This document shows positions 1 through 64,000 of a stretch of 64,000 bases of DNA, piece after piece. The stretch spans positions 868,001-932,000 of the forward strand of contig NZ_NBIM01000001.1 in NCBI RefSeq assembly GCF_002242685.1. The letters are read 5' to 3'. The position numbers and the translations under genes are program-made. This stretch comes from Oceanimonas doudoroffii (GTDB lineage Bacteria > Pseudomonadota > Gammaproteobacteria > Enterobacterales > Aeromonadaceae). Below the pieces are notes generated by a model, which saw only the letters and a program-made list of their open reading frames with translations, did no database searches and had not been told where the DNA came from. How positions within the stretch are numbered: the stretch's first letter is position 1; every line of letters begins with the position of its first letter.

Positions 1-1
1 A

Positions 2-109
2 GGCGTTGTGCGGCAGTGCCTGCCGTCCTTTCCTGTAAAAACCGGCTTCAAAGCGGCCGCCTTTGTTGACAAGGTGCGGCCTGAACGGGACTATATCGTC
101 CATCACTGA
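2..109 (+). CDS. possible C-terminal end of an upstream gene (partial)
   Basis: Frame 2 is open from the window edge through 35 codons to TGA at 107-109 and has the composition of a coding tail, ending in a His-His pair. No family is recognisable from so short a piece. It would end about 30 bases before the antiporter gene. Confidence 0.3.
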   Translation, partial: GVVRQCLPSFPVKTGFKAAAFVDKVRPERDYIVHH

Positions 110-138
110 AGTCGGTTACAACCTATAACAAGCGCATC

Positions 139-1713
139 ATGGATCCCGTTTTTATTGCTGTCGCCTTTGGCTGCGGCCTCGCGATTTACCTTATTGGGCT
201 GCCGCCGCTGATCGGTTTTCTCGCCGCCGGCTTCGTGCTCAATGCCATGGGCTTTGAGCCCAATGCCACCCTGGATACCCTGGCCAACCTGGGTGTCACC
301 CTGCTGCTGTTCAGCATCGGGCTCAAGCTCGACATCAAGACCCTGCTGCGCAAGGAAGTCTGGGGCACCGCCACCGGCCATATACTCTCCTCCACCGCGC
401 TCTTTACCCTGGTGCTGCTTGGCATCAAGGCGCTCGGCTTCGCCCTGGCCCAGGAGCTGCACTGGCAGCAGGCCATGCTGATGGCCTTTGCACTCAGCTT
501 TTCCAGCACGGTGTTTGCGGTCAAGGTGCTGGAAGAGCGCAGTGACATGAACACCTTCTATGGCGTGGTCGCCATCGGTGTGCTGGTCATGCAGGATCTG
601 TTCGCGGTGGCCTTTCTCAGCATATCTGCCGGCAAGGTGCCCAGCCCCTGGGCCCTGGCCCTGCTGGTGGCGCTGCCGCTGCTGCGACCGGTGTTCTGCC
701 GCATTCTGGAGCGCTCCGGTCACGGTGAACTGCAGACCCTGTTTGCCATCTTCCTGGCGCTGGTGGTGGGCTATTACGGCTTTCAGCTGGTGGGGCTCAA
801 GGGGGATCTGGGCGCGCTCGTTATCGGCATGATGCTGGCGTCCCACTACAGTGCGGCAGAGCTGGCCAAGTCCTTCTTCAACATGAAGGAGCTGTTTCTG
901 GTGGCGTTCTTCCTGAACATCGGCCTGAACGGCATGCCGACCCTGGATACCCTGTGGATCTCGCTTATCCTGCTGCTGGTGCTGCCGCTGAAAAGCCTGC
1001 TCTACTACAAGTTTTACCAGCGCGGCTTTTTACGCCCCCGCACCTCGCTGCTGGCTACCCTCAGCCTGAGCAACTATTCCGAGTTTGGCCTGATCGTGGC
1101 GGCACTGGCGGCCCAGCAGGGGATGCTCAGCAATGACTGGGTGATCGTGGCCTCCATCGCCCTGGCGGTGTCCTTTGTGGCCTCGGCACCGCTAAACGCC
1201 AACAACGAGAACATTTACCGCCGGCTGGTGCACCGGCTGTCGCCCCGGGATCCCAAGCGGCTGCACCCCGACGACATGCCCATACAGCTGGGTGACGCCA
1301 ATATTCTGATCGTGGGCATGGGCCGCATTGGCCAGGGTGCCTATATGGAACTGGAAAGCGTCAACCCCCACAAAAGGCTGGTGGGCATCGACTCCGACGA
1401 GAAGAAAATTCCCCTGCTCAAGGAGCTCAATATCAATGTGATCAAGGGCGATGCCTCAGACTCGGATTTCTGGGACAAGACCAATATCGGCAGCCAGCTG
1501 GAGTACATTTTCCTGGCCATGCCCAACCATGCCGGTAACCTCTACGCCCTTGAGCAGATTCGCCACGCCAATTTCACCGGCCGGGTGGCTGCCATTATTC
1601 GCTATCCGGAAGAAGGCGCCCAGCTGCGTGAGCTGGGCGCCGACGATGTGTTCAATATCTATGAGGAAGCGGGCAGCGGCTTTGCCCGTCACGTGATCGA
1701 GCACACGGGCTGA
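139..1713 (+). CDS. KefB/KefC-type monovalent cation:proton antiporter (CPA2) with TrkA-N domain
   Basis: This 524-residue protein has an N-terminal Na+/H+ exchanger domain of about a dozen hydrophobic segments (roughly residues 3-370). A cytoplasmic Rossmann domain follows, beginning with a GMGRIG nucleotide-binding loop near residue 393, which is the TrkA-N/RCK module. The family exchanges K+ or Na+ for H+ across the inner membrane, and NAD(H) or a related ligand gates it. It is shorter than E. coli KefB/KefC (about 600), so the TrkA-C part is reduced and it is closer to YbaL-like proteins. No strong Shine-Dalgarno precedes the ATG. The family call is firm; the transported ion is inferred. 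Confidence 0.88.
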   Translation: MDPVFIAVAFGCGLAIYLIGLPPLIGFLAAGFVLNAMGFEPNATLDTLANLGVTLLLFSIGLKLDIKTLLRKEVWGTATGHILSSTALFTLVLLGIKALGFALAQELHWQQAMLMAFALSFSSTVFAVKVLEERSDMNTFYGVVAIGVLVMQDLFAVAFLSISAGKVPSPWALALLVALPLLRPVFCRILERSGHGELQTLFAIFLALVVGYYGFQLVGLKGDLGALVIGMMLASHYSAAELAKSFFNMKELFLVAFFLNIGLNGMPTLDTLWISLILLLVLPLKSLLYYKFYQRGFLRPRTSLLATLSLSNYSEFGLIVAALAAQQGMLSNDWVIVASIALAVSFVASAPLNANNENIYRRLVHRLSPRDPKRLHPDDMPIQLGDANILIVGMGRIGQGAYMELESVNPHKRLVGIDSDEKKIPLLKELNINVIKGDASDSDFWDKTNIGSQLEYIFLAMPNHAGNLYALEQIRHANFTGRVAAIIRYPEEGAQLRELGADDVFNIYEEAGSGFARHVIEHTG

Positions 1714-1761
1714 CTTTGTGAGGGGGTGAGGTAAGTCACACCACCTTCCCCCTTACTGCCA

Positions 1762-2163
1762 TCAGTGCCCGCCTTCGTCCTTGTCGTAGGGATATTTCAC
1801 GTGGCCAAAGCGAATGGCCAGAATGGCCAGCGCCAGCACCAGGGCGGCACCGGCCACGGTGATCAGCCGCCAGTTGTCCATGCCCTTCATGTCGAGGATC
1901 AGGTAACGGGCCAGGGCCACGATGGCGATATAGAGCGGAATGCGAATGGGCAGCTTGCCTGAACGCAGGTAGATGGCCACCATGGCCAGCACTTCCAGGT
2001 AGATAAACATCAGCAGCAGATCTGCCAGGGTAACCGTCCTGGCCCGCCACATGGTGTTTACTTCTATGCCCACCGCCACCACGGTGGCAATGGCCACAAT
2101 AATCAGGCCGACATGCTGCAAGGCATCCAGCGCCCGGCTGCCCAGCATTCTGTTGTTACTCAT
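1762..2163 (-). CDS. psiE: PsiE family phosphate-starvation-inducible membrane protein
   Basis: The 133-residue protein has four hydrophobic segments and matches the PsiE family in length and pattern, including the acidic/aromatic loop after helix 2 and the LILDMKGM-like stretch in the second half. The biochemical role of PsiE is not known; in E. coli its gene responds to phosphate and cAMP-CRP. A good AAGGAG Shine-Dalgarno lies nine bases before the ATG. It is convergent with the antiporter and divergent from the SulP gene. Confidence 0.85.
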   Translation of the reverse strand: MSNNRMLGSRALDALQHVGLIIVAIATVVAVGIEVNTMWRARTVTLADLLLMFIYLEVLAMVAIYLRSGKLPIRIPLYIAIVALARYLILDMKGMDNWRLITVAGAALVLALAILAIRFGHVKYPYDKDEGGH

Positions 2164-2496
2164 TCAACTTAGCTCCTTTTGGATACAGTACGTTCAAGTC
2201 ACCCACCGCGGTATTTCGCCAAACCGGTGCCGGGATTCGGCCTTGTTACCGGACAGGCAGGCACCTATAATACTGCCTGCCTCGTCAATGAAGCTTATAA
2301 AAAACTACACTTTTATGAAATTTTTGCATAGCGGCGTTACGCCACCCTAGCCCCGGATCCCCGCTTTCGCCGCGCCTTGCGGTGTCTTTTGCTCGCTGGC
2401 TGCGAGCGTTCTGGTGTACCCGTTTACAACCTGAACCCCATGTCCCAAGCACCGGCCCGGCATGGACTGTTATTCCCCCAACCTGGAACCCACACC
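2164..2496. other. intergenic region between divergent psiE and sulP
   Basis: This stretch of 333 bases has no convincing gene. It must hold the promoters for psiE (leftward) and the SulP-Usp pair (rightward). An A/T-rich patch at about 2285-2330 is the likeliest promoter area, but I could not assign a specific operator. Confidence 0.5.
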
Positions 2497-3981
2497 ATGT
2501 TATCCAGTCTCAAGCAAACCTGGTTTTTCAACGTGCGCGGCGATGTGCTCGCCGGCCTGGTGGTCGCCCTGGCCCTGATCCCGGAAGCCATCGCCTTTTC
2601 CATTATCGCCGGCGTTGACCCCAAAATTGGCCTGTATGCTTCGTTCAGCATGGCAGTGGTGATTGCCTTTGCCGGCGGCCGGCCGGGCATGATCTCTGCC
2701 GCCACCGGCGCCATGGCGCTGCTGATGGTCACCCTGGTAAAAGAGCACGGCCTGCAATATCTGCTTGCCGCCACCCTGCTGTGCGGCCTGCTGCAGATCA
2801 TCATTGGCTACCTGCGCCTGGGCGAGCTGATGCGCTTTGTGTCCCGCTCCGTGGTCACCGGCTTCGTCAACGCCCTGGCCATTCTGATCTTCATGGCCCA
2901 GCTGCCGGAGCTGACCAACGTCACCTGGCATGTGTATGCCATGACCGCCGCCGGCCTCGGCATCATCTACCTGCTGCCGCTGGTGCCGGTGGTGGGCAAG
3001 CTGCTGCCTTCCCCCCTGGTGTGCATCGTCAGCCTGACCATCATCGCCATTGCCTTTGGCATTGACGTGCGCACCGTAGGCGACATGGGCGAGCTGCCCG
3101 ACACCCTGCCGGTGTTCCTGTGGCCCGACGTGCCGCTGAACCTGGAGACCCTGGCCATTATCTTCCCCTACTCGCTGTCGCTGGCCATCGTCGGCCTGTT
3201 GGAGTCGATGATGACCGCCACCATAGTGGACGATCTCACCGACACCAAGAGTGACAAGAACCGTGAATGCAAGGGCCAGGGCCTGGCCAACATCGGCACC
3301 GGCCTGCTCGGCGGCATGGCGGGCTGCGCCATGATTGGCCAGTCGGTGATCAACGTTAAGTCTGGCGGCCGCGGCCGACTGTCCACCCTGGTGGCCGGTG
3401 TGGTGCTGCTGATCCTGGTGGTGTTTCTCGGCCCCTGGGTATCACAAATTCCCATGGCCGCCCTGGTGGCGGTGATGATCATGGTTTCCATCGGTACCTT
3501 CAGCTGGGCCTCCATTCGTGATCTCAACACCCTGCCCAAGAGCAGCAGCCTGGTGATGATCGCCACCGTGGCCGTGGTGGTTTACAGCCACAACCTGGCC
3601 TGGGGCGTGCTGGTGGGCGTGCTGCTCAGCGCCCTGTTCTTTGCCAACAAGGTGGGCCAGATCCTCTATGTGGGTTCAGACAAAGCCGCCGATGGCACGC
3701 GAGAATACCAGGTGGTGGGCCAGGTGTTTTTTACCTCCGCCGAGCAGTTTGTGGCCGCCTTTGACTTCAAGGAAGTGCTGGACCGGGTACGCATCGATCT
3801 GAGCCGTGCCCACTTCTGGGACATTACCGCCATCAGCGCCCTCGACAAGGTGGTGCTCACCTTTAAGCGGGAAGGCACGGAAGTGGAAATTATTGGCCTG
3901 AATGAGGCCAGTGCCACACTTGTTGACCGCTTTGCTGTTCACAACGACCCCAAGGCGGTAGAAAAGCTGATGGGCCACTGA
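2497..3981 (+). CDS. SulP family inorganic anion transporter with C-terminal STAS domain
   Basis: The 494-residue product has an N-terminal SulP transmembrane domain with the conserved [22 protein letters not shown] first segment. A cytoplasmic STAS domain starts near residue 405. SulP proteins import sulfate, bicarbonate or other small anions, usually with Na+ or H+. The reading frame is open 40 codons further upstream, but family N-termini favour the ATG at 2497 (MLSSLKQ). A universal stress protein follows 25 bases downstream on the same strand, a pairing suggesting co-expression. Substrate cannot be told from sequence. Confidence 0.88.
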
Positions 3982-4006
3982 TGTCCCCTGCAACGGAGAA
4001 ACAACA

Positions 4007-4861
4007 ATGACGGAACAAGTACTGGCATGTATCGACGGCTCCGGCCATGCGGCATCGGTGTGCGACTGGGCCGGCTGGGCCAGTCAACGCCTCGAGGCCC
4101 CGCTCACCTTTGTGCATGTGCTCGATAAAGAGTCCGCCCCGGTGCAGGGCAACCTGAGTGGCAGCATTGGCCTGGGCAGCCAGGAGCAACTGCTGGCCGA
4201 GCTGGCCGAGCTGGATGAAAAACGCGGCCGGCTGGCCAAGGAGCAGGGCCGGCTGATGCTGGCCGCGGCGCAGGAACGCGCCCAGGCAAACGGCATTGAG
4301 CAGGCCGAAACCCTGCAGCGCCATGGTGCCTTGGTCGACACCCTGGTGGAGCTCGAGCCCACCACTCGGCTACTGGTGCTGGGCCGCCACGGCGAAGCCT
4401 CCGCCTCGGCCCATGCTCACCTGGGCAGCCATGTAGAGCAGGTGATCCGCGCCCTGCATCGGCCCATTCTGGTGACCCTGGGGGAATTTCGCGCGCCGCA
4501 AAAGGTGATGCTGGCCTTTGATGGCAGCGCCACCACCCGCAAGGGCGTGGAAATGCTGGCCGCCAGTCCGTTGTTCAAGGAGCTGGAGCTACACCTGGTG
4601 CTGGCCGGCGCCGATACCGACGACAATCGTGCCCAGCTGCAATGGGCTCAACAGCTGTTGGAGCAGGCGGACATCGCCGCGGTGACCACCATTGTGCCCG
4701 GCGAAGCCGACAAGGCCCTGACCGGCTACCAGCAACGGCATGCCATGGATCTGATGATCATGGGCGCCTACGGCCACTCCCGCATTCGTCAGTGGCTGGT
4801 GGGCAGCACCACCACCGCCATGATGCGGGATTCCCAGGTGCCGCTGCTGGTTTTGCGGTAA
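4007..4861 (+). CDS. tandem-domain universal stress protein (UspA family)
   Basis: This cytoplasmic 284-residue protein has two Usp domains; the second starts near residue 165. The second carries the ATP-binding signature G-x2-G-x9-G-S (GAYGHSR...VGS), while the first is degenerate. CAACGGAG lies before the ATG. It follows the SulP gene by 25 bases and is probably cotranscribed. It is a clear paralogue of the Usp at 10038-10892: same length, same first-domain cysteine pattern and near-identical second-domain nucleotide loop. Such proteins support survival under starvation or anoxia; the link to anion transport is inference. Confidence 0.9.
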   Translation: MTEQVLACIDGSGHAASVCDWAGWASQRLEAPLTFVHVLDKESAPVQGNLSGSIGLGSQEQLLAELAELDEKRGRLAKEQGRLMLAAAQERAQANGIEQAETLQRHGALVDTLVELEPTTRLLVLGRHGEASASAHAHLGSHVEQVIRALHRPILVTLGEFRAPQKVMLAFDGSATTRKGVEMLAASPLFKELELHLVLAGADTDDNRAQLQWAQQLLEQADIAAVTTIVPGEADKALTGYQQRHAMDLMIMGAYGHSRIRQWLVGSTTTAMMRDSQVPLLVLR

Positions 4862-4898
4862 CGCTGACGTCACTCACCGTGCCGGTTTGCATAATATG

Positions 4899-4990
4899 TC
4901 ACCCCCGCGAAGGCGGGGGTCCATGTGTGAAGCGGCACAATTCCACAGTCCGGCGCCGCGTTTCTGGATTCCCACCTTCGTGGGAATGAC
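4899..4990. repeat. REP-like inverted repeat doublet
   Basis: Two short hairpins lie in inverted orientation. ACCCCCGC-GAAG-GCGGGGGT is at 4901-4920 and ATTCCCAC-CTTC-GTGGGAAT at 4968-4987. Each is flanked by the GTCA and TCCA(G) ends typical of the widespread 'GTCATTCCCGCGAAGGCGGGAATCC' repeat class. Two decayed partial copies follow at about 5003-5037. It sits between the convergent usp and mtnK genes. Confidence 0.75.
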
Positions 4991-5076
4991 GACAAAAGAA
5001 GCCGTGGGAATGATGACCACCGTAGCAGGGATGACGGTTGTTGTTGCCCCTCCCTGTTCTCGCTGATTCCGGCTCT

Positions 5077-6279
5077 TTACTCCCCTTCCGCCGCCATGCG
5101 TCTGAGCCAGCTGCACAGGCCCAGAGGGCTCAGGGTGGTCGCCTCCATAATCAACCGCCGGCCCAGCCACAGCGCCCGGCGCTGACAGGCTTCTCTGCCG
5201 TTATCGTCGGGAATATCATCCAGATCCGCCACATGGGCAACGCCTATGGTACGGCGAATCAGCTCGGTGCCGGCAAAGCCCAGCGTGTCCTGCCATACCC
5301 GTTGCACAAAATCGGCCACGAATCCCGGCTCACTCAGCAAGGGAGATTGAGTACCGCCGGCCTGTGCCACAAATGCCTCGCTAAACCCCTTCCACAGCGC
5401 GCGAATGTCCTCCACCCGGGCGAAACGGGCCTCTTCCGCCGCCCTGGCCTGTCGCCATCCCGGCAAGCCACAGAAGTTCAGCAACAGGTTGGCCACGACC
5501 AGTCCCACATCAAAGCCCATGGGGCCGTAAAAGCCGAATTCGGCGTCAAACACGCGGCATTCGCCTTCCCGTACAAACACCGAGCCGGTATGCAGATCCC
5601 CGTGCAGCAGCGCCTGAGCATCACACTGAAACCGCAGCCGCAGGCCGGCGACCTTGTGCTTCAGTGCCCGGTCGCTCCACAATTCGGCGGCGTCGGCTTC
5701 CAGCCCGGTCGGCACCCGGTTGCGCTCGTGATCCTGGTAAGGATCATTGAAAAACACCGTGTCGGTGGTCGCACACAATTCCGGATTGGCCAGCCGGGCC
5801 ACCTCAACCCGTTTGTCCGCCGAGGGCAGGGCGAAATCGGAAGTGCCATACAGCACCTTGGCCAGGTGCCGGCCCAGGGCGGCGGCCACCCCTCGTGTGT
5901 TGTCGCCGACAAGCAGGGCCTGGCGCCAGACACGCCAGCCGCTTAGATCTTCCAGCAACAGGGCCGACTGCGCGTCGTCATGGTGCAACAGGGCCAGGGT
6001 ACCCTCTGGGCTGAGCCTGCCGTGGCGCAACAGCACCTGCGCTTCCCGCGCGGCCCGGTGCCGGGTCAATGGCCAGCCCTCGCCGATGCAGCGAATGTAG
6101 GGCAGAGCCTGCTTGACGATCACCCCCCGCCCATCGGTAGCGGTCACTCGAAATACTCGGTTGAGGTTGCCGTCTCCTATTTCTTCGACAGCAAGTGCGG
6201 TAGTGCCGTCAAACCCGCCATAGTGACGTCGCGCAAAATCGATGGCGTCGTTCAGGGAAAACTCGTGATAGCCCGTCAT
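5077..6279 (-). CDS. mtnK: 5-methylthioribose kinase
   Basis: The 400-residue protein is the usual length for MtnK and has the aminoglycoside-phosphotransferase fold signatures: an EIGDGNLNRVF glycine-rich loop, catalytic LLHGDLHTGSVF loop and metal-binding DAEFGFYGPMGFD segment, the last two being diagnostic for this kinase. It phosphorylates 5-methylthioribose at O1 in the methionine salvage pathway. GGAGGAACACC gives a strong ribosome site. No other mtn genes are in the window. It is divergent from the arsS operon, 170 bases away. Confidence 0.92.
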   Translation of the reverse strand: MTGYHEFSLNDAIDFARRHYGGFDGTTALAVEEIGDGNLNRVFRVTATDGRGVIVKQALPYIRCIGEGWPLTRHRAAREAQVLLRHGRLSPEGTLALLHHDDAQSALLLEDLSGWRVWRQALLVGDNTRGVAAALGRHLAKVLYGTSDFALPSADKRVEVARLANPELCATTDTVFFNDPYQDHERNRVPTGLEADAAELWSDRALKHKVAGLRLRFQCDAQALLHGDLHTGSVFVREGECRVFDAEFGFYGPMGFDVGLVVANLLLNFCGLPGWRQARAAEEARFARVEDIRALWKGFSEAFVAQAGGTQSPLLSEPGFVADFVQRVWQDTLGFAGTELIRRTIGVAHVADLDDIPDDNGREACQRRALWLGRRLIMEATTLSPLGLCSWLRRMAAEGE

Positions 6280-6449
6280 GGTGTTCCTCCGCCGGAATAA
6301 GGATGCTGCCGCTAGCCTCCACTATAGATGCCGGCTTTACAAAGAAAATGGTTCATATGAGCCTTTTTTAATTCCGCTGCTACCTTTTTGTAAGAAACCG
6401 GCCTGGCCGCGCCACTATATAAATATGCTGTGTTTAAACGGAGTTACCC

Positions 6450-7421
6450 ATGCGAGACACCCTGCCGCTGCTGGATCTGACCGCGTTTCCCCCCCTGCGC
6501 CGGGAACGCCTCGACACCCTGCAGGTCAATCTGGGCTATCTGTGCAACATGAAGTGTGTGCACTGCCATGTGGCCGCCGGCCCCCACCGTACCGAAATGA
6601 TGGATGCCGACACCCTGGCCCTGATCCCCAGGGTGCTGCAGGCCAGGGGCATCGGTACCCTGGATCTGACCGGCGGCGCCCCGGAAATGCACGACGGCTT
6701 TCGCAACCTGGTGCGGGCTGCGCGCGCGCTCGGGGTCAAGGTCATCGACCGCTGCAATCTCACCATATTGCTGGAACCGGGGTACGAGGATCTGGCGGCG
6801 TTCCTGGCGGAAAACCGAGTGGAAATAGTCGCGTCACTGCCCTGCTACGCCATGGAAAACGTCGATCGTCAGCGCGGCAAGGGCAGCTTTGACAAAAGCA
6901 TTATTGCCCTGCAACGGCTGAACGCACTGGGCTACGGCAAGCCCGGTTCAGGACTGGTGCTGAATCTGGTATACAACCCGCAAGGGCCCAGCCTGCCTCC
7001 CCCTCAGGACGAGCTGGAAGCCGCCTACCGCACTGAACTGCACCGCCATTTCGGCATTGAGTTCAACCACCTTTTTGCCCTGGCCAACATGCCCATCAAG
7101 CGTTTTGGCGATTACCTCATCAGCAAGCGGCAGTTTCATGATTACATGAAGCTGCTGAAGGACAACTTCAGTGCCGACAACCTCGCCGGTGTGATGTGCA
7201 AAAGCCTGGTGAGCGTGGATTGGCAAGGCTACCTCTACGACTGCGATTTCAATCAGCAGCTCGGCCTGGCCCTGGCCGGTGACGGTCGCCCCCACCTGAA
7301 AAGCCTGCTGCAAGCGGATTATGTAGGCTGCGCGATTCGCGTGGCGGGCCACTGTCACGGCTGCACCGCCGGCCAGGGCAGCAGCTGCGGCGGCGCCCTG
7401 GATCACGAGCCCCATTCATGA
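6450..7421 (+). CDS. arsS: arsenosugar biosynthesis radical SAM protein ArsS
   Basis: This 323-residue radical SAM enzyme has the cluster motif C32-x3-C36-x2-C39 (CNMKCVHC) and the family's Cys-rich C-terminus (YDCDFNQ..., HCHGCTAG, SSCGG), which should bind auxiliary Fe-S clusters. ArsS is known to transfer the 5'-deoxyadenosyl group of SAM to dimethylated arsenic, making the arsenosugar precursor. All cluster ligands here are ordinary Cys codons, so this is not the selenoprotein form. GGAGTTACCC precedes the ATG. The stop overlaps the next start (ATGA), and four genes in a row are translationally coupled. arsM is not in the window. Confidence 0.9.
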   Translation: MRDTLPLLDLTAFPPLRRERLDTLQVNLGYLCNMKCVHCHVAAGPHRTEMMDADTLALIPRVLQARGIGTLDLTGGAPEMHDGFRNLVRAARALGVKVIDRCNLTILLEPGYEDLAAFLAENRVEIVASLPCYAMENVDRQRGKGSFDKSIIALQRLNALGYGKPGSGLVLNLVYNPQGPSLPPPQDELEAAYRTELHRHFGIEFNHLFALANMPIKRFGDYLISKRQFHDYMKLLKDNFSADNLAGVMCKSLVSVDWQGYLYDCDFNQQLGLALAGDGRPHLKSLLQADYVGCAIRVAGHCHGCTAGQGSSCGGALDHEPHS

Positions 7422-8074
7422 CCCTGAGCATTATCATTCCCACCCTGAACGAGGCCGTCGCCCTGCCTGCCACCCTGGCGGCGCTCCCCAAGGGCTGCGA
7501 AATCATTGTGGTGGACGGCGGCAGCCGCGACGGCACTGCGCCACTGGCCGCCCGGCTGGGCGCCCGAGTGATCGTTTCGCCCCCGGGGCGGGCCCGGCAG
7601 ATGAACGCCGGCGCGGCCGGCGCGCACGGCGAGCAGTTACTGTTTCTGCATGCCGACACCCTGGTGCCCGCGCGGGCAGAGCAGTTGATCGCCGACGCAC
7701 TGATGCATCATCACTGGGGCCGGTTTGACGTCCGGCTGACCGGCCGCCATCCCATGCTGGCGATGATTGCCCGGCTGATGAACCTGCGCTCGCGCCTGAG
7801 CGGCATCGCCACCGGGGATCAGGGCATTTTTTTGCACAGACATACCTTTGAGGCGATTGGTGGTTTTCCCGAACAGCCGCTGATGGAAGACATCGAGCTC
7901 AGCAAACGGCTCAAGCAATGGGGGGCGCCGGCCTGTTTGCACCAGCGGGTGTGCACCTCGGGACGACGCTGGGAGCAGCATGGAGTCTGGCGTACCATCT
8001 GGCTGATGTGGCGGCTGCGCTTTGCCTACTGGCGCGGGGCCGACCCGCACCGGCTGGTGGAGTTGTACCGATGA
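7418..8074 (+). CDS. TIGR04283 family arsenosugar-type glycosyltransferase (GT2)
   Basis: This 218-residue GT-A glycosyltransferase begins with IIIPTLNE, then VVDGGSRDGT for nucleotide-sugar binding and LHADT, the family's DxD-like position. The family is repeatedly found next to arsS and a TIGR04282 transferase. It is expected to glycosylate the 5-deoxy-5-dimethylarsinoyl ribose product or a related carrier, but the exact acceptor is not established. It overlaps its neighbours by four bases on each side, so the gene set is one operon. Confidence 0.88.
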   Translation: MTLSIIIPTLNEAVALPATLAALPKGCEIIVVDGGSRDGTAPLAARLGARVIVSPPGRARQMNAGAAGAHGEQLLFLHADTLVPARAEQLIADALMHHHWGRFDVRLTGRHPMLAMIARLMNLRSRLSGIATGDQGIFLHRHTFEAIGGFPEQPLMEDIELSKRLKQWGAPACLHQRVCTSGRRWEQHGVWRTIWLMWRLRFAYWRGADPHRLVELYR

Positions 8075-8697
8075 ACATCCGTATTCTGGTATTCGCCAAG
8101 GCGCCCCTGCCCGGCCGGGCCAAAACCCGGCTGGAGCCGGCACTGGGGGCCAAAGGCGCCGCGCAGCTGGCAACAGCCATGTTGGACGGCACCCTGACAC
8201 ACTGCCTGGCCGCCGAGCTCGGCCCGGTAGAGCTGTGCATGAGCCCGGCCCCCGGCCACTCCGACTGGCGTGCCTTTTCATTGCCCGCAGGCCTGGTGCA
8301 AAGTGATCAGGGCGACGGCGATCTCGGTGCCCGCATGGCTCGGTCTGCACAACGGGGCCTGGCGCAACAGGATGCGGTGATACTGGTGGGCACCGACTGC
8401 CCGCAGTTGTGTGTCAATCTGCTGCAAACGGCGGCAACACGGCTGGCACGGTGCGATGCGCTGCTGCATCCTACCCGCGACGGCGGCTATGCCCTGCTCG
8501 GGCTGCGCCGCTTTTCCCCAACGCTGTTTGAACATATACCCTGGAGTACTTCTCAGGTTGCCTCCCTTACTCGGCAACGGCTTGACGCCCTGGGCTGGCA
8601 CTGGCACGAGGGAGAAACCTTGCAGGACATAGACGAGCCGGGGGATCTGTTGCAACTGCCCGGTCGCTGGATGAACCATTATGCTGAACGAATGTGA
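8071..8697 (+). CDS. TIGR04282 family arsenosugar-type nucleotidyl/glycosyltransferase (CofC-like fold)
   Basis: The start is the ATG at 8071 (MNIRILVFAKAPLPGRAKTR), overlapping the previous stop by four bases; an upstream in-frame extension is only noise. The 208-residue protein has the N-terminal FAKAPxPGxxKTRL loop and LVGTDCP motif of DUF2064/TIGR04282 proteins, which have a nucleotide-transferase-like GT-A fold. It presumably prepares or transfers the sugar in the same pathway as ArsS. The following membrane oxygenase overlaps its 3' end by 17 bases. Confidence 0.88.
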   Translation: MNIRILVFAKAPLPGRAKTRLEPALGAKGAAQLATAMLDGTLTHCLAAELGPVELCMSPAPGHSDWRAFSLPAGLVQSDQGDGDLGARMARSAQRGLAQQDAVILVGTDCPQLCVNLLQTAATRLARCDALLHPTRDGGYALLGLRRFSPTLFEHIPWSTSQVASLTRQRLDALGWHWHEGETLQDIDEPGDLLQLPGRWMNHYAERM

Positions 8698-9496
8698 ACC
8701 CTGGCTGCGGCTGGGCAGCTTTATTGGCCTGCTGCTGGCGTTGATGCTGTGGGAGTCTGCCTCTCCCCGCCGCCCACGGGAGCAGCCCCGCGGGCCGCGC
8801 TGGCTTCGGCACCTGCTGCTGACCACCCTTAACACCCTGCTGGTACGAGCCCTGTTTCCCCTGGCCGCGGTGGGCGCAGCCTTGATGGCACAGCAACATG
8901 GTTGGGGCCTGTTGCCCTGGCTCGGCCTGCCCGGCTGGCTGTCGTTGTTGCTGGCGGTGCTGGCCCTGGATTGTCTCATCTACTGGCAGCACCGGTTGTT
9001 TCACCGGGTACCGCTGCTGTGGCGTCTGCACCGCATGCACCATACCGACACCGAGCTCGACGCCACCACAGGAGTACGCTTTCATCCGCTGGAGATATTG
9101 CTGTCGATGGCCATCAAGCTGACCGCCGTAGTGGCACTGGGCGCCTCGCCCCTGGCGGTGTTGGTGTTCGAGGTGTTGCTCAATGCGACTTCACTGTTCA
9201 ACCATGCCAATATTTGGCTGCCCACACGACTGGATACCGCACTGCGACAGGTATTGGTAACCCCCGACATGCACCGGGTGCATCACTCCGTACATGTCGC
9301 GGAAACCGACAGCAATTTTGGTTTCAACCTGAGCTGGTGGGATCACCTGTTCGGCAGCTACCGGGCCCAGCCTCGAGACGGCCACCAGGGCATGAGACTG
9401 GGCCTGAAACAGTTTCGCGGCCCGGCCGAACAGCGGCTGTTGCCCTTGCTGCTACAACCGTTCCGGGCGGCTTCGCGCACTAAAAAGGAGCCTTGA
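8681..9496 (+). CDS. sterol desaturase/fatty acid hydroxylase family membrane di-iron oxygenase
   Basis: The 271-residue membrane protein has several hydrophobic helices and the histidine clusters of the family: H104-x3-H108 (HRLFH), HRMHH, an internal HAN motif and HRVHHS. These bind a di-iron centre that hydroxylates or desaturates lipids with O2. It is the last gene of the arsS operon. This places a lipid-modifying enzyme with arsenosugar genes, which may point to arsenolipid formation or simple co-location. The stop lies inside a hairpin that terminates the facing gene. Confidence 0.85.
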   Translation: MLNECEPWLRLGSFIGLLLALMLWESASPRRPREQPRGPRWLRHLLLTTLNTLLVRALFPLAAVGAALMAQQHGWGLLPWLGLPGWLSLLLAVLALDCLIYWQHRLFHRVPLLWRLHRMHHTDTELDATTGVRFHPLEILLSMAIKLTAVVALGASPLAVLVFEVLLNATSLFNHANIWLPTRLDTALRQVLVTPDMHRVHHSVHVAETDSNFGFNLSWWDHLFGSYRAQPRDGHQGMRLGLKQFRGPAEQRLLPLLLQPFRAASRTKKEP

Positions 9497-9504
9497 GGCT
9501 CCTT
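9485..9504 (-). terminator. rho-independent terminator of the small secreted protein gene
   Basis: AAGGAGCC-TTGA-GGCTCCTT is a perfect 8-bp stem with a 4-base loop. Read leftward it is followed by TTTTT, so it terminates the gene at 9533-9724. It overlaps the last codons of the facing oxygenase gene and may act weakly in that direction too. Confidence 0.8.
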
Positions 9505-9532
9505 GCAATTATGTGTATGACTTCAGCCTGGA

Positions 9533-9724
9533 TCAGGGCTGGCAGAAACCGGGCAGCTTTTTACCCTGTTTTTTCATAATCATACACTTGCGGTTATCTA
9601 TTCCGTCACCCCTGGAGGCAAGGTTGTCGGCAAAGGGCTGACTGGCCATGGTGGCACTGGTATGAAGCGGCACCATGCTCAGCGCGAAAACAGCGGCAAG
9701 CATGACTGACGTGAACGTCTTCAT
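9533..9724 (-). CDS. small secreted two-cysteine peptide
   Basis: This 63-residue protein has a signal peptide (MKTFTSVMLAAVFALSMVPL) and a mature basic tail containing GDGIDNRKC, KKQGKKLPGFC. AGGAG lies seven bases before the ATG. It is a paralogue of the gene at 62673-62867: the GDGID-x2-KC-x-I-x-KK-x-G-x-KLPG-x-C-x-P pattern is shared while the signal peptides differ. I do not recognise a named family; two cysteines 13 residues apart could form a disulfide in the periplasm or outside the cell. Its own terminator follows. Confidence 0.75.
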   Translation of the reverse strand: MKTFTSVMLAAVFALSMVPLHTSATMASQPFADNLASRGDGIDNRKCMIMKKQGKKLPGFCQP

Positions 9725-10037
9725 GGTACATCTCCTGTCTACGTTATCGAAGCCTGGGTCTGCCTTGTCTGACCGGCCCGATTTTTTTGGGGAAGTCCCC
9801 CTGCGCCGGATGACACCGACGATTATCCATTAGACTTGGCATCCACCGATTTTATTGCAATTAATTTAATAAGAATTACGCATTTAGAACGGACATTTTC
9901 ATAACCGCTTGCTCTAAATCAATGAAGCCTCCACCCGCCCTTGCCGCCATCTGTTCTCTTTGCCGAACTGTGATACAGTGCTTGCCAAGCCCCCACAAGC
10001 CTTTGATGTCAATCACCTATTTCAGGGGAAACGAATA
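9725..10037. other. intergenic region between divergent small-peptide and usp genes
   Basis: This stretch of 313 bases has no gene. It holds an FNR-like box (9909-9922) and an A/T-rich segment at about 9850-9905 likely to contain promoters. Confidence 0.6.
9909..9922 (+). promoter_or_regulatory. FNR/ANR-like box upstream of usp
   Basis: TTGCT-CTAA-ATCAA matches the FNR consensus TTGAT-N4-ATCAA with one mismatch. It lies about 115 bases upstream of the usp start at 10038. Usp genes are known FNR/ANR targets in other gammaproteobacteria. Confidence 0.55.
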
Positions 10038-10892
10038 ATGAGCACCAATGTACTGGCCGGCATCGACGGCTCCAAACATACCACTTGCGTGTGTGATTAT
10101 GCGGCCTGGGCGGCACAGCGCCTTTCTGCCTCCCTGGTACTGCTGAATGTGTTACCCAAGCCAGAGCCCACCCTGCTGTATAACATGGGGGCGGCCGCCA
10201 GCCTGAACGCCCAGGACAAGATTCAGGCCGAGTTGGCCGATCTCGACAAAAAGCGGGCCGAGCTGGCCAGTGAGCGGAGCAAGCTGATCCTGAGCCAGGC
10301 CAGCCAGCACGTGCAGCAGGCCGGCTACTCGGCACCCCGCACCATTTCTCGCGAAGGCCGTCTGGTGGACGTGCTGGAGCAGTATGACGATTATGCCGAT
10401 CTGGTGGTGCTGGGCCGGCGCGGCAACAATGAAGACGACAACCCGGAGCGCCTGGGTGGGCATGTGGAGCAGGTCATTCGCACCACCGACAAGCCACTGC
10501 TGCTGACCGACGGCGACTACGCCCAGCCCAAACGTATCATGATCGCCTTTGACGGCAGCGACACCACCCGCAAGGGGCTGGAATACATTGCCAGCTCGCC
10601 CCTGTTCACGGGCCTGGAATGCCATGTGGTGATGGTGGCCGGCGCCAGCGAAGAGAAGCAAACCCAGTTGGAAGCGGCACGCCAGCGGCTTGAAGACGCC
10701 GGCCTGCAGGCCACCGCGGCCCTGCTGCAGGGGGAAGTGAAGCAAAACCTGCTGGCCTATCAGGAGAAGCAGAACATCGATCTGATGGTCATGGGGGCCT
10801 ACGGCCATTCCCGCATTCGCCTGTGGCTGCTGGGCAGCATTACCAACCTGATGCTGCAGGAATCCCACAAACCCATGCTGGTATTGCGCTGA
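10038..10892 (+). CDS. tandem-domain universal stress protein (UspA family)
   Basis: The frame is open upstream, but ATG 10038 (MSTNVLAGIDGS) follows AGGGGAA and matches the N-terminus of its paralogue at 4007, giving 284 residues. It has two Usp domains; the second has the ATP signature G-x2-G-x9-G-S (GAYGHSR...LGS). An FNR-like box upstream suggests induction at low oxygen. A strong rho-independent terminator follows at 10914. It stands alone as a transcription unit. Confidence 0.9.
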   Translation: MSTNVLAGIDGSKHTTCVCDYAAWAAQRLSASLVLLNVLPKPEPTLLYNMGAAASLNAQDKIQAELADLDKKRAELASERSKLILSQASQHVQQAGYSAPRTISREGRLVDVLEQYDDYADLVVLGRRGNNEDDNPERLGGHVEQVIRTTDKPLLLTDGDYAQPKRIMIAFDGSDTTRKGLEYIASSPLFTGLECHVVMVAGASEEKQTQLEAARQRLEDAGLQATAALLQGEVKQNLLAYQEKQNIDLMVMGAYGHSRIRLWLLGSITNLMLQESHKPMLVLR

Positions 10893-10913
10893 TATTCATA
10901 CGCCACTCATAAC

Positions 10914-10941
10914 AACGCCGGGCAAGTGCCCGGCGTTTTTT
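10914..10941 (+). terminator. rho-independent terminator after usp
   Basis: AACGCCGGGC-AAGT-GCCCGGCGTT forms a perfect 10-bp stem followed by a run of T (936-941). It lies 22 bases past the usp stop and 30 bases before the convergent ybiT stop. Confidence 0.92.
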
Positions 10942-10972
10942 CGTGCGGATGAATGCGCTGATGGAGTCGTGG

Positions 10973-12565
10973 TCAGAGCACGCCCTGCTCGCGCAGGTAG
11001 TCGTCGTAGCTGCCGCTGAAGTCGCGAATGCCGTTTTCACTCAGCTCCAGGATGCGGGTGGCCAGGGACGACACGAACTCCCGGTCGTGGGATACGAAGA
11101 TCAGGGTGCCCGGATACATTTCCAGTGCCATGTTCAGCGACTCGATGGACTCCATATCCAGGTGGTTGGTGGGTTCGTCCATCACCAGAATATTGGGTTT
11201 GTGCATCATCAGCTTGCCAAACAGCATACGCCCCTGCTCACCGCCCGACAGTACACCCACCTTTTTCTTGATGTCGTCCTGGCTGAACAGCAGCCGGCCC
11301 AGCACCGAACGCACGGTCTGCTCGTCGTCCCCTTCCTGTTGCCACTGGCTCATCCACTCAAACACGGTGAGATCGGTGTCGAAATCAACGGCGTGATCCT
11401 GGGCGTAGTAACCAATGCTGGCGTTTTCCGACCATTTGATATTGCCGCTGTCCGGTGCCAGCTCACCCACCAGGGTTTTCACCAGGGTCGATTTACCGAT
11501 ACCGTTGGTACCCAGGATGGCGATGCGCTCGCCCACTTCCACCATCATGCTCAGGTTCTTGAACAGGGGCGCTTCACCATAGCCCTTGGCCAGGCCTTCC
11601 ATTTCCAGAATGTTGCGATACAGCTTTTTGTCCTGCTCGAAGCGAATAAAGGGATTCTGGCGGCTGGAAGCCTTGACCTCTTCCAGCTTGATCTTGTCGA
11701 TCTGCTTGGCCCGAGAGGTGGCCTGGCGGGCCTTTGACGCGTTGGCGCTGAAGCGTGACACAAACGATTGCAACTCGGCAATTTGCGCCTTCTTCTTGGC
11801 GTTGTCGGCCAGCAGCCGCTCCCGAGCCTGGGTGGCGGCCAGCATGTAGTCGTCGTAGTTGCCCGGATAGACCCTGAGTTCGCCGTAGTCCAGATCCGCC
11901 ATATGGGTGCAGACACTATTCAAAAAGTGGCGGTCGTGAGAGATGATGATCATGGTGCTGTTGCGCTCGTTCAGCGCGCCTTCCAGCCAGCGAATGGTGT
12001 CGATGTCCAGGTTGTTGGTGGGCTCGTCGAGCAGCAGCACGTCCGGATCGGAAAACAGCGCCTGGGCCAGCAGCACCCGCAGTTTCCAGCCCGGCGCCAC
12101 TTCGCTCATGGGGCCGTTATGCTGCTCCAGGGGAATGCCCACGCCCAGCAGCAGTTCGCCGGCCCGGGCTTCGGCGGTGTAACCGTCGTATTCGGCCACC
12201 AGGCCTTCCAGCTCGGCGGCACGCATATAGTCTTCGTCGCTGGCTTCCAGATTGGAATAGATGCTGTCGCGCTCGTGCATGGCGGCCCACAGCTCGGCAT
12301 GCCCCATCATCACCACGTCGAGCACCCGCTCGTGCTCGTAGGCAAACTGATCCTGACGCAGTTTGCCGATACGTTCGTTCACGTCCAGGCTCACGTTGCC
12401 GCCGCTGGGCTCCAGGTCGCCGCCCAGAATCTTCATGAAGGTGGACTTGCCGCAACCGTTGGCGCCGATAAGGCCATAGCGGTTGCCGTCGCCAAACTTG
12501 ACGGAAATGTTTTCAAACAACGGCTTGGAGCCGAACTGCATGGTGATGTTATTGGTGGAAATCAA
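10973..12565 (-). CDS. ybiT: ABC-F family ATPase YbiT
   Basis: The 530-residue product matches YbiT in length. It has two ABC ATPase cassettes and no membrane domain: first Walker [10 protein letters not shown] at 34-42, [11 protein letters not shown] and IISHDRHFL; then a charged linker; then second Walker [18 protein letters not shown] signature and [13 protein letters not shown] proteins bind the ribosomal E site and rescue or tune stalled translation. It is monocistronic, convergent with usp. Confidence 0.93.
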
Positions 12566-12685
12566 GAAACAAACTCGCTGTGGTTAAAGAAGGAAAACGC
12601 AGAAGGCGAACCCTGAAGGCCGCCAAGGATACCGGCGGCCGCCAGAAAGTTCAAAGGGTTGTTCAGGAATCAATCAGTTTTCGGG

Positions 12686-13549
12686 TTACCGGGCCACCAG
12701 CACATCGCAGGGAGGCGCGCTGAGAAAGCTCATGGCCAGGTTGCCGATGAGCAAGCGGCTGATGCCCTGACGACCGTGATAACCCAGCACCAGCAGCTGG
12801 GCGCCGCTGTCGTGAACCACGGAGGTGATGGCCTTTTTCACTTCTCCCGACAAAATACGGGTGCTGATGCGGCCCTGATCATCGGCGGGAATGAAGTGGG
12901 ACATCTCTTCCCTGACTTCCTGCTCGATGCGGGTGCGCTGATGCGCCATCAGGCTGTCGGTGTGCATGGGCTCGTGGCGCAGAAACCCCAGCAACATGGG
13001 CGGCTCAAACACATGCACCAGGGTCACACCGGCCTCGGGCGCCAGCGCCAGTCCGGCCTGCAAGGCATGGTGGGAGCTGCGGGAAAAGTCGGTGGCGGCC
13101 ACCACCTTTTCATAGGGCCGATCGCCGCCCTGGCCGACCACCAGCACCGGCATGGTACAGTGACGCAACAGCCGCTCGACCGTGGTGCCGAGAAACAGCT
13201 CCTGCACCGGCTCCAGGTGATGGCGACCGGCCAGCAGCAGATCCGCCTTCAGCTCGGTGGCCTTGCGGGCCAGGGTGTGCGGTGGCTTGCCCAGCAGCAC
13301 ATGGCGCTCAATGTTGTCACGCTGCCCGGCAGGCAGGGCGTCAACCAGTTGCTGCAGTGCCTGGGTGGCCCCCTGCTGCAGCCGGCGCCGTACCGAAATT
13401 TCCACCATGGGTTCATACAGCACCATGGCTTCGTCAATGACATGCACCAGATGCAACCGGGCCTGCAATTGGGCAGCCAGGGCCGCCGCCCGTGCCACCA
13501 CCTTGTGGGAGCCTGCTTCCAGATCCACCGCTGCCAGCAATATCTTCAT
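12686..13549 (-). CDS. tandem-domain universal stress protein (UspA family, divergent type)
   Basis: Start at 13549 (MKILLAAVDLE) after AAGGGT gives 287 residues in two Usp domains. It differs from the other two Usp proteins here: the nucleotide loops are altered (GRHHLEPVQELFLGTT in domain 1; GYHGRQGISRLLIGN in domain 2, with N in place of S/T), so ATP binding is doubtful. It resembles UspE-type double-domain proteins in layout only. It is divergent from ybjN. A GGCCGCC/GGCGGCC hairpin at 12618-12640 may terminate it. Confidence 0.87.
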   Translation of the reverse strand: MKILLAAVDLEAGSHKVVARAAALAAQLQARLHLVHVIDEAMVLYEPMVEISVRRRLQQGATQALQQLVDALPAGQRDNIERHVLLGKPPHTLARKATELKADLLLAGRHHLEPVQELFLGTTVERLLRHCTMPVLVVGQGGDRPYEKVVAATDFSRSSHHALQAGLALAPEAGVTLVHVFEPPMLLGFLRHEPMHTDSLMAHQRTRIEQEVREEMSHFIPADDQGRISTRILSGEVKKAITSVVHDSGAQLLVLGYHGRQGISRLLIGNLAMSFLSAPPCDVLVAR

Positions 13550-13705
13550 ATTGTTACCCTTTTTGTGTTGCACGGCCCCGCTTTGGGCCCTGATGGCAGC
13601 TTTCCCCTTTTTCGCATAAAAAGCAACCAGGCCGTCCGGTTTTGCCGCACACCGGCTTTGGTTTACAATGCTGCCCCTTCTGGCTTTATTTTATCGGGAC
13701 ATCAC

Positions 13706-14152
13706 GTGTTAACAGCAGAAATCGCCATGCGCTGGCTGGTTGCCGGCCACATTGATCACTACATTTGCGAAAACTGTCATGGCATTCACCTTGCCGAGCT
13801 GCAGGGGCTGGACGGCGTGCTGGAAAGCCGGTTGTTCGTGGAGCATGAAGACGCCATTCTCACCACTGAGGTGGAAATTCGACCCACCGCCCTGCTGAGT
13901 CTGGTGGCCGATCTGGGCCGGCTGAACATGAACTACCCCAGCCTCAAGATTTTTGTGGATATCGTCGATGATAACCTGCCCCGGCTGATCGTGGCCGACT
14001 ACCTGCATACCCAGGCCGGACTGGAGCAGCATCAATTCCAGTGGATTGTGCAACAAACCATGATGGCCACCCACCAGCTGGTGCAGGAGCTGGGCGAAGT
14101 CGGCTACCTGATGCAGGACGAACCGCAGAAAATGCCGGCCGCTGTGCATTAA
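13706..14152 (+). CDS. ybjN: YbjN domain-containing protein
   Basis: GTG at 13706 is preferred because it places the CENCHGIHL motif about 20 residues in, as in E. coli YbjN (CDNCQALHL); an ATG at 13727 is the alternative. The 148-residue protein shares the family features: FDGV/LDGVLE segment, AEVRPSA-like EIRPTALL, DDNLPRLIV and a glutamine/Phe-rich helix. YbjN is a cytoplasmic protein linked to motility and stress tolerance and related in fold to type III secretion chaperones; its mechanism is unknown. Confidence 0.85.
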   Translation: MLTAEIAMRWLVAGHIDHYICENCHGIHLAELQGLDGVLESRLFVEHEDAILTTEVEIRPTALLSLVADLGRLNMNYPSLKIFVDIVDDNLPRLIVADYLHTQAGLEQHQFQWIVQQTMMATHQLVQELGEVGYLMQDEPQKMPAAVH

Positions 14153-14304
14153 GCCGGCAGAATGCACAGTAAAAAACCACTTGAATCACGAATGATGAAA
14201 AGTGCTTGAACCCGCTTCGGCAAGCCAGTACATTACGCCCCGTTCCCAAGGGAACACCACGGAGTGAAGCGAACACTCTAAAAATAAAAACGCGAAAAAA
14301 ATGT

Positions 14305-14392
14305 GGTGAGGTGTCCGAGTGGCTGAAGGAGCACGCCTGGAAAGTGTGTATACGGCAACGTATCGAGGGTTCGAATCCCTCCTTCACCGCCA
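14305..14392 (+). tRNA. tRNA-Ser (anticodon GGA)
   Basis: The 88-base cloverleaf has acceptor GGTGAGG paired with CTTCACC (one G-T pair), an anticodon loop CTGGAAA with GGA, a long class II variable arm, a GGTTCGAATCC T-arm and encoded GCCA end. It lies alone after ybjN and has its own terminator. Confidence 0.95.
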
Positions 14393-14400
14393 GCATTTTT

Positions 14401-14431
14401 AAACCCCGCGCAGCAATGCGCGGGGTTTTTT
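14401..14431 (+). terminator. terminator of tRNA-Ser
   Basis: AAACCCCGCGC-AGCAAT-GCGCGGGGTTT forms an 11-bp stem running into six T residues, starting nine bases after the tRNA. Confidence 0.92.
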
Positions 14432-14546
14432 GTATTGCTGGCATTTGTCACTATTCTTTAATCTGTTCTTTCTGACGGGAAAAATTTCTCGCTGTTCCCC
14501 GCGTTGTTGAAGGTGTACATAAGCGCTCCACAGGAGGGTTTTGCCA

Positions 14547-15182
14547 TTGACTACTGCGCCGCTCACGACTTGCGTTTTTGACGACATCATTACCGCCATT
14601 GCCGGCCCCGGCATGGGGATTTTTCCCGGCTTTCTCGACCCCGGCCAAACCGCCGCCCTGCGCCGGGACTTTACCGCCCTGCCCGACTGGCAACTCACCC
14701 ACGCCGGCATTGGCCGGGAGCATGATCATCACAATAACGAACGCATTCGCACCGACAAGACCCGCTGGCTGGACGGCACCACTGTGCCCCAGCAGGCCTA
14801 CATGGCCTTGATGGCCGAGCTGCAGCAGCTGTTTAACCGTCAGCTGTTCATGGGCCTGCGGGATTATGAATGCCACTATGCCCGTTATGATCAGGGCGAT
14901 TTCTACAAGAAACACCTGGACGCCTTTCGCGGCCGCAGCAACCGCCGGCTGACCACGGTGCTCTATCTCAACGACGACTGGCAACCCGATCAGGGCGGCG
15001 AGCTGCTGATCTATGGCGACCGGGGCGAACCGCTGCACCGGGTGCGGCCCGAAGGCGGCACCCTGGTGTGTTTTTTGTCGGAGCGCTTTCCTCACGAGGT
15101 GCTGCCGGCGCGGCGGCCGCGGCTGAGCATTGCCGGCTGGTTTCGCGTGGATGACCCCATCGCCCCCACGCTGCGGCTGTAG
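14547..15182 (+). CDS. 2OG-Fe(II) oxygenase
   Basis: There is no ATG near the 5' end. TTG at 14547 sits 9 bases after AGGAGG and is the best start; TTG 14541 is too close to that site. The 211-residue protein has the prolyl-4-hydroxylase-like double-stranded beta helix with iron ligands H123-x-D125 and H183, and a distal Arg (RPRLSIAGWFR) for 2-oxoglutarate. It resembles the bacterial PHD2-like or SM-20-like oxygenases. The substrate, perhaps a ribosomal or translation protein, is unknown. Confidence 0.85.
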   Translation: MTTAPLTTCVFDDIITAIAGPGMGIFPGFLDPGQTAALRRDFTALPDWQLTHAGIGREHDHHNNERIRTDKTRWLDGTTVPQQAYMALMAELQQLFNRQLFMGLRDYECHYARYDQGDFYKKHLDAFRGRSNRRLTTVLYLNDDWQPDQGGELLIYGDRGEPLHRVRPEGGTLVCFLSERFPHEVLPARRPRLSIAGWFRVDDPIAPTLRL

Positions 15183-15214
15183 CGGAAAGGGATTTATCGA
15201 ATATTCATTTTAGA

Positions 15215-15252
15215 GGCCTTATTTTTAATCCTTTACCAAATAAGGCCCCTTT
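15215..15252 (+). terminator. probable terminator after the 2OG oxygenase gene
   Basis: GGCCTTATTT at 15215-15224 pairs with AAATAAGGCC at 15238-15247 across a 13-base loop, followed by CCTTT. Confidence 0.6.
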
Positions 15253-15370
15253 AATTCACGAAAAAAAATCATGAATGGTTTTATAGTGAGTTTTCATCAT
15301 TTTTCCTTTTCACCAACGGCATCCTCTGTCAACCTGAAGTCATTCGACTCATTCGTTAAGGAAAACCACC

Positions 15371-17035
15371 ATGTGCTCCATCTTCGGTATTCTTGAACTC
15401 AAGTCCGATCCGGCCGCGCTGCGCTCCCGGGCGCTGGAACTGTCTCGCCTGCTGCGCCACCGCGGCCCCGACTGGTCGGGCATTTACAGCAACGACAAGG
15501 CCGTTCTGGTGCATGAACGCCTGGCCATCGTCGGCCTCGACAGCGGCGCCCAGCCCCTGCTCAACCCGGCCGGTACCCACGCCCTGGCGGTGAACGGTGA
15601 AATCTACAACCACAAGGAGCTGGAAGCCGGCCTCACCTGTGGCTTTGAGTTTCAGACCCGCTCCGACTGTGAAGTGATCCTCGGCCTCTACCAGGAAAAG
15701 GGCACGGAGTTTCTCGACGATCTCAACGGCATCTTTGCCTTTGTGCTCTACGATGAGGAAAACGACGCCTACCTGATTGGCCGTGACCACATGGGCATTA
15801 TTCCCCTCTACACCGGCCATGACGAAGAAGGCAATTTCTATGTCGCGTCGGAGATGAAAGCGCTGACCCCGGTGTGCAAAACCATCAGCGAGTTTCCTCC
15901 CGGCCACCTGCTCTACAGCAAGGAAGGCCAGCCCCGCCGTTATTACCACCGTGACTGGGAAGACTTTGATGCGGTGAAGGACAACACCTCCAGCGTGGCT
16001 GAGCTGCGCGAGGCACTGATGGCGGCGGTGAAGCGCCAGCTGATGTGCGACGTGCCCTACGGCGTATTGCTGTCGGGTGGCCTCGACTCTTCCATTGTGT
16101 CCGCCGTGGCCAAGCTGTACGCCGACAAGCGTATTGAAGACAACGACAACAGTGAGGCCTGGTGGCCGCGACTGCACTCCTTTGCCATTGGCCTGGAAGG
16201 GGCACCGGATCTGATTGCCGCCCGCAAGGTGGCGGACCAGCTCGGCACCGTGCATCACGAACTGCATTACACGGTTCAGGAAGGCCTGGATGCCCTGCGC
16301 GAGGTGATCTACCACCTGGAAACCTACGACGTCACCACGGTGCGCGCCTCCACTCCCATGTATCTGATGTCCCGGCGCATCAAGGCCATGGGCATCAAGA
16401 TGGTACTCTCCGGCGAGGGCTCCGACGAGCTCTTTGGCGGCTACCTGTATTTTCACAAGGCCCCCGACGCCCAGGCCTTTCACGAGGAAACCGTGCGCAA
16501 GCTCAAGGCCCTGCACCAGTTCGACTGCCTGCGTGCCAACAAGTCCATGGCCGCCTGGGGCGTGGAAGCCCGTGTGCCCTTCCTCGACAAGGAGTTCATG
16601 GACGTGGCCATGCGCCTCAACCCCGCCGACAAGATGTGCGTCAACGGCAAGATGGAAAAGCACATTCTGCGGAAAGCCTTTGAAGATCTGCTGCCCCATG
16701 AAGTGGCCTGGCGCCAGAAGGAGCAGTTCTCCGACGGCGTCGGCTATTCCTGGATAGACAGCCTGAAGGCGCTGGTGGAAGAGCAGGTGAGCGATCAGAT
16801 GATGGCCACGGCGGCGTTCCGCTTTCCGCTCAACACCCCCACCAGCAAAGAGGCCTACTACTACCGCGCCATCTTTGAGGGCCACTTTCCCCAGGACTCC
16901 GCCGCCAAGTGCGTGCCCTGCGGCCCCTCGGTGGCCTGCTCCACTCCCACCGCGCTGGAATGGGACGAGCAGTGGAAGAACATGGCCGACCCATCAGGCC
17001 GCGCGGTAAAGGGCGTGCACAGTCAGTCTTACTGA
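15371..17035 (+). CDS. asnB: asparagine synthetase B (glutamine-hydrolysing)
   Basis: The 554-residue product equals E. coli AsnB in length. It has the class II glutaminase domain with nucleophile Cys2 (MCSIFGIL), RHRGPDWSG and AVNGEIYNH, then the synthetase domain with the PP-loop LLSGGLDSS and SGEGSDELFGGY. It makes asparagine from aspartate, glutamine and ATP in the cytoplasm. TTAAGGAAAACCACC precedes the ATG. It is monocistronic, with a strong stem-loop after the stop. Confidence 0.96.
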   Translation: MCSIFGILELKSDPAALRSRALELSRLLRHRGPDWSGIYSNDKAVLVHERLAIVGLDSGAQPLLNPAGTHALAVNGEIYNHKELEAGLTCGFEFQTRSDCEVILGLYQEKGTEFLDDLNGIFAFVLYDEENDAYLIGRDHMGIIPLYTGHDEEGNFYVASEMKALTPVCKTISEFPPGHLLYSKEGQPRRYYHRDWEDFDAVKDNTSSVAELREALMAAVKRQLMCDVPYGVLLSGGLDSSIVSAVAKLYADKRIEDNDNSEAWWPRLHSFAIGLEGAPDLIAARKVADQLGTVHHELHYTVQEGLDALREVIYHLETYDVTTVRASTPMYLMSRRIKAMGIKMVLSGEGSDELFGGYLYFHKAPDAQAFHEETVRKLKALHQFDCLRANKSMAAWGVEARVPFLDKEFMDVAMRLNPADKMCVNGKMEKHILRKAFEDLLPHEVAWRQKEQFSDGVGYSWIDSLKALVEEQVSDQMMATAAFRFPLNTPTSKEAYYYRAIFEGHFPQDSAAKCVPCGPSVACSTPTALEWDEQWKNMADPSGRAVKGVHSQSY

Positions 17036-17053
17036 GCCCGGAACCCATAACCC

Positions 17054-17092
17054 CGGCCCGTCACGCCGCCCCGCAGCGTGACGGGCCGCTTT
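17054..17092 (+). terminator. terminator after asnB
   Basis: CGGCCCGTCACGC at 17054-17066 pairs perfectly with GCGTGACGGGCCG at 17076-17088. The T-tract is weak (CTTTGT). Confidence 0.75.
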
Positions 17093-17250
17093 GTCATCGC
17101 CACAAAGCGCCACCCCGTTTTTCACCACGGGAATGATCACGTTTTCACAACTTTCGATAATTTTTTGTTCGGCGCACGGATCCTGTCATGGGGCTGGGTT
17201 ACAGTCATGGTTTCCCCATTCGGTTTCCGTACACTGAGACATTATTGACC

Positions 17251-18192
17251 GTGAGCACCCACAACCATTTCCGCCTGTTAGAGCAGTATCAGCAATACCA
17301 ATCCGTGATCCACAGCCTGATGGAATCGATCATGACCAGCCTGAACGGCCAGTCACTGTTGCAGAGCGAACAGGCCCAGCAACAGACCATTGATTACCTC
17401 AGCCGGCCCTACCCCTTTGTCGAGCTGCTTTACAGCCTGGACAACAACGGCATTCAGATGACGGAGTCGGCCTACAGCCCCACGGTCAGTGAACGACGCC
17501 GCCGCTCGCTGGGCAAAGGCAGCGATCGCAGCCGCCGGCCCTATGTGCAGGCCGCCAAACAAAGTTCCAACGCCATTGTGGTGACCAGCCCCTACCTTTC
17601 CAACGCCACCCATCAGCTGGCGATCTCGGTCATCCAGCACCTGGTTGATGAACAGGGACGGGATTGCGGCTATCTGGTGATTAACTTCAACCTGCGCCGC
17701 CTGATTTCCTATCTCAACGGCGATGAAAGACGTTTTCGCTGCCATCACTATTTTCAATGGATATACACCCTGATTGGCGGCCTGCTGATCGTGGTGGCCG
17801 CCCTGTTGCTGTATTCGGCGCTGGAGTCCCTGGTCTCGCTGTTTGATGATGACAGCAATATCGCCACCGGGGCCTTTGGCATCGTCATTCTTATCACCCT
17901 GGGCATGTCCATTTTCGATCTGGGAAAAACCATTCTCGAAGAGGAAGTGCTGGTGAACAAGGATATACACCATCACGATTCCACCCGGCGCACCATCTCC
18001 CGCTTTATGGCCGCCATTATTATTGCGGTATCTATCGAAGCCCTGCTGCTGATGTTCAAATCATTGCTCGACGGCGGCGATGGCGGTAACCAGCTGATCA
18101 ATGCGGTATGGATGCTGATGGCGGCCGTGGCCATGCTCAGCGGACTGGGGGTTTACCTCAAGCTGAGCCGGGACAGCCAGACCGCCGAATAA
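17251..18192 (+). CDS. PDC/Cache-sensor membrane protein without an output domain
   Basis: GTG 17251 (MSTHNHFRLLEQYQQYQ) is the likelier start; an in-frame ATG at 17188 adds 21 poorly conserved-looking residues, and neither has a strong ribosome site. The 313-residue protein has an N-terminal Cache/PDC-like ligand-sensing region (about 1-150). A long membrane segment follows, then a loop rich in Asp, two to four more membrane helices and a short tail. No kinase, GGDEF, EAL or MCP module follows, so how the signal leaves the protein is not evident. It is preceded by A/T-rich sequence and followed by an MFS gene 81 bases later. Confidence 0.65.
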   Translation: MSTHNHFRLLEQYQQYQSVIHSLMESIMTSLNGQSLLQSEQAQQQTIDYLSRPYPFVELLYSLDNNGIQMTESAYSPTVSERRRRSLGKGSDRSRRPYVQAAKQSSNAIVVTSPYLSNATHQLAISVIQHLVDEQGRDCGYLVINFNLRRLISYLNGDERRFRCHHYFQWIYTLIGGLLIVVAALLLYSALESLVSLFDDDSNIATGAFGIVILITLGMSIFDLGKTILEEEVLVNKDIHHHDSTRRTISRFMAAIIIAVSIEALLLMFKSLLDGGDGGNQLINAVWMLMAAVAMLSGLGVYLKLSRDSQTAE

Positions 18193-18273
18193 CCCCGAGC
18201 CGCGGGCACGACTTGTTCCTCCCCGTTACCGGGGGGTACACTGCCCGCCCCGTCCCGCATTAACCCGAAGACC

Positions 18274-19518
18274 ATGTCGCTCGATTCCGGTCGTACTCGA
18301 ATACTGACACAACCGGGCTTTCTGCCCTTTCTTATCGCCCGGCTGGCGGCGGTGTTCGCCATGCAGATCCAGGCGGTAGTGGTGGCCTGGCAGGTGTACG
18401 ATCTGACCCGGGATCCCCTGGCCCTCGCCTATGTGGGCCTGGCCCAGTTTATTCCCATGCTGGTATTGCTGCTGCCGGCGGGAGACCTGGCCGACCGCCA
18501 CTCACGCAAGCGACTGCTGGCCGCCAGCTGGCTGGTACAGGCCCTGTGCAGCGGCTTGCTGCTGTGGCTATCACTCTCTCCCTCCCCCCAGGTACCCTAC
18601 TATTATGCGGTGCTGGTACTCTACGGCTGTGCCCGCGCCTTTACCGGCCCTACCCTGCAAAGCCTGTTGCCGCAAATTGTGCCCCGTGAACAACTGGCCC
18701 GGGCCATCGCCGTCAACAGCATGATCATGAAACTGGCGGTGATCGCCGGCCCCCTGGTGGGCGGCCTGCTCTACGCCCTGGGGGGCAGTCTGGCCTACGG
18801 GGTTTGCCTGGCAGCCTTTGTGCTGGCGCTGATGCTGCTCATTCCGGTGCAGACCCGCTATGCCGACAGCCAGCGCCCGCCTGAAGCCACCGCCTGGCGA
18901 CGCTTTACCGCCGGTATTGGCTACATTCGTTCCCGCCCCATCATTCTGGGTGCCATTTCGCTGGATTTGTTCGCGGTACTGCTGGGAGGCGTGGTGGCCC
19001 TGCTGCCCATTTACGCCCAGGAGGTATTGCAGGTGGGGCCGGAAGGCCTGGGAGCATTGCGCAGCGCCATCGCCCTCGGCGCCCTGCTGATGGGCATGGT
19101 GCTCAGTGTCTGGGCGCTCAGCCGCCATGTGGGGCCCGCCATGTTTATCGCCGTCATCATATTCGGAGTGGCCAACCTGGTCTTCGCCTTCTCCACCCTG
19201 TTCTGGCTGTCTTTTGTGGCCTTGCTGATAGCCGGTGCGGCAGACATGATCAGCGTCTATGTTCGCTCCACCCTGATCCAGCTGGCCACGCCGGACAACA
19301 TGCGTGGCCGGGTCAGTGCCGTCAACATGCTGTTTATCGGCTCATCCAATGAACTGGGGGAATTCCGCGCCGGCACCAGCGCCGCCTGGTTCGGCACCGT
19401 GCCTGCGGCCGCCATCGGCGGTGTGGCCACCCTGGTGGTGGCCGGCACCTGGATGTGGGGGTTCAGATCCCTGCTGCGGGTGGACAAGTTCAGTGACGTG
19501 GAAATACCGACGAGATAA
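18274..19518 (+). CDS. MFS transporter (EntS/MFS_3-like exporter)
   Basis: The 414-residue protein has 12 predicted membrane segments and the MFS signature loop GDLADRHSRKR between helices 2 and 3. The long form with GRVSAVNMLFIGSSNELGEFRAG is typical of the EntS/MFS_3 branch, which exports siderophores or drugs. No siderophore genes are nearby, so substrate is unknown. A GGCCGCC/GGCGGCC hairpin at 19533-19552 separates it from the convergent aspartoacylase. Confidence 0.85.
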   Translation: MSLDSGRTRILTQPGFLPFLIARLAAVFAMQIQAVVVAWQVYDLTRDPLALAYVGLAQFIPMLVLLLPAGDLADRHSRKRLLAASWLVQALCSGLLLWLSLSPSPQVPYYYAVLVLYGCARAFTGPTLQSLLPQIVPREQLARAIAVNSMIMKLAVIAGPLVGGLLYALGGSLAYGVCLAAFVLALMLLIPVQTRYADSQRPPEATAWRRFTAGIGYIRSRPIILGAISLDLFAVLLGGVVALLPIYAQEVLQVGPEGLGALRSAIALGALLMGMVLSVWALSRHVGPAMFIAVIIFGVANLVFAFSTLFWLSFVALLIAGAADMISVYVRSTLIQLATPDNMRGRVSAVNMLFIGSSNELGEFRAGTSAAWFGTVPAAAIGGVATLVVAGTWMWGFRSLLRVDKFSDVEIPTR

Positions 19519-19567
19519 ATGTGAATGAAGACGGCCGCCGGCAAAGGCGGCCAGAAGAAGGCATGAC

Positions 19568-20464
19568 TCAGAAATAATCGGCGCAGCGCAGCACAATGCG
19601 CTGCGACATCGACATGGCGCTGTGACTTCGATGATAGGCAGCCTCATTGATAAACAGGGGATAGGCGGTATAGTCCCCTTCCCAGCAAATCGGGACACCG
19701 TCAAAGGTTTCCATGATCACCTCGCCCGGCTCAACCGGATGGAAGTCCCGCCGCTCAAGGCGCTTTGACACCATGGCGAGCCGCTGGCCCTGTTCATCCG
19801 TTGGCAGCACCAGGTCTTCCGTATACTGAAAGGCCTCAAACTCGCCCGGCAGCGACGCCAGTTCCCCCCGGTTATACAGCACCACATAGTCAAGAATGTG
19901 ACCGGTCATGGTTTCCATCAGTTCCAGGGTTTCCTGCTGCAACACCGAATTCGGCTGGGGGCCCACCTCCACGGTAACTCCCTGCTGGGCCACGGATATC
20001 AGAAAGCGGTTGCGCTCTTCCGGCAGGTTGTCCTGAAAATAGATAACGGCTTCCGGCATGCGATCCTTCACATAGGCCGCCATGCCAATATTGAAGGCAT
20101 CCTTGCGCAGCAACATCAGGCAAGCCCCCATGTTGGAAGTGGTATTGTGCAGATCGATCATCAGCTCAACCGGCGACCGGCCTCTGGGGCCAAACTGCTG
20201 GTTGAGTTTCTTGGCCAGCAACTGCTCGTAACCCACCAGCCGGTCATTCTGCAAATCCTCAAGGGCAAACTCCCGGTTCAGATCGGTTTCCATGTAGCGC
20301 ACGGAGTGCTCGCAGGCCCTCGGGTTGGCGATGGTTTGCGTCAGCTCGAGCTGAGGCCAACGCGTGAACTGGCTGGTTTTCTCCCATTTCTTCAGCAGAT
20401 AAATGCCGGACAGCTCATTGCCATGAGTGCCGCCCACCAGGGCAACACGAGTAATATTGTGCAT
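19568..20464 (-). CDS. aspartoacylase (AspA/AstE family zinc deacylase)
   Basis: Start 20464 (MHNITRVALVGGTHGNE) is chosen because CGGAG lies eight bases upstream; the longer reading would use that same stretch as codons. The 298-residue protein has the zinc motif GGTHGNE, PRA, ETDLNR, and DLHNTT with the second zinc His, matching mammalian-type aspartoacylase (about 310). It hydrolyses N-acetylaspartate or a similar N-acyl amino acid. It is the second gene after the YfcC transporter, 124 bases away, with a GCTCGGGA/TCCCGAGC inverted repeat between. It is probably under the divergent LysR. Confidence 0.86.
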   Translation of the reverse strand: MHNITRVALVGGTHGNELSGIYLLKKWEKTSQFTRWPQLELTQTIANPRACEHSVRYMETDLNREFALEDLQNDRLVGYEQLLAKKLNQQFGPRGRSPVELMIDLHNTTSNMGACLMLLRKDAFNIGMAAYVKDRMPEAVIYFQDNLPEERNRFLISVAQQGVTVEVGPQPNSVLQQETLELMETMTGHILDYVVLYNRGELASLPGEFEAFQYTEDLVLPTDEQGQRLAMVSKRLERRDFHPVEPGEVIMETFDGVPICWEGDYTAYPLFINEAAYHRSHSAMSMSQRIVLRCADYF

Positions 20465-20588
20465 GATGTTCTCCGTCACGGGGCCTCAGGACAAGGCCAG
20501 GTTGACAATGGGTAAGCCGGATCAGTGATTCGGCCTGGCTCGGGACGCCGGCAGCAGCATCCCGAGCATGAAGGATTTGGTAACAGGG

Positions 20589-22055
20589 TCAGGACCACTG
20601 CAACCATTGCGCCAGCATAATGAAAGCCCAGCTAAGCGCATAGATCAGGGCGACCAGCGGGAAAATCACTTTCAGCCAGTCGGAGTAACCGACCCGGGCC
20701 AGGGCCAGCATGGCCAGGGTGCCTCCCGAGGTGGGCACTATCATGTTGGTCAGGCCATCCCCCACCTGAAACGCCAGTATCATGACCTGATAGGTAATAC
20801 CCACCAGATCCGCCAGCGGGATCAATACCGGCATGGTCACCAGCGCCTGACCGGAGCCACTCGGAATAAAGAGGTTAATCACTCCCTGAATCACACTGAT
20901 GCCGACGGCGATCAGCGACTCGGGCATCACGTCGAGGGCAAGATTAAGGGTATTGACGATGGTGTAGATGATCTGTCCATCTTCCAATACCACCTTGATC
21001 GAGGCAGCCAGGCCTATTACCAGGGCACCGCCGGTAACCCGGGACGCCCCTTCAACCATGTGGGCCACATAACGATCGGGGGCAATGCGGCAAATGGCAG
21101 CAATGACAATCGACATCAGAATAAAGACGGCGGTGATTTCCTTGATATACCAGCCTCTTCCCAAGGTGCCCGTACCAGCCAGATAAGAACAGCCTGCAAT
21201 CACCACAATGCCAAGGAAGAACACCGAGATGATGCCCAGATCCCGGGAGCTGAGGCGATAATCCTCAATCTTTTTTGAAAGCGCTCCGGCGTCCCCCTCG
21301 CCTTTGCGCGCCGAATGTCTGGGCGCCACAAAGGTGGTGATATACCAGGCCAGCAGGCTCAGGGCCACAAAGGCCATGGCAAAACGCAGCAAGCCGCCAG
21401 AGAAGATGGGCAGGCCGGCAATGCTCTGTGCCACACCCACGGTATAGGGATTGATGGGTGACAGGGTAAAGCCGATGCCGATGCCGCCAATGGCGATGCA
21501 CGCCCCCACCAGGTTGGTGTAACCCAAGGCGCTCGACACAAGCAGCGCGACGGGCACCAGGGCAATGTTGTTTTCATAGCCAACCGAAATTCCGAACAGG
21601 CCATAAAGATAGGTGGCCAGCCAGATCAGCAGGTTGCCCCGGCTCAGGCCAATGCGCTTCACCGCGGTGCCCACCAGGTTTTCCAGCGCATGGCTACGAT
21701 AGAGAATATTGAACAGCCCGCCGGCAATAAAGACGATAAATAAATACTGTCCGGACTGAACCAACCCCTGGGGAATGGCCACAAAGAGATCGAACAGCTG
21801 GTTGATGGCGCCACCGATGGAATAGCCCGTGTTGTGATCTTCAAGGTAATGGAAGGAGTCTGCCACCACCCGTTGCCGGCCATCTACCAGCTCGGTCTCA
21901 TAGGCACCCTTGGGAACAACCCAGGTCAGAAAGCCGGCCAGGATCAGGATATAAAAGATAAGCACCATGGGATCGGGAAATTTCTGATACCAGCGCTTCC
22001 CTTCTTTGGAGACCAGTACGCCCGCCCCGTTCTCATGTTCAAGATGCTCTTGCAT
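20589..22055 (-). CDS. YfcC family transporter (DcuC/AbgT-like)
   Basis: ATG 22055 (MQEHLEH) has GGAG seven bases upstream and is preferred to the GTG two codons earlier. The 488-residue inner membrane protein has about 12 helices and the family motifs GYENNIALVPVALL, GGIGIGFTLSPINPYTVGVAQ and IPSGSGQALVTMP. Relatives carry dicarboxylates or peptides/acyl amino acids. Because an aspartoacylase follows in the same operon, uptake of an N-acyl aspartate-like compound is a reasonable inference. It is divergent from a LysR regulator with 127 bases between. Confidence 0.85.
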   Translation of the reverse strand: MQEHLEHENGAGVLVSKEGKRWYQKFPDPMVLIFYILILAGFLTWVVPKGAYETELVDGRQRVVADSFHYLEDHNTGYSIGGAINQLFDLFVAIPQGLVQSGQYLFIVFIAGGLFNILYRSHALENLVGTAVKRIGLSRGNLLIWLATYLYGLFGISVGYENNIALVPVALLVSSALGYTNLVGACIAIGGIGIGFTLSPINPYTVGVAQSIAGLPIFSGGLLRFAMAFVALSLLAWYITTFVAPRHSARKGEGDAGALSKKIEDYRLSSRDLGIISVFFLGIVVIAGCSYLAGTGTLGRGWYIKEITAVFILMSIVIAAICRIAPDRYVAHMVEGASRVTGGALVIGLAASIKVVLEDGQIIYTIVNTLNLALDVMPESLIAVGISVIQGVINLFIPSGSGQALVTMPVLIPLADLVGITYQVMILAFQVGDGLTNMIVPTSGGTLAMLALARVGYSDWLKVIFPLVALIYALSWAFIMLAQWLQWS

Positions 22056-22182
22056 TGTCACTCTCCATGTTCGTTGCTTGAGTGCAGGTTAAATGTGTGG
22101 GACGGGACTATTCCATAGCGAGAACATTTGCACAATGTCACTTTTTGTGTAGCATTATTTGAAAATGCTATATGGAGATGTC

Positions 22183-23082
22183 ATGAAATACCGGCAGTTA
22201 CAGGCTTTTTTGGCCACCATTCAGCAGGGCAGCTTTTCCCGGGCCGCCCTGATACTCTCCCTGTCTCAACCCTCCATAAGTCGTCTTATCAATGATTTAC
22301 AGGATGATGTCGGCTTTGAACTGTTCAAGAAACAAAAAGGCAGGATGGTGCCGACCCCGGAAGGCGTGGCGTTTTACGACGAGGTCAGCACTATTTTTAA
22401 CGGCATTCACCATCTGGAAAATTTTGCCGACAAGCTGAAAAAATCCACCCACGGCAGCCTGACCATAGGTGCCACCCCGGCCCTGGCGACGATTCTGACT
22501 CCCATGCTGATCAAGTCGTTTATCGATAAGCACCCGCAGGTGCATGTCAGTCTGCTGGTTGACAGCGTGGAGCAGTTGATCAGGGGCCTCGACAAACAAC
22601 AGTATGACCTGATCATGACCAATCAGACCGAAGCCCACTCCGGTTTCATCGAAGAGCCGCTGGCTGAGGTTTCCTGGGTCTGTGTTATGCCGGCCACGCA
22701 TGCCCTGGCCGAAAAGGCGATCATTACGCCCGCCGATCTGCAGGGTGAATGCCTGCTGAAGCTGGTGGATGAAAACGGCATTGAATGGAGCCACCATAAA
22801 AGCCTGCTGAAAGAGCATCACATCAAGGTGAACGAGCAGTTTTCCACCCAGCGCTCCTTATCGGGCTATGGTATGGTGGCCGCCGGCCTGTGCATTGCTC
22901 TGCTCGAGCCCTTCAATGCCTCGTTGTGGGAAGGTAGCAACCTGGTAATGCGCCCTTTCGCCCCCGAACTCAAATATCGCTATTCCATGTATTATTCCGC
23001 CGGCCAGGTTCGCAGCGAACTGTCCCGGGCCTTTACCCTGTGCGCCCGAGACTCGATCGGCCAGCTGCCCGGCTATTGCTGA
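22183..23082 (+). CDS. LysR family transcriptional regulator (divergent to yfcC-aspartoacylase)
   Basis: ATG 22183 (MKYRQLQAFLA) with GGAG five bases upstream gives 299 residues. The N-terminal winged helix-turn-helix is clear (SFSRAALILSLSQPSISRLINDLQDDVGFELF), then a LysR substrate-binding domain. Its first helix (YRQLQAFLATIQQGSFSRAA) is close to regulators of amino-acid and opine catabolism. It is expected to bind the shared 127-base intergenic region and respond to the YfcC substrate or its deacylation product. Confidence 0.86.
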   Translation: MKYRQLQAFLATIQQGSFSRAALILSLSQPSISRLINDLQDDVGFELFKKQKGRMVPTPEGVAFYDEVSTIFNGIHHLENFADKLKKSTHGSLTIGATPALATILTPMLIKSFIDKHPQVHVSLLVDSVEQLIRGLDKQQYDLIMTNQTEAHSGFIEEPLAEVSWVCVMPATHALAEKAIITPADLQGECLLKLVDENGIEWSHHKSLLKEHHIKVNEQFSTQRSLSGYGMVAAGLCIALLEPFNASLWEGSNLVMRPFAPELKYRYSMYYSAGQVRSELSRAFTLCARDSIGQLPGYC

Positions 23083-23194
23083 GCCGCCGACAAAGGCCGG
23101 CGCGCGGGCTAATGCGTGAGTCGCCGCCGACTGATGTGTATTAACGCCGCTATAGCCTGTCCCTTCTCGGTAACTCGGCCACTTTCAATATTTT

Positions 23195-23228
23195 ATAAAA
23201 ACTTATTCGTAATTACCCCTGATTATCA
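23195..23228. promoter_or_regulatory. 34-bp upstream element shared with 25255-25288 (copy 1)
   Basis: The segment begins ATAAAAACT, has GTAATT in the middle and ends ATTATCA. It matches the element upstream of the reductase gene at 25344 at 27 of 34 positions without gaps. It lies 118 bases upstream of the SDR start. Confidence 0.6.
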
Positions 23229-23346
23229 ACAGCGAATATCATTGATAAGCTTGATGTCGATTACGGCCCATACGCCGAGAAGCACACCGCTGAACGTGAT
23301 GCTCAGGCGCCGGTGCCGACATGCCTATCATCAGGGGAAATAACCC

Positions 23347-24162
23347 ATGCCAAAAACCATTCTTGTCACCGGCTCCACCGACGGCATTGGACTGGAAACC
23401 GCCAGAGTGCTGCTGTCTCAAGGTCATCGCGTGCTGCTGCACGGACGCAACCCGCAAAAGCTGGCCGACGCCGAGGCGTCACTCTCTGCCATTCCGAGAG
23501 CAGGTCACATTGAAAGCTATCTGGCGGATCTGTCAAACCTGGCCGAGGTAGTGACCCTGGCGAAGGCGGTAAGCGCCCGCCACGACAGGCTCGATGTATT
23601 AATCAACAATGCCGGTATCTTTCGCACGGCTTCTCCCGTTACCCGGGATGGTCTGGATGTGCGCTTTATGGTCAATACCCTGGCTCCCTATCTGCTGACC
23701 CAACGGCTGTTACCCTTGCTGGGCGACTCCGGGCGGGTCATTAACCTGTCTTCAGCGGCACAGGCTTCGGTGAATCCTGAAGCATTGGCGGGGAATACCA
23801 GGCTGACCGACGACTTTACCGCTTACGCCCAGAGCAAACTGGCGCTGACCATGTGGTCCCGCAGCATGGGGCTTGCCCTCAAGGACAAGGGCCCGGCCAT
23901 TATCGCGGTCAACCCGGGCTCCCTGCTGGGCAGCAAAATGGTCAAGGAAGGCTTTGGCGTGGCCGGTGGCGACATTGGTATTGGTGCCGACATTCTCACG
24001 CAGGCGGCATTGTCGAAGGACTTCGCCGACGCTTCAGGTCGTTATTTCGACAACGATGCGGGCCGTTTTGCCTCTCCTCACGCCGATGCGCTGGATGATC
24101 GGAAACTAACCGACATGGTGAGCCTGATTGACATGCTGATTGCCAAGCATACCCCTGCATAA
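23347..24162 (+). CDS. short-chain dehydrogenase/reductase
   Basis: AGGGGAAATAACCC precedes the ATG. The 271-residue SDR has the Rossmann loop TGSTDGIGLETA, the NNAG motif (LINNAGIF) and an active-site Tyr-x3-Lys as YAQSK, with Ser upstream in NLSSAAQ. It resembles retinol-dehydrogenase/WW-oxidoreductase-like SDRs that reduce carbonyls with NADPH. The next gene, a LysR, faces it; the reductase beyond shares its upstream 34-bp element, so both may be one regulon. Confidence 0.88.
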   Translation: MPKTILVTGSTDGIGLETARVLLSQGHRVLLHGRNPQKLADAEASLSAIPRAGHIESYLADLSNLAEVVTLAKAVSARHDRLDVLINNAGIFRTASPVTRDGLDVRFMVNTLAPYLLTQRLLPLLGDSGRVINLSSAAQASVNPEALAGNTRLTDDFTAYAQSKLALTMWSRSMGLALKDKGPAIIAVNPGSLLGSKMVKEGFGVAGGDIGIGADILTQAALSKDFADASGRYFDNDAGRFASPHADALDDRKLTDMVSLIDMLIAKHTPA

Positions 24163-24166
24163 GTAG

Positions 24167-25096
24167 TTAGCGTTCCCCTGACCGGCTGGAAGCCCAGTCT
24201 TCCTGCCGGTCCCAGTAGGGCTCGCCACCGAAACACGCCGAAAAATAGTCGATAAAGGCCCTGACCTTGGGGGCCAGCAGCCGTGAACTGGGATACACCG
24301 CCCAAATGGCGGTGTCGGAAACATAGGGGTATTCCTGCAGGATCTGCACCAGCTCACCCCGCCGCAAATGCTGATATACATTCCAGGTGGAGCTCATTGC
24401 GATGCCCAGGCCTGCTACACAGGCATCCCGCACCGCCTCGCCGTTGTCGATATGCAGGCTGCCGCCGGTTTTAACATTGAGCGGCCCATTCGGGGTCTCA
24501 AAGGTCCAGTGCTCCAGCCCCATCAGATTAACGCACTGATGCTCGCCCAGTTCCTGCGGCGTGGCGGGCTCGCCAAATCTGGCCAGATAAGCCGGTGACG
24601 CACAGATGATTCGCCGGTCAGACGCCAGCCTGCGGGCGATCAGGGTGGAGTCCTTCAGCTCGGCATTGCGAATGGCAATATCAAACCCGCCCTCGACCAT
24701 ATCGATAATGGCGTCGCTCAGCTTCAGATCCACCTTCAGCTCGGGATACTGCGACAAAAATCCGTTCATCGCCGGGATCAGGTGCATGCGGCCAAAGGAC
24801 GCCGGAGCCGACACCCTCAGGGTACCGGTGGGTGAGGCTTTCCCCGCTCCCACTGACGCACAGGCGGCCTCCACCGACGACAGCACTTCTTCCGCATGGG
24901 GCAGAAACGCCTTGCCCTCTTCGGTCAGGGATACCTTGCGGGTGGTGCGGTGCACCAGTCTCACCCCCAACCCTTCTTCCAGCTTGCTGATATACGAGCT
25001 GGCCACCGCCGGCGACAGGGCCAGTTCCTGGCCTGCCAGGCTGATGTTATGGGTTACGGCCAGCCGTACGAATAACCTGAGGTGCTCTACTTTCAT
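24167..25096 (-). CDS. LysR family transcriptional regulator
   Basis: ATG 25096 (MKVEHLRLFVRL) is chosen over upstream alternatives because GAGA lies at suitable distance and the family starts here; 309 residues. The N-terminal helix-turn-helix (NISLAGQELALSPAVASSYISKLEEGLGVRLVHRTTR) and C-terminal ligand domain place it in the CrgA/DmlR-like group. It is divergent from the medium-chain reductase gene and convergent, four bases apart, with the SDR gene. It likely controls both through the shared 34-bp element. Confidence 0.88.
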   Translation of the reverse strand: MKVEHLRLFVRLAVTHNISLAGQELALSPAVASSYISKLEEGLGVRLVHRTTRKVSLTEEGKAFLPHAEEVLSSVEAACASVGAGKASPTGTLRVSAPASFGRMHLIPAMNGFLSQYPELKVDLKLSDAIIDMVEGGFDIAIRNAELKDSTLIARRLASDRRIICASPAYLARFGEPATPQELGEHQCVNLMGLEHWTFETPNGPLNVKTGGSLHIDNGEAVRDACVAGLGIAMSSTWNVYQHLRRGELVQILQEYPYVSDTAIWAVYPSSRLLAPKVRAFIDYFSACFGGEPYWDRQEDWASSRSGER

Positions 25097-25254
25097 GCGC
25101 ATTCTCAACAAAAGGGCGAAATTCACCCAAGAATATAAGCGATTACTCTAGCTTTACCTAACAGTCCGTCTGGCAACCTGCCCGTTGTTCGAACCAAAGC
25201 CACGCAGCCCGGCCTCACGGTAAGGCTCGAGGGCACTTATATTTTTAATAAAAA

Positions 25255-25288
25255 ATAAAAACTGATTGGTAATTTTCCAGCATTATCA
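25255..25288. promoter_or_regulatory. 34-bp upstream element shared with 23195-23228 (copy 2)
   Basis: This is the second copy of the ATAAAAACT...GTAATT...ATTATCA element. It lies 55 bases upstream of the reductase start and within the intergenic region divergent to LysR, the place expected for a LysR operator. Confidence 0.6.
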
Positions 25289-25343
25289 TGAATTGAATGG
25301 TCGGCTAAAGTGAATCGGTGCAATCCAACAGAGGTAACAACCG

Positions 25344-26330
25344 ATGAAAGCAATGGTAATCCGCGCATTTGGTGGCCCCGAGGCATTCGAGCCGGCCGAG
25401 ATGGACAAACCCGACCTCAACCCCGGCCATGTGCTGGTGAAAGTCGCCGCGACCAGCGTTAACACCATAGACCTGATGATCCGTCAGATGGGAGCGGATC
25501 TGCCGTTTGCTCCCGCACTGCCCGCCGTGCTGGGCATGGACTTTGCCGGTACCATAGTGGCCATTGGTGAGGGTGTGACCGAATATACGGTGGGAGATGA
25601 GGTCTATGGCTGTGCCGGTGGCCTGGGGGAGCTGCAGGGCACCCTGGCCGAATATATGCCGGCCGACGCCCGGCTTATTGCCCGCAAGCCCGCCAACCTG
25701 TCGATGCGCGAGGCGGCGGCCCTGCCCCTGGTGGGAATCACCGCTTTTGAGGCCCTCACCCGGGCCGGTACCGGCAAGGGGCAACGTGTGCTGGTGCATG
25801 GCGGTGCCGGAGGCGTGGGTCACGTTGCCGTACAATTGGCCCGTCATTTTGGTGCCGAGGTGTTTGCCACCGGCGGCGGTGACAAGCAACTGTCACTGAT
25901 CGAAAAGCTCGGAGCCAAAGGTATTAACTACAAAACGGAAAAGGTTGCCGACTATGTGGCCAGTCATACTCAAGGCGCGGGTTTTGACGTGATTTTCGAT
26001 ACCGTTGGCGGCGCCAACCTGCTGAATTCTTTTGATGCTGCCGCCCTGAACGGCCAGGTTGCCACCACCCTGTCTCTGGCCGAGCTGGATCTGTCGGTGG
26101 TGCACTTCAAAGGCTTGTCTTTGCACGTGGTATTTATGCTGCTCCCGATGATCCACAACCATGCCCGCTCTGTCCATGGCCGCATCCTGGCCGAATTGAC
26201 AACCCTCGCAGAAGCCGGTGGCCTTCGTCCGGTTGTGGATGAGCACCGCTTCGGCCTGAGGGACGCAGGTAAGGCACATGAACGCCTGGCCAGTGGCCAG
26301 GCCATGGGCAAAGTGGTGATTGAACTCTAG
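25344..26330 (+). CDS. medium-chain dehydrogenase/quinone oxidoreductase family protein
   Basis: The 328-residue protein has the GroES-like N-terminal domain (VLGMDFAGTIVAIGEGV) and the NADPH-binding loop VHGGAGGVGHVAVQLA near residue 155, as in zeta-crystallin-type quinone oxidoreductases. The catalytic-zinc ligands of true alcohol dehydrogenases are absent, so it is a zinc-independent reductase. GAGGTAACAACC gives the ribosome site. It is followed by a strong terminator. Confidence 0.87.
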   Translation: MKAMVIRAFGGPEAFEPAEMDKPDLNPGHVLVKVAATSVNTIDLMIRQMGADLPFAPALPAVLGMDFAGTIVAIGEGVTEYTVGDEVYGCAGGLGELQGTLAEYMPADARLIARKPANLSMREAAALPLVGITAFEALTRAGTGKGQRVLVHGGAGGVGHVAVQLARHFGAEVFATGGGDKQLSLIEKLGAKGINYKTEKVADYVASHTQGAGFDVIFDTVGGANLLNSFDAAALNGQVATTLSLAELDLSVVHFKGLSLHVVFMLLPMIHNHARSVHGRILAELTTLAEAGGLRPVVDEHRFGLRDAGKAHERLASGQAMGKVVIEL

Positions 26331-26378
26331 GGCCGGGGGTTATAACCGGAGTAAGATCCTGGCAAGCCCCCTCCTAAC

Positions 26379-26409
26379 AAAAGCCCCTGCACTGCAGGGG
26401 CTTTTCATT
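26379..26409 (+). terminator. rho-independent terminator after the reductase gene
   Basis: AAAAGCCCCTGC-ACT-GCAGGGGCTTTT forms a perfect 12-bp stem at 26379-26405. Confidence 0.9.
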
Positions 26410-26774
26410 TACTCAGGAAGCAGGAATGATTTAACGCGATTCTAAATAACGATATTAACAGGTTTAAAATAAGCAACTTAGAAACAAATAATCGGATGGT
26501 GCCATGCAAAATACCACGCACAGGCTGTTTATAAACCTTTACCGATGTTAGATGGCGGCCCTACCTCTGGAGTCAGCAAGGCCACCTTACTGTTCACACT
26601 AACGTTTTGTTCATGAATCATGAAAAAATCAAAACAATGAACAACAAGAGCGGTGAGAGGAGCCGTTGCCCCAAGTGATACAGCCACTTGGTCATATACC
26701 GCATTTTTGCTGTGCCATTCATAATGGGCTGCAACCAGCAACCCATTACAAACCTGGTGACCAATGCACACCAA
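26410..26774. other. gene-free A/T-rich stretch downstream of leuA
   Basis: A minus-strand reading frame covers most of it (26529-26774), but it lacks family features and a ribosome site and its composition is non-coding. I see no RNA gene or repeat here. Confidence 0.5.
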
Positions 26775-28451
26775 TCAGCTGGCCGCCTCGTTTAATATCG
26801 AAAACCTGGCCGCCGCGCTTAACACTGCCAAAACCGAAGCGGTAACGATGTTCAGGTGCCGCCCCACACCAAAGCGGGACCCGGGAACGCCGGGTATGGC
26901 CGCCTCTACAATAGCCAGTGCCTCTGCATCAGAGCCCGCGCCCAGGCTGCGCTCCTCATAACTATCGATACGCAACGGCAGTCCCAACGCAGCCACAGTG
27001 GCGGAGATCAACCCTTTGCCTGTTCCTTCGACAGTGTTGATATTGCCATTCGCATCCGCAATATCCAGGGTAATGCCTTGGCCGTCTGCATGTTCGTACA
27101 GGCGATGGCCGCGATAGGTGAAGCCGGACTGTTCCCGTATCAAAGCAAAATAAGTGCTCTCGAACAGCTCCCAGATTTGCTCGCTGCTCAGCTCCGTTTC
27201 ACTGGTGTCGGCCAAAGCCTGAACAACAGAGCTGAATTCCACTTGCATGCGACGGGGCATGGTGATGCCGTGATCCCGTTGCAGTAAAAACGCGATACCG
27301 CCTTTTCCCGACTGGCTGTTAACGCGCACTATGCTGTCGTAAGTACGCCCCAGATCCTGTGGGTCGACCGGCAGATAAGGAACCCGCCAGGGCATATCGG
27401 CCTGCTGCGCATCAAATCCCTTGGCGATGGCATCCTGATGAGAGCCCGAGAACGCCGTAAACACCAGATCGCCCACATACGGATGACGTGGGTGCACAGG
27501 CAAGGCCGTACATTCCTCAGCCACACGGGCAACGGCTGCAATATCGGAAAAATCCAATCCGGGTGCAATGCCCTGGGTATACAGGTTCAACGCCAGCGTG
27601 ACTATATCAACATTGCCGCTGCGTTCACCGTTGCCAAATAGGCAGCCCTCAACCCGTTGCGCGCCGGCCAGCATGGCTTGCTCGGCGCAGGCCACCCCCG
27701 TTCCCCTGTCGTTGTGAGGATGCACGGACAGAACAACATGCTCGCGGCGCTCCAGCCGCCGATCCATCCATTCGATTTGATCGGCAAAGACATTGGCCGT
27801 GGAGACTTCTACCGTGGTCGGCAGATTGACGATCATCGGTCGCAGCGGCCCGGCATCCCAGACGCGGATGGCGGCGTTACACATGGCCAGCGCGACATCC
27901 GGCTCAGCCATGTTGAATGTCTCGGGCGAGTACTGCAAAACCCATTCCGTCCCTGGATGGTCGGCCGTCAGTTGCTTAAGCAGCCCAATGTGGCGTTCCA
28001 CCATTTCTATCATCTGGGGCACGCTCATGCCGAACACGATGTCACGCCAGGCGGGCGCAATGGCGTTATAAACATGCACAATGACACGCCGTGCACCCGC
28101 CACACTGCGTACCGTCTCGGTGATTAAGTCATCGCGTAATTGCGTCATCACCATGGGGGTAACGTCTTCAGGGATCTGGTCTGCTTCAATGAGATGGCGC
28201 ACAATCTCGAAGTCGGTGCGCGAGGCCGCGGGAAAGCCTATTTCAATTTCTTTAAAACCGATCCGCACCAGTTCATGGAACAAGTGCAGCTTGCGTTCGC
28301 GGTTCATTGGCTCAAAGAGTGCCTGATTGCCATCGCGCAAATCCGTGGACAACCAGACCGGCGCTTGCGTCAGGGTACGGGACGGCCATTGACGATCGGC
28401 CAGATTAACCGGAGAAACAGGACGATATTTACGGGAAGGATCAGCCAGCAT
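26775..28451 (-). CDS. leuA: 2-isopropylmalate synthase, long (LeuA type 2) form
   Basis: ATG 28451 (MLADPSRKYRPVSP) follows TTGGAG; an upstream in-frame extension belongs to the leader region. The 558-residue protein matches the long LeuA form: N-terminal DRQWP and LRDGNQALFEPM with the metal/acetyl-CoA site, VHPHNDRGTGVA with metal-binding His-x-His, GNGERSGNVD, then the C-terminal regulatory domain (about 430-558) that binds leucine. It makes 2-isopropylmalate from 2-oxoisovalerate and acetyl-CoA. leuBCD are not adjacent. The leader can form nested hairpins, and a divergent AraC regulator lies upstream. Confidence 0.93.
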   Translation of the reverse strand: MLADPSRKYRPVSPVNLADRQWPSRTLTQAPVWLSTDLRDGNQALFEPMNRERKLHLFHELVRIGFKEIEIGFPAASRTDFEIVRHLIEADQIPEDVTPMVMTQLRDDLITETVRSVAGARRVIVHVYNAIAPAWRDIVFGMSVPQMIEMVERHIGLLKQLTADHPGTEWVLQYSPETFNMAEPDVALAMCNAAIRVWDAGPLRPMIVNLPTTVEVSTANVFADQIEWMDRRLERREHVVLSVHPHNDRGTGVACAEQAMLAGAQRVEGCLFGNGERSGNVDIVTLALNLYTQGIAPGLDFSDIAAVARVAEECTALPVHPRHPYVGDLVFTAFSGSHQDAIAKGFDAQQADMPWRVPYLPVDPQDLGRTYDSIVRVNSQSGKGGIAFLLQRDHGITMPRRMQVEFSSVVQALADTSETELSSEQIWELFESTYFALIREQSGFTYRGHRLYEHADGQGITLDIADANGNINTVEGTGKGLISATVAALGLPLRIDSYEERSLGAGSDAEALAIVEAAIPGVPGSRFGVGRHLNIVTASVLAVLSAAARFSILNEAAS

Positions 28452-28513
28452 TAAAAATACTCCAAAAGAATCGGTTAATTCCTGATTCCCCTGGCTCGAA
28501 ACAAGCTGACGAT

Positions 28514-28575
28514 GGTCGGGGTCAGGGGAAATCAGGATGGGTCGCAGCACGAGTAAATACGTGCGGACCCCGACC
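28514..28575 (-). promoter_or_regulatory. structured leuA leader (nested inverted repeats)
   Basis: GGTCGGGGTC at 28514-28523 pairs perfectly with GACCCCGACC at 28566-28575; inside it GCACG (28547-28551) pairs with CGTGC (28560-28564). The structure lies 63-125 bases before the leuA start. It has no T-tract, so it is not a simple terminator. A role in attenuation is possible but unproven. Confidence 0.45.
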
Positions 28576-28656
28576 AGGAGCCAGCGTTAGTCGCTGTGGC
28601 GAAAGATCAAAATTGAACATGGGGAATGAGATCCGGTGATTTGCCTAGACCCAATA

Positions 28657-28679
28657 TTAGACTTGTACAATTTGTCTAA
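28657..28679. promoter_or_regulatory. candidate AraC-family operator between leuA and its divergent regulator
   Basis: TTAGAC-N11-GTCTAA is a 6-bp inverted repeat. Further TAGAC half-sites occur at 28646-28650 and 28712-28716; the latter extends to TAGACAAATTT, matching the reverse strand of the right arm (TAGACAAATTG). Confidence 0.5.
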
Positions 28680-28729
28680 CTACATAAAAATGGACAGATA
28701 CTTTATCCAAATAGACAAATTTTCTCTGT

Positions 28730-29536
28730 ATGGGTTTTTCCTCTCCTGAAGACGGCAGTCATGCACTTGATCTCAGCCTGGAAGAAGCCAGCGGTCTGCC
28801 AATCTTTGGTGTGGCGGTGCACTACCCTGCCGGTCATGTCGTTCCCATGCACACGCATTCGCATGGTCATTTAATTTATGCAGATCGGGGTTTGCTGCGG
28901 GTAGAAGCGGAAAGTGGTCAGTGGCTGGTTCCTCCCACTGCAGCGGTCTGGTTACGGTCAGGTGTTGAACACCGTCTGGTTGTTCCGGTGGCGCTGCAAG
29001 CACACGGTCTGTTCGTGCACAATGATATCTGCGCCCGCCTGCCGGAGGCAGATTGTGTGATACATGTTTCCAGTTTGGTAAGAGAGTTGATCATGGCATT
29101 GACCCAGGCCGACAAACAGAGCCTGTCTGCTACCCGCATGGGTTTACTGGGCGAACTTTTGATCGAGGAAATACATGCCCAGCCTGCCCTTCCCTTCCAT
29201 CTTCCCTGGCCTGCAGGCAATGCCGACAGCCCGATACAGCGAGTGTGCCAGTCACTGCTGAACAACCCTGGCGATGTAACCACCGCCACCGGATGGGCTG
29301 ACAAACTGGCAATGGGCGATAAGACTTTTCACCGGCGTTTTCTGCAATCAACCGGCATGACCTTTGGTAAATGGCGTCAACAACTGCGGTTAATGTCGTC
29401 ACTCACGCTATTGCTAAAGGGAGTACCCATCACTCAGGTAGCACTGGCGAGTGGTTACGAGAGCCATAGTGCTTACACTACGGCGTTCAGCAAACAGTTT
29501 GGTCAGCCACCCTCTGTATTTTCAGCAAAACTATAA
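28730..29536 (+). CDS. AraC family transcriptional regulator with N-terminal cupin
   Basis: The 268-residue protein has an N-terminal cupin-like sensing domain with HTHSHGH and AVWLRSGVEH, then two C-terminal helix-turn-helix motifs (about 170-265: VTTATGWADKLAMGDKTFHRRF and ITQVALASGYESHSAYTTAF). It resembles the NimR/YdeO-like subgroup. There is no Shine-Dalgarno before the ATG and the leader may be short. It is divergent from leuA, so leuA or a distant gene is the likely target; the ligand is unknown. Confidence 0.87.
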   Translation: MGFSSPEDGSHALDLSLEEASGLPIFGVAVHYPAGHVVPMHTHSHGHLIYADRGLLRVEAESGQWLVPPTAAVWLRSGVEHRLVVPVALQAHGLFVHNDICARLPEADCVIHVSSLVRELIMALTQADKQSLSATRMGLLGELLIEEIHAQPALPFHLPWPAGNADSPIQRVCQSLLNNPGDVTTATGWADKLAMGDKTFHRRFLQSTGMTFGKWRQQLRLMSSLTLLLKGVPITQVALASGYESHSAYTTAFSKQFGQPPSVFSAKL

Positions 29537-30065
29537 CGCCATGCTCAATAGCCATTCGATATTTCGCATGGGCAATATATAAAAAAACATGAGCAGTCGA
29601 CTTGGGATAATATTAAAAACCATATAGACATTCTGTTTAAAAGGGAAAAACTCCAGCTTCCTCAGAAGAAATAGAAAGTTGTCACCTTATAAAAATATAA
29701 AGGTGAAAACCAAATAGAAACCTAAGCGACTTCATTAGGCCAAAGCTGTCACTTTACTCTGCATATAAAAACAATAAATCACAGGGATTTATATATCGCA
29801 TTCAAGTACATACTATGCTCTTTACCATAAACAATTTTTTCTTTCCTATCTCAATGCGCACCGTTAACTCTGGTCGAGTCTCAGTCAACCTTCACTTCGT
29901 CGACGCTCCGGTACAGACACCACAGTGTGATTCATGGTGTTGTCCTTCTCCAGCGGATCTGTTTCGGTTTTTATTCCTGATCTGTTCCTGTTTTCCTGTT
30001 GGCGACGTAGGTTTAATATCACGGTTTGAGAATGGATGTTCAAAGTCATATACAGGATGCCCGCT
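29537..30065. other. A/T-rich intergenic region before the dioxygenase-like gene
   Basis: This stretch of 529 bases has markedly lower GC than the flanks. A plus-strand frame at 29815-30141 runs into the next gene in another frame and shows no coding character. No terminator or RNA gene was recognised. Confidence 0.45.
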
Positions 30066-30914
30066 ATGGAAATTTGTCACCTGGATCGACCGGTTTCGGA
30101 TCAAGAACGTGCCGAGCGGCTGTTCGCCGGCGATTTGCTGATCTACCGTAATATTCCCGCCATGTCTGAGCTGGTGTCCTACAGCGATAAGCATCTGCGA
30201 GAGGCTCTGGATGGACGAGATCCGACAACGGCACAACAGCATTTCTCGAGAGAAGCCTTTATCGAACGAACGGGAAAAGTTCAGACAGCGTTTCGTACCA
30301 GCGAAGCGCCCAAGACAATGTTCTTTCGAGCCCTGAAGTCATGCGGTGTCGACCTGAATGAAACCTATTATGATCATTTTCCAATGCGGGTGGTGCCCTA
30401 CTCCGATCAGCACCAGGGTGCACTGCGAGCCGCCATCGGTCATCATCGAGATACCTGGGGCAGCAATATTCAAAGTCAGATCAACTGGTGGGCACCGCTC
30501 TACCCACTGGAAGAGGAGCGCACCATCGCCTTTTACCCGCGTTACTGGGATCGTTATCTGGCCAATAATACGTCAACCTGGAGTTTTGATGACTACCTGG
30601 CAACACGAAAGCGAACACCGATAGAACGCCAGGTCAACTACCCTTCTGCTCCTCACCCGACTGAAGCCGTCGACGAATCCGACGTGGTTAAAGTTGTATT
30701 GCAACCGGGTGATATCCTGAATTTTTCCAGCGCTCATCTGCATGCAAGTGTCGTGAATATCACGAACGCAACGCGTTTCAGCGTCGAAATGCGCACTATC
30801 AATCGTCAGGATCTGCGATTGGGGCGTGAGGCGCCAAACCAGGACAACGCGGCGGCAACTCCCATGTATAGTTGGTTCCGCTCAATTCTAGATAAAAGCC
30901 CCTTGGTAGTTTGA
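30066..30914 (+). CDS. unrecognised enzyme with HxD...H motif (possible Fe(II)/2OG dioxygenase)
   Basis: ATG 30066 (MEICHLDRPVSDQ) has AGGA eight bases upstream and is preferred to the in-frame ATG ten codons earlier; 282 residues. I do not recognise a named family. A phytanoyl-hydroxylase-like pattern is visible: H127-x-D129 in GHHRDTW, an aromatic-rich TIAFYPRYWDRYL segment, PGDILNFSSAHLHAS with H224 and H226, and a following Arg (RFSVEMRT). These could be the facial triad and 2-oxoglutarate Arg of a cupin-fold oxygenase. It is a lone gene flanked by A/T-rich sequence and a repeat shared with the island, suggesting acquisition. Confidence 0.6.
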   Translation: MEICHLDRPVSDQERAERLFAGDLLIYRNIPAMSELVSYSDKHLREALDGRDPTTAQQHFSREAFIERTGKVQTAFRTSEAPKTMFFRALKSCGVDLNETYYDHFPMRVVPYSDQHQGALRAAIGHHRDTWGSNIQSQINWWAPLYPLEEERTIAFYPRYWDRYLANNTSTWSFDDYLATRKRTPIERQVNYPSAPHPTEAVDESDVVKVVLQPGDILNFSSAHLHASVVNITNATRFSVEMRTINRQDLRLGREAPNQDNAAATPMYSWFRSILDKSPLVV

Positions 30915-31295
30915 GACAGTCGATATATCCGATGTTGCGGCTGCAGTGCGAAAGCGATTTGCTTGACTGAAATACCATTATTGAAAAATGAGATATCTAG
31001 ATGTTTCCACCAACCAGTGAAGTATGTGGCAGCCCCAAAAACTGCACTCTTCATCTCAACGCTCTTTTATTCTTCGAATGACGGTTCGGTAATCAGCAAC
31101 AAGAGCTTGTCTCTGGCTTCAGGTGGCGCAAATTGGTATTGGCTCTCACTTATGGCATCGCAAACCGATAATACCAAGTTAAATACCACGCTCAAGCCGT
31201 GCTTCCCGCTGCTAATTGTTGCCAGACTGTAGTGGCCAACTAATCCGGACAGTAAATTAGGCCGGTTCTCGGCCTGAACCGGCGACCGCCCGTCA
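30915..31295. other. intergenic region containing a repeat shared with the island integrase region
   Basis: There is no gene in these 381 bases. The central part (31135-31226) is a diverged copy of the sequence between int and guaA. An imperfect inverted repeat (GGCCGGTTC / GAACCGGC) follows at 31261-31283. Confidence 0.6.
31135..31226. repeat. 92-bp repeat, copy A (matches 55320-55411)
   Basis: It runs from GGTATTGGCTCTCACTTATG to AATTGTTGCCAGA. Aligned by eye without gaps it is identical to 55320-55411 at 84 of 92 positions. The other copy sits between the integrase and guaA. Confidence 0.9.
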
Positions 31296-32252
31296 TTATG
31301 TAGATGGGGGCGGCAAAGAGTCCATAGACACCTTCGCCAGTTGTTCACGCTTCTCGATCAGGAAATCCGTAAGTGCCCTTATCTTGGCTGGCATTTGTGC
31401 GCGTGACGGCACATACAGATAAAAACCGGGAGACGGCTTACACCAAGGGCCAAGCACCCTTATCAGCCGACCTTCGGCCAGATGCTCGTGAATGCACAGA
31501 TCCAGATATTTAATCAGGCCTACGCCCTGCAACGCAGCGTTCAGCATGTTCTCGTCATCATTGAATACCGCATTGCCTTTAGGTTCGAACACTAAAGTGC
31601 GCTTCTCGGCATCGGGAGAAGTAAACGACCAACGGTCAATCGTACCGCTGGATGTGAAACGGTAGGCAAGGCAGTTGTGCTGCATCAGATCTGCTGGCGT
31701 TTTGGGTATGCCGTGCCGTTCAAAATATTCCGGCGACCCAACAATGGCCATCTCAAGGGGGGGCGTTACGGGCACTGCCACCATGTGCTCGTCCAGGCTC
31801 GCACCCAGTCGAATGCCGGCGTCCATTCCGTCAGCCACAATATTTGATAAACCGTCATTCATTACCAGCTCCAGCCGTACCTTGGGATGGCGCGAGAGAA
31901 ATTCGCCCATATGCGGCTCGATCAGCAACCTGGTGGCAATGCGAGAAGCGTTCATGCGGATCAAGCCCGAAGGTTCGACATGGGTTTCCCCCAGTTCCGA
32001 CACCGCACGTTCGATGGCCATCAGCGCCGGCTCCAAGACATCCAACAAGCGCTGGCCTTCCTCGGTCAGAGACATATGCCGTGTCGTACGGTTAAGCAGC
32101 CGCACATTTAAGTGCTGCTCTAATCCTTTCAGATGCTGAGACAAGGCTCCACGCGTTACCTCCATCTCTGTGGCGGCTTTGGTGAAGCTGCGGTGACGGG
32201 CGATATGGGCAAACCACGTCAGGGAAGCAAGAAGTGCAGGCTCGATTTTCAT
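31296..32252 (-). CDS. LysR family transcriptional regulator (divergent to hydrolase operon)
   Basis: The 318-residue protein has the N-terminal helix-turn-helix (SFTKAATEMEVTRGALSQHLKGLEQHLNVRLLNRTTR) and a C-terminal ligand domain of the CrgA/DmlR type. It is divergent from the paired alpha/beta hydrolases with 114 bases between, the normal layout for control of that operon. Confidence 0.88.
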   Translation of the reverse strand: MKIEPALLASLTWFAHIARHRSFTKAATEMEVTRGALSQHLKGLEQHLNVRLLNRTTRHMSLTEEGQRLLDVLEPALMAIERAVSELGETHVEPSGLIRMNASRIATRLLIEPHMGEFLSRHPKVRLELVMNDGLSNIVADGMDAGIRLGASLDEHMVAVPVTPPLEMAIVGSPEYFERHGIPKTPADLMQHNCLAYRFTSSGTIDRWSFTSPDAEKRTLVFEPKGNAVFNDDENMLNAALQGVGLIKYLDLCIHEHLAEGRLIRVLGPWCKPSPGFYLYVPSRAQMPAKIRALTDFLIEKREQLAKVSMDSLPPPST

Positions 32253-32366
32253 TTGTATAGTCTAGCTAAACACTCATGTCTCTAAAAGGGCGTTTATTAA
32301 ACCCAATCACTTTCCTACTATTTGTGCTAATCCCTATATCACAACCCCGTTTGTAGGAGACTCCAT

Positions 32367-33284
32367 ATGCCTAACGTCACTTTCAAGAACCTCAACGGCC
32401 AGGGCATCACCATGGCCGCCGTTATCAACGTCCCCGCAGGCTTCGACGAGAGCAAACAGTACCCTGCTGTTGTTGTATCTCACCCCGGCGGCGGTGTGAA
32501 GGAACAAGCTGCCGGCCTGTACGCCAAAAAGCTGGCTGAGCACGGTCTGATCAGTATCGCGTTTGATCGCTCCTATCAAGGGGAAAGCAGCGGAGAACCG
32601 CGCCAACTGGAAAACCCCTACATCAGCACCGAAGACGTCAGCGCCGTGGTGGACTACCTGATCACACTGCCCTACGTAGACAGTGACAAGATTGGAGCCA
32701 TGGGCATCTGTGCCGGTGCTGGCTACAGCGCCAATGCTGCAATCAATGATCGCCGTATCCGGGCACTTGGCATGGTCAGCGCGGTGAACATCGGCCAGAT
32801 GTTCCGTAATGGCTGGGATGGCTCCGTCAAGGATGCCGAGGCTCTGCCCTATATAGAGGCAGGTACGCACGCCCGTACCGCCGATGCCAGGGGCAACGAC
32901 ATGGCCGTTATGCCCCTGGCCCCGATGAAGGAAGAAGACGCCCCCAACAACGAACTGCGTGGCGCCTGGGAGTATTACCACACCCCTCGTTGCCAGCACC
33001 CTAACGCCCCTGGCTTTACCCTGGCACGCTGCCTGACACAAATCATCACTTATGACGCCTACCACAAGGCTGAGGCCTTTCTGACCCAGCCGATCCTGGC
33101 GGTGGCAGGCAGCAACGCGGGCAGCAAGTGGATGAGTGACGATCTGCTCGCCCGCGCTGCCAGTACCGACAAGACACTGCACATTGTTGAAGGTGCCGAT
33201 CACATGGACCTATACGATGTACCCAGGTACGTGGATGAGGCCATTTCGAAGCTGGCACCGTTCTTCCTGACCAAGCTGAAGTAA
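32367..33284 (+). CDS. alpha/beta hydrolase, dienelactone-hydrolase-like, Cys nucleophile (first of tandem pair)
   Basis: TTGTAGGAGACTCCAT precedes the ATG. The 305-residue hydrolase has the oxyanion region VVVSHPGGGVKEQ, the nucleophile elbow G-I-C115-A-G and the catalytic His279 in GADHMDLYD. Cysteine in place of serine is seen in dienelactone hydrolase and some YcjY-type proteins. The substrate is unknown. A homologue follows 49 bases downstream and a membrane flavodoxin after that; all three are likely controlled by the divergent LysR. Confidence 0.85.
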   Translation: MPNVTFKNLNGQGITMAAVINVPAGFDESKQYPAVVVSHPGGGVKEQAAGLYAKKLAEHGLISIAFDRSYQGESSGEPRQLENPYISTEDVSAVVDYLITLPYVDSDKIGAMGICAGAGYSANAAINDRRIRALGMVSAVNIGQMFRNGWDGSVKDAEALPYIEAGTHARTADARGNDMAVMPLAPMKEEDAPNNELRGAWEYYHTPRCQHPNAPGFTLARCLTQIITYDAYHKAEAFLTQPILAVAGSNAGSKWMSDDLLARAASTDKTLHIVEGADHMDLYDVPRYVDEAISKLAPFFLTKLK

Positions 33285-33333
33285 TCCTGATCAGGGGCGT
33301 ACCTGCCCCATCATTAATTTAATGGAGCCCGAC

Positions 33334-34263
33334 ATGAATTCCGTCCAGACTGTCGCCTATCAGAACCTGGGGTGGGAAACCGCCGCCGATCTCTACCTGC
33401 CGCCCGGCTTTGACGAGCACAACAAATACCCTGCCATTGTCAGTACCCACCCTATCGGCAGTTGCAAGGAGCAGACTGCCGGCAACATCTACGCCAAGGG
33501 CCTGGCTCAGGAAGGCTTCATTGTGCTGGTGCACGATGCGAGCTTCCAAGGTGCCAGCGGCGGAACGCCACGCGGCATTGAAGATCCGTCTATTCGGGTG
33601 TCTGACATTCGTTTTGCCGTGGATTACCTTCAATCGCTGCCCTACGTCAATGCCGACCGTATCGGTGCGATTGGTGTGTGCGGCGGCGGGGCCTACACGG
33701 TGCATGCAGGAATAACCGATCATCGCCTCAAGGCGCTGGTGTCCATCACCGGAGTGAATTATGGCCGCCTGATCCGCGAAGGTTTTGCCCAGTTCAAGCC
33801 GCGCGAATTGGCGCAACACATTGCCGGGATGCGTACTGAGCAGGCCCAGGGCACGGCGCGTGAGGTGACCGACCTGCTGCCCGAATCGGTAGATTCGGCA
33901 AAACAGGCCGGTATTACCGACATTGATGTGCTCGAAGCCACCGAGTACTACAAAACAGCCCGCGGCCAGCAGCCGAACGGCACCACCAGCCAGCTGATGT
34001 CGTTCAGTGGTGCCGCCATGGGCTGGGATGCTTTTACCCATGCCGAAGTGCTGCTGACGCAGCCGCTGATGATCGTTATCGGCGACAAGCCTGGCGGTTT
34101 CGGCGCCTACCGTGATGGCTGGGAAATCTACGGTCGTGCCGCATCGGAAAACAAGCACATCGTGGTGGCCGAAGGTTGGTCGCACTATGATCTGTACGAC
34201 AAACCCGAGCCGGTGGGTATCGCCTTGGCCCAGGTGGTACCCTTCTTTAAGGAGAACCTCTAA
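33334..34263 (+). CDS. alpha/beta hydrolase, dienelactone-hydrolase-like, Cys nucleophile (second of pair)
   Basis: ATG 33334 has GGAG six bases upstream. The 309-residue protein is a diverged paralogue of the preceding one: STHPIGSCKEQT corresponds to VSHPGGGVKEQA, G-V-C116-G-G is the nucleophile elbow and H284 lies in GWSHYDLYDKPE. The Cys is kept in both copies, arguing it is functional. Different central lid regions suggest different substrates or a two-step pathway. Confidence 0.85.
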   Translation: MNSVQTVAYQNLGWETAADLYLPPGFDEHNKYPAIVSTHPIGSCKEQTAGNIYAKGLAQEGFIVLVHDASFQGASGGTPRGIEDPSIRVSDIRFAVDYLQSLPYVNADRIGAIGVCGGGAYTVHAGITDHRLKALVSITGVNYGRLIREGFAQFKPRELAQHIAGMRTEQAQGTAREVTDLLPESVDSAKQAGITDIDVLEATEYYKTARGQQPNGTTSQLMSFSGAAMGWDAFTHAEVLLTQPLMIVIGDKPGGFGAYRDGWEIYGRAASENKHIVVAEGWSHYDLYDKPEPVGIALAQVVPFFKENL

Positions 34264-34338
34264 CAGGCATGCCGTAATGTCTTCCCTGAAGCGCGCGCTG
34301 CAGAAAGCGGCGCTTCCATCGTTTAACCAGGACAATAG

Positions 34339-35013
34339 ATGTTGAGGTGCAGCTCTGTGAAGTCACTGTCATTCATGCACTGGAGCCTTATTGTGCTCGT
34401 GCTGGCCATTGTCGTTATATCGGGTGTATTACTCGCCGTGACCTGGACTGAAAAGCGACAGGCCCGCCAACTGAAAGGCAAACTTCCCTTTGCGGGCACC
34501 TTGGTCACGGACTCCCGTACGGCTGTGGTGTATTTCTCGCGCTCGGGCAACACTGCACTGGCTGCCCGCCATGTCGCCGCACGGATCAATGCACAGCTAT
34601 TCCCCCTGGAAGCACCAGACTACCAGCTCGGCCTCAGCGGCCTGGCCCACGCCCTTAAGGACGCCAACGCACTGAAAACCGAACCAGAGGCACTGCCCGA
34701 CATCACCCCGCATGTCCTTGACATGACCCCCTTCGAGAGTATTTGGCTCGGTTCACCGGTGTGGCTCTACAGTCCTGCTCCGCCGATCTGGGCCTTTCTT
34801 GAACACAACCGCTTCGATGGCCAGCATGTAGTGCTCTTCAATACCTTTAATAGTCATTTCAGCGATGAATATATTGAGAAGTTCAGGGCCAAGGTAATGG
34901 CCCGCGGCGCACGTTCATTTGAGCATCGGCACGTGTTACGTGGCCGGATGACACAGCAACTGACCCCCGACGACATGCTCCGGCTCATTGAGGATGAGTG
35001 GCTCGATGGTTAG
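34339..35013 (+). CDS. membrane-anchored flavodoxin-like protein
   Basis: AGGACAATAG precedes the ATG. The 224-residue protein has one N-terminal transmembrane helix (about residues 14-34) and a flavodoxin_4-type domain with the FMN phosphate loop VVYFSRSGNTALAA and WLGSPVWLYSPAPPIWAFLE. It probably carries electrons at the cytoplasmic or periplasmic face of the inner membrane. It is the third gene after the two hydrolases. A terminator lies at 35143, but that stem may originally have belonged to guaA (see the island finding). Confidence 0.8.
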   Translation: MLRCSSVKSLSFMHWSLIVLVLAIVVISGVLLAVTWTEKRQARQLKGKLPFAGTLVTDSRTAVVYFSRSGNTALAARHVAARINAQLFPLEAPDYQLGLSGLAHALKDANALKTEPEALPDITPHVLDMTPFESIWLGSPVWLYSPAPPIWAFLEHNRFDGQHVVLFNTFNSHFSDEYIEKFRAKVMARGARSFEHRHVLRGRMTQQLTPDDMLRLIEDEWLDG

Positions 35014-35142
35014 CAAAGCATCATTACCGGCCCGTATGCTTTAAAAGCCGGTATTGTAGAACCCGAACACTGCTAGAAACGGGCCTATTCCAGTGCCTCC
35101 CCCACACCAGATAGCACAAGGCTTGATAAAGCCCACATAATA

Positions 35143-35168
35143 AAAAGCCCCTGCATGCAGGGGCTTTT
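35143..35168. terminator. bidirectional terminator at the left edge of the island
   Basis: AAAAGCCCCTGCATGCAGGGGCTTTT is a self-complementary stem with A-runs and T-runs on both sides, so it works in both directions. It ends the flavodoxin gene; before island insertion it would have lain 21 bases beyond the guaA stop. Confidence 0.85.
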
Positions 35169-35189
35169 ATCATTCACCGATAACCGGGT

Positions 35190-35201
35190 TTATTCCCACT
35201 C
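35190..35201. other. left attachment repeat of the guaA island (attL)
   Basis: TTATTCCCACTC is identical to the last 12 bases of guaA at 55505-55516 (codons Glu-Trp-Glu-stop on the minus strand). The two copies bound the integrase-bearing island. Confidence 0.85.
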
Positions 35202-35237
35202 GAATATCAATGAGAAAAAAATAAGATTACATAACAG

Positions 35238-35417
35238 CTAGTTAGAAAAATGGTCGTTATCGATACCATCATCTATACCATGCGCAGAATTTTTTTGATT
35301 TTTTGCGTCTCGTCGACGTTTTAGTTCGGCTTTGGCCCAAGCAGAGGATTCTGCCATATCACGACGAAGCTTTTGTTTCTCTTCAGCAGTGAGCGGGCGC
35401 GATGCAACTCTATCCAC
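35238..35417 (-). CDS. small charged hypothetical protein at island left end
   Basis: GTG 35417 follows TTGGAGATACAAG and gives 59 residues; the open frame extends further but without a ribosome site. The product is rich in Lys, Arg, Glu and Asp (EEKQKLRRDMAE, KAELKRRRDAKNQK), probably helical and DNA- or RNA-binding. I do not recognise a family. It is 37 bases from the attachment repeat. Confidence 0.45.
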   Translation of the reverse strand: MDRVASRPLTAEEKQKLRRDMAESSAWAKAELKRRRDAKNQKNSAHGIDDGIDNDHFSN

Positions 35418-35591
35418 CTTGTATCTCCAACTTGTCGTTGTACATTTTAGATAGCGTATCAAAACATGAGTTACCAGCAAGGAACCTTAAGTGTATTTTT
35501 AGATTATTTTTCATACACATCTTGAAAACCACTAGCATTGACCAAATAGTGTACAGCGAGGAATAACCTCATCATAAAAAAGGATAAAATC

Positions 35592-35720
35592 ATGGGTTTG
35601 AAACCAGGGCCAAAACCAATAGCCAAGTCGACCGGCAAACCAGATCAACGTCGACGTGACAACAAAAAAACTCCAGGCAACACTCCGAGCTTAAAACCGA
35701 GTAAATCCTCGATCAAGTAA
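35592..35720 (+). CDS. small basic Pro/Lys-rich protein (GLKPGPKP type)
   Basis: This 42-residue frame starts MGLKPGPKPIAKSTGKPD and ends KPSKSSIK. AAGGATAAAATC precedes the ATG. It has 10 Lys and 7 Pro, no hydrophobic stretch and no cysteine; such peptides occur on mobile elements, but I cannot assign a function. Its strong ribosome site and A/T-rich context with G/C-richer coding part support translation. Confidence 0.5.
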   Translation: MGLKPGPKPIAKSTGKPDQRRRDNKKTPGNTPSLKPSKSSIK

Positions 35721-36011
35721 CTCTACCTCAATATCGAGTCAGAGTAAGCTGTACTAACTCTTGTTGCTAAAACAAGCAAAAATGAATAAATCTAAAACAG
35801 AAATGCCCCATTCGGTGTTAAGACCAAAACTTACTACCTCTGTACGCAGCTAATTTGCCTGAATTTTTCTAATGTTAATGTGTCGCAGACAGACATAAGA
35901 GTGCCACAAAACTTAGGCCACATGACTCTAAAGAATACCGTTTATATTAGGTTTTAGAATAGACATAACGAAAGCGATGAGATTTCATCGCTTCCTTTTA
36001 GGTCACTATTT
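35721..36011. other. gene-free low-GC stretch in the island
   Basis: There are 291 A/T-rich bases with no convincing frame and no clear terminator, apart from a GCGATGAGATTTCATCGC hairpin at 35973-35990 that probably ends the aldo-keto reductase operon. Confidence 0.5.
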
Positions 36012-36839
36012 TTAGTTAAGCTCTAATGGATTTGGCCCCATGCGGTAGCCTTTATCCAGATTAGCAATTTCAGCCATATCTGCTTTAGATAACTCAAAAT
36101 TGAACACATCCAAGTTACTTTCAATTCGTTCAGGTATTACTGATTTCGGGATCGCAACGTTACCCAATTGGATATGCCAACGAATAATGACTTGCGCCGC
36201 TGTTTTTCCGTGTTTAGTCGCAATCGTACCGATGACCGGGTTGCTTAGAACTTTGCCTTGACCCAAAGGACTCCAAGCTTGAGTCACGATGTTATTTTCA
36301 CTGTGGAATTTGCGTAGCTCTGATTGCTGAAAGTAAGGGTGCAGCTCAATCTGGTTAATCACCGGAGTAATACCGGTTTCATCAATCAGTTTCTGGAGGT
36401 GATCAGTATTAAAGTTTGAAACGCCAATGGAGCGGACTTTTCCTTCTTTTTGTGCTTCAATCAATGCTCGCCAGCTTTCAAGATATAAGTTTTTTTCAGG
36501 TGCTGGCCAGTGGATGAGTAGCATATCAACATAATCCAGTTGAAGGCGTGCCAAGCTTGCATCTAACGAAGTCTTTGTCGCCTCAAATCCTTGAGCGTCG
36601 TTCCAGATTTTTGTCGTAATAAACATCTGGTCGCGAGCAATACCGGAGTCTTTTATTCCTTTGTCTACACCTTCTTCATTCTGGTAAATCGAAGCAGTAT
36701 CAATATGGTGATAACCTGACTTTAGTGCATGGCTAACCGCAGTTCTTGCTTGATCTTGACTAACCTGCCAAACGCCCAGACCAATCTGTGGAATAGTATT
36801 GCCATCCGACAATTGAATAAATGCTTGTTCGTTTTTCAT
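36012..36839 (-). CDS. aldo/keto reductase (2,5-diketo-D-gluconate reductase-like)
   Basis: The 275-residue NADPH-dependent reductase has the family motifs GLGVWQV, GYHHIDTASIYQNEEGV with catalytic Asp and Tyr, FITTKIW with the Lys, LLIHWP with the His, and IGVSNF and IPKSVIPERIESN for the cofactor phosphate. It reduces aldehydes and ketones. It is the last gene of a four-gene minus-strand operon (metallophosphoesterase, SDR, MFS, AKR). Codon use is clearly AT-richer than the chromosome. Confidence 0.92.
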   Translation of the reverse strand: MKNEQAFIQLSDGNTIPQIGLGVWQVSQDQARTAVSHALKSGYHHIDTASIYQNEEGVDKGIKDSGIARDQMFITTKIWNDAQGFEATKTSLDASLARLQLDYVDMLLIHWPAPEKNLYLESWRALIEAQKEGKVRSIGVSNFNTDHLQKLIDETGITPVINQIELHPYFQQSELRKFHSENNIVTQAWSPLGQGKVLSNPVIGTIATKHGKTAAQVIIRWHIQLGNVAIPKSVIPERIESNLDVFNFELSKADMAEIANLDKGYRMGPNPLELN

Positions 36840-36897
36840 AACGTTATCACCTTAAGTTATTACGTGAGATTATTATCAGTATTTATTCACTGATAAT

Positions 36898-38130
36898 TTA
36901 GAGTTCATTCTGGGCAATTTCTTGCTGTCCACGAGCAGTTTGATAGTTTTGATAGATCATGGAGAAAGCCATGAGTAGCAACCCTAAAATGGCAAGTACA
37001 CTTGCTACCCAGCCGGTTGATGCCCATCCAAAACCATAAGCAATGGAAAGCCCCCCAAAACTGGCACCAATCGCATTTGAGATATTGAATGCACTGTGAT
37101 TTAACGCTGCCGCTAGAGTTTGAGCGTCTCCCGCGACTTCCATTAATCGTACCTGTAGTGCTGGAACTAACGCGAACCCACAACCAATCATAAATAGTGT
37201 TATGAGCGTCCCAATAACACTGGACGCTAATAGAGCGAAGAGAGCCAGACTGACCAGGTTCCAGATCATAATGATGAAAATGGTTCGGATCAGATTTTGG
37301 TCCGCCATTCTACCTCCAATGATATTGCCACAGACCATACCAGTCCCCCATAACGCTAAAACCATAGGTACGTCATTGAGTTCAAGTCCGGTCACTTCAG
37401 TTAAGGTTGGCGTGATATAGCTGTAAACAGCAAACATACCGCCAAAACCAATAGCAGCAGTCGCTAACGTTAGCCAAACCAGTGGCCGGGTTAAACCTTT
37501 TAGTTCTGACCTTGGACTGGCTTTACTGTCGGGTTGAATTTCCGGAATGAAGTACATAAACAGAGCGACTGTGATAAATCCTGAGAAGGTGAGAGTCCAG
37601 AACGTTGCTCTCCAGCCTAAATGTTGCCCAATCCAAGTTGCAACCGGTACTCCTATCACATTGGCCGCTGCAAGTCCTGCCATGACATACCCTGCGGCTT
37701 GTGCTTTTTTATTATCAGCGACTAAAGAGGCTGCGACTAAACAAGCAACACCATAGTAGGCTCCATGAGGAAGTCCTCCAATGAATCGACCGATTAAAAG
37801 TGATTGATGACTCCACGCCGCAGCGCTTAAGGCATAACCAGCAGAAAATAGAACCAGCAACGCTATCAATAACACTCTGCGAGGCCAGCGTGCAGCTAAG
37901 ATGGCGAGCGCCGGAGCGCCTATCACCACTCCCAGAGCATAGGCACTGATATAGGAGCCAGCATCAGGGATAGATATGTTCATGGTGCTGGCCAGATCGG
38001 GCAGCAAACTCATGGACACAAACTCGCCGGTACCAATGAACAATCCGCCAAAGGCTAAGGCAATAAAGGCCGCAAAGAGTCCATGAGGTGGAACGGGTCT
38101 GGTTAGCGCCTGGTTGTTATTCGTAGCCAT
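36898..38130 (-). CDS. MFS transporter, AraJ/YdhP-type
   Basis: ATG 38130 gives 410 residues with 12 membrane helices; upstream in-frame TTG is a weaker alternative. Features include GEFVSMSLLPDLA in the first loop, AARWPRRVLL after helix 2 and GRFIGGLPHGAYYGVA in helix 5, the drug:H+ antiporter-1 pattern. It likely exports a metabolite or drug. It sits between the SDR and aldo/keto reductase genes, so the operon may detoxify a carbonyl compound. Confidence 0.88.
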   Translation of the reverse strand: MATNNNQALTRPVPPHGLFAAFIALAFGGLFIGTGEFVSMSLLPDLASTMNISIPDAGSYISAYALGVVIGAPALAILAARWPRRVLLIALLVLFSAGYALSAAAWSHQSLLIGRFIGGLPHGAYYGVACLVAASLVADNKKAQAAGYVMAGLAAANVIGVPVATWIGQHLGWRATFWTLTFSGFITVALFMYFIPEIQPDSKASPRSELKGLTRPLVWLTLATAAIGFGGMFAVYSYITPTLTEVTGLELNDVPMVLALWGTGMVCGNIIGGRMADQNLIRTIFIIMIWNLVSLALFALLASSVIGTLITLFMIGCGFALVPALQVRLMEVAGDAQTLAAALNHSAFNISNAIGASFGGLSIAYGFGWASTGWVASVLAILGLLLMAFSMIYQNYQTARGQQEIAQNEL

Positions 38131-38179
38131 ACAAATATCACTCTTTTTCAATTTATTAGGGATGAAGTGTGCTGCTCAT

Positions 38180-39034
38180 TTATTCTTTAGATTGGATAAA
38201 TGACTGGAACGCTTCTTTATATTCAGGGTGCCAGCGAGATAAGGCTGGACGGTTTTTAATCATGTCGTCAGCGGTCCACTGCATTCGTTTCTGATCGAGT
38301 TCCTTAGTGACCTCGTTATCTTCACAGAAGATATAGAATTCGTTGAGGCTCAACCCTTCCAACAAACGGTCAGCAACCTGGGATGCGTTCCACGGTGCTT
38401 GTGGTTTTTCAGAAGAATCATTCATTCCTGGGAAGTTCATGGGAGTGAATGTGTAACCGGGAATGAGCAAATGAGCTGTAATGAGGTTATCCGGCAATTG
38501 TCTCAATTCATGGGACAGTTGCTCTGTCAAAACTTTCAAACCTGCTTTTGAAACAGAATAAGCCGCATTACCTGGGGGCGTTGTAATACCTTCTTTTGAA
38601 CCCAGGTTCACAATAGCTGCAGGCCTTCCTTTTTGAATCAAATGCTCCGTAAACAGTGTCTGTATTTGGAGAATACTCCAGAAATTGACCTCCATTAGGT
38701 GACGCCACTGTTCAAGGTCTTGCCATGGGCCAGCGCCTTGAATGATGCCTGCATTGTTAATAATTACGGAGACATCTCCGAATTCAGTTGATGCGTGATA
38801 AAGTTTTTCCAGCGATTTAGTTGAAGTGACATCACCCAAAATAGGGTTTAGTTGAGCATTTGGATGGAGTTTGAGCAATGTACTGACGGCATGAGCCAAT
38901 AGAATCCCGTCTTTATCAAACAGAACAACTTTCATTCCTTCTTTGCATAATCGCTCAGCAATGGCAAAGCCGATACCAACTGCTGCACCTGTCACGACTG
39001 CAACATTGTTTTCTCTAATAGCTGGATGATTCAT
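38180..39034 (-). CDS. short-chain dehydrogenase/reductase
   Basis: The 284-residue SDR has the cofactor loop TGAAVGIGFAIA, the NNAG motif (IINNAGIIQGAG), and active-site Ser in VNLGSKEG with Tyr-x3-Lys as YSVSK. The Asp after the second strand (VVLFDKDG) predicts NAD preference. Its neighbours are a metallophosphoesterase 16 bases upstream and MFS 50 bases downstream. Confidence 0.88.
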   Translation of the reverse strand: MNHPAIRENNVAVVTGAAVGIGFAIAERLCKEGMKVVLFDKDGILLAHAVSTLLKLHPNAQLNPILGDVTSTKSLEKLYHASTEFGDVSVIINNAGIIQGAGPWQDLEQWRHLMEVNFWSILQIQTLFTEHLIQKGRPAAIVNLGSKEGITTPPGNAAYSVSKAGLKVLTEQLSHELRQLPDNLITAHLLIPGYTFTPMNFPGMNDSSEKPQAPWNASQVADRLLEGLSLNEFYIFCEDNEVTKELDQKRMQWTADDMIKNRPALSRWHPEYKEAFQSFIQSKE

Positions 39035-39049
39035 AGGTTTCTCCTAATA

Positions 39050-40177
39050 TTATTTGGATAGATACAATGTAAATTCGGTAATTTCGGCAGGAACACCTAA
39101 GCGGATGGGAAATCCATTCCACAATGCAGCCCCGTTGCTGACATATAACTGCATCGTTGGCAGTTGATATAAACCCGATATAAATCCTTGGTTAGCATAC
39201 TTTGCTATCTGATTGAGCCCCCAAATCATGCCTCCGTGTGTGTGCCCAGATAGCTGAAGTGTCACCCCTTGTTTATCTGCTAATGCAGCGTCCGATGGTT
39301 GGTGTTTCATTAAAATAATCGGAACTGAACTTGGCACGTCTTTTAAAGCCGTCGGTATATCTGGAGTGGGAAAATCAAATTGCTTTGCAGATTCATCGGT
39401 GACACCTGCCAAGGTCAACAATGAGTCCCTGATGTTTAATGTACGGTGTTCATTATTTAGGATCGTAATACCCAACATCTCGAAGTGTTTGTTCCAGTCC
39501 ATCGCATTAAAGTAGTACTCATGATTTCCGAGGACTCCGTAGGTACCGTAACGAGCTTTTAAGTTTTTTAATGGCTTTATATCTTTATCTCTGTCCTGGA
39601 TAGTGCCATCAATGAAGTCTCCGGTTATCAAAATAAGATCTGGGTCTAACGCATTGACCTGATTGACCACCGATTTAGTCCAAGGCTCAGGAAACAAAGT
39701 GCTGACGTGTAAGTCTGTCAGTTGAACTACCCTTAGCCCATTCAAGGCTATTGGCCACTCGTGTAATGTGAGGTCAAGTTTCCGAACTTTAGGAGTCTGA
39801 ATCGCGTTACTAACACCAACTCCGGCAAATGATGTTGATAGCAGCAAGGTGATAACAGAACACACATTGTGACGATGAACAGCCCACTTTTTTCTTTTAT
39901 TGATAAAAAATAAGACGATAGATAAGAGATCTTTTATCAGCGTTATAGCGACGATAAGTACAAAGGTACAAAACGCCCACCCAAGTAAAATGACCAGCCA
40001 TCGTGGTAACTCTGGTGAAAACATGGTTCCAAATATTTGGATTTGTATTAGGTGATATTGAGAAATGAATAGAAAAATAGTGGCAATAAACCATTTAAAA
40101 GGTTTATGTACCTTCATTGGCCCGATAAAACGCCATGACAAAAAAACGAAACCTAATGCAATATAAAGATGAAACAT
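39050..40177 (-). CDS. membrane metallophosphoesterase (YaeI-like)
   Basis: The 375-residue protein has four N-terminal membrane helices, then a calcineurin-like domain. Its metal-binding blocks are QLTDLHVS, GDFIDG, LGNHEYY, MKHQP and SGHTHGGMIWG, as in YaeI-type bacterial phosphodiesterases that cleave lipid-linked or nucleotide phosphates with two metals. It is first in the operon; an IS5-family insertion now sits 108 bases upstream of its start, where the promoter region shared with LysR lies. Confidence 0.88.
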   Translation of the reverse strand: MFHLYIALGFVFLSWRFIGPMKVHKPFKWFIATIFLFISQYHLIQIQIFGTMFSPELPRWLVILLGWAFCTFVLIVAITLIKDLLSIVLFFINKRKKWAVHRHNVCSVITLLLSTSFAGVGVSNAIQTPKVRKLDLTLHEWPIALNGLRVVQLTDLHVSTLFPEPWTKSVVNQVNALDPDLILITGDFIDGTIQDRDKDIKPLKNLKARYGTYGVLGNHEYYFNAMDWNKHFEMLGITILNNEHRTLNIRDSLLTLAGVTDESAKQFDFPTPDIPTALKDVPSSVPIILMKHQPSDAALADKQGVTLQLSGHTHGGMIWGLNQIAKYANQGFISGLYQLPTMQLYVSNGAALWNGFPIRLGVPAEITEFTLYLSK

Positions 40178-40266
40178 ACCATCAAAACCAATACATCATT
40201 GTTGAACCAATATTTATAATATTAGGAATTTAATGGCTTATCTTACGTGTTTTGTACACGCTTCAT

Positions 40267-40283
40267 TGAATTCAATTCAACTA
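40267..40283. repeat. 17-bp repeat left of the IS, candidate LysR operator
   Basis: TGAATTCAATTCAACTA differs at one base from the copy at 41524-41540, 16 bases before the LysR start. Its end overlaps the IS target duplication. Confidence 0.55.
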
Positions 40284-41446
40284 AGGAAGCTGTGATCAAG
40301 TCTGCCGCATGAGATAATGTCCGCTGCACACGATTGGGGACATAGAGATGGATCAGCAACTTACATTCGCGGACAGCGAGTTCAGCAACAAACGCCGCCA
40401 GACCCGTAAGGAGAAATTCCTTGGCCGGATGGACAAGCTGATCCCCTGGACGCGTCTCGAAAACGTCATCGAACCTCATTATCCCAAGCCCGGTAACGGC
40501 CGCCGTCCTTATCCGTTGTCTACCATGCTGCGGATTCACTGCATGCAACAGTGGTACAACCTCAGTGATCCGGCCATGGAGGATGCGCTGTACGAGATTG
40601 CTTCCATGCGCCTGTTTGCCGGTCTGTCACTGGATAAGGCCATCCCAGATCATTCCACGATTCTGAAGTTCCGCCACCTGCTGGTACAACATGGCCTGGC
40701 ACGCCAGATCTTCGACGAGGTCAATCAGTGGCTGTCCGAGGCCGGTGTGCTGCTCAAGGAAGGTTCCCTGATCGATGCCACCATCATCGAGGCCCCCAGT
40801 TCAACCAAGAACCGCAGTGGCGAGCGCGATCCTGAGATGCACCAGACGAAGAAGGGAAACCAATGGCACTTCGGGCTGAAAGCCCATATCGGCGTGGATG
40901 CCCGCACCGGTATCACGCACAGCTTCACCACTACGGCAGCCAATGAGCATGACCTGAACCAGGCAGAGCACCTGCTTCATGGTGATGAAGCGTTCATCTT
41001 TGCCGATGCGGGTTACCGAGGCGCCGAAAAGCGGGAAGAGCTGAAAGATGTCAGTACGGACTGGCACATCGCCGAACAACCCGGGCAGCTGAAGACCCTG
41101 AAAAAGCATCCTCGCATCAATAAGGTCAGAATCCGCACCGAGTATCTGAAGGCCAGCCTGCGTGCCAAGGTTGAGCATCCGTTCCGGATCATCAAGTGCC
41201 AGTTCGGCTTTGTAAAAGCCCGTTACCGTGGTCTGAAGAAAAATGACGGCAAACTGGCGATGCTGTTCGCGCTGTCAAACCTCGTGCGCGTGGTTCAGAT
41301 GTTGCGAGCACAGGGTTAATCCGTCTGAAGTGCCTGAAAAGGCGCCTCGCCGATGGAAAACGCAGGATAGTGACGTCTAAATGGGGCCCCAGTTGCTACG
41401 GGTGCTGGTTGCAGCAGAAGTGGAGGCTTAATCACACGTTCCCTAA
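40281..41446. mobile_element. IS5-family insertion sequence with CTAA target duplication
   Basis: The element is 40285-41442 (1158 bp). The left end GGAAGCTGTGATCAAGTCTG and the inverse of the right end (GGAACGTGTGATTAAGCCTC) match at 16 of the first 22 positions, and the left end resembles that of E. coli IS5. CTAA occurs on both outer sides (40281-40284, 41443-41446), the YTAR target duplication of this family. One intact transposase gene is inside. Confidence 0.92.
40348..41319 (+). CDS. IS5-family transposase
   Basis: This intact 323-residue DDE transposase is very like InsH of IS5: N-terminal [54 protein letters not shown], then [13 protein letters not shown] with the first Asp, [15 protein letters not shown] with the second and [12 protein letters not shown] with the Glu (YREK signature region). 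Its GC content is higher than the flanking genes, supporting recent arrival from a GC-rich genome. Confidence 0.95.
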
Positions 41447-41523
41447 AAGGATACGAATGTTTTTCGACCTTACGGTTTGAAAACACAAGGTGAAATCAGT
41501 TCAAGGCCGGTATAGACTAATGA

Positions 41524-41540
41524 TGAATTCCATTCAACTA
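41524..41540. repeat. 17-bp repeat right of the IS, candidate LysR operator
   Basis: TGAATTCCATTCAACTA lies 16 bases upstream of the LysR start and matches 16 of 17 positions of 40267-40283. Without the IS the two copies would be about 95 bases apart. Confidence 0.55.
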
Positions 41541-41556
41541 CATAGCGTATTTATCA

Positions 41557-42501
41557 ATGAGCAGCCAGACGACAAAGTTGTCCAAAAACGATCTCTCAAA
41601 CCTTAATGCTTTTTGTACTGTTGAGCGGCTACGGAGCTTTACGAATGCGGCTAACGAACTTGGTATTACTACCTCGGCTTTGAGCCACGCAATTAAAAAT
41701 CTGGAAGAGCGATTAGGCGTAAAACTGCTTAATAGAACCAGTCGCACTGTAGCTCCGACGGATGCTGGTGCGAATTTGGCACGTAGGCTCGATGTGGGCT
41801 TTAAGGAGATCGGGTTAGCGCTGGATGATGTAAACCGTTATCGCGACAGACCATTTGGAAAGCTACGGCTGAGCGTACTGACAGACAGTGCCAGGCTTAT
41901 TCTGGGAAAATACGTCCATCAGTTCTTGGCCAAATACCCAGATGTTCAACTAGAAATATCGGTAAATGATCAGATGGTTGATATTGTTTCTGAGGGGTTT
42001 GATGCTGGTATTCGGTTTGGTGGTACGGTTCCCGAAGACTTTGTCGCAGCGAGATTAGGAAATGAGTTGAAATGGGTCACTGTGGCATCACCGAAATATC
42101 TATTTAAGCGGCCAGAACTGAACGTACCAGAAGATTTAGTGAATCATACTTGTATTCGTCTGCGTTCCGGGCGAGGTGAAGTCTTTAAGTGGGATTTTCA
42201 AAAAGGCGATGAACACCGAGCTATTGAGGTTCAAAGTAATATTTGTGTCAATGAAACAGCATTGTCAGTCGAGTTATCGCTCGCAGGCGTAGGTATTACG
42301 TATTGTTTAGAAGAGATCGTTAAAGAACATTTGAAGAGTGGCGAGTTAGTGACCGTTCTTCCGGATTGGTGCACGATCGATCCACCTCTGTACCTGTATT
42401 ACCCTGGCCATCGACAGGTACCACAAGGTTTAAGAGAGTTAATTGCAACATTACGTGAAGAGATTTCGTTTCACAATAAAATGAGTAGCAATAGATATTG
42501 A
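41557..42501 (+). CDS. LysR family transcriptional regulator (divergent to the AKR-MFS-SDR operon)
   Basis: The 314-residue protein has the LysR helix-turn-helix (SFTNAANELGITTSALSHAIKNLEERLGVKLLNRTSR) and a CrgA/DmlR-like ligand domain (FGKLRLSVL, SEGFDAGIRFGG). It originally lay divergent to the metallophosphoesterase-led operon with about 218 bases between; the IS now separates them, so regulation of the operon may be broken or changed. AT-rich codon use matches the operon, so the set probably moved together. Confidence 0.88.
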   Translation: MSSQTTKLSKNDLSNLNAFCTVERLRSFTNAANELGITTSALSHAIKNLEERLGVKLLNRTSRTVAPTDAGANLARRLDVGFKEIGLALDDVNRYRDRPFGKLRLSVLTDSARLILGKYVHQFLAKYPDVQLEISVNDQMVDIVSEGFDAGIRFGGTVPEDFVAARLGNELKWVTVASPKYLFKRPELNVPEDLVNHTCIRLRSGRGEVFKWDFQKGDEHRAIEVQSNICVNETALSVELSLAGVGITYCLEEIVKEHLKSGELVTVLPDWCTIDPPLYLYYPGHRQVPQGLRELIATLREEISFHNKMSSNRY

Positions 42502-42666
42502 ATTAGATAATTTAATACAATCTGCGTATCGTAAAGAGCATAGCATTGGTGTTTTCCCATACCTGAAGTAATCCCGGTTTTCCTAATTTAGCAAAATCAC
42601 TGACACACAAATGCCCAGAAACAAGTTACAGCTTCACCATAATCGGTGTGATGTATGTGAAAATGC

Positions 42667-42690
42667 GGGCCGGTGTAACATCACCGGCCC
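42667..42690 (-). terminator. terminator of the trb-like operon
   Basis: GGGCCGGTG-TAACAT-CACCGGCCC forms a perfect 9-bp stem; read leftward it is followed by GCATTTTC. It lies 14 bases beyond the last gene of the operon. Confidence 0.7.
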
Positions 42691-42703
42691 GTGTGCTTTC
42701 TAA

Positions 42704-42958
42704 CTACTTGCGTCGGCCAAACGGCCAACGTCTCATTTTGTCGATTTGATCGGCCGATCTCGTCATGTCCTTATAGGCACGCCCGGCCTGCTTGTTTTGG
42801 AGTACCTCCATTTTGTCGGCAATGGCTTTCATCTTCGGGCCATGTCCGGTGTTGTGCAGCCACTGGCCCCAAAAATAGAAGGCCAGCATCACAATGAACA
42901 TCACTGCGAAGAAACCAAATACCTCCGCAAGGTTTTGGGGTGGAAAGTTAAACTCCAT
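42704..42958 (-). CDS. small membrane protein of the trb-like operon
   Basis: This 84-residue protein has one transmembrane helix (about 14-32, FFAVMFIVMLAFYFWGQWL) and a basic cytoplasmic tail ending in MRRWPFGRRK. No family recognised. It is the last gene of the transfer operon, 21 bases after the previous one. Its place after trbL is that of the small trbM-P genes of IncP plasmids, but no similarity is evident. Confidence 0.6.
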   Translation of the reverse strand: MEFNFPPQNLAEVFGFFAVMFIVMLAFYFWGQWLHNTGHGPKMKAIADKMEVLQNKQAGRAYKDMTRSADQIDKMRRWPFGRRK

Positions 42959-42978
42959 AATCAGTAATCCTTATCTAG

Positions 42979-43257
42979 TTAGGCCATGCGGCCTTTTTTA
43001 ACAAAGCTGGCAATCTCACTATTTCGTTCCTGCTGACGTTCCTGGGCAAACGAAACGTAATCCTCAACGTCGAAGGTGTGCTTTTCCGGGTCGCGCTCTT
43101 GCCATTCTGCGTGTGCTTGGCGGGCTTCTTCCTGGCCCTCACTGGATAGGCCATCAAAGCCGTCCGTTTGATTCATCCAGCCAGTGCCTCCACCGCCTAA
43201 GCTATCGTTGTCAAATGCAGGGGAAGCGGCGTCAGTCGCCCTCCTTGTCGTCGTCAT
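42979..43257 (-). CDS. hypothetical protein overlapping trbL
   Basis: This 92-residue acidic, Gln/Glu-rich soluble protein has a disordered Gly-rich N-terminus (DNDSLGGGGTGWMNQ) and a helical C-terminal half (SFAQERQQERNSEIASFVKKG). Its start lies within the last 26 bases of trbL in another frame, indicating translational coupling. Function is unknown; conserved position suggests a transfer accessory role. Confidence 0.6.
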   Translation of the reverse strand: MTTTRRATDAASPAFDNDSLGGGGTGWMNQTDGFDGLSSEGQEEARQAHAEWQERDPEKHTFDVEDYVSFAQERQQERNSEIASFVKKGRMA

Positions 43258-44527
43258 CCCCGTTATCTTTCGTACTGTTTCGGATCGAGCTGGCTAGACG
43301 ACCTCCAGCAGTTCGGCCAATCCGATCCCCGGCCATATCACCCATACCCTTCATCAAATTTGCACCGGTATCCGCTGCAATACGACCAGCTTTTACAGCG
43401 CTGCCTTTAAAGCCGCCACCAGAGGATTCGCCACCGCTAGAAGATTGGCCGGACGCTTGGGAAAATGAGCCAGCTTCATCGGAGTCGCCGCCACCGCTAA
43501 ATGCTCCGCCCAGGCTCGACATAACGTCAGTATTGTTCGCTACGTTCTCACCTGCTTTTGCAAATGCAGCCTGAATAGCAGACGCACCGCCGGCGGTAGC
43601 CATTGCTGCACCAGCAGCCATACCGCCAGTGGCAACAGCCGCTCCAGCCATCGCTCCGGCACTGATACTGCCAGCACCTGCCGCCGCGCCGCCTCCAGGA
43701 ACCAGGCTGGCGACCACATTGGGAACCGAGTGAATGAGCATCACAAGAACCAGTGAAACGACAAAGATCACCAGCAGTTCACGCATAGGGGCATCATTGG
43801 ATAGATCGGCATAGAAACCGTCCATGATCGACATGGCAATGCCAATGAGCAACGTCATTGTCATCAACTTCAAAGCAACGCCCAATACACTTTTGAAGTA
43901 GTTGATTGCTATATCTGAAGTCCAACGCGAACCACCAAACCCCAGCACGAAGACACCGGCATAGGTCAATATCCAAGCCGTCACCAAGGCCAACAACACA
44001 TTGGCTGCCACTACCGCCATACAAGCCAAAATTGCCAGCGTGATTAAGAAAATAGACAAGTTATCTATCGGGCTTGTGATGCTGTAGGACTTACCAGCTT
44101 TCACAATAATGTCGAACGCAATACTAATAGGCTCTGACGGGGTTAGGTCTCTCGGAAGGCCACCGGCTTGAGCACCAATCATTCTCAACGAGTCGATGAT
44201 AGACGTCGCAAAGTCTGGGCCGTTTCTGAGCAACCAGAGAAAGAAACCAAACGTCAAGATGAAGCGCACGAACTCGGCAAAGAACTCCCTTATATCCGCT
44301 TGTTTAAGGATTAAGGTCCCGCCAGTCCAAACAAGGGATATAGTACCCAGCGTCCAGAACAGCCAGGCAGCATAGTTTGTAATTACCGTGCCCCAAGTAG
44401 CACTGGCCGTCATGAAACGCACGGCCACTTCATCCAAGACACCATTAGGCTCAATGGCCGCTGACGCAGTTTGCGAAGTCAGTAAAACTGCAAGGAGCAT
44501 CACAAGTCGAATGAATATCTTGCTCAT
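43232..44527 (-). CDS. trbL: TrbL/VirB6-like inner membrane protein of a type IV secretion system
   Basis: The 431-residue protein has a signal peptide (MSKIFIRLVMLLAVLLTSQTA) and then about six transmembrane helices between residues 40 and 275 (for example TLGTISLVWTGGTLIL and FVLGFGGSRWTSDIAI, the latter typical of TrbL). A long Gly/Ala/Ser-rich tail and an Asp-rich end (DDDDKEGD) follow. TrbL/VirB6 forms the inner-membrane channel through which DNA passes. It lies two bases after the lipoprotein gene. There is no trbB-I set here, so it would have to join a helper apparatus. Confidence 0.85.
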   Translation of the reverse strand: MSKIFIRLVMLLAVLLTSQTASAAIEPNGVLDEVAVRFMTASATWGTVITNYAAWLFWTLGTISLVWTGGTLILKQADIREFFAEFVRFILTFGFFLWLLRNGPDFATSIIDSLRMIGAQAGGLPRDLTPSEPISIAFDIIVKAGKSYSITSPIDNLSIFLITLAILACMAVVAANVLLALVTAWILTYAGVFVLGFGGSRWTSDIAINYFKSVLGVALKLMTMTLLIGIAMSIMDGFYADLSNDAPMRELLVIFVVSLVLVMLIHSVPNVVASLVPGGGAAAGAGSISAGAMAGAAVATGGMAAGAAMATAGGASAIQAAFAKAGENVANNTDVMSSLGGAFSGGGDSDEAGSFSQASGQSSSGGESSGGGFKGSAVKAGRIAADTGANLMKGMGDMAGDRIGRTAGGRLASSIRNSTKDNGDDDDKEGD

Positions 44528-44529
44528 GG

Positions 44530-44727
44530 TTAGAACCCCTTGTTCTTGGAGCGATCAGTGGGTTCGCCCATATCCCAAAGACAGTTCCCTTCTTCCCTCT
44601 GCTCTTTCGTCAAGCTTGGGTTGTCACAGTTGATCGTTGCAGGCTTAGGCCCGTCATCTTCACCGCACCCCACCAGAACGAAAGAGGCCAACGCGCTAAC
44701 GATAAAAACACGGGTGATATTCTTCAT
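44530..44727 (-). CDS. small lipoprotein in TrbK position (possible entry-exclusion protein)
   Basis: The 65-residue product has a lipoprotein signal peptide with lipobox LVGC at about 18-21. A short mature part with two further Cys follows, ending in DMGEPTDRSKNKGF. In IncP plasmids the gene between trbJ and trbL is trbK, a 69-residue lipoprotein that excludes incoming copies of the same plasmid; size, lipobox and position agree, while sequence identity cannot be judged here. Its 14-residue tail is nearly the same as that of TrbJ upstream. Confidence 0.7.
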   Translation of the reverse strand: MKNITRVFIVSALASFVLVGCGEDDGPKPATINCDNPSLTKEQREEGNCLWDMGEPTDRSKNKGF

Positions 44728-44729
44728 GA

Positions 44730-45506
44730 TTAGAACCCCCTGTTTTCTGAACGGTCGGTTGGCTCTCCCATATCGAACAACCTTTCACGGGACGCTTGAT
44801 ATTGAGCTTCGCGGTCAGCATCCGCCTGCATTCGAGTGCCAACGGCATTCTGCTGAGCAATCAGCAGGCTACGGATTTGCAGGAGCTGGTTAGCCTGGTT
44901 GCTGGCGAGCTGATTGGCGTAGCCAATGGCAGCAAGTTGGCCGTCTGCGCCCTGGGCGGCAGATTGCAGACGCTGGAGCTGCCGCGAGTCGGCTTGCAAG
45001 TTGTCTTGCTGCTGCTCCAGCCCTCTGAACAATGCGTCGTTGGCTTTTTTTTGCGACTCAGACGCCAAGCGGCGGTTTTCTTCCATTGCCGCTTGTTCAC
45101 TCGGCGTACAACCGCCAGAGCCATTAAAACAGGGAGATCCGCGGTAATAGGCCACGTCCTGAAACTTGCCCAGATAAGCATCCAAGCTGCCAAGCTGATT
45201 TTTGTAATGCTGAAGAGTATTGGTTGCCTGAACCAGGTCATTGATGGTGGCCTGAGCTTGATCCCAAATGTAAGCAGCCGGAGCCATGGTGTTTTGCAGC
45301 TGGTTTTCGTACTGCTGCAGCTGGGTCTGATATTCCTGAATCTGTTTCAGGGTCTGTGCAACGGCCTCCATCGCTGACATGGTGTTCTGCGCCAGGTTGG
45401 TGCCATCCACCACGGGAATGCCCGCTTGCACAGGCACAGGAGAGATCAGGGCGACTGAAAAAGCGAGCGCAGCCATTTTAGCCGCTAAAATCGGTTCTCT
45501 TTGCAT
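44730..45506 (-). CDS. trbJ: TrbJ/VirB5-like conjugal transfer protein
   Basis: The 258-residue exported protein has a signal peptide ending near VPVQAG and long glutamine-rich coiled-coil helices (VAQTLKQIQEYQTQLQQYENQL...), a short Cys-containing loop (SPCFNGSGGC) and a second coiled coil, as in TrbJ/VirB5 proteins that sit at the pilus tip or in the periplasm. Start 45506 keeps a charged n-region; the alternative ATG at 45476 lies immediately after the palindromic operator candidate. The C-terminus ends in DMGEPTDRSENRGF, shared with the next protein. Confidence 0.85.
   Translation of the reverse strand: MQREPILAAKMAALAFSVALISPVPVQAGIPVVDGTNLAQNTMSAMEAVAQTLKQIQEYQTQLQQYENQLQNTMAPAAYIWDQAQATINDLVQATNTLQHYKNQLGSLDAYLGKFQDVAYYRGSPCFNGSGGCTPSEQAAMEENRRLASESQKKANDALFRGLEQQQDNLQADSRQLQRLQSAAQGADGQLAAIGYANQLASNQANQLLQIRSLLIAQQNAVGTRMQADADREAQYQASRERLFDMGEPTDRSENRGF
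45476..45490. promoter_or_regulatory. 15-bp palindrome at trbJ start (site 1 of 3)
   Basis: TTTTAGC-C-GCTAAAA is a perfect palindrome around one base. It lies over codons 6-11 of the long trbJ reading, or just before the alternative ATG at 45476. The same palindrome occurs twice upstream of the alpA-repA-repC operon. Confidence 0.65.
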
Positions 45507-45761
45507 GATTGAGTGCTCTTAGTGTTGTCGTGACCAAGTTGCACTCACCAACCTGTAGCGAGCTACCAGAAATGATGGTGATCGCTACCCCTGCTGAACA
45601 TCAGCGGTGAATGTGGACCTCTACTGAGATAGCTCGTCACTTACTATCCCGGCGTCCGACCTGCGCGACACCGTTAGAACGCGCGGCCGCATGGTTGTTG
45701 AACATCGGTGTCATTGTCCTGGGGAGCGGTTAGGCTTCCCGAGGGTTAATCAAAGAAGGCC

Positions 45762-47540
45762 CTACAGTGACCGCCCTTTCTTTTGTCTTTTCGCTTTTTT
45801 GGCATCCATTTCTGCTCGTAGCCTGGCTTTGCGCCGCTCCTGTTCACTTGGTTTTGGCTGAATGGACGCTCTGCTTGCGCGTTTCTCAAAGCTCAATGCA
45901 TCAAGCTGAGATAGGGTTTTCAGCCGGTTACGGCGCATTGATGGCGGACACTGGCCGATTGGTGGCACTCCGGCGCGTCTGCTTCGAGCTTTGGCATCGG
46001 TTGTGCTCCGGCTCCGGACTAACGACTGGCGGCGTTGTTCCAGGCCAGGATCTGCAAACGTAACCGATAGCTGCCCATCCACAGCCGCACGGATCACTCT
46101 TGCCTTAAACTCCGGCGAGCCATTTACAGTAATACGGTTGCCATAACGTTCCATCGCCATTCTGAGCGCACTCTGCACAGCCGCCTGGCCGGACTCTCTG
46201 GAAACCTGCAGCCGGTCGCCGTCATCGCGTACAGCGCTGGAGCCAACCCGGTAAATGATGGTGCCCTTTTTGGTGATGCTGTCGATCACCGGCGTATGCC
46301 CGGGCTTGGTCTGCCCTTCTCCCCTGAGCGTGTTGCCCTTGAGGCCCTGAGCAGCCTCTCTGGCCCTCAGCGCCGCCAGCGCCTCGGCGTCGCCCTGTTG
46401 GGCCTTCTGTTTGAGCCAGTCGGCCCAGGTACGCCGGGCGTTGGCTTCATAAATGGTACTGCGCTCTTGTTGATACTGTTTCTGGATGGCGTCAATGTCC
46501 GCTTTCAAAGCACTGCTGGCCTGTGCATAAAGCAGCTTCTTGGTCAGCTTGCCGCTGCCGGTCAGTTTTATGGCTGCCCGCCTCGCTTTGCCTTTGACCT
46601 TGGCGCTTTCAAGTCGCCGGTCTTTATGCCGCCTTGCCGCTTCCAGGGCCGCTGTTTTGTTAGCCGTTGCTGTCGCCTGTTCAGCCTTGTATTTGGCGTA
46701 AAGTTCGGTGGTATTCACCCGCAGCCGCACCGGATCTTTACGGTACGTCCGGCGGGGGCTTGCCTGTTTCGTTTGCCCTGGCTCGAACGGACCGAAACGT
46801 GCTTCCAGCTTCGGCTTGGAGAAATCACGCCCCAGGGAGCTGGCTTTAACCGTTACATCATTGCTGGCCACCACAACCAACCCGTTGCCCCGTGCTTTAA
46901 GCTCCAGACCATTAGCACTCATCACCTGGTGCAGCTGGCTCCAGGACTGAGCCGTTTTCAGCTCGTCCAGACACTCGCGCTTGATCCAGCCAATCAGGCT
47001 TGTAATGCCCGCATGGCGTTCCATGTCTGCCGCCCGAGCCTCGGCTCCCTGCCGGCGCGGCATGTGGTTATCCTGCTGCAACCCGTAGTCCTGCTCCATG
47101 GCCCCGCACAGTTCGGCCAATGCTCGGTGTGAGTAGTAGGGCTCATGAATGATGTTGCGCTTTGGATGGATCTTGTTGATGGCAATATGAACATGCAGAT
47201 TGTCAGTATCATTGTGAACGGCACTGATGCGCTGATGCTCACCAAAGCCCAGTCCCTCACAAATGCAGTTTTCAATGGCGGCCAGAGTTTTGGCATCTAC
47301 CTGCTCACCGGGCCGAAAGCTGACAATCAGATGATACGTCTTGTCACTCTTTGCCCTGGTATTGGTAAACTGGGTTGCCAACACTTCGCTGATGGCATCC
47401 CTGATTGAATGCGCCTCGCAATTGGTCAACCGCACCTGGCCCAACCGATGCTCCTTGCTCTGTTTGTCGGTGATGTAATTCACCAGCCCGGCAAAGTCGG
47501 ATTTGCCCTGTGAGCGCATGGCAATGTGTTTGGCAATCAT
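45762..47540 (-). CDS. traI: MOBP relaxase (IncP TraI-like) with C-terminal LPD7 domain
   Basis: The 592-residue relaxase has the catalytic Tyr22 in GLVNYITDKQ and the metal-binding motif III HNDTDNLHVHIAINKIHP with three His, both typical of IncP TraI. A Lys/Arg-rich helical middle follows, then an LPD7-type domain (about 420-510, GTIIYRVGSSAVRDDGDRL...). It nicks oriT and pilots the strand to the recipient. It is shorter than RP4 TraI (732) and lacks the primase. The start overlaps the TraJ-like stop by four bases (ATGA). The matching oriT lies beyond TraJ. Confidence 0.92.
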   Translation of the reverse strand: MIAKHIAMRSQGKSDFAGLVNYITDKQSKEHRLGQVRLTNCEAHSIRDAISEVLATQFTNTRAKSDKTYHLIVSFRPGEQVDAKTLAAIENCICEGLGFGEHQRISAVHNDTDNLHVHIAINKIHPKRNIIHEPYYSHRALAELCGAMEQDYGLQQDNHMPRRQGAEARAADMERHAGITSLIGWIKRECLDELKTAQSWSQLHQVMSANGLELKARGNGLVVVASNDVTVKASSLGRDFSKPKLEARFGPFEPGQTKQASPRRTYRKDPVRLRVNTTELYAKYKAEQATATANKTAALEAARRHKDRRLESAKVKGKARRAAIKLTGSGKLTKKLLYAQASSALKADIDAIQKQYQQERSTIYEANARRTWADWLKQKAQQGDAEALAALRAREAAQGLKGNTLRGEGQTKPGHTPVIDSITKKGTIIYRVGSSAVRDDGDRLQVSRESGQAAVQSALRMAMERYGNRITVNGSPEFKARVIRAAVDGQLSVTFADPGLEQRRQSLVRSRSTTDAKARSRRAGVPPIGQCPPSMRRNRLKTLSQLDALSFEKRASRASIQPKPSEQERRKARLRAEMDAKKAKRQKKGRSL

Positions 47541-47911
47541 GATTCGGCCCTTGGCCGAAGAATGAACTCCATAAGGTGGCTCATTCGATCCTGATTCGTT
47601 TCGATGCGCTGGAGAAGCGCCAGTATCGTATTGGGTCCAAACGCAGCTACCTTGGCGTCATTCATCAGCCAGAGCTTTAACAGCCCACCCAGGCGGCCCA
47701 AATCACCATTTACCCTGACCAGCTCACGCACCTGCTCCGCATCGGTTACTCCCTGTATCTGATAACCCTGCCCCACCTCCCGCAGGTAGGTTGACGCACT
47801 CAGTCCCGCCCTCCTGGCATTCTCTTCAATCACCGCTCGCTCTTCAGGCAAGCAATACACCTTGATCGGGGTACAGCTCTTCCTGGTTATTTTGTTTTCC
47901 TGTGCCTCCAT
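47537..47911 (-). CDS. traJ: TraJ-like relaxosome accessory protein (MobC/ribbon-helix-helix)
   Basis: The 124-residue basic protein has an N-terminal ribbon-helix-helix (IKVYCLPEERAVIEENARRAGLSASTYLREVGQGY), then a helical segment (ELVRVNGDLGRLGGLLKLWLMND) matching RP4 TraJ, which binds oriT next to the nick and recruits TraI. Its start is about 140 bases from the predicted nick, the same order as in IncP plasmids. Confidence 0.87.
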   Translation of the reverse strand: MEAQENKITRKSCTPIKVYCLPEERAVIEENARRAGLSASTYLREVGQGYQIQGVTDAEQVRELVRVNGDLGRLGGLLKLWLMNDAKVAAFGPNTILALLQRIETNQDRMSHLMEFILRPRAES

Positions 47912-47950
47912 CTTGGTGTCCTCTTTGTGGTCGCCAGCAAAGCGTTATAG

Positions 47951-48060
47951 CCCCGCAGGGCAGGATGAACATTGAGCACCGCAGGTGCGAATAAGGGCCA
48001 GTGAAGAGGCTCCGTCATGCTTGCATGGTGGGACTACTTCACACATCCTGCCCGCACCTC
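47951..48060 (+). other. oriT: IncP-type origin of transfer (oriT) with nick region
   Basis: TTCACACATCCTGCCCGC at 48038-48055 resembles the RP4 nick region (TTCACCTATCCTG/CCCGG), placing the nick between 48050 and 48051. The inverted repeat GGGCAGGATG (47959-47968) / CATCCTGCCC (48044-48053) encloses it. GAGCACCGCAGGTGCGAATA... at 47975-48008 matches the RP4 segment with the GCACC/GGTGC hairpin and AATAAGGG-CAGTGAAGA. It is adjacent to traJ, as expected. Confidence 0.9.
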
Positions 48061-48768
48061 AGCCTTGATTCTTGTATGTATGCCCTGTGCATTTCTCTGC
48101 TTTTCTTTGTTTTCATCTGTTTTTTGCTGTGTATTTCTGCCATAACAGCCTGAATGAACGATTAGCCCGACAGTGACAGCGATCCAGTTGTGCTCCAACA
48201 GCGGTAAAATAGCGCTCTAGCAGCGTTTTCCTGTAGCGCTGTCATTATGTTCTGCACACTGGAATACACAGCTTTCCACCCGGTATCCTTATTTACTCAG
48301 GTCACCGCCCCTCATATGTCAATAAAGCCCGATTTTTGCGCCCCTCAAGTGTCAACAAAATGGGGGTACTGTGAGCAGAATAAAAATAAAAACCTTAAGT
48401 TTTAATAAGTTAAATGAGCATAAAGTTTGTAAAAACCCGTTTCATTGACACTTTCAGCATCTACATACGCAACAACACACCGAAGTGCCCTGATCATTTC
48501 CTCCCTTCGGTCGGGTTGAACGCCAAGGAATAAGAGTTACTGAGCCGTATGGGCCATTTACCTCCTGGCGTTAAACCTTCGGCCGCAGGCCGTTTAATAA
48601 AGCTCGGCAGAGCTTTTCTCCTTAAGGTGTAAACGCTCGCATAAAGCGAGCGGTTATACCGCCTGGATATCCTGAATATCCTGAAGATCCTGCTAAAACG
48701 GCAAAAAATCGGGCGGGTGTGCCACGCTTTCGGGCGGGTGCGCCACGTCTTCGGGCGGCTGTACCACG
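48061..48768. other. oriV: gene-free oriV-like region of the island
   Basis: About 700 bases without a gene lie between oriT and repC. They contain AGCGCT-rich repeats (48210-48245), two IncP-like iterons (48307-48354), an A/T-rich segment (48355-48450), three short hairpins (GGCC-rich at about 48580-48592, AAAGCTC/GAGCTTT at 48599-48616, CGCTCGC/GCGAGCG at 48634-48652) and the start of four 21-bp repeats. This is the organisation of a plasmid replication origin. Confidence 0.7.
48307..48354 (-). repeat. two IncP (TrfA-type) oriV-like iterons
   Basis: On the minus strand TGACATATGAGGGGC (48307-48321) and TGACACTTGAGGGGC (48340-48354) match the RK2 oriV iteron consensus TGACA-N2-TGAGGGGC, with 33 bases between starts. 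No trfA gene is present. Confidence 0.7.
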
Positions 48769-48792
48769 CTATCGGGCGGCTGTGCCACGCGT
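48709..48792. repeat. four tandem 21-bp iterons next to repC
   Basis: Four units start at 48709, 48730, 48751 and 48772, each TCGGGCGG-S-TG-N2-CCACG-N2-T. Spacing is exactly 21 bases, two helical turns. The last unit overlaps the end of repC. They are the likely RepC binding sites of the IncQ-type origin. Confidence 0.85.
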
Positions 48793-49524
48793 TACTCTGT
48801 TTTCATCAGTGATTTCTATCCCCAATGTGGCCAGCCCAGTAGCATCGAGTCTCAGCCGTCTGCGCCCATCACGCATGGCCTGGCCAGCGACATCATCACC
48901 GCACACGGCACGGATCAGGGTATCCATATGCCAGCCTCCAGCTGGAGCGTACTTATGGGTCAGCACATGGCGAGCGACTGCTTGACTGATCCCATGCTTA
49001 AGCCTGGTGATAGGTGCTGGCTGATAGTGAAGAGATAAATCATGCTCTAGCAACATAACCAGGGCCACTCCCAGCCGAACACGCCACAAATTACGCTCCC
49101 CCCGCGTTAGGGGATCCATTCGAGTCATTTGTGAGGGTATGACATGATCGATCAGGCCACCGATAATGGGGAAATCAAACTGCGGCGTCTCTATAGTGAT
49201 GGTCGCCGCCCGCAGTTCAGCCAACAGCTTCTCAATCTGGGCAAGGCTGTATTGATGATCGGACATTGTCCGGCGAAGCTTCGCAGGGTCTACCAGAAGC
49301 TCCACTCCGCCATCCGACACATCCCGCTTCCGTTCGGCAACGTACAGCATGGATTCCAAAAGGTCGGCATGGCGCTGTCCGAGCCTGCCGGTGACTCGAC
49401 AGCGACCAAAGCAGGTGTCCATCCATTGTCCCTTGCGTTCTCGGGGACGCTGAGTGGGCTGATAGATCATCACACGCGCCTGTAATGCCGTGCTGGTGGG
49501 AGTGACCTTGTTACCAATTGTCAT
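48769..49524 (-). CDS. repC: IncQ-type replication initiator RepC-like protein
   Basis: ATG 49524 (MTIGNKVTPTSTALQ) after AGGGCTTGGTG is the likely start; TTG and GTG just upstream are alternatives. The 251-residue protein resembles IncQ-type RepC proteins in size, winged-helix-like layout and C-terminal segment (DTLIRAVCGDDVAGQAMRDGRRRLRL, cf. DTLCGYVW...MRKRRQRVREAL of RSF1010). It should bind the adjacent 21-bp iterons. It overlaps repA by 14 bases. Family assignment is supported chiefly by the RSF1010-like RepA upstream. Confidence 0.78.
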   Translation of the reverse strand: MTIGNKVTPTSTALQARVMIYQPTQRPRERKGQWMDTCFGRCRVTGRLGQRHADLLESMLYVAERKRDVSDGGVELLVDPAKLRRTMSDHQYSLAQIEKLLAELRAATITIETPQFDFPIIGGLIDHVIPSQMTRMDPLTRGERNLWRVRLGVALVMLLEHDLSLHYQPAPITRLKHGISQAVARHVLTHKYAPAGGWHMDTLIRAVCGDDVAGQAMRDGRRRLRLDATGLATLGIEITDENRVTRGTAAR

Positions 49525-50362
49525 CACCAAGCCCTACCACTGCTTTCGGCTTCACAAACTGCTGCCGCTTTTGGCGCTCCAGAATGGCGGGTTTGAGCAC
49601 GCCACCTTCATGCCGTCTAAACCAGCGTTCCGAGAATGGCTCACCGTAATTCGCCTTACTCACACCAAAGCGGACAAAGTACCTCCGCTGGTTAGCATCC
49701 ACGCCCCATTCTTCGGCTTCTCCTGCCGTCATGCCGGCAAGATAGGCTTGCCAACGGATATTATCGACTAACACTGACGAGCCCCGGCTGGCTTGCTGTT
49801 GATCGCCACTCCCCATCATGGCAGCTCCTTTGCTTGCATGGTGCAAAAACACAATGGAGCAGTCCGTTTCAGCAGCAATGGCTTCCATTCGACCTATCAC
49901 CTGCGCCATAGGCCCGCTGGCGTTCTCTTCTTCGATGTGAAAGCGGCGAAGTGTATCCAGAATCAGCAGGCGTCTACCCTCTGCAACCTTCCTGAGGCCG
50001 TCGAACCACGCTGAAGACATAATGTCGGGGCACCTGCCAATCAGTGGCTCAATAAGCAACCCATGGGCTACTGCTTGTTGTTGTATGGGCGAGAGGTGTG
50101 ATCCCAGAACGTGCAATCGGTGATGGATAGCCGCTGTCGGGTCTTCGGCAGGCAGATAGGCCACAGAGCCGGTAACTAGCTCACCAATGCCCAGCAAGTC
50201 AGGCCCTCCAGCTATCTGTGCCGCCAATTGAAGAGCCAGCATGGACTTGCCTGCTCCACCAGGTGAAACAATGGCCCCTACGGTTCCCGCAGCCATATTA
50301 GGCAATACGTAATCAATAGGCAGCGGCGTTTCGGTAAATGCAGACATGAGATCAAGAGCCAC
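49511..50362 (-). CDS. repA: IncQ-type replicative helicase RepA
   Basis: GTG 50362 lies eight bases after GGGAGG and gives 283 residues, close to RSF1010 RepA (279); an ATG five codons later has no ribosome site. The hexameric helicase has Walker A SPGGAGKS at 33-40, LPAEDP, LLILDTLRRFHIEEEN with Walker B, and FLHHASKGAAMM...QQQASRGSSVLVDNIRW, all as in RSF1010 RepA. It unwinds the island origin once RepC has bound. Its start lies inside the end of the AlpA-like gene. Confidence 0.93.
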   Translation of the reverse strand: MALDLMSAFTETPLPIDYVLPNMAAGTVGAIVSPGGAGKSMLALQLAAQIAGGPDLLGIGELVTGSVAYLPAEDPTAAIHHRLHVLGSHLSPIQQQAVAHGLLIEPLIGRCPDIMSSAWFDGLRKVAEGRRLLILDTLRRFHIEEENASGPMAQVIGRMEAIAAETDCSIVFLHHASKGAAMMGSGDQQQASRGSSVLVDNIRWQAYLAGMTAGEAEEWGVDANQRRYFVRFGVSKANYGEPFSERWFRRHEGGVLKPAILERQKRQQFVKPKAVVGLGDDNW

Positions 50363-50597
50363 AGCGTTGGCCTCCCATGAAATAACCAGGCCGCATAGCC
50401 TGAAGGCCAGATAACTTCCGTTCTTCAATCCATTTCTCAACCTCTTCCAGGTCCCAGGCAACATTTCTGCTGGTTAGCGCAATACGGCGAGGAAATTCAC
50501 CACGCTGTTCCATGTTGTAAATTGTCCGAGCTGAAAGCGGAATCATCTCCAGAAGTACCCTTTTATTAATAAGTGTTTTATGTGCCACTGTTTGCAT
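50352..50597 (-). CDS. AlpA-like small DNA-binding regulator
   Basis: The 81-residue protein has one winged helix-turn-helix of the MerR/AlpA (HTH_17) type: LINKRVLLEMIPLSARTIYNMEQRGEFPRRIALTSRNVAWDLEEVEKWIEERK. AlpA proteins activate integrase or excision genes in P4-like elements; this one leads the repA-repC operon, overlapping repA by 11 bases. It is the best in-island candidate for binding the TTTTAGC-N-GCTAAAA palindromes upstream. Confidence 0.85.
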   Translation of the reverse strand: MQTVAHKTLINKRVLLEMIPLSARTIYNMEQRGEFPRRIALTSRNVAWDLEEVEKWIEERKLSGLQAMRPGYFMGGQRCGS

Positions 50598-50795
50598 TTA
50601 ATTGCCTCCCAAGACCAGAAGAGACTTTAATACTAACAACAAAAATATTTTTTTAAATAAAAAACAAAATTAAATTTCAACTTTAAAATAAATTTCGATA
50701 TATCGAAAAACAAAAAAGAAAAAGGCATAAAAAGTTAAGCCAGACATTCTGAATGAAAACAAACATGAGCACTAAGGAAGAAATCATCACATTAT

Positions 50796-50810
50796 TTTTA
50801 GCCGCTAAAA
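50796..50810. promoter_or_regulatory. 15-bp palindrome upstream of alpA-repA-repC (site 2 of 3)
   Basis: TTTTAGC-C-GCTAAAA, about 200 bases upstream of the alpA start. Confidence 0.65.
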
Positions 50811-50943
50811 TTTCTTAAAAAAACAAAAATTAACATAGTAAAAATAAACAGAAATCGTACTAACTGGCACAACAAAGCAAGGTTCGGCACGCCAAGCTGC
50901 ATGCTTTACCGACAGGAATTTGCTCAAAAAACAGCTGACATAA

Positions 50944-50958
50944 TTTTAGCGGCTAAAA
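50944..50958. promoter_or_regulatory. 15-bp palindrome upstream of alpA-repA-repC (site 3 of 3)
   Basis: TTTTAGC-G-GCTAAAA, centred 148 bases from site 2. All three sites in the window lie inside the island. Confidence 0.65.
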
Positions 50959-51180
50959 TGAAGCTGTTATCCAGTCCTACACGGGTGGCGCGGGGTTAGG
51001 TACGATAGCCCCAGTTCAAGAGGGTCTTTGGAGGCATAAGTCATAATGATAGTTTGAACTTTCTAAGTAAAAGAGTCATATTTAGCTGTTGCCTGAGTAC
51101 TTAATTCCCTTTATAAGCAAGGAAAACGCTGTAGCCCATAAAAATCAGATCCCTCTAGCACATACAAAGGAGTGTTAACA

Positions 51181-52785
51181 ATGATCACCAAAATCCGTAT
51201 TCGTGGGTATCGGGTATACAAGGACTTCACACTCTGCCCAAACCCTAAAAAGAACATCCTCATAGGTGATAACGACGCTGGTAAGTCCACCCTGATGGAG
51301 GCTGTATCATTAGCACTTAACGGTCGAATTCATGGGCGTAATATTCTGGAAGAATTGAATCCGCACTGGTTCAACTCCGAGTTGGTTGATCAATTCGTTG
51401 CAGCCCGAAATGCGGGTGATAAGCCATCCTTCCCCGAAATTCTAATTGAACTGTACCTGCATGATGATCCAGAACTCCAGGTGCTGTGTGGGGCGGTTAA
51501 CACCGACGTACCGACTAATGCTTGTCCCGGTGTGTTCCTAAGGATATTTCCGAATGAGGAATACCAGGATATGTTGGACGAATGGTTAAAGGCCCCAAAC
51601 GAGCTATTGCCCGTGGAGTACTACATGTACGAGTGGCGCTCGTTTGCAGACTGTGAGTTGGTTAAGCGCCCGAGAGTCCTGTCTGTTGCTACAATTGACT
51701 CCCGCACAGTCAAGTCCACAACCGGCGTGGACTACCATTTACGGCAGATCCTAAGCGATCACCTAGATCCCCCTGAAAAGGCGGCAATATCGCTGGATTA
51801 CCGAAAAATAAAAGCATCGATGACTGAGGGAGCACTTGCGCCGGTCAACGCGCGCATCGCGCAGCTAGGTGCTGCATTGCAAGCCGAACCCATGGCTCTG
51901 GCTATGGATCAGACATCCAGGACGTCCTGGGATAGCGCCATTACTCCCCACGTGGATCGTGTGCCATTTGCGATGGCAGGGCTTGGCCAGCAGGCAACTA
52001 TAAAGATCTCACTAGCTATGAAACGGCATGCAGCTAAGGTGAAGATCGTGATGGTCGAGGAGCCTGAAAATCACCTTTCACATACCAGCCTGAGAATTTT
52101 GCTGGACCGTATTGAGTCGCTAGCCTCGGATGAGCAGCAGCTCTTCATCTCGACCCATAGTACCTACGTGTTGAACCGACTTGGACTGGATGCCTTACAT
52201 CTCCTGAACCGTAATAAAGTATCGAAAATTACTGACCTATCACCAGAAACTGTCCGATATTTCCAGCGACTGCCTGGATACGACACCTTGAGATTGGTTC
52301 TGGCCAAAAAGGTGGTACTTGTTGAAGGACCTTCCGACGAAATAATCTTCGAGCGAGTGTTTAAAGATCGATTCGGACATAGTCCAATGGAGGCAGGAGT
52401 TGATGTCGTCAGCATGCGTGGCCTTGCCCTCGCGCGTTGCTTGGAGCTATGCCAGGCTATCGACAAACCGGTAGCGGTCATGCGAGACAATGATGGAGTC
52501 GAGCCCGAGGAGCTAAGAGAGACTGTTAAGCAGTGGCTGGACGAAAAAAAGCGGCAGCTTTTCATCGGCGCTGTGGCCGATGGACGAACTCTTGAGCCTC
52601 AGTTGGTCAAAGCGAATGGAGAGGAACATCTGAGGGAAGTACTAGGAATCGCTGCAAGGGCTTGTTTGAATACCTGGATGACGCGCGAGAAGACCGAAGG
52701 AGCGATACGAATCGCCGAGTCAGATAAGCCTTTGACGCCGCCAGAGTATATGAGCGAAGCTGCAGAGTTCATCCAGCATGTCTAA
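51181..52785 (+). CDS. OLD-family ATPase/TOPRIM nuclease (GajA-like)
   Basis: ATG 51181 has GGAG eight bases upstream; 534 residues. An SMC-like ATPase domain has Walker A GDNDAGKST at 29-37 and Walker B VEEPENHLSH near 300. The C-terminal TOPRIM domain has E382 in VEGPSDE and D436-x-D438 in MRDNDG. This is the architecture of overcoming-lysogenization-defect nucleases; paired with a UvrD-like helicase it corresponds to Gabija GajA (about 578 residues in the B. cereus prototype). It overlaps the helicase gene by eight bases. Confidence 0.85.
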   Translation: MITKIRIRGYRVYKDFTLCPNPKKNILIGDNDAGKSTLMEAVSLALNGRIHGRNILEELNPHWFNSELVDQFVAARNAGDKPSFPEILIELYLHDDPELQVLCGAVNTDVPTNACPGVFLRIFPNEEYQDMLDEWLKAPNELLPVEYYMYEWRSFADCELVKRPRVLSVATIDSRTVKSTTGVDYHLRQILSDHLDPPEKAAISLDYRKIKASMTEGALAPVNARIAQLGAALQAEPMALAMDQTSRTSWDSAITPHVDRVPFAMAGLGQQATIKISLAMKRHAAKVKIVMVEEPENHLSHTSLRILLDRIESLASDEQQLFISTHSTYVLNRLGLDALHLLNRNKVSKITDLSPETVRYFQRLPGYDTLRLVLAKKVVLVEGPSDEIIFERVFKDRFGHSPMEAGVDVVSMRGLALARCLELCQAIDKPVAVMRDNDGVEPEELRETVKQWLDEKKRQLFIGAVADGRTLEPQLVKANGEEHLREVLGIAARACLNTWMTREKTEGAIRIAESDKPLTPPEYMSEAAEFIQHV

Positions 52786-53845
52786 CTTCCTTACTTTAGC
52801 GGTGGCTGGCGGTCGAAAGACTCAAAGTCTAGTGAATCACTGCCAAGCATTGCCCTCAGAGCGTAAGGTTGCGCTGCTGACGTTCACTCAAACGAACCAA
52901 CAGGAGGTGAAGGCTAGGCTAACTGCTCAGGCTGGTCATGCGACTGGAGTGGAAGTCATGGGGTGGTACACGTTTCTGCTTAGGCATTTTGCAAAGCCAT
53001 TTCTGCGCTTCAAGTTTCCCGGTGAGCGAGTCGGGGGCTTCGATTTTGACGGGCGTCCAGGCAGATTTGCGCGAGGCAAAAGTAGGTTCATGACTGCCGA
53101 CAATAGAATCTTTAGCTGCGAACTAGGCCGGCTTGCTTTTGAATTAATGGAAGCCACACCGGCGCTGCTAAACCGTTTGGAATGCATCTACGACGAAATT
53201 CTAATCGACGAGGTTCAGGATCTTGCTAGCTACGATTGGGAGATCTTGCAGTTGCTACTGCATTCCAATATTGAAGTGCGGTTGGTTGGTGATGTGCGTC
53301 AGGCGGTTCTCTCCACAAATCCTCGAGGGCGCAAGAACAAGCAGTTTGATTACGCCGCTTCGTTGGAATGGTTCCTAGAGCGCGAGGCAGAAGGCTGCCT
53401 AAACATCACCTATGCAACGATTACTTATCGGTGCCGGGAGGAAATTGCGGCATTTTCGGACAGCATTTTTGATGCTAGATGGGCCTTTCCGAGGACCACA
53501 TCAGAAAACAATGATGAGACAGGGCACGACGGTGTTTACCTAGTGCGTTCCGAGCATGTCTATGAGTACATGGCCCGGTTCAGCCCTCAATGTTTAAGGT
53601 ACAGTATAAGCTCGGCCAAACATCTGGATCTTCCATTCCAGAATTTCAAAGGGGTTAAGGGTGCCACCTTTGAGCGTGTGCTGATTGCTCCTACCAAAAA
53701 CATAGAAAACTTCATCAAAAACGGAACACCTTTGGAGTCGACAGCTGCTGCAGCGTTTTACGTTGCAGTCACCCGCGCCAAGCAAAGCCTTGCAATCGTG
53801 CTCGACCTGCCAGGGAAGTCTCACCTGCAATACTGGGCTCCCTGA
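52778..53845 (+). CDS. short UvrD/Rep-like helicase (GajB-like)
   Basis: The 355-residue superfamily 1 helicase-like protein is shorter than typical GajB (about 490). Walker B is ILIDEVQDL near 143-151, motif III-like LVGDVRQAV follows, and motif VI is AFYVAVTRAKQSL. The N-terminal motif I reads VAGGRKTQSL, one residue short of the usual AGxGxGKT spacing but with Lys-Thr kept. It is translationally coupled to the OLD nuclease gene. Together they are most likely an anti-phage or anti-plasmid system of Gabija type; activity is inferred. Confidence 0.8.
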   Translation: MSNFLTLAVAGGRKTQSLVNHCQALPSERKVALLTFTQTNQQEVKARLTAQAGHATGVEVMGWYTFLLRHFAKPFLRFKFPGERVGGFDFDGRPGRFARGKSRFMTADNRIFSCELGRLAFELMEATPALLNRLECIYDEILIDEVQDLASYDWEILQLLLHSNIEVRLVGDVRQAVLSTNPRGRKNKQFDYAASLEWFLEREAEGCLNITYATITYRCREEIAAFSDSIFDARWAFPRTTSENNDETGHDGVYLVRSEHVYEYMARFSPQCLRYSISSAKHLDLPFQNFKGVKGATFERVLIAPTKNIENFIKNGTPLESTAAAAFYVAVTRAKQSLAIVLDLPGKSHLQYWAP

Positions 53846-53999
53846 TTCCAGCCAACTTCACTAATGGAACGCTAGTGGTTAACCCTGTCAGTCGCTACTG
53901 TTCCTTCTTTGGTCATTTAACTTGCTGAAAGAACTAGTTCAGACTCGCCGACCAATCGAGTCTGACTAGTCCTGCGTATTATCTATCAGTCCAGCAGAG

Positions 54000-55196
54000 T
54001 TAGCGGTCTTCAAAAACCCACTCATCAATCATATCCGCCCAGTCCTGCAGCATGGCCGTGCGCTGTTCGCGGTACTCGGCTTTGTTATACACGGCCCTCA
54101 CCCCCTTCTGTTCGTGGGCCAGACATTTCTCTATCCAGTCAGTGTTGTAACCAGCTTCATGGAGTAAGGTACTTGCTGTACGCCTCAGATCGTGGGGCCC
54201 AAACTTGGCCAGGGGCTGCCCTTCTTTCTGAGCCAGTTTATAGGTCAGGTCCAGAACGCGGTTCAGGGTGGCGCTGCTCATGGGCAAGTCGGAGTCGTAG
54301 CGGGATGGCAGTATGTAGTCTGAACCACCGGAGAAGGTCTTGAGGGCAATGAGAATGTCCAGGGCCTGGCGGGACAGGAACACCAAATGGGGATTTCGCC
54401 GTTTCATCCGCTCTTTGGGAATGGTCCACAACGCTTCGCTGAAGTTAATTTCGCTCCAGGTGGCATTGGTCAGCTCGCTTTTTCGTACCATGGTCAGCAG
54501 CAACAGCTTTACCGCTGCCCGAATGGACGGTGAGGTCCCGATCCGCTCAATGTACTGGTACATGAGTTTGATTTCCTCCGGTGACAGGGTGCGGTCCCGG
54601 GGTTCAAACCTGGCAATGCTGGAAGGCCTTACCGAATCGGCCGGGTTCTCTACCTTTTGCCCTCGTTCAATGGCCCAGCGGTATACCTGGAGCACAATAT
54701 CACGGGTATGAACGGCAGTAGCAGGAGCTCCACGGTCTACAATGGCATCGGTCAGCGTTCGCAAGTCTTCATGGGTGATCTCGGTCAGCTTCTGGTTACC
54801 GAATTTCGTTTCCAGTTCTCTGGTATACACCGAGCGGCGCATATCCCGGGTGGAGTCCGCCATCTGATAGCCTCTCAGCCATTTCTCCGCCCAGGCACCA
54901 AAGGTTTCCGCGTCTTTCACCCGGGCCTTTTTCCGGGCTTTCTCCTTGGCCGGTGATTTGCCATCGGCCACCATGCGCTTGGCTTCATGCAGCTGCTCCC
55001 GTGCTTCCGCCAGGGTAATGCCCCCCACACCATAGCGGCCAAAGGTGATCGTCTCCTGTCGTCCATGAATGGAGTAGTTGTAACGGAACGAGACGGTGCC
55101 GGCCGGCGTCACGGCCACATAGAGGCCATCCCGGTCGTTCACCTTGTAAAGCTTGTCTCTGGGCTTGAGGTGGCGCAGCTTGGTATCAGTCAGCAT
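54000..55196 (-). CDS. int: tyrosine integrase, P4 type (with DUF4102 arm-binding domain)
   Basis: The 398-residue integrase starts MLTDTKLRHLKPRDKLYKVND, the DUF4102 arm-binding domain. A core-binding SAM-like domain follows (about 100-190), then a catalytic domain with Arg in TMVRKSELTN, His-x2-Arg in GPHDLRRTAS, His in CLAHEQ and Tyr in RAVYNKAEY. It catalyses insertion into and excision from the guaA 3' end. It is transcribed away from guaA, with arm-type repeats upstream. Confidence 0.95.
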   Translation of the reverse strand: MLTDTKLRHLKPRDKLYKVNDRDGLYVAVTPAGTVSFRYNYSIHGRQETITFGRYGVGGITLAEAREQLHEAKRMVADGKSPAKEKARKKARVKDAETFGAWAEKWLRGYQMADSTRDMRRSVYTRELETKFGNQKLTEITHEDLRTLTDAIVDRGAPATAVHTRDIVLQVYRWAIERGQKVENPADSVRPSSIARFEPRDRTLSPEEIKLMYQYIERIGTSPSIRAAVKLLLLTMVRKSELTNATWSEINFSEALWTIPKERMKRRNPHLVFLSRQALDILIALKTFSGGSDYILPSRYDSDLPMSSATLNRVLDLTYKLAQKEGQPLAKFGPHDLRRTASTLLHEAGYNTDWIEKCLAHEQKGVRAVYNKAEYREQRTAMLQDWADMIDEWVFEDR

Positions 55197-55217
55197 GAGT
55201 CTGGTCCTTAGTCGATG

Positions 55218-55375
55218 TTGATACCATGCTGAAAAAGCCTTATGAATTGGCTATTTATTACTTTAAAAACAGTGTGTTATGAAAAGTTGATACCATGTAG
55301 TCATAAGGCAAGGCAGCATGGTATTGGCTCTCACTTATGGCATCGCTCACCGATAATACCAAGTTCGATACCACG
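55218..55375. repeat. candidate integrase arm-type sites
   Basis: TTGATACCATG is at 55218-55228 and 55287-55297, the inverse of ATACCATG at 55317-55324, and TCGATACCACG at 55365-55375. They sit between int and the core site, as arm sites of lambda-like integrases do. Confidence 0.55.
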
Positions 55376-55411
55376 CTCAAGTTGTGCTTTCCGCTGCCAA
55401 TTGTTGCCAGA
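55320..55411. repeat. 92-bp repeat, copy B (matches 31135-31226)
   Basis: This is the second copy of the repeat described at 31135; 84 of 92 positions are the same. It carries two of the ATACCA-type motifs. Confidence 0.9.
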
Positions 55412-55426
55412 TAGTGCAGGCTATAA

Positions 55427-55456
55427 AAACAAAAAAGCCCATGTAAACATGGGCTT
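55427..55456 (-). terminator. island-supplied terminator for guaA
   Basis: Read leftward, AAGCCCATGT-TT-ACATGGGCTT is followed by TTTTGTTTTT. It lies about 50 bases after the guaA stop, inside the island. Confidence 0.88.
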
Positions 55457-55504
55457 AAGTGTCATTTCATGCCGGTTGGTGCCAGCTGTTACCTAACAGA
55501 GTGA

Positions 55505-55516
55505 TTATTCCCACTC
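55505..55516. other. right attachment repeat (attR), end of guaA
   Basis: TTATTCCCACTC is the reverse complement of the last three codons and stop of guaA and is identical to 35190-35201. Confidence 0.85.
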
Positions 55517-57082
55517 AATGGTCGCGGGCGGCTTGCCGGAAATATCGTATACCACGCGGCTGATGCCGTCGATTTCATTAATGATGCGGTTGGACACATG
55601 GCCCAGGAAATCGTACGGCAGGTGGGCCCAGTGGGCGGTCATGAAGTCGATGGTTTCCACGGCACGCAGAGACACCACCCAGTCGTACTTGCGGCCATCG
55701 CCCATGACGCCAACGGAGCGCACCGGCAGGAACACGGTAAAGGCCTGGCTGACCTTGTTGTACAGGTCGTGCTTGCGCAGCTCTTCAATGAAGATGGCGT
55801 CGGCCCGGCGCAGCAGGTCGCAGTATTCCTTCTTCACTTCACCCAGCACCCGCACGCCCAGACCCGGACCCGGGAAGGGGTGACGATAGAGCATGTCGTA
55901 GGGCAGACCCAGCTCCAGGCCCACGCGGCGAACTTCGTCTTTAAAGAGTTCGCGCAGCGGCTCAACCAGACCCATCTTCATGTCGTCGGGCAGACCGCCC
56001 ACGTTGTGGTGAGACTTGATCACATGGGCCTTGCCGGTGGCAGAGGCGGCAGATTCAATCACATCCGGATAGATGGTGCCCTGGGCCAGCCACTTGGCGT
56101 TCTTGAGCTTCTTGGACTCTTCGTCGAACACTTCCACAAACACGCGGCCAATGGCCTTGCGCTTGGCTTCCGGCTCGTCGATGCCGGCCAGGGCGGTGAG
56201 GAAGCGGTCTTCGGCGTCGGCCTTGATGATGTTCAGGCCGAAGTGGTCGCCGAACATTTCCATCACCTGCTCGCCTTCGTTCAGGCGCAGCAGGCCGTTG
56301 TCCACGAATACACAGGTCAGCTTGTCGCCAATGGCACGGTGCACCAGCATGGCCACCACGGAGGAGTCAACACCGCCGGACAGACCCAGAATCACCTCGT
56401 CGTCGCCCACCTGCGCCTTGATACGGGCCACGGCGTCTTCAATGATGGAAGCAGGGGTCCACAGGGCTTCACACTGGCAGATATCACGCACGAAGTGCTC
56501 CAGCATGCGCGCGCCCTGGCGGGTGTGAGTCACTTCCGGGTGGAACTGCACGCCGTAGAAACGACGGCTTTCGTCGGCCATGGCGGCAAAGGGGCAGCTG
56601 CCGGTCTGGGCGACCTTGTCAAAACCTTCGGGCAGGGCCACCACCTTGTCGCCGTGGCTCATCCAGACGTCCAGCAGGGCATTGCCGTTGTCGTCGATGG
56701 CGTCTTCAATGTTGGCGAACAGGGCGCAGTCGGCCACGCGCTGCACCTGGGCGTAACCGAATTCACGCTCGTTGGAGCCGGCCACGGCACCACCCAGCTG
56801 CTGAGCCATGGTTTGCATGCCGTAGCAAATGCCAAATACCGGCACACCGGCATTAAACACGTATTCCGGCGCCCGCGGGCTGCCTTCCTCGGTGACCGAC
56901 TCCGGCCCCCCGGACAGAATGATACCGTTCGGATTGAAGTCGCGGATCTGCTCCTCGGTGACGTCCCAGGCCCACAGCTCGCAATACACGCCCAGTTCAC
57001 GCACACGGCGCGCAATCAGCTGAGTGTATTGTGAGCCGAAGTCCAGGATCAGGATCCGGTTGTCGTGAATATTCTTGGTCAT
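55505..57082 (-). CDS. guaA: GMP synthase (glutamine-hydrolysing)
   Basis: ATG 57082 ([16 protein letters not shown]) follows AGGAAGACG and gives 525 residues, the same as E. coli. The class I glutaminase domain has GICYGMQ with the Cys and HPEV with the His; the synthetase has the PP-loop LSGGVDSS; a C-terminal dimerisation domain ends PPATIEWE. It converts XMP to GMP. The island insertion leaves the coding sequence intact because the att repeat restores the last codons. guaB is upstream with a hairpin between. Confidence 0.97.
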
Positions 57083-57134
57083 CGTCTTCCTACTCGTTAC
57101 AAACACCGCCTGTGGGGGGAGCAGGCGGCAATAG

Positions 57135-57160
57135 AAAAACGGGGGGACCAGCCCCCCGTT
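57135..57160 (-). terminator. hairpin between guaB and guaA
   Basis: Read leftward, AACGGGGGG-CTGGT-CCCCCCGTT is followed by TTTC. Located only 16 bases after the guaB stop and 53 before guaA, it may reduce rather than stop read-through. Confidence 0.75.
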
Positions 57161-57175
57161 CGTCGCGTTCCGGGA

Positions 57176-58639
57176 TTAACCCAACCGGTAGTTGGGCGCT
57201 TCCTTGGTAATGGTCACATCGTGCACGTGCGACTCCTGAATGCCCGCGCCGGATATCTTAACAAATTCTGCCTTGGTGCGCAGGTCATCTATGGTGGCAC
57301 TACCGGTGAGTCCCATGGCACTGCGCAGACCGCCCATCTGCTGATGGATAATTTCCTTCAGTTTGCCCTTGTAGGGCACCCGGCCTTCAATGCCTTCCGG
57401 CACCATTTTATCGGCGGCGTTGTCGCTCTGGAAGTAGCGATCGCTGGAGCCCTTGCTCATGGCACCCAGGGAGCCCATGCCACGGTAAGACTTGAACGCG
57501 CGGCCCTGGAACAGCTCGATTTCACCGGGAGACTCTTCGGTGCCGGCAAACATGGAGCCCATCATCACACAGTTGGCGCCGGCCGCCAGGGCCTTGGCGA
57601 TGTCACCGGAGAAACGAATGCCGCCGTCGGCAATCACCGGAATGCCCAGATCCTTGAGTGCTTCCACGGCGTTGGCCACGGCGGTAATTTGCGGCACACC
57701 ACAACCGGTGACGATACGGGTGGTACAGATGGAGCCGGGACCGATGCCCACCTTCACCGCGCTCACACCCGCTTCGGCCAGGGCCAGGGCGCCGGCGGCG
57801 GTGGCCACGTTGCCACCGATGATGGCCAGATCCGGATAGGCGGCACGGGTTTCGCGAATGCGCTGCAGCACACCCTCGGAGTGACCGTGAGAAGAGTCGA
57901 TCAGCAGCACGTCAAGGCCGGCGGCCACCAGGGCGGCAATGCGCTCTTCGTTGCCGGGTGCGGCGCCCACGGCGGCACCCACGCGCAGGCGGCCCTGAGC
58001 ATCTTTACAGGCGTTGGGTTTGCTTTCCGCTTTCTGGAAGTCCTTGGCACTGATCATGCCGGCCAGGCGACCGTTGTTTTCTACCACCAGTACCTTTTCA
58101 ATGCGGTGCTGCTGCATCAGGGCTTCTACCTGATCGCGGCCGGCGCCCACCGGCACGGTAACCAGGCGACTCTTGTCGGTCATGACTTCATGCACGGGCT
58201 TGCTCATGTCCTGCACAAAGCGCACGTCACGGCCGGTGATAATGCCCACCAGCTCGCCGTCGGCGGCAATGACCGGGTAGCCGGCAAAGCCGTTCTGCTG
58301 AGTCAGTTCACGCACATCGGCAATGGTCATGTCGGGAGTCACGGTGACCGGATCCGACACCATGCCGCTTTCGAATTTCTTGACCTTGCGCACCTGGGCA
58401 GCCTGGGCCTCAACGGACATGTTCTTGTGAATAAAACCAATGCCGCCTTCCTGGGCCAGGGCAATGGCCAGATCGGCTTCGGTCACGGTGTCCATGGCAG
58501 CGGAGACGATGGGGATGTTAAGATTGATTTCCCGGGTCAGCCGGGTGCGGAGATCCGCCGTGTTGGGCAATACGGTGGAATGAGCTGGGACCAGCAGTAC
58601 ATCATCAAAGGTCAGGGCGTCTTGGGCAATCCTAAGCAT
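57176..58639 (-). CDS. guaB: IMP dehydrogenase
   Basis: ATG 58639 ([19 protein letters not shown]) matches the E. coli start; 487 residues. The TIM barrel is interrupted by two CBS domains (about 90-205). The catalytic loop is [13 protein letters not shown] with the active Cys; [10 protein letters not shown] binds IMP phosphate; the flap is ...[10 protein letters not shown]. It oxidises IMP to XMP with NAD. It forms an operon with guaA and is divergent from xseA. Confidence 0.97.
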
Positions 58640-58799
58640 CGCAATATTCACCATAAGTTGGGGGGTAAAAATATTGCCAAAGAATTTTAGGCATTCACCC
58701 CCTTCGGGTAAAGCGATTTTTTGTTATTTTGGTCGGCAAGACGAAAAATTCTCCCCAAAGCGGTTTATTTTCAAATAAAAATACTCACCAGAGGTGATT

Positions 58800-60149
58800 T
58801 TGCAGCAGGAAAAGTTAACCAATATCTACACCGTCAGCCGCCTTAATCGCCACGCCCGGCTGCTGCTGGAAGGCGACATGGGTGCGGTATGGCTCACCGG
58901 TGAAATCTCCAACCTGGTCATGCCGGCCTCGGGCCACTGGTATTTCTCGTTAAAAGACAACCAGTCGCAACTGCGCTGCGCCATGTTTCGCGGCAACAAC
59001 CGCAGCGTGGGTTTTCGGCCGAAAAACGGCGATCAGGTACTTATCTTCGGCAAAGTTACGCTCTATGAGCCAAGGGGCGACTTTCAGCTGGTAGCCCAGA
59101 CCCTGGCTCCCGCCGGCGAAGGTTTGCTCAAGCAGCAGTTTGAGGCCCTTAAACAGGCGCTGGCCGCCGAGGGCCTGTTTGCCGCCGAGCGCAAGCGCCC
59201 GCTGCCGGCCCACCCAACGCGTATTGGCATTATCAGCTCTCCCACGGGCGCGGCGGTGCACGACATTCTCACCGTGCTGGCCCGCCGGGCGCCGCAGCTG
59301 GAGGTGATCCTCTATCCCAGCCAGGTACAGGGTGAAGGCGCCGTGCCCCAGCTCATTCATGCCCTGAATGAGGCCAACCGGCGCAACGAGACCGATCTGC
59401 TGCTGCTGGCCCGAGGGGGCGGTTCGCTGGAGGACTTGTGGTGCTTTAACGATGAGCGCCTGGTGCGGGCCATTGCCGCGTCCCGCCTGCCGGTGGTCAG
59501 TGCCGTGGGCCACGAGGTGGATGTGAGCCTGAGTGATCTGGTGGCCGACCTGCGCGCCCCTACCCCCTCTGCCGCCGCCGAGCTCATCAGCCAGGACTGC
59601 GGCGTGCAGCGGCGCCAGTGGCAACAGGGCGGCCAGCGCCTGGAGCAGGCCATGTTGCGCTGGCTTGCCGACCGGCACAACCGCCTGCAGCAATGGCAGC
59701 ACCGACTGGAGCGACAGCACCCACGCCAGCGCCTGCAGCAGCAAAGCCAGCAGCTCGACCAGCTGCAGCTGCGCCTGGAGCGGGCGATGAGCCGGCGGTT
59801 GGAGCAGGCACAGCAGCGGAGCGAGCAGGCCACACTGCGCCTGATACACCAGCACCCGGGTCAGCGCCTGGTATACAGCGCAGAGCGACTGAACACCCTG
59901 GCGCAACGCCTGCACGGAGCCCTGAGTGCCAAACTGAACCGTCTCGAACATAAACTGGCCCTGGCCGGCTCTCGGCTGCACGCCATGAGCCCCCTGGCCA
60001 CCCTGTCCCGGGGTTATAGCATCACCCTGCACAACAACGGCGTGATCACCAATGCCGGCCAGCTGAAGGAAAATGACGTTATCACCACTCGGCTGGCCCA
60101 AGGCGAAGTGGTAAGCCGGGTGGAAGGCGTGACGGCCGAATCAGACTGA
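58800..60149 (+). CDS. xseA: exodeoxyribonuclease VII large subunit
   Basis: No ATG is available. TTG 58800 ([16 protein letters not shown]), five bases after AGAGG, is preferred to the GTG at 58794; 449 residues. N-terminal OB-fold ([19 protein letters not shown]), then the catalytic domain with [35 protein letters not shown] and [11 protein letters not shown], then a long Gln/Leu-rich coiled coil with repeated HPRQRL/HPGQRL units. With XseB it degrades single-stranded DNA. It is divergent from guaB. Confidence 0.95.
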
Positions 60150-60237
60150 TTTGGTGTTGAACCCGACCGGCGTTCAGAAACATGAGTATCCGTGATCAGA
60201 AAAGAGATGGCCGCCGGCTTTCCCATTAACCTTGGCG

Positions 60238-61902
60238 TTAATGCACCGCCACCGGCCGTACCGGCAAGGACTCGGTACCGGCATGCATATCATGCTGCAG
60301 CCGGTACCGGGCAATCATTTGCTCCAGAACCCGGCATTCCTCCACCAGTTGCAGGCTGGCACTGGCGGCGGCTTCGGCCTGCGCCAGGGTGTCGCCGGAG
60401 CTGTCCCGCACGCGCGTGATGTTACGGCTGACCTCGGAGCACACCGCACTTTGTTCATCCGCCGAGGTAGACACCTGGGCATTCAGCTCATTGATGCGCG
60501 CCACCTGATCGATAATGGATTGCAGGGAGCCCATGGCATCCTGAGTGCGGGCCACGCTGTCACCGGCCTGACCTTCTGCCTTTTCAATGGCGTGCACCGC
60601 CTCCTTGGCTTCGTTCTGCAACAGCCGAATCATGCCGGTGATCTCTTCTGCTGAGTGCTGAGTGCGCAGTGCCAGGGTGCGCACCTCGTCGGCCACCACC
60701 GCAAAGCCCCGCCCCGACTCGCCGGCACGCGCCGCCTCTATGGCTGCATTCAGCGCCAGCAGGTTGGTCTGTTCGGCAATGCCCTTGATCATGTCGAGCA
60801 CCTTGTCCACCTGATCACAACGGCCGTCCAGTTCGCGAATCACTCTGTCGATACGGCCAATTTCGCCGCTCAGGGCCTGAATGCCCATCACCGCCACCCG
60901 GGCCTGATCGCTGGCGGTCAGGGCAAAGGCATGGGTTTGCTCCGAGGTCTCTGCGGTCAGTCTGGCGTTCTCCCGCACTTCCCGCGCCGAGGCCTCCATT
61001 TCATTGATGGCGGTGGCGATCAGGGCGGTTTCACCGTCCTGAGCCTTGACCGAGGCGTCGGTCTGCTGGGCGGTATGCTGAATTTCTCCGGCGGCGGCAT
61101 AAATGTTACCGGTCACCCGGCGCACCTCGGCCAGGCTGTGCTGAAAACTGCCAAGCAGGACATTAATGGAGTCTACCAGGCCACCCAGCTCATCCTTGCC
61201 GAGCTCGGGCAGGCGCCCGGAGAGATCCCGCTCCTTGGCCACCTGCTGCAGGCGCCGACGAATACCGAGAATGGGTCGCTTTAGGTAAAGATGCTGCACC
61301 AGCCACAGTCCTCCCAGCGCCAACAGGAACACCGCCAGCAGCATGGCCGCCAGTTGCAGGTTGTTGTGTTTGATTTGCGCAAAGGTATCGCGCAGATCGT
61401 AACTGATGCGTACCGCCCCCATCACGGTGCCTTCCGGCACCTGGTGACACTGCAGGCAGGCGGTACCGCGATATGCTTCATGGGCCCGAAACGGCTTGAC
61501 CATGGTCAAACTGGGACTGTCCCCCTTCAGGTTCAGCTCCAGCACGGTTTCACCCTGTTCAATGGCACGCCGGTCAAGCTCGTCTTCCACGCCCTGATCC
61601 GGTGCCCCCGGGCCAAACACCTCGGTCACCGCGGGTGCGCGGATCACTCGGGCACTTTCAATGCCCTTTTCCTGCTGAATTTTGGACTGTACCAGGCCAC
61701 GCCGGTGAATGGCCCCGTTTACCATCAGCACATTCAGCTCATCCATATAGAGGTTGGCGGTGGTCTCTATTTTTTCCTCGGCCAGGCTCAGGGCCAGGCC
61801 ACGCTGCAACTGGGTCGACACGCCATAGCACAACGCAAACACCAAGATGAAGGTCGCCAGCAACGGCAGTAGAATTTTCCAGTTCAGTGAGAGGTTACGC
61901 AT
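60238..61902 (-). CDS. methyl-accepting chemotaxis protein with periplasmic CxxCH haem motif
   Basis: Start 61902 ([18 protein letters not shown]) gives a normal signal-anchor; 554 residues. Neither it nor the upstream ATG has a good ribosome site. A transmembrane helix is followed by a Tll0287-like/DUF3365 periplasmic sensor with C149-x2-C152-H153 (CLQCHQ), a c-type haem site. A second transmembrane helix, HAMP and the MCP signalling domain follow ([21 protein letters not shown]). Haem suggests redox, O2 or NO sensing. A perfect FNR box lies 81 bases upstream. Confidence 0.88.
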
Positions 61903-61982
61903 GTGAGGTGAGTTTTCGTATGGGGCCAATACATTCATTCTAGAGCAATTTCATTTTGGGAAAATGACAATCCAAAGTGCGC

Positions 61983-61996
61983 TTGATTTGGATCAA
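61983..61996. promoter_or_regulatory. perfect FNR/ANR box between mcp and ybaK-like gene
   Basis: TTGAT-TTGG-ATCAA matches the FNR consensus exactly. It lies 81 bases before the chemoreceptor start and 108 before the deacylase start. Confidence 0.75.
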
Positions 61997-62103
61997 TAGA
62001 CTCTTACGAATCTTTAATTCGCACACCAATACATCAGCCGAACTATACTTTGAGTGCTGTTATAGAAAGCAGGGTGTTTTGTGCCTGTTTTCGGGAGGTA
62101 ATC

Positions 62104-62604
62104 ATGGGTATGTCACTCAGACTTAAACAGTTTCTTGAACAACGCCGTGTTCCCTACAACATGGTGCACCACCCCTACGCCGAGGGCGCAGCCCAGAGCG
62201 CCATTGCCAGCCATATTCCCCTGGCTCAGATGGCCAAGGCGGTCATGCTGGAAAGCGAAGACGGCCGTGCCATGATGGCGGTGCTGCCCGCCGCCGATAA
62301 ACTTGACATGGAGCGGCTCAGTTATCTGATACACGCGCCCATGGCGCTGGCACCGGAACATCACCTCAGTCACTGGTTCAACGACTGCGATCCGGGCGCC
62401 ATTCCGGCCATGGGGGAAGCCTATGCCGTGGATACCATGGTGGACGACGAGCTGCTGGGCATGGCCGATATATATCTGGAAAGCGGGGATCACCGCGATC
62501 TGGTGCATATCAGCGGCGACGACTTTCGCCGACTGGCCAATGACTGGAAACACGGACAGTTCAGTCGCAAACCGGATCCCTGGAGCCGGGTGGAACGTAT
62601 GTAA
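62104..62604 (+). CDS. YbaK/EbsC family aminoacyl-tRNA deacylase
   Basis: ATG 62104 follows GGGAGGTAATC; 166 residues. The frame extends upstream without support. YbaK/ProX-like fold: LEQRRVPYNMVHHPYA, MAKAVMLES with the conserved Lys, GEAYAVDTMVDD and DLVHISGDDFRRL. Such enzymes hydrolyse mischarged Cys- or Ala-tRNA(Pro), but this branch (about 160 residues with HP-YAEGAAQSA) has uncharacterised specificity. It is followed by a terminator. Confidence 0.85.
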   Translation: MGMSLRLKQFLEQRRVPYNMVHHPYAEGAAQSAIASHIPLAQMAKAVMLESEDGRAMMAVLPAADKLDMERLSYLIHAPMALAPEHHLSHWFNDCDPGAIPAMGEAYAVDTMVDDELLGMADIYLESGDHRDLVHISGDDFRRLANDWKHGQFSRKPDPWSRVERM

Positions 62605-62629
62605 CAGGTCCCAGACCTTCACACACTAA

Positions 62630-62658
62630 AACGGGTGCCAATGGCACCCGTTGTTTTA
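62630..62658 (+). terminator. terminator after the YbaK-like gene
   Basis: AACGGGTGCC-AAT-GGCACCCGTT forms a perfect 10-bp stem, followed by GTTTTA. Confidence 0.85.
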
Positions 62659-62672
62659 TGTAGCCGGTCGCA

Positions 62673-62867
62673 TTAATTAGGACCACAGTAACCGGGCAGT
62701 TTCATGCCGCGTTTTTTCAAGATTTGACACTTCTTGCGGTCAATCCCGTCCCCCATCGACAGGGTTTTGCTGACAATGGGGCCTTCGGAAGCAAGCGGTG
62801 CGGCCTGGGCAGGCACCACGGCCACGGAAAACAGTGCCGCCAGGGCCAGTGACATCAGGGTTTTCAT
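62673..62867 (-). CDS. small secreted two-cysteine peptide (paralogue of 9533-9724)
   Basis: ATG 62867 after AAGGAGACATACC gives 64 residues; the upstream extension has no support. Signal peptide MKTLMSLALAALFSVAVVPA with an AQA cleavage site, then a mature peptide of about 40 residues ending GDGIDRKKCQILKKRGMK and LPGYCGPN. The spacing between the two Cys and the KLPG motif are the same as in the paralogue 53 kb away. Family unrecognised. Confidence 0.78.
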   Translation of the reverse strand: MKTLMSLALAALFSVAVVPAQAAPLASEGPIVSKTLSMGDGIDRKKCQILKKRGMKLPGYCGPN

Positions 62868-63033
62868 GGTATGTCTCCTTATTGGCATTATTTGACAACC
62901 CGACTGCACGGCGCAAGCCAGTGCCTTGATACCCTGCAGTGGTTATTTATTTGTCGCAACCACCCCGGCAGTTCTTACACTGAATGCATAACCTTGTACC
63001 TGCCACCCTCTTTGTGACCCCAAGGAGACCGAC

Positions 63034-63714
63034 ATGAACATTCTGATGGTGCTGACTTCCCACGATCGGCTCGGCGACACCGGCGAGCCCACCGGCTTCT
63101 GGCTGGAGGAGCTGGCCGCCCCCTATTACCGGCTGAAAGACGCCGGCGCGCACATTACCCTGGCGTCACCCAGGGGCGGCCGGCCGCCCCTCGATCCCAA
63201 AAGCCGGGATCCCGACATGATGACCGACGACACTCGGCGGTTTGAGGCCGACGCCGAAGCCATGGCCGCCCTCGACAACACCCTGCCGCTCACTCGAATT
63301 CACGATCGGGACTTTGATGCGGTGTTTTACCCCGGCGGCCACGGCCCGTTGTGGGATCTGGCTGAAAACGCCACCTCGGTGGGGTTGATTGAACACATGC
63401 TGCGCCGGGGCCGCCCGGTGGCAGCGGTGTGCCATGGCCCTGCCGTGCTGTGCCACGCCAGAACGCCCGACGGTCAGCCGGTGGTTCGGGGCAAGCGAGT
63501 GACCGGTTTCAGCAACCGCGAAGAGGCCGCCGTGGGGCTCACCGAGGTGGTGCCCTTTTCCATTGAAGACATGCTCACCGGCCAGGGGGCGCATTACAGC
63601 AAGGGCGAAGACTGGAGCAGCCATGTGGTCGCCGACGGCGGGTTGATTACCGGACAGAATCCGGCCTCCAGCGCCGCCACCGCCGACGCCCTGCTGGCGG
63701 TGCTGAAGGCTTGA
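63034..63714 (+). CDS. DJ-1/PfpI family protein (class I glutamine amidotransferase-like, Hsp31-type)
   Basis: AAGGAGACCGAC precedes the ATG. The 226-residue protein has the nucleophile elbow AVCHGP with Cys133, FYPGGHGP upstream, and FSNREEAAVGL, typical of the HchA/YDR533C-like branch (type 1 glutamine amidotransferase domain-containing). Members act as glyoxalase III, deglycase or chaperone. It stands before a histidine kinase gene. Confidence 0.88.
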   Translation: MNILMVLTSHDRLGDTGEPTGFWLEELAAPYYRLKDAGAHITLASPRGGRPPLDPKSRDPDMMTDDTRRFEADAEAMAALDNTLPLTRIHDRDFDAVFYPGGHGPLWDLAENATSVGLIEHMLRRGRPVAAVCHGPAVLCHARTPDGQPVVRGKRVTGFSNREEAAVGLTEVVPFSIEDMLTGQGAHYSKGEDWSSHVVADGGLITGQNPASSAATADALLAVLKA

Positions 63715-63760
63715 GGGTACATTGGGCGCTGTTGCAACCAACCGGAGCACAGCGCCAGCC

Positions 63761-64000
63761 ATGGGCCGTTTGCTTTCTCTTACCACGCGCCTCAGCCTGA
63801 TTTTTACCCTGACCATGCTGGCCATCTGGGGCCTGGTCAGCCTGGTGCTGATGCAGGCGCTGGATCAGCACTTTGCCCGCCAGGACGAGGCCGCCCTGCA
63901 GGGCAAGGCCGTGCTGGTCAACAACCTGCTCGCCAGCCAGCTGAACAGCGGCCGGCCCGACTGGCCGCGGCTGCAGACCCGCCTGCACCAGGCCCTGGCC
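63761..64000 (+). CDS. sensor histidine kinase, N-terminal part (runs off window)
   Basis: The frame is open from ATG 63761 to the window end (80 codons). It shows a cytoplasmic start TTRLSLIFTLTMLAIWGLVS with a transmembrane helix, then a periplasmic segment with QALDQHFARQDEAAL, the usual beginning of CusS/CopS-type heavy-metal sensor kinases. Kinase domains are outside the window, so the identity is tentative. Confidence 0.6.
   Translation, partial: MGRLLSLTTRLSLIFTLTMLAIWGLVSLVLMQALDQHFARQDEAALQGKAVLVNNLLASQLNSGRPDWPRLQTRLHQALA

What the first reader, a model, noticed from the sequence alone, without database searches (positions are those of the whole stretch)
42704..45506. Orphan trbJ-trbK-like-trbL module in a satellite island: subunit swapping of a helper conjugation machine
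Only the VirB5-like (TrbJ), a TrbK-position lipoprotein and the VirB6-like (TrbL) genes are present; trbB-I and the coupling protein are absent, while oriT and relaxase are of IncP type. SGI1-type islands are known to carry traG, traH and traN that replace helper plasmid subunits and evade entry exclusion. An IncP-directed equivalent made of exactly the pilus-tip, exclusion and channel subunits would be a new version of this strategy.
Basis: partly seen in the sequence, partly recalled or inferred. Interest (0 to 1): 0.85.

Follow-up and report, generated by a model that had tools for sequence, protein, structure and literature searches.

The report
Satellite island's borrowed conjugation-tip gene cassette
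A mobile DNA island that hitchhikes on other elements' transfer machines carries three of that machine's genes, and the tail of its pilus-tip protein is copied in the small protein thought to block re-entry, a match seen in most related conjugation systems examined that may explain how cells recognise and refuse their own kind.

Summary
The module is real: trbJ, a 65-aa lipoprotein gene and trbL lie in one direction behind an IncP-type oriT motif, traJ and traI, in a ~20.3-kb island at the 3' end of guaA. The genome has one TrbL and no VirB4, VirB10 or VirD4 match. This is a new member of that kind.

What appears new is how the cassette may work. TrbJ's last residues recur at the end of the lipoprotein (DMGEPTDRSENRGF / DMGEPTDRSKNKGF). 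In 39 diverged loci TrbJ tails match their own TrbK tails (mean score 54.8; other pairs 23.0; 0 of 20,000 shuffles), while codons agree about as codon usage predicts. TrbJ bodies 82-87% identical carry different tails, and TrbK tail and TrbL differ with them. In print, TrbK's C-terminus is essential for exclusion, and TrbJ or TrbK protects recipients from the RP4 machine. I infer that TrbK mimics the VirB5 tail and that tail-K-L is a self-recognition cassette. Function is untested; RP4-type and IncN/IncW matches are weak.

The parts
35190..35201 (.). left att repeat TTATTCCCACTC
   Evidence: 12-bp exact repeat of the guaA 3' end; its reverse complement GAGTGGGAATAA agrees with the att core printed for guaA islands
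55505..55516 (.). right att repeat, inside the 3' end of guaA (55505-57106, minus strand)
54000..55196 (-). tyrosine integrase next to guaA
   Evidence: NCBIfam integrase domain NF007246 158 bits, under its cut-off of 434; 86-92% identical integrases in the 10 surveyed loci that also show guaA
50352..50597 (-). AlpA-like regulator
   Evidence: Pfam PF05930 41.6 bits
49511..50464 (-). RepA-like AAA ATPase
   Evidence: Pfam AAA_25 96.8 bits
48769..49530 (-). RepC-like ORF
   Evidence: no Pfam hit; named from position next to repA; 64-100% tblastn matches in nine surveyed loci
48038..48054 (+). oriT nic-region motif TTCACACATCCTGCCCG
   Evidence: same motif in 41 of the 135 loci then held, in 39 of 51 orphan loci and 0 of 25 Tra2 loci
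47537..47911 (-). TraJ (NikA-like) relaxosome protein
   Evidence: NF010451 185 bits; PF21983
45762..47540 (-). TraI, MOBP relaxase
   Evidence: NF041893 582 bits; PF03432
44730..45506 (-). TrbJ (VirB5-like pilus-tip protein)
   Evidence: NF010452 395 bits
44733..44774 (-). TrbJ C-terminal tail DMGEPTDRSENRGF
   Evidence: coil after the last helix in a weak AlphaFold2 model
44530..44727 (-). TrbK-position lipoprotein, 65 aa
   Evidence: lipobox LVGC; TIGR04359 19 bits, under the cut-off of 23
44533..44574 (-). TrbK C-terminal tail DMGEPTDRSKNKGF, copy of the TrbJ tail
   Evidence: statistics
43232..44527 (-). TrbL (VirB6-like stalk/channel protein)
   Evidence: TIGR02783 255 bits; PF04610 133.8 bits
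42979..43257 (-). 92-aa ORF after trbL, unknown
   Evidence: no family above its curated cut-off
42704..42958 (-). 84-aa small membrane protein ORF at the end of the operon
   Evidence: tblastn 85-95% in L005-L014, 50% in L017 and 40% in L016; no relation by pairwise score to the ORFs after trbL in pMATVIM-7, pF010_2 and R485
51172..53845 (+). cargo: Gabija defence pair gajA-gajB
   Evidence: PADLOC GajA 789 bits, GajB 490 bits

Best explanation
The island is an integrative mobilisable element of the 'IncP island' kind. It excises from guaA, nicks its own IncP-type oriT with its own TraI/TraJ, and leaves through the mating machine of a co-resident IncP-like helper. trbJ-K-L is a specificity cassette. 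TrbJ (pilus tip, seated on the VirB6 stalk) and TrbL replace or mix with the helper's VirB5 and VirB6. The C-terminal tail of TrbJ is a self tag, and TrbK displays the same tail from the envelope of a cell that already owns the element. When a machine with a matching tag arrives, TrbK's tail occupies the site meant for the TrbJ tail (most simply on TrbL; tail-to-tail pairing is the alternative) and blocks transfer. By bringing its own tail, K and L together, the satellite makes a machine that the helper's TrbK does not recognise, while it keeps out its own sisters. Shown here: anatomy, absence of the other machine parts tested, co-variation of J tail, K tail and TrbL, and selection at protein level. 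From papers: TrbK's C-terminus is needed for exclusion; TrbJ or TrbK in the recipient protects against killing by the RP4 machine; trbJ and trbL are essential for transfer in one plasmid. Inferred: excision, incorporation into a helper machine, the tag's receptor, and evasion of exclusion.
For: Own J-K tail score 54.8 vs 23.0 for other pairs in 39 representatives; 0 of 20,000 shuffles; J residues -75 to -25 against the K tail 14.8, and J tail against the K body 17.9. Partial Mantel, given TrbJ body: J tail~K tail 0.66, J tail~TrbL (first 250 residues) 0.67; given TrbL: J tail~K tail 0.40; each 0 of 2,000. Of 377 identical residues 165 share a codon (0.44; 0.39 expected from codon usage), so not recent gene conversion as a rule. 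In the host's family all 7 other trbJ-type loci have matching tails, of 5 kinds, with TrbJ 69-97% identical to the window's. Fifteen further plasmid pairs, Ti, Campylobacter, Nitrosomonas and Neisseria included: own 52.2 vs 17.0, 0 of 20,000. 19 of 20 orphan representatives match their own K better than any of 23 Ks of Tra2 loci. Papers: C-terminus essential, and no donor partner of IncP TrbK known; trbJ and trbL essential in pKPC_UVA01; recipient TrbJ or TrbK protects from killing by RP4's machine; VirB5 sits on VirB6.
Against: No experiment. In one search the own K ranks first of 39 for only 16 TrbJ tails and among the best three for 26, since relatives share tails; own J-K similarity reaches the best J-J similarity in 5 of 39. 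The match is weak in the best-studied plasmids: IncP-1alpha pBS228 28 (best foreign score 36), IncN R46 21 (27), IncW R388 22 (23); S. arizonae 31 (36). L078 and L080 score below the mean of foreign pairs. In 3 of the 9 Eex-family loci where a profile found VirB5 (L100, L101, L128) I see little or no match. The last residues of the window's tails also encode the next gene's ribosome-binding site, so part of this one match may be translational. PMC5704250 calls TrbK the only protein involved in RP4 entry exclusion, so protection by recipient TrbJ, shown against killing, may not be exclusion of DNA. pKPC_UVA01 TrbK also excludes IncP and IncN plasmids, against strict tag matching. Related loci share history; the shuffles do not remove all of that.
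Confidence: 0.57

Rival explanations
1. The shared tail is a docking signal that TrbJ and TrbK both need for their own assembly or localisation (for instance binding the same TrbL site inside the donor). Exclusion is caused by another part of TrbK.
For: J tail and TrbL co-vary given the TrbJ body (0.67); pKPC_UVA01 exclusion needs TrbK in the donor too.
Against: Truncation or early stop in TrbK's C-terminal region abolishes exclusion in the recipient, though protein localisation of the truncated forms is not reported in the section read. Recipient TrbJ alone protects against killing by RP4's machine.
Confidence: 0.22
2. The cassette mainly defends: trbJKL on a resident island protects the host and the island from incoming IncP-like elements, and does not take part in the island's own transfer.
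For: The island also carries Gabija; TrbJ or TrbK in the recipient suffices against killing by RP4's machine; an E. coli guaA island has an additional EexN-family lipoprotein next to its integrase.
Against: Defence would not need TrbL, yet J, K and L stand together in 80 of 86 loci (TrbL was the bait, so its own presence is by construction). The cassette sits directly behind oriT-traJ-traI in the window, and the satellite tails differ from those of the Tra2 loci, which is wrong for excluding them.
Confidence: 0.13
3. The module is a relic of a former self-transmissible element.
For: Trees need 6 (TrbL) and 8 (TrbJ body) changes between satellite and Tra2 loci, so genes have moved between the two.
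Against: 51 of the 80 loci kept lack the other machine genes, and 48 of those have traI, traJ or oriT; the three genes are intact in the window and tails are kept at protein level with codons free.
Confidence: 0.04
4. The tail similarity is a DNA-level effect (repeated ribosome-binding or coupling sequence before each following gene), or repeated duplication of the 3' end of trbJ.
For: Both tails end just before a start codon in the window; in L040 9 of 12 and in L061 13 of 16 identical residues share the codon.
Against: Over 39 loci codon identity is 0.44 against 0.39 expected; in the window D-M-G-E-P-T-D-R-S is kept while 7 of the 9 codons differ.
Confidence: 0.04

Closest known systems
'IncP island' (Burkholderia glumae, Brucella suis; PMC5704250, passages read)
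   Same: guaA 3' end, tyrosine integrase, own MobP relaxase and TraJ, RepA, TrbJ, small TrbK-position protein, TrbL; no other machine parts named; the same subversion hypothesis in print
   Different: carries Gabija and metabolic cargo; TraK not identified here; the lipoprotein scores under the TrbK_RP4 cut-off; the J/K tail identity is not mentioned in the passages read
GIsul2 (PMC5704250, PMC9376610, passages read)
   Same: guaA, TrbJ-TrbK-TrbL, RepA/RepC, AlpA, integrase
   Different: GIsul2 has no relaxase; this island has TraI, TraJ and an oriT motif
GIflu islands of Vibrio (PMC13418153, passages read)
   Same: guaA att core GAGTGGGAATAAT; int, traJ, traI, trbJ core; 20 sequences compared there
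   Different: resistance cargo in part of them; mating test without transconjugants
ICERspD18B (PMC7775301, passages read)
   Same: guaA island with relaxase and trbL, trbK, trbJ; moved from Rheinheimera to E. coli at about 2.76e-7 per donor
   Different: called an ICE there; three relaxase copies; helper not identified in the passages read
SGI1 (as described in PMC5704250, passages read)
   Same: carries machine subunits that replace the helper's and defeats helper exclusion through its TraG
   Different: F-type TraG/TraH/TraN, IncC helper, no canonical relaxase, trmE site
TrbK of RP4 and pKPC_UVA01 (PMC8923210, sections 8 and 14 and passages read)
   Same: small lipoprotein between trbJ and trbL; C-terminus needed for exclusion
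   Different: similarity of its C-terminus to TrbJ is not mentioned in the sections and passages read; pKPC_UVA01 itself was not fetched

Membership tests
IncP island (IME of PMC5704250) | integration at the 3' end of guaA by a tyrosine integrase | tested here: met
   integrase 54000-55196 beside guaA; 12-bp att repeats at 35190 and 55505; excision not testable
IncP island (IME of PMC5704250) | own MobP relaxase and TraJ | tested here: met
   582 and 185 bits, above cut-offs
IncP island (IME of PMC5704250) | TraK relaxosome protein | tested here: inconclusive
   only open stretches of 50 aa or more in 47901-48800 were listed; no TraK profile was run on them
IncP island (IME of PMC5704250) | TrbJ and TrbL with a small exclusion-type protein between them | tested here: met
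   TrbK only by position, lipobox and tail
IncP island (IME of PMC5704250) | no other MPF or coupling genes | tested here: met
   VirB4, VirB10 and VirD4 families 0 matches in the genome; other trb genes not searched genome-wide
IncP island (IME of PMC5704250) | mobilisation by IncP plasmids | not testable with these tools
   only proposed in the review as well
GIsul2 | no relaxase of its own | tested here: not met
   TraI present
SGI1 | F-type TraG, TraH, TraN and trmE site | tested here: not met
   P-type TrbJ/TrbL and guaA site
TrbK entry-exclusion lipoproteins | score above the curated TrbK_RP4 model | tested here: not met
   19 bits, cut-off 23
TrbK entry-exclusion lipoproteins | small lipoprotein between trbJ and trbL | tested here: met
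   65 aa, lipobox LVGC, position
TrbK entry-exclusion lipoproteins | blocks entry when present in the recipient | not testable with these tools
   needs mating assays
VirB5/TrbJ | TrbJ family profile above cut-off | tested here: met
   NF010452 395 bits, TIGR02780 207 bits; a profile with IncN and IncW members also hits solved TraC and TrwJ, partly by construction
ICE (self-transmissible) | complete MPF and coupling protein | tested here: not met

The most novel reading that the evidence does not exclude
Entry exclusion in P-type (MPF_T) conjugation works by mimicry of the pilus tip: each element's exclusion lipoprotein ends in a copy of the C-terminal tail of its own VirB5/TrbJ, and this tail is the self tag read between donor and recipient. 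J tail, K and L form a cassette that plasmids and satellites exchange as one block, so satellite islands carry the minimum needed to re-key a helper's machine. It would supply the missing donor-side partner of IncP TrbK, and explain why TrbJ in a recipient also protects.
Probability: 0.57. Interest if true: 0.88.

Novelty: new member of a known kind. Interest (0 to 1): 0.7.

Why it matters
The island itself is one more member of a published family, and the helper-reshaping idea is in print. The tail match bears on an open question: PMC8923210 states that no donor factor is known as the partner of TrbK in IncP plasmids. A short peptide at the end of VirB5, copied at the end of the exclusion protein, would make exclusion specificity in this large class of conjugation machines predictable from sequence and testable with small deletions. 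It also gives a reason why satellites take exactly trbJ, trbK and trbL, and a way to predict which helper plasmids exclude which satellites. [quoted passage not shown]

Tried and rejected
Relic of a broken ICE: rejected as main reading, because modules without the other machine genes but with oriT and relaxosome genes are common among the loci kept. One ancestral satellite clade: rejected, the TrbL tree needs 6 changes of the satellite label and starred branches force 6. DNA-level origin of the tails: rejected by codon use. A fourth satellite-wide gene after trbL: the 84-aa ORF is found only in close relatives.

Led nowhere: viral contigs gave no TrbL relative. TrbK_Ti profile searches over 274 and 289 genomes gave one weak hit each. 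AlphaFold2 of TrbJ has mean pLDDT 61.6, too weak for more than helix ends; no fold search was run on it.

Rows dropped or chosen: one search dropped 6 of 86 loci (L019, L038 without a J or L hit; L043, L049, L055, L059 without a lipoprotein ORF by my regular expression). In one search, L043, L049 and L059 do show an ORF with a matching tail; L055 shows none. The 51 'orphan' loci are defined by lack of trbB/E/F/G/I matches with at least 2.5 kb upstream; L038, without a trbJ hit, is among them. L131 has no gene between trbJ and trbL. The statistic (18 pairs, own 21.2, others 15.7, 28 of 20,000 shuffles) contains wrong upstream ORFs and is not used. Of 18 plasmid loci fetched for the wider test (L087-L097, L130-L136), one search uses 15: L131 has no K, and pBj and Bradyrhizobium ISRA437 (both matching) were left out as Ti relatives; for pTE_C_2 the second of two trbK genes was taken, the first does not match. 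The seven family loci are not independent of the survey: the K proteins of L139, L143, L144 and L145 equal those of L008, L024, L074 and L051, start residue aside.
Full report
What is there. The three genes are intact and in one direction and are named by curated models: TrbJ 395 bits, TrbL_P 255 bits; the 65-aa lipoprotein falls under the TrbK_RP4 cut-off, 19 against 23 bits. Upstream lie the MOBP relaxase TraI, TraJ and an IncP-like nic motif at 48038 (the consensus behind it is recalled). Then follow RepC-like (by position), RepA-like and AlpA-like genes, a Gabija pair, the integrase, and guaA. A 12-bp repeat, TTATTCCCACTC, at 35190 and at the end of guaA (55505) bounds about 20.3 kb. In the host genome TrbL occurs once, and VirB4, VirB10 and VirD4 families give no match. 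TrbJ relatives are patchy in the host's family: 10 of 75 genomes match, the own genome included, 2 of these only distantly.

It is a known kind. PMC5704250 (passages) describes GIsul2 and the guaA 'IncP island' with TrbJ, a 69-aa TrbK-position protein and TrbL, and proposes that they reshape the machine of IncP helpers as SGI1 does for IncC. PMC13418153 (passages) compares 20 such Vibrio islands and obtained no transconjugants from its strain. PMC7775301 (passages) saw one move to E. coli at about 2.76e-7 per donor. Mobilisable resistance plasmids hold the same set: pMATVIM-7, pF010_2. A trbJKL query from the IncP plasmid pAKD14 finds a match in 328 of 5,426 complete E. coli genomes, 270 of 336 places on chromosomes; none covers 80% of the query and many listed ones cover only part of trbJ. 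The one I opened is a guaA island with traJ-trbJ-K-trbL.

Survey. A TrbL alignment found 262 relatives in genome contigs, of which the best 80 were kept. By tblastn with machine genes of two plasmids, 51 of 80 lack the other machine genes, 25 belong to full or partial Tra2 operons and 4 end too soon to tell. Of the 51, 48 have traI, traJ or the oriT motif, and 16 show integrase or guaA inside the flank. Satellites are not one clade: the TrbL tree needs 6 changes of label, forced by starred branches. These 80 are the relatives closest to the query, so the share of orphans is not a share of all Trb systems.

The tail. TrbJ ends in DMGEPTDRSENRGF, the lipoprotein in DMGEPTDRSKNKGF; of 12 identical residues other than Met or Trp, 4 share a codon. 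Listing all loci showed that TrbJ and TrbK ends agree within almost every locus and differ between groups of loci: STESRYVPEPKPKKW/STESRYVPEPNPKRW, WKISPPDRSKSKGY/WHVTPPDRSKSKGY, SPKNWLELAR/QPLNWLELTEP. Of 86 loci, 80 gave J, K and L; 39 representatives differ by more than 15% in TrbJ. Own-pair local score 54.8 against 23.0 for other pairs, 0 of 20,000 shuffles as high (maximum 33.5); controls outside the tails 14.8 and 17.9. Because relatives share tails, the own K ranks first of 39 for 16 tails and in the best three for 26; two representatives (L078, L080) score below the mean of foreign pairs. Identical residues share codons at 0.44 against 0.39 expected, so selection acts mainly on the peptide.

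Natural swaps. Halomonadaceae satellites (L052, L058, L064, L067, L072, L082, L083) have TrbJ bodies 84-86% identical to the window's, but tail similarity 0.12, K tail 0.11 and TrbL 45-47%. The Tra2 locus L068 has body 87%, tail 0.19, K 0.10, TrbL 52%. In the host's own family, 7 of the 9 loci besides the window's are trbJ-type; all 7 have a matching K (scores 40-75), and the tails are of five kinds; the other 2 are distant J hits for which no K was found. Four of these seven carry K proteins already met in the survey. J tail, K tail and TrbL distances correlate after removal of TrbJ-body distance (0.64-0.67), and J tail with K tail after removal of TrbL distance (0.40), each 0 of 2,000 permutations. 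I read this as a block boundary inside trbJ, before the tail.

Beyond the family. Fifteen plasmid pairs, none of them among the 80 loci: own 52.2, others 17.0, 0 of 20,000. C. fetus 123, pTiC58 79, R485 76, pBAR1 67, Labrenzia 66, pTE_C_2 62, Nitrosomonas 48, pAKD14 47, pEM10-18-28_2 43, N. gonorrhoeae 41, S. arizonae 31, Citrobacter 29, pBS228 (IncP-alpha-type TrbK) 28, R388 22, R46 21. In S. arizonae, pBS228, R388 and R46 some foreign K scores higher than the own one. The Eex_IncN profile matched in 23 of 398 genomes and gave 30 loci; in 9 of these a profile finds VirB5, and by eye the tails match in six (L099, L102, L103, L104, L111, L117) and little or not at all in three (L100, L101, L128). 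This part is eye-judged.

Reading it. PMC8923210 (sections 8 and 14 and passages) reports that TrbK's C-terminal region is essential for exclusion, cites the same for RP4, states that no donor partner of IncP TrbK is known, and finds trbJ and trbL but not trbK essential for transfer of pKPC_UVA01. PMC11045733 (passages) reports that among the genes tested (Tra2 genes and traF) only trbJ or trbK in the recipient protected against killing by the RP4 machine. Against this, PMC5704250 calls TrbK the only protein involved in RP4 exclusion. A structural review (PMC12624023, passages) places VirB5 on VirB6. A copied tail would join these: TrbK offers the tip protein's own tail. TrbL is the simplest receptor because it co-varies with the tail, but contact is not shown, and tail-to-tail pairing is not excluded.

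Consequence for the satellite. In 19 of 20 orphan representatives (the exception is L046) the J tail fits its own K better than any of 23 K proteins of full or partial Tra2 loci; for Tra2 representatives this holds in 7 of 19. Satellites therefore bring a key that the Tra2 loci sampled do not lock against. This supports, without proving, the view that trbJKL re-keys the helper and keeps out sister islands.

Literature limits. Ten searches of the open-access library and the passages read showed no report of the TrbJ/TrbK tail match. One search lists 28 papers with both names; of these I read parts of five (PMC8923210, PMC11045733, PMC5704250, PMC2848598, PMC7775301) and saw the others only as titles and abstract starts. 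Haase 1996 is not held, and subscription papers were not searchable, so priority is not settled.

Noticed in passing
window 51172-53845 (+): Gabija defence pair (GajA 789 bits, GajB 490 bits in PADLOC) as cargo between the replication genes and the integrase.
   Followed up: yes
L137 4125-4358 (-), E. coli W5-6 guaA island: A second, separate exclusion-like gene (EexN family) beside the integrase, far from trbJ-K-L; its end NITTSKPKSW resembles by eye the TrbJ tail NISTSSSKNW of a complete plasmid system (L097). It might exclude a competitor or helper.
   Followed up: partly
L092 3209-3594 (pTE_C_2): Two tandem trbK genes; only the second carries the TrbJ-like tail.
   Followed up: partly
L094 3268-3408 (N. 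gonorrhoeae WHO L plasmid 2): Exclusion-type lipoprotein ORF between trbJ and trbL not annotated in the record; its end DVLKRPYKRKE matches TrbJ DILKHPYRRGQ.
   Followed up: yes
L002, L003, L004, L091, after trbL: ptaRNA1-family type I toxin gene follows the trbJ-K-L module in four plasmids.
   Followed up: no
L091 (plasmid R485): A repA-repC-stabilisation gene-trbJ-K-L block, GIsul2-like (my label), sits in an IncX-typed plasmid.
   Followed up: no
window 36012-42501: Left arm of the island holds an aldo-keto reductase, an MFS transporter, an SDR enzyme, a phosphoesterase, an IS5-like transposase and a LysR regulator; functions judged from the sequences only.
   Followed up: no
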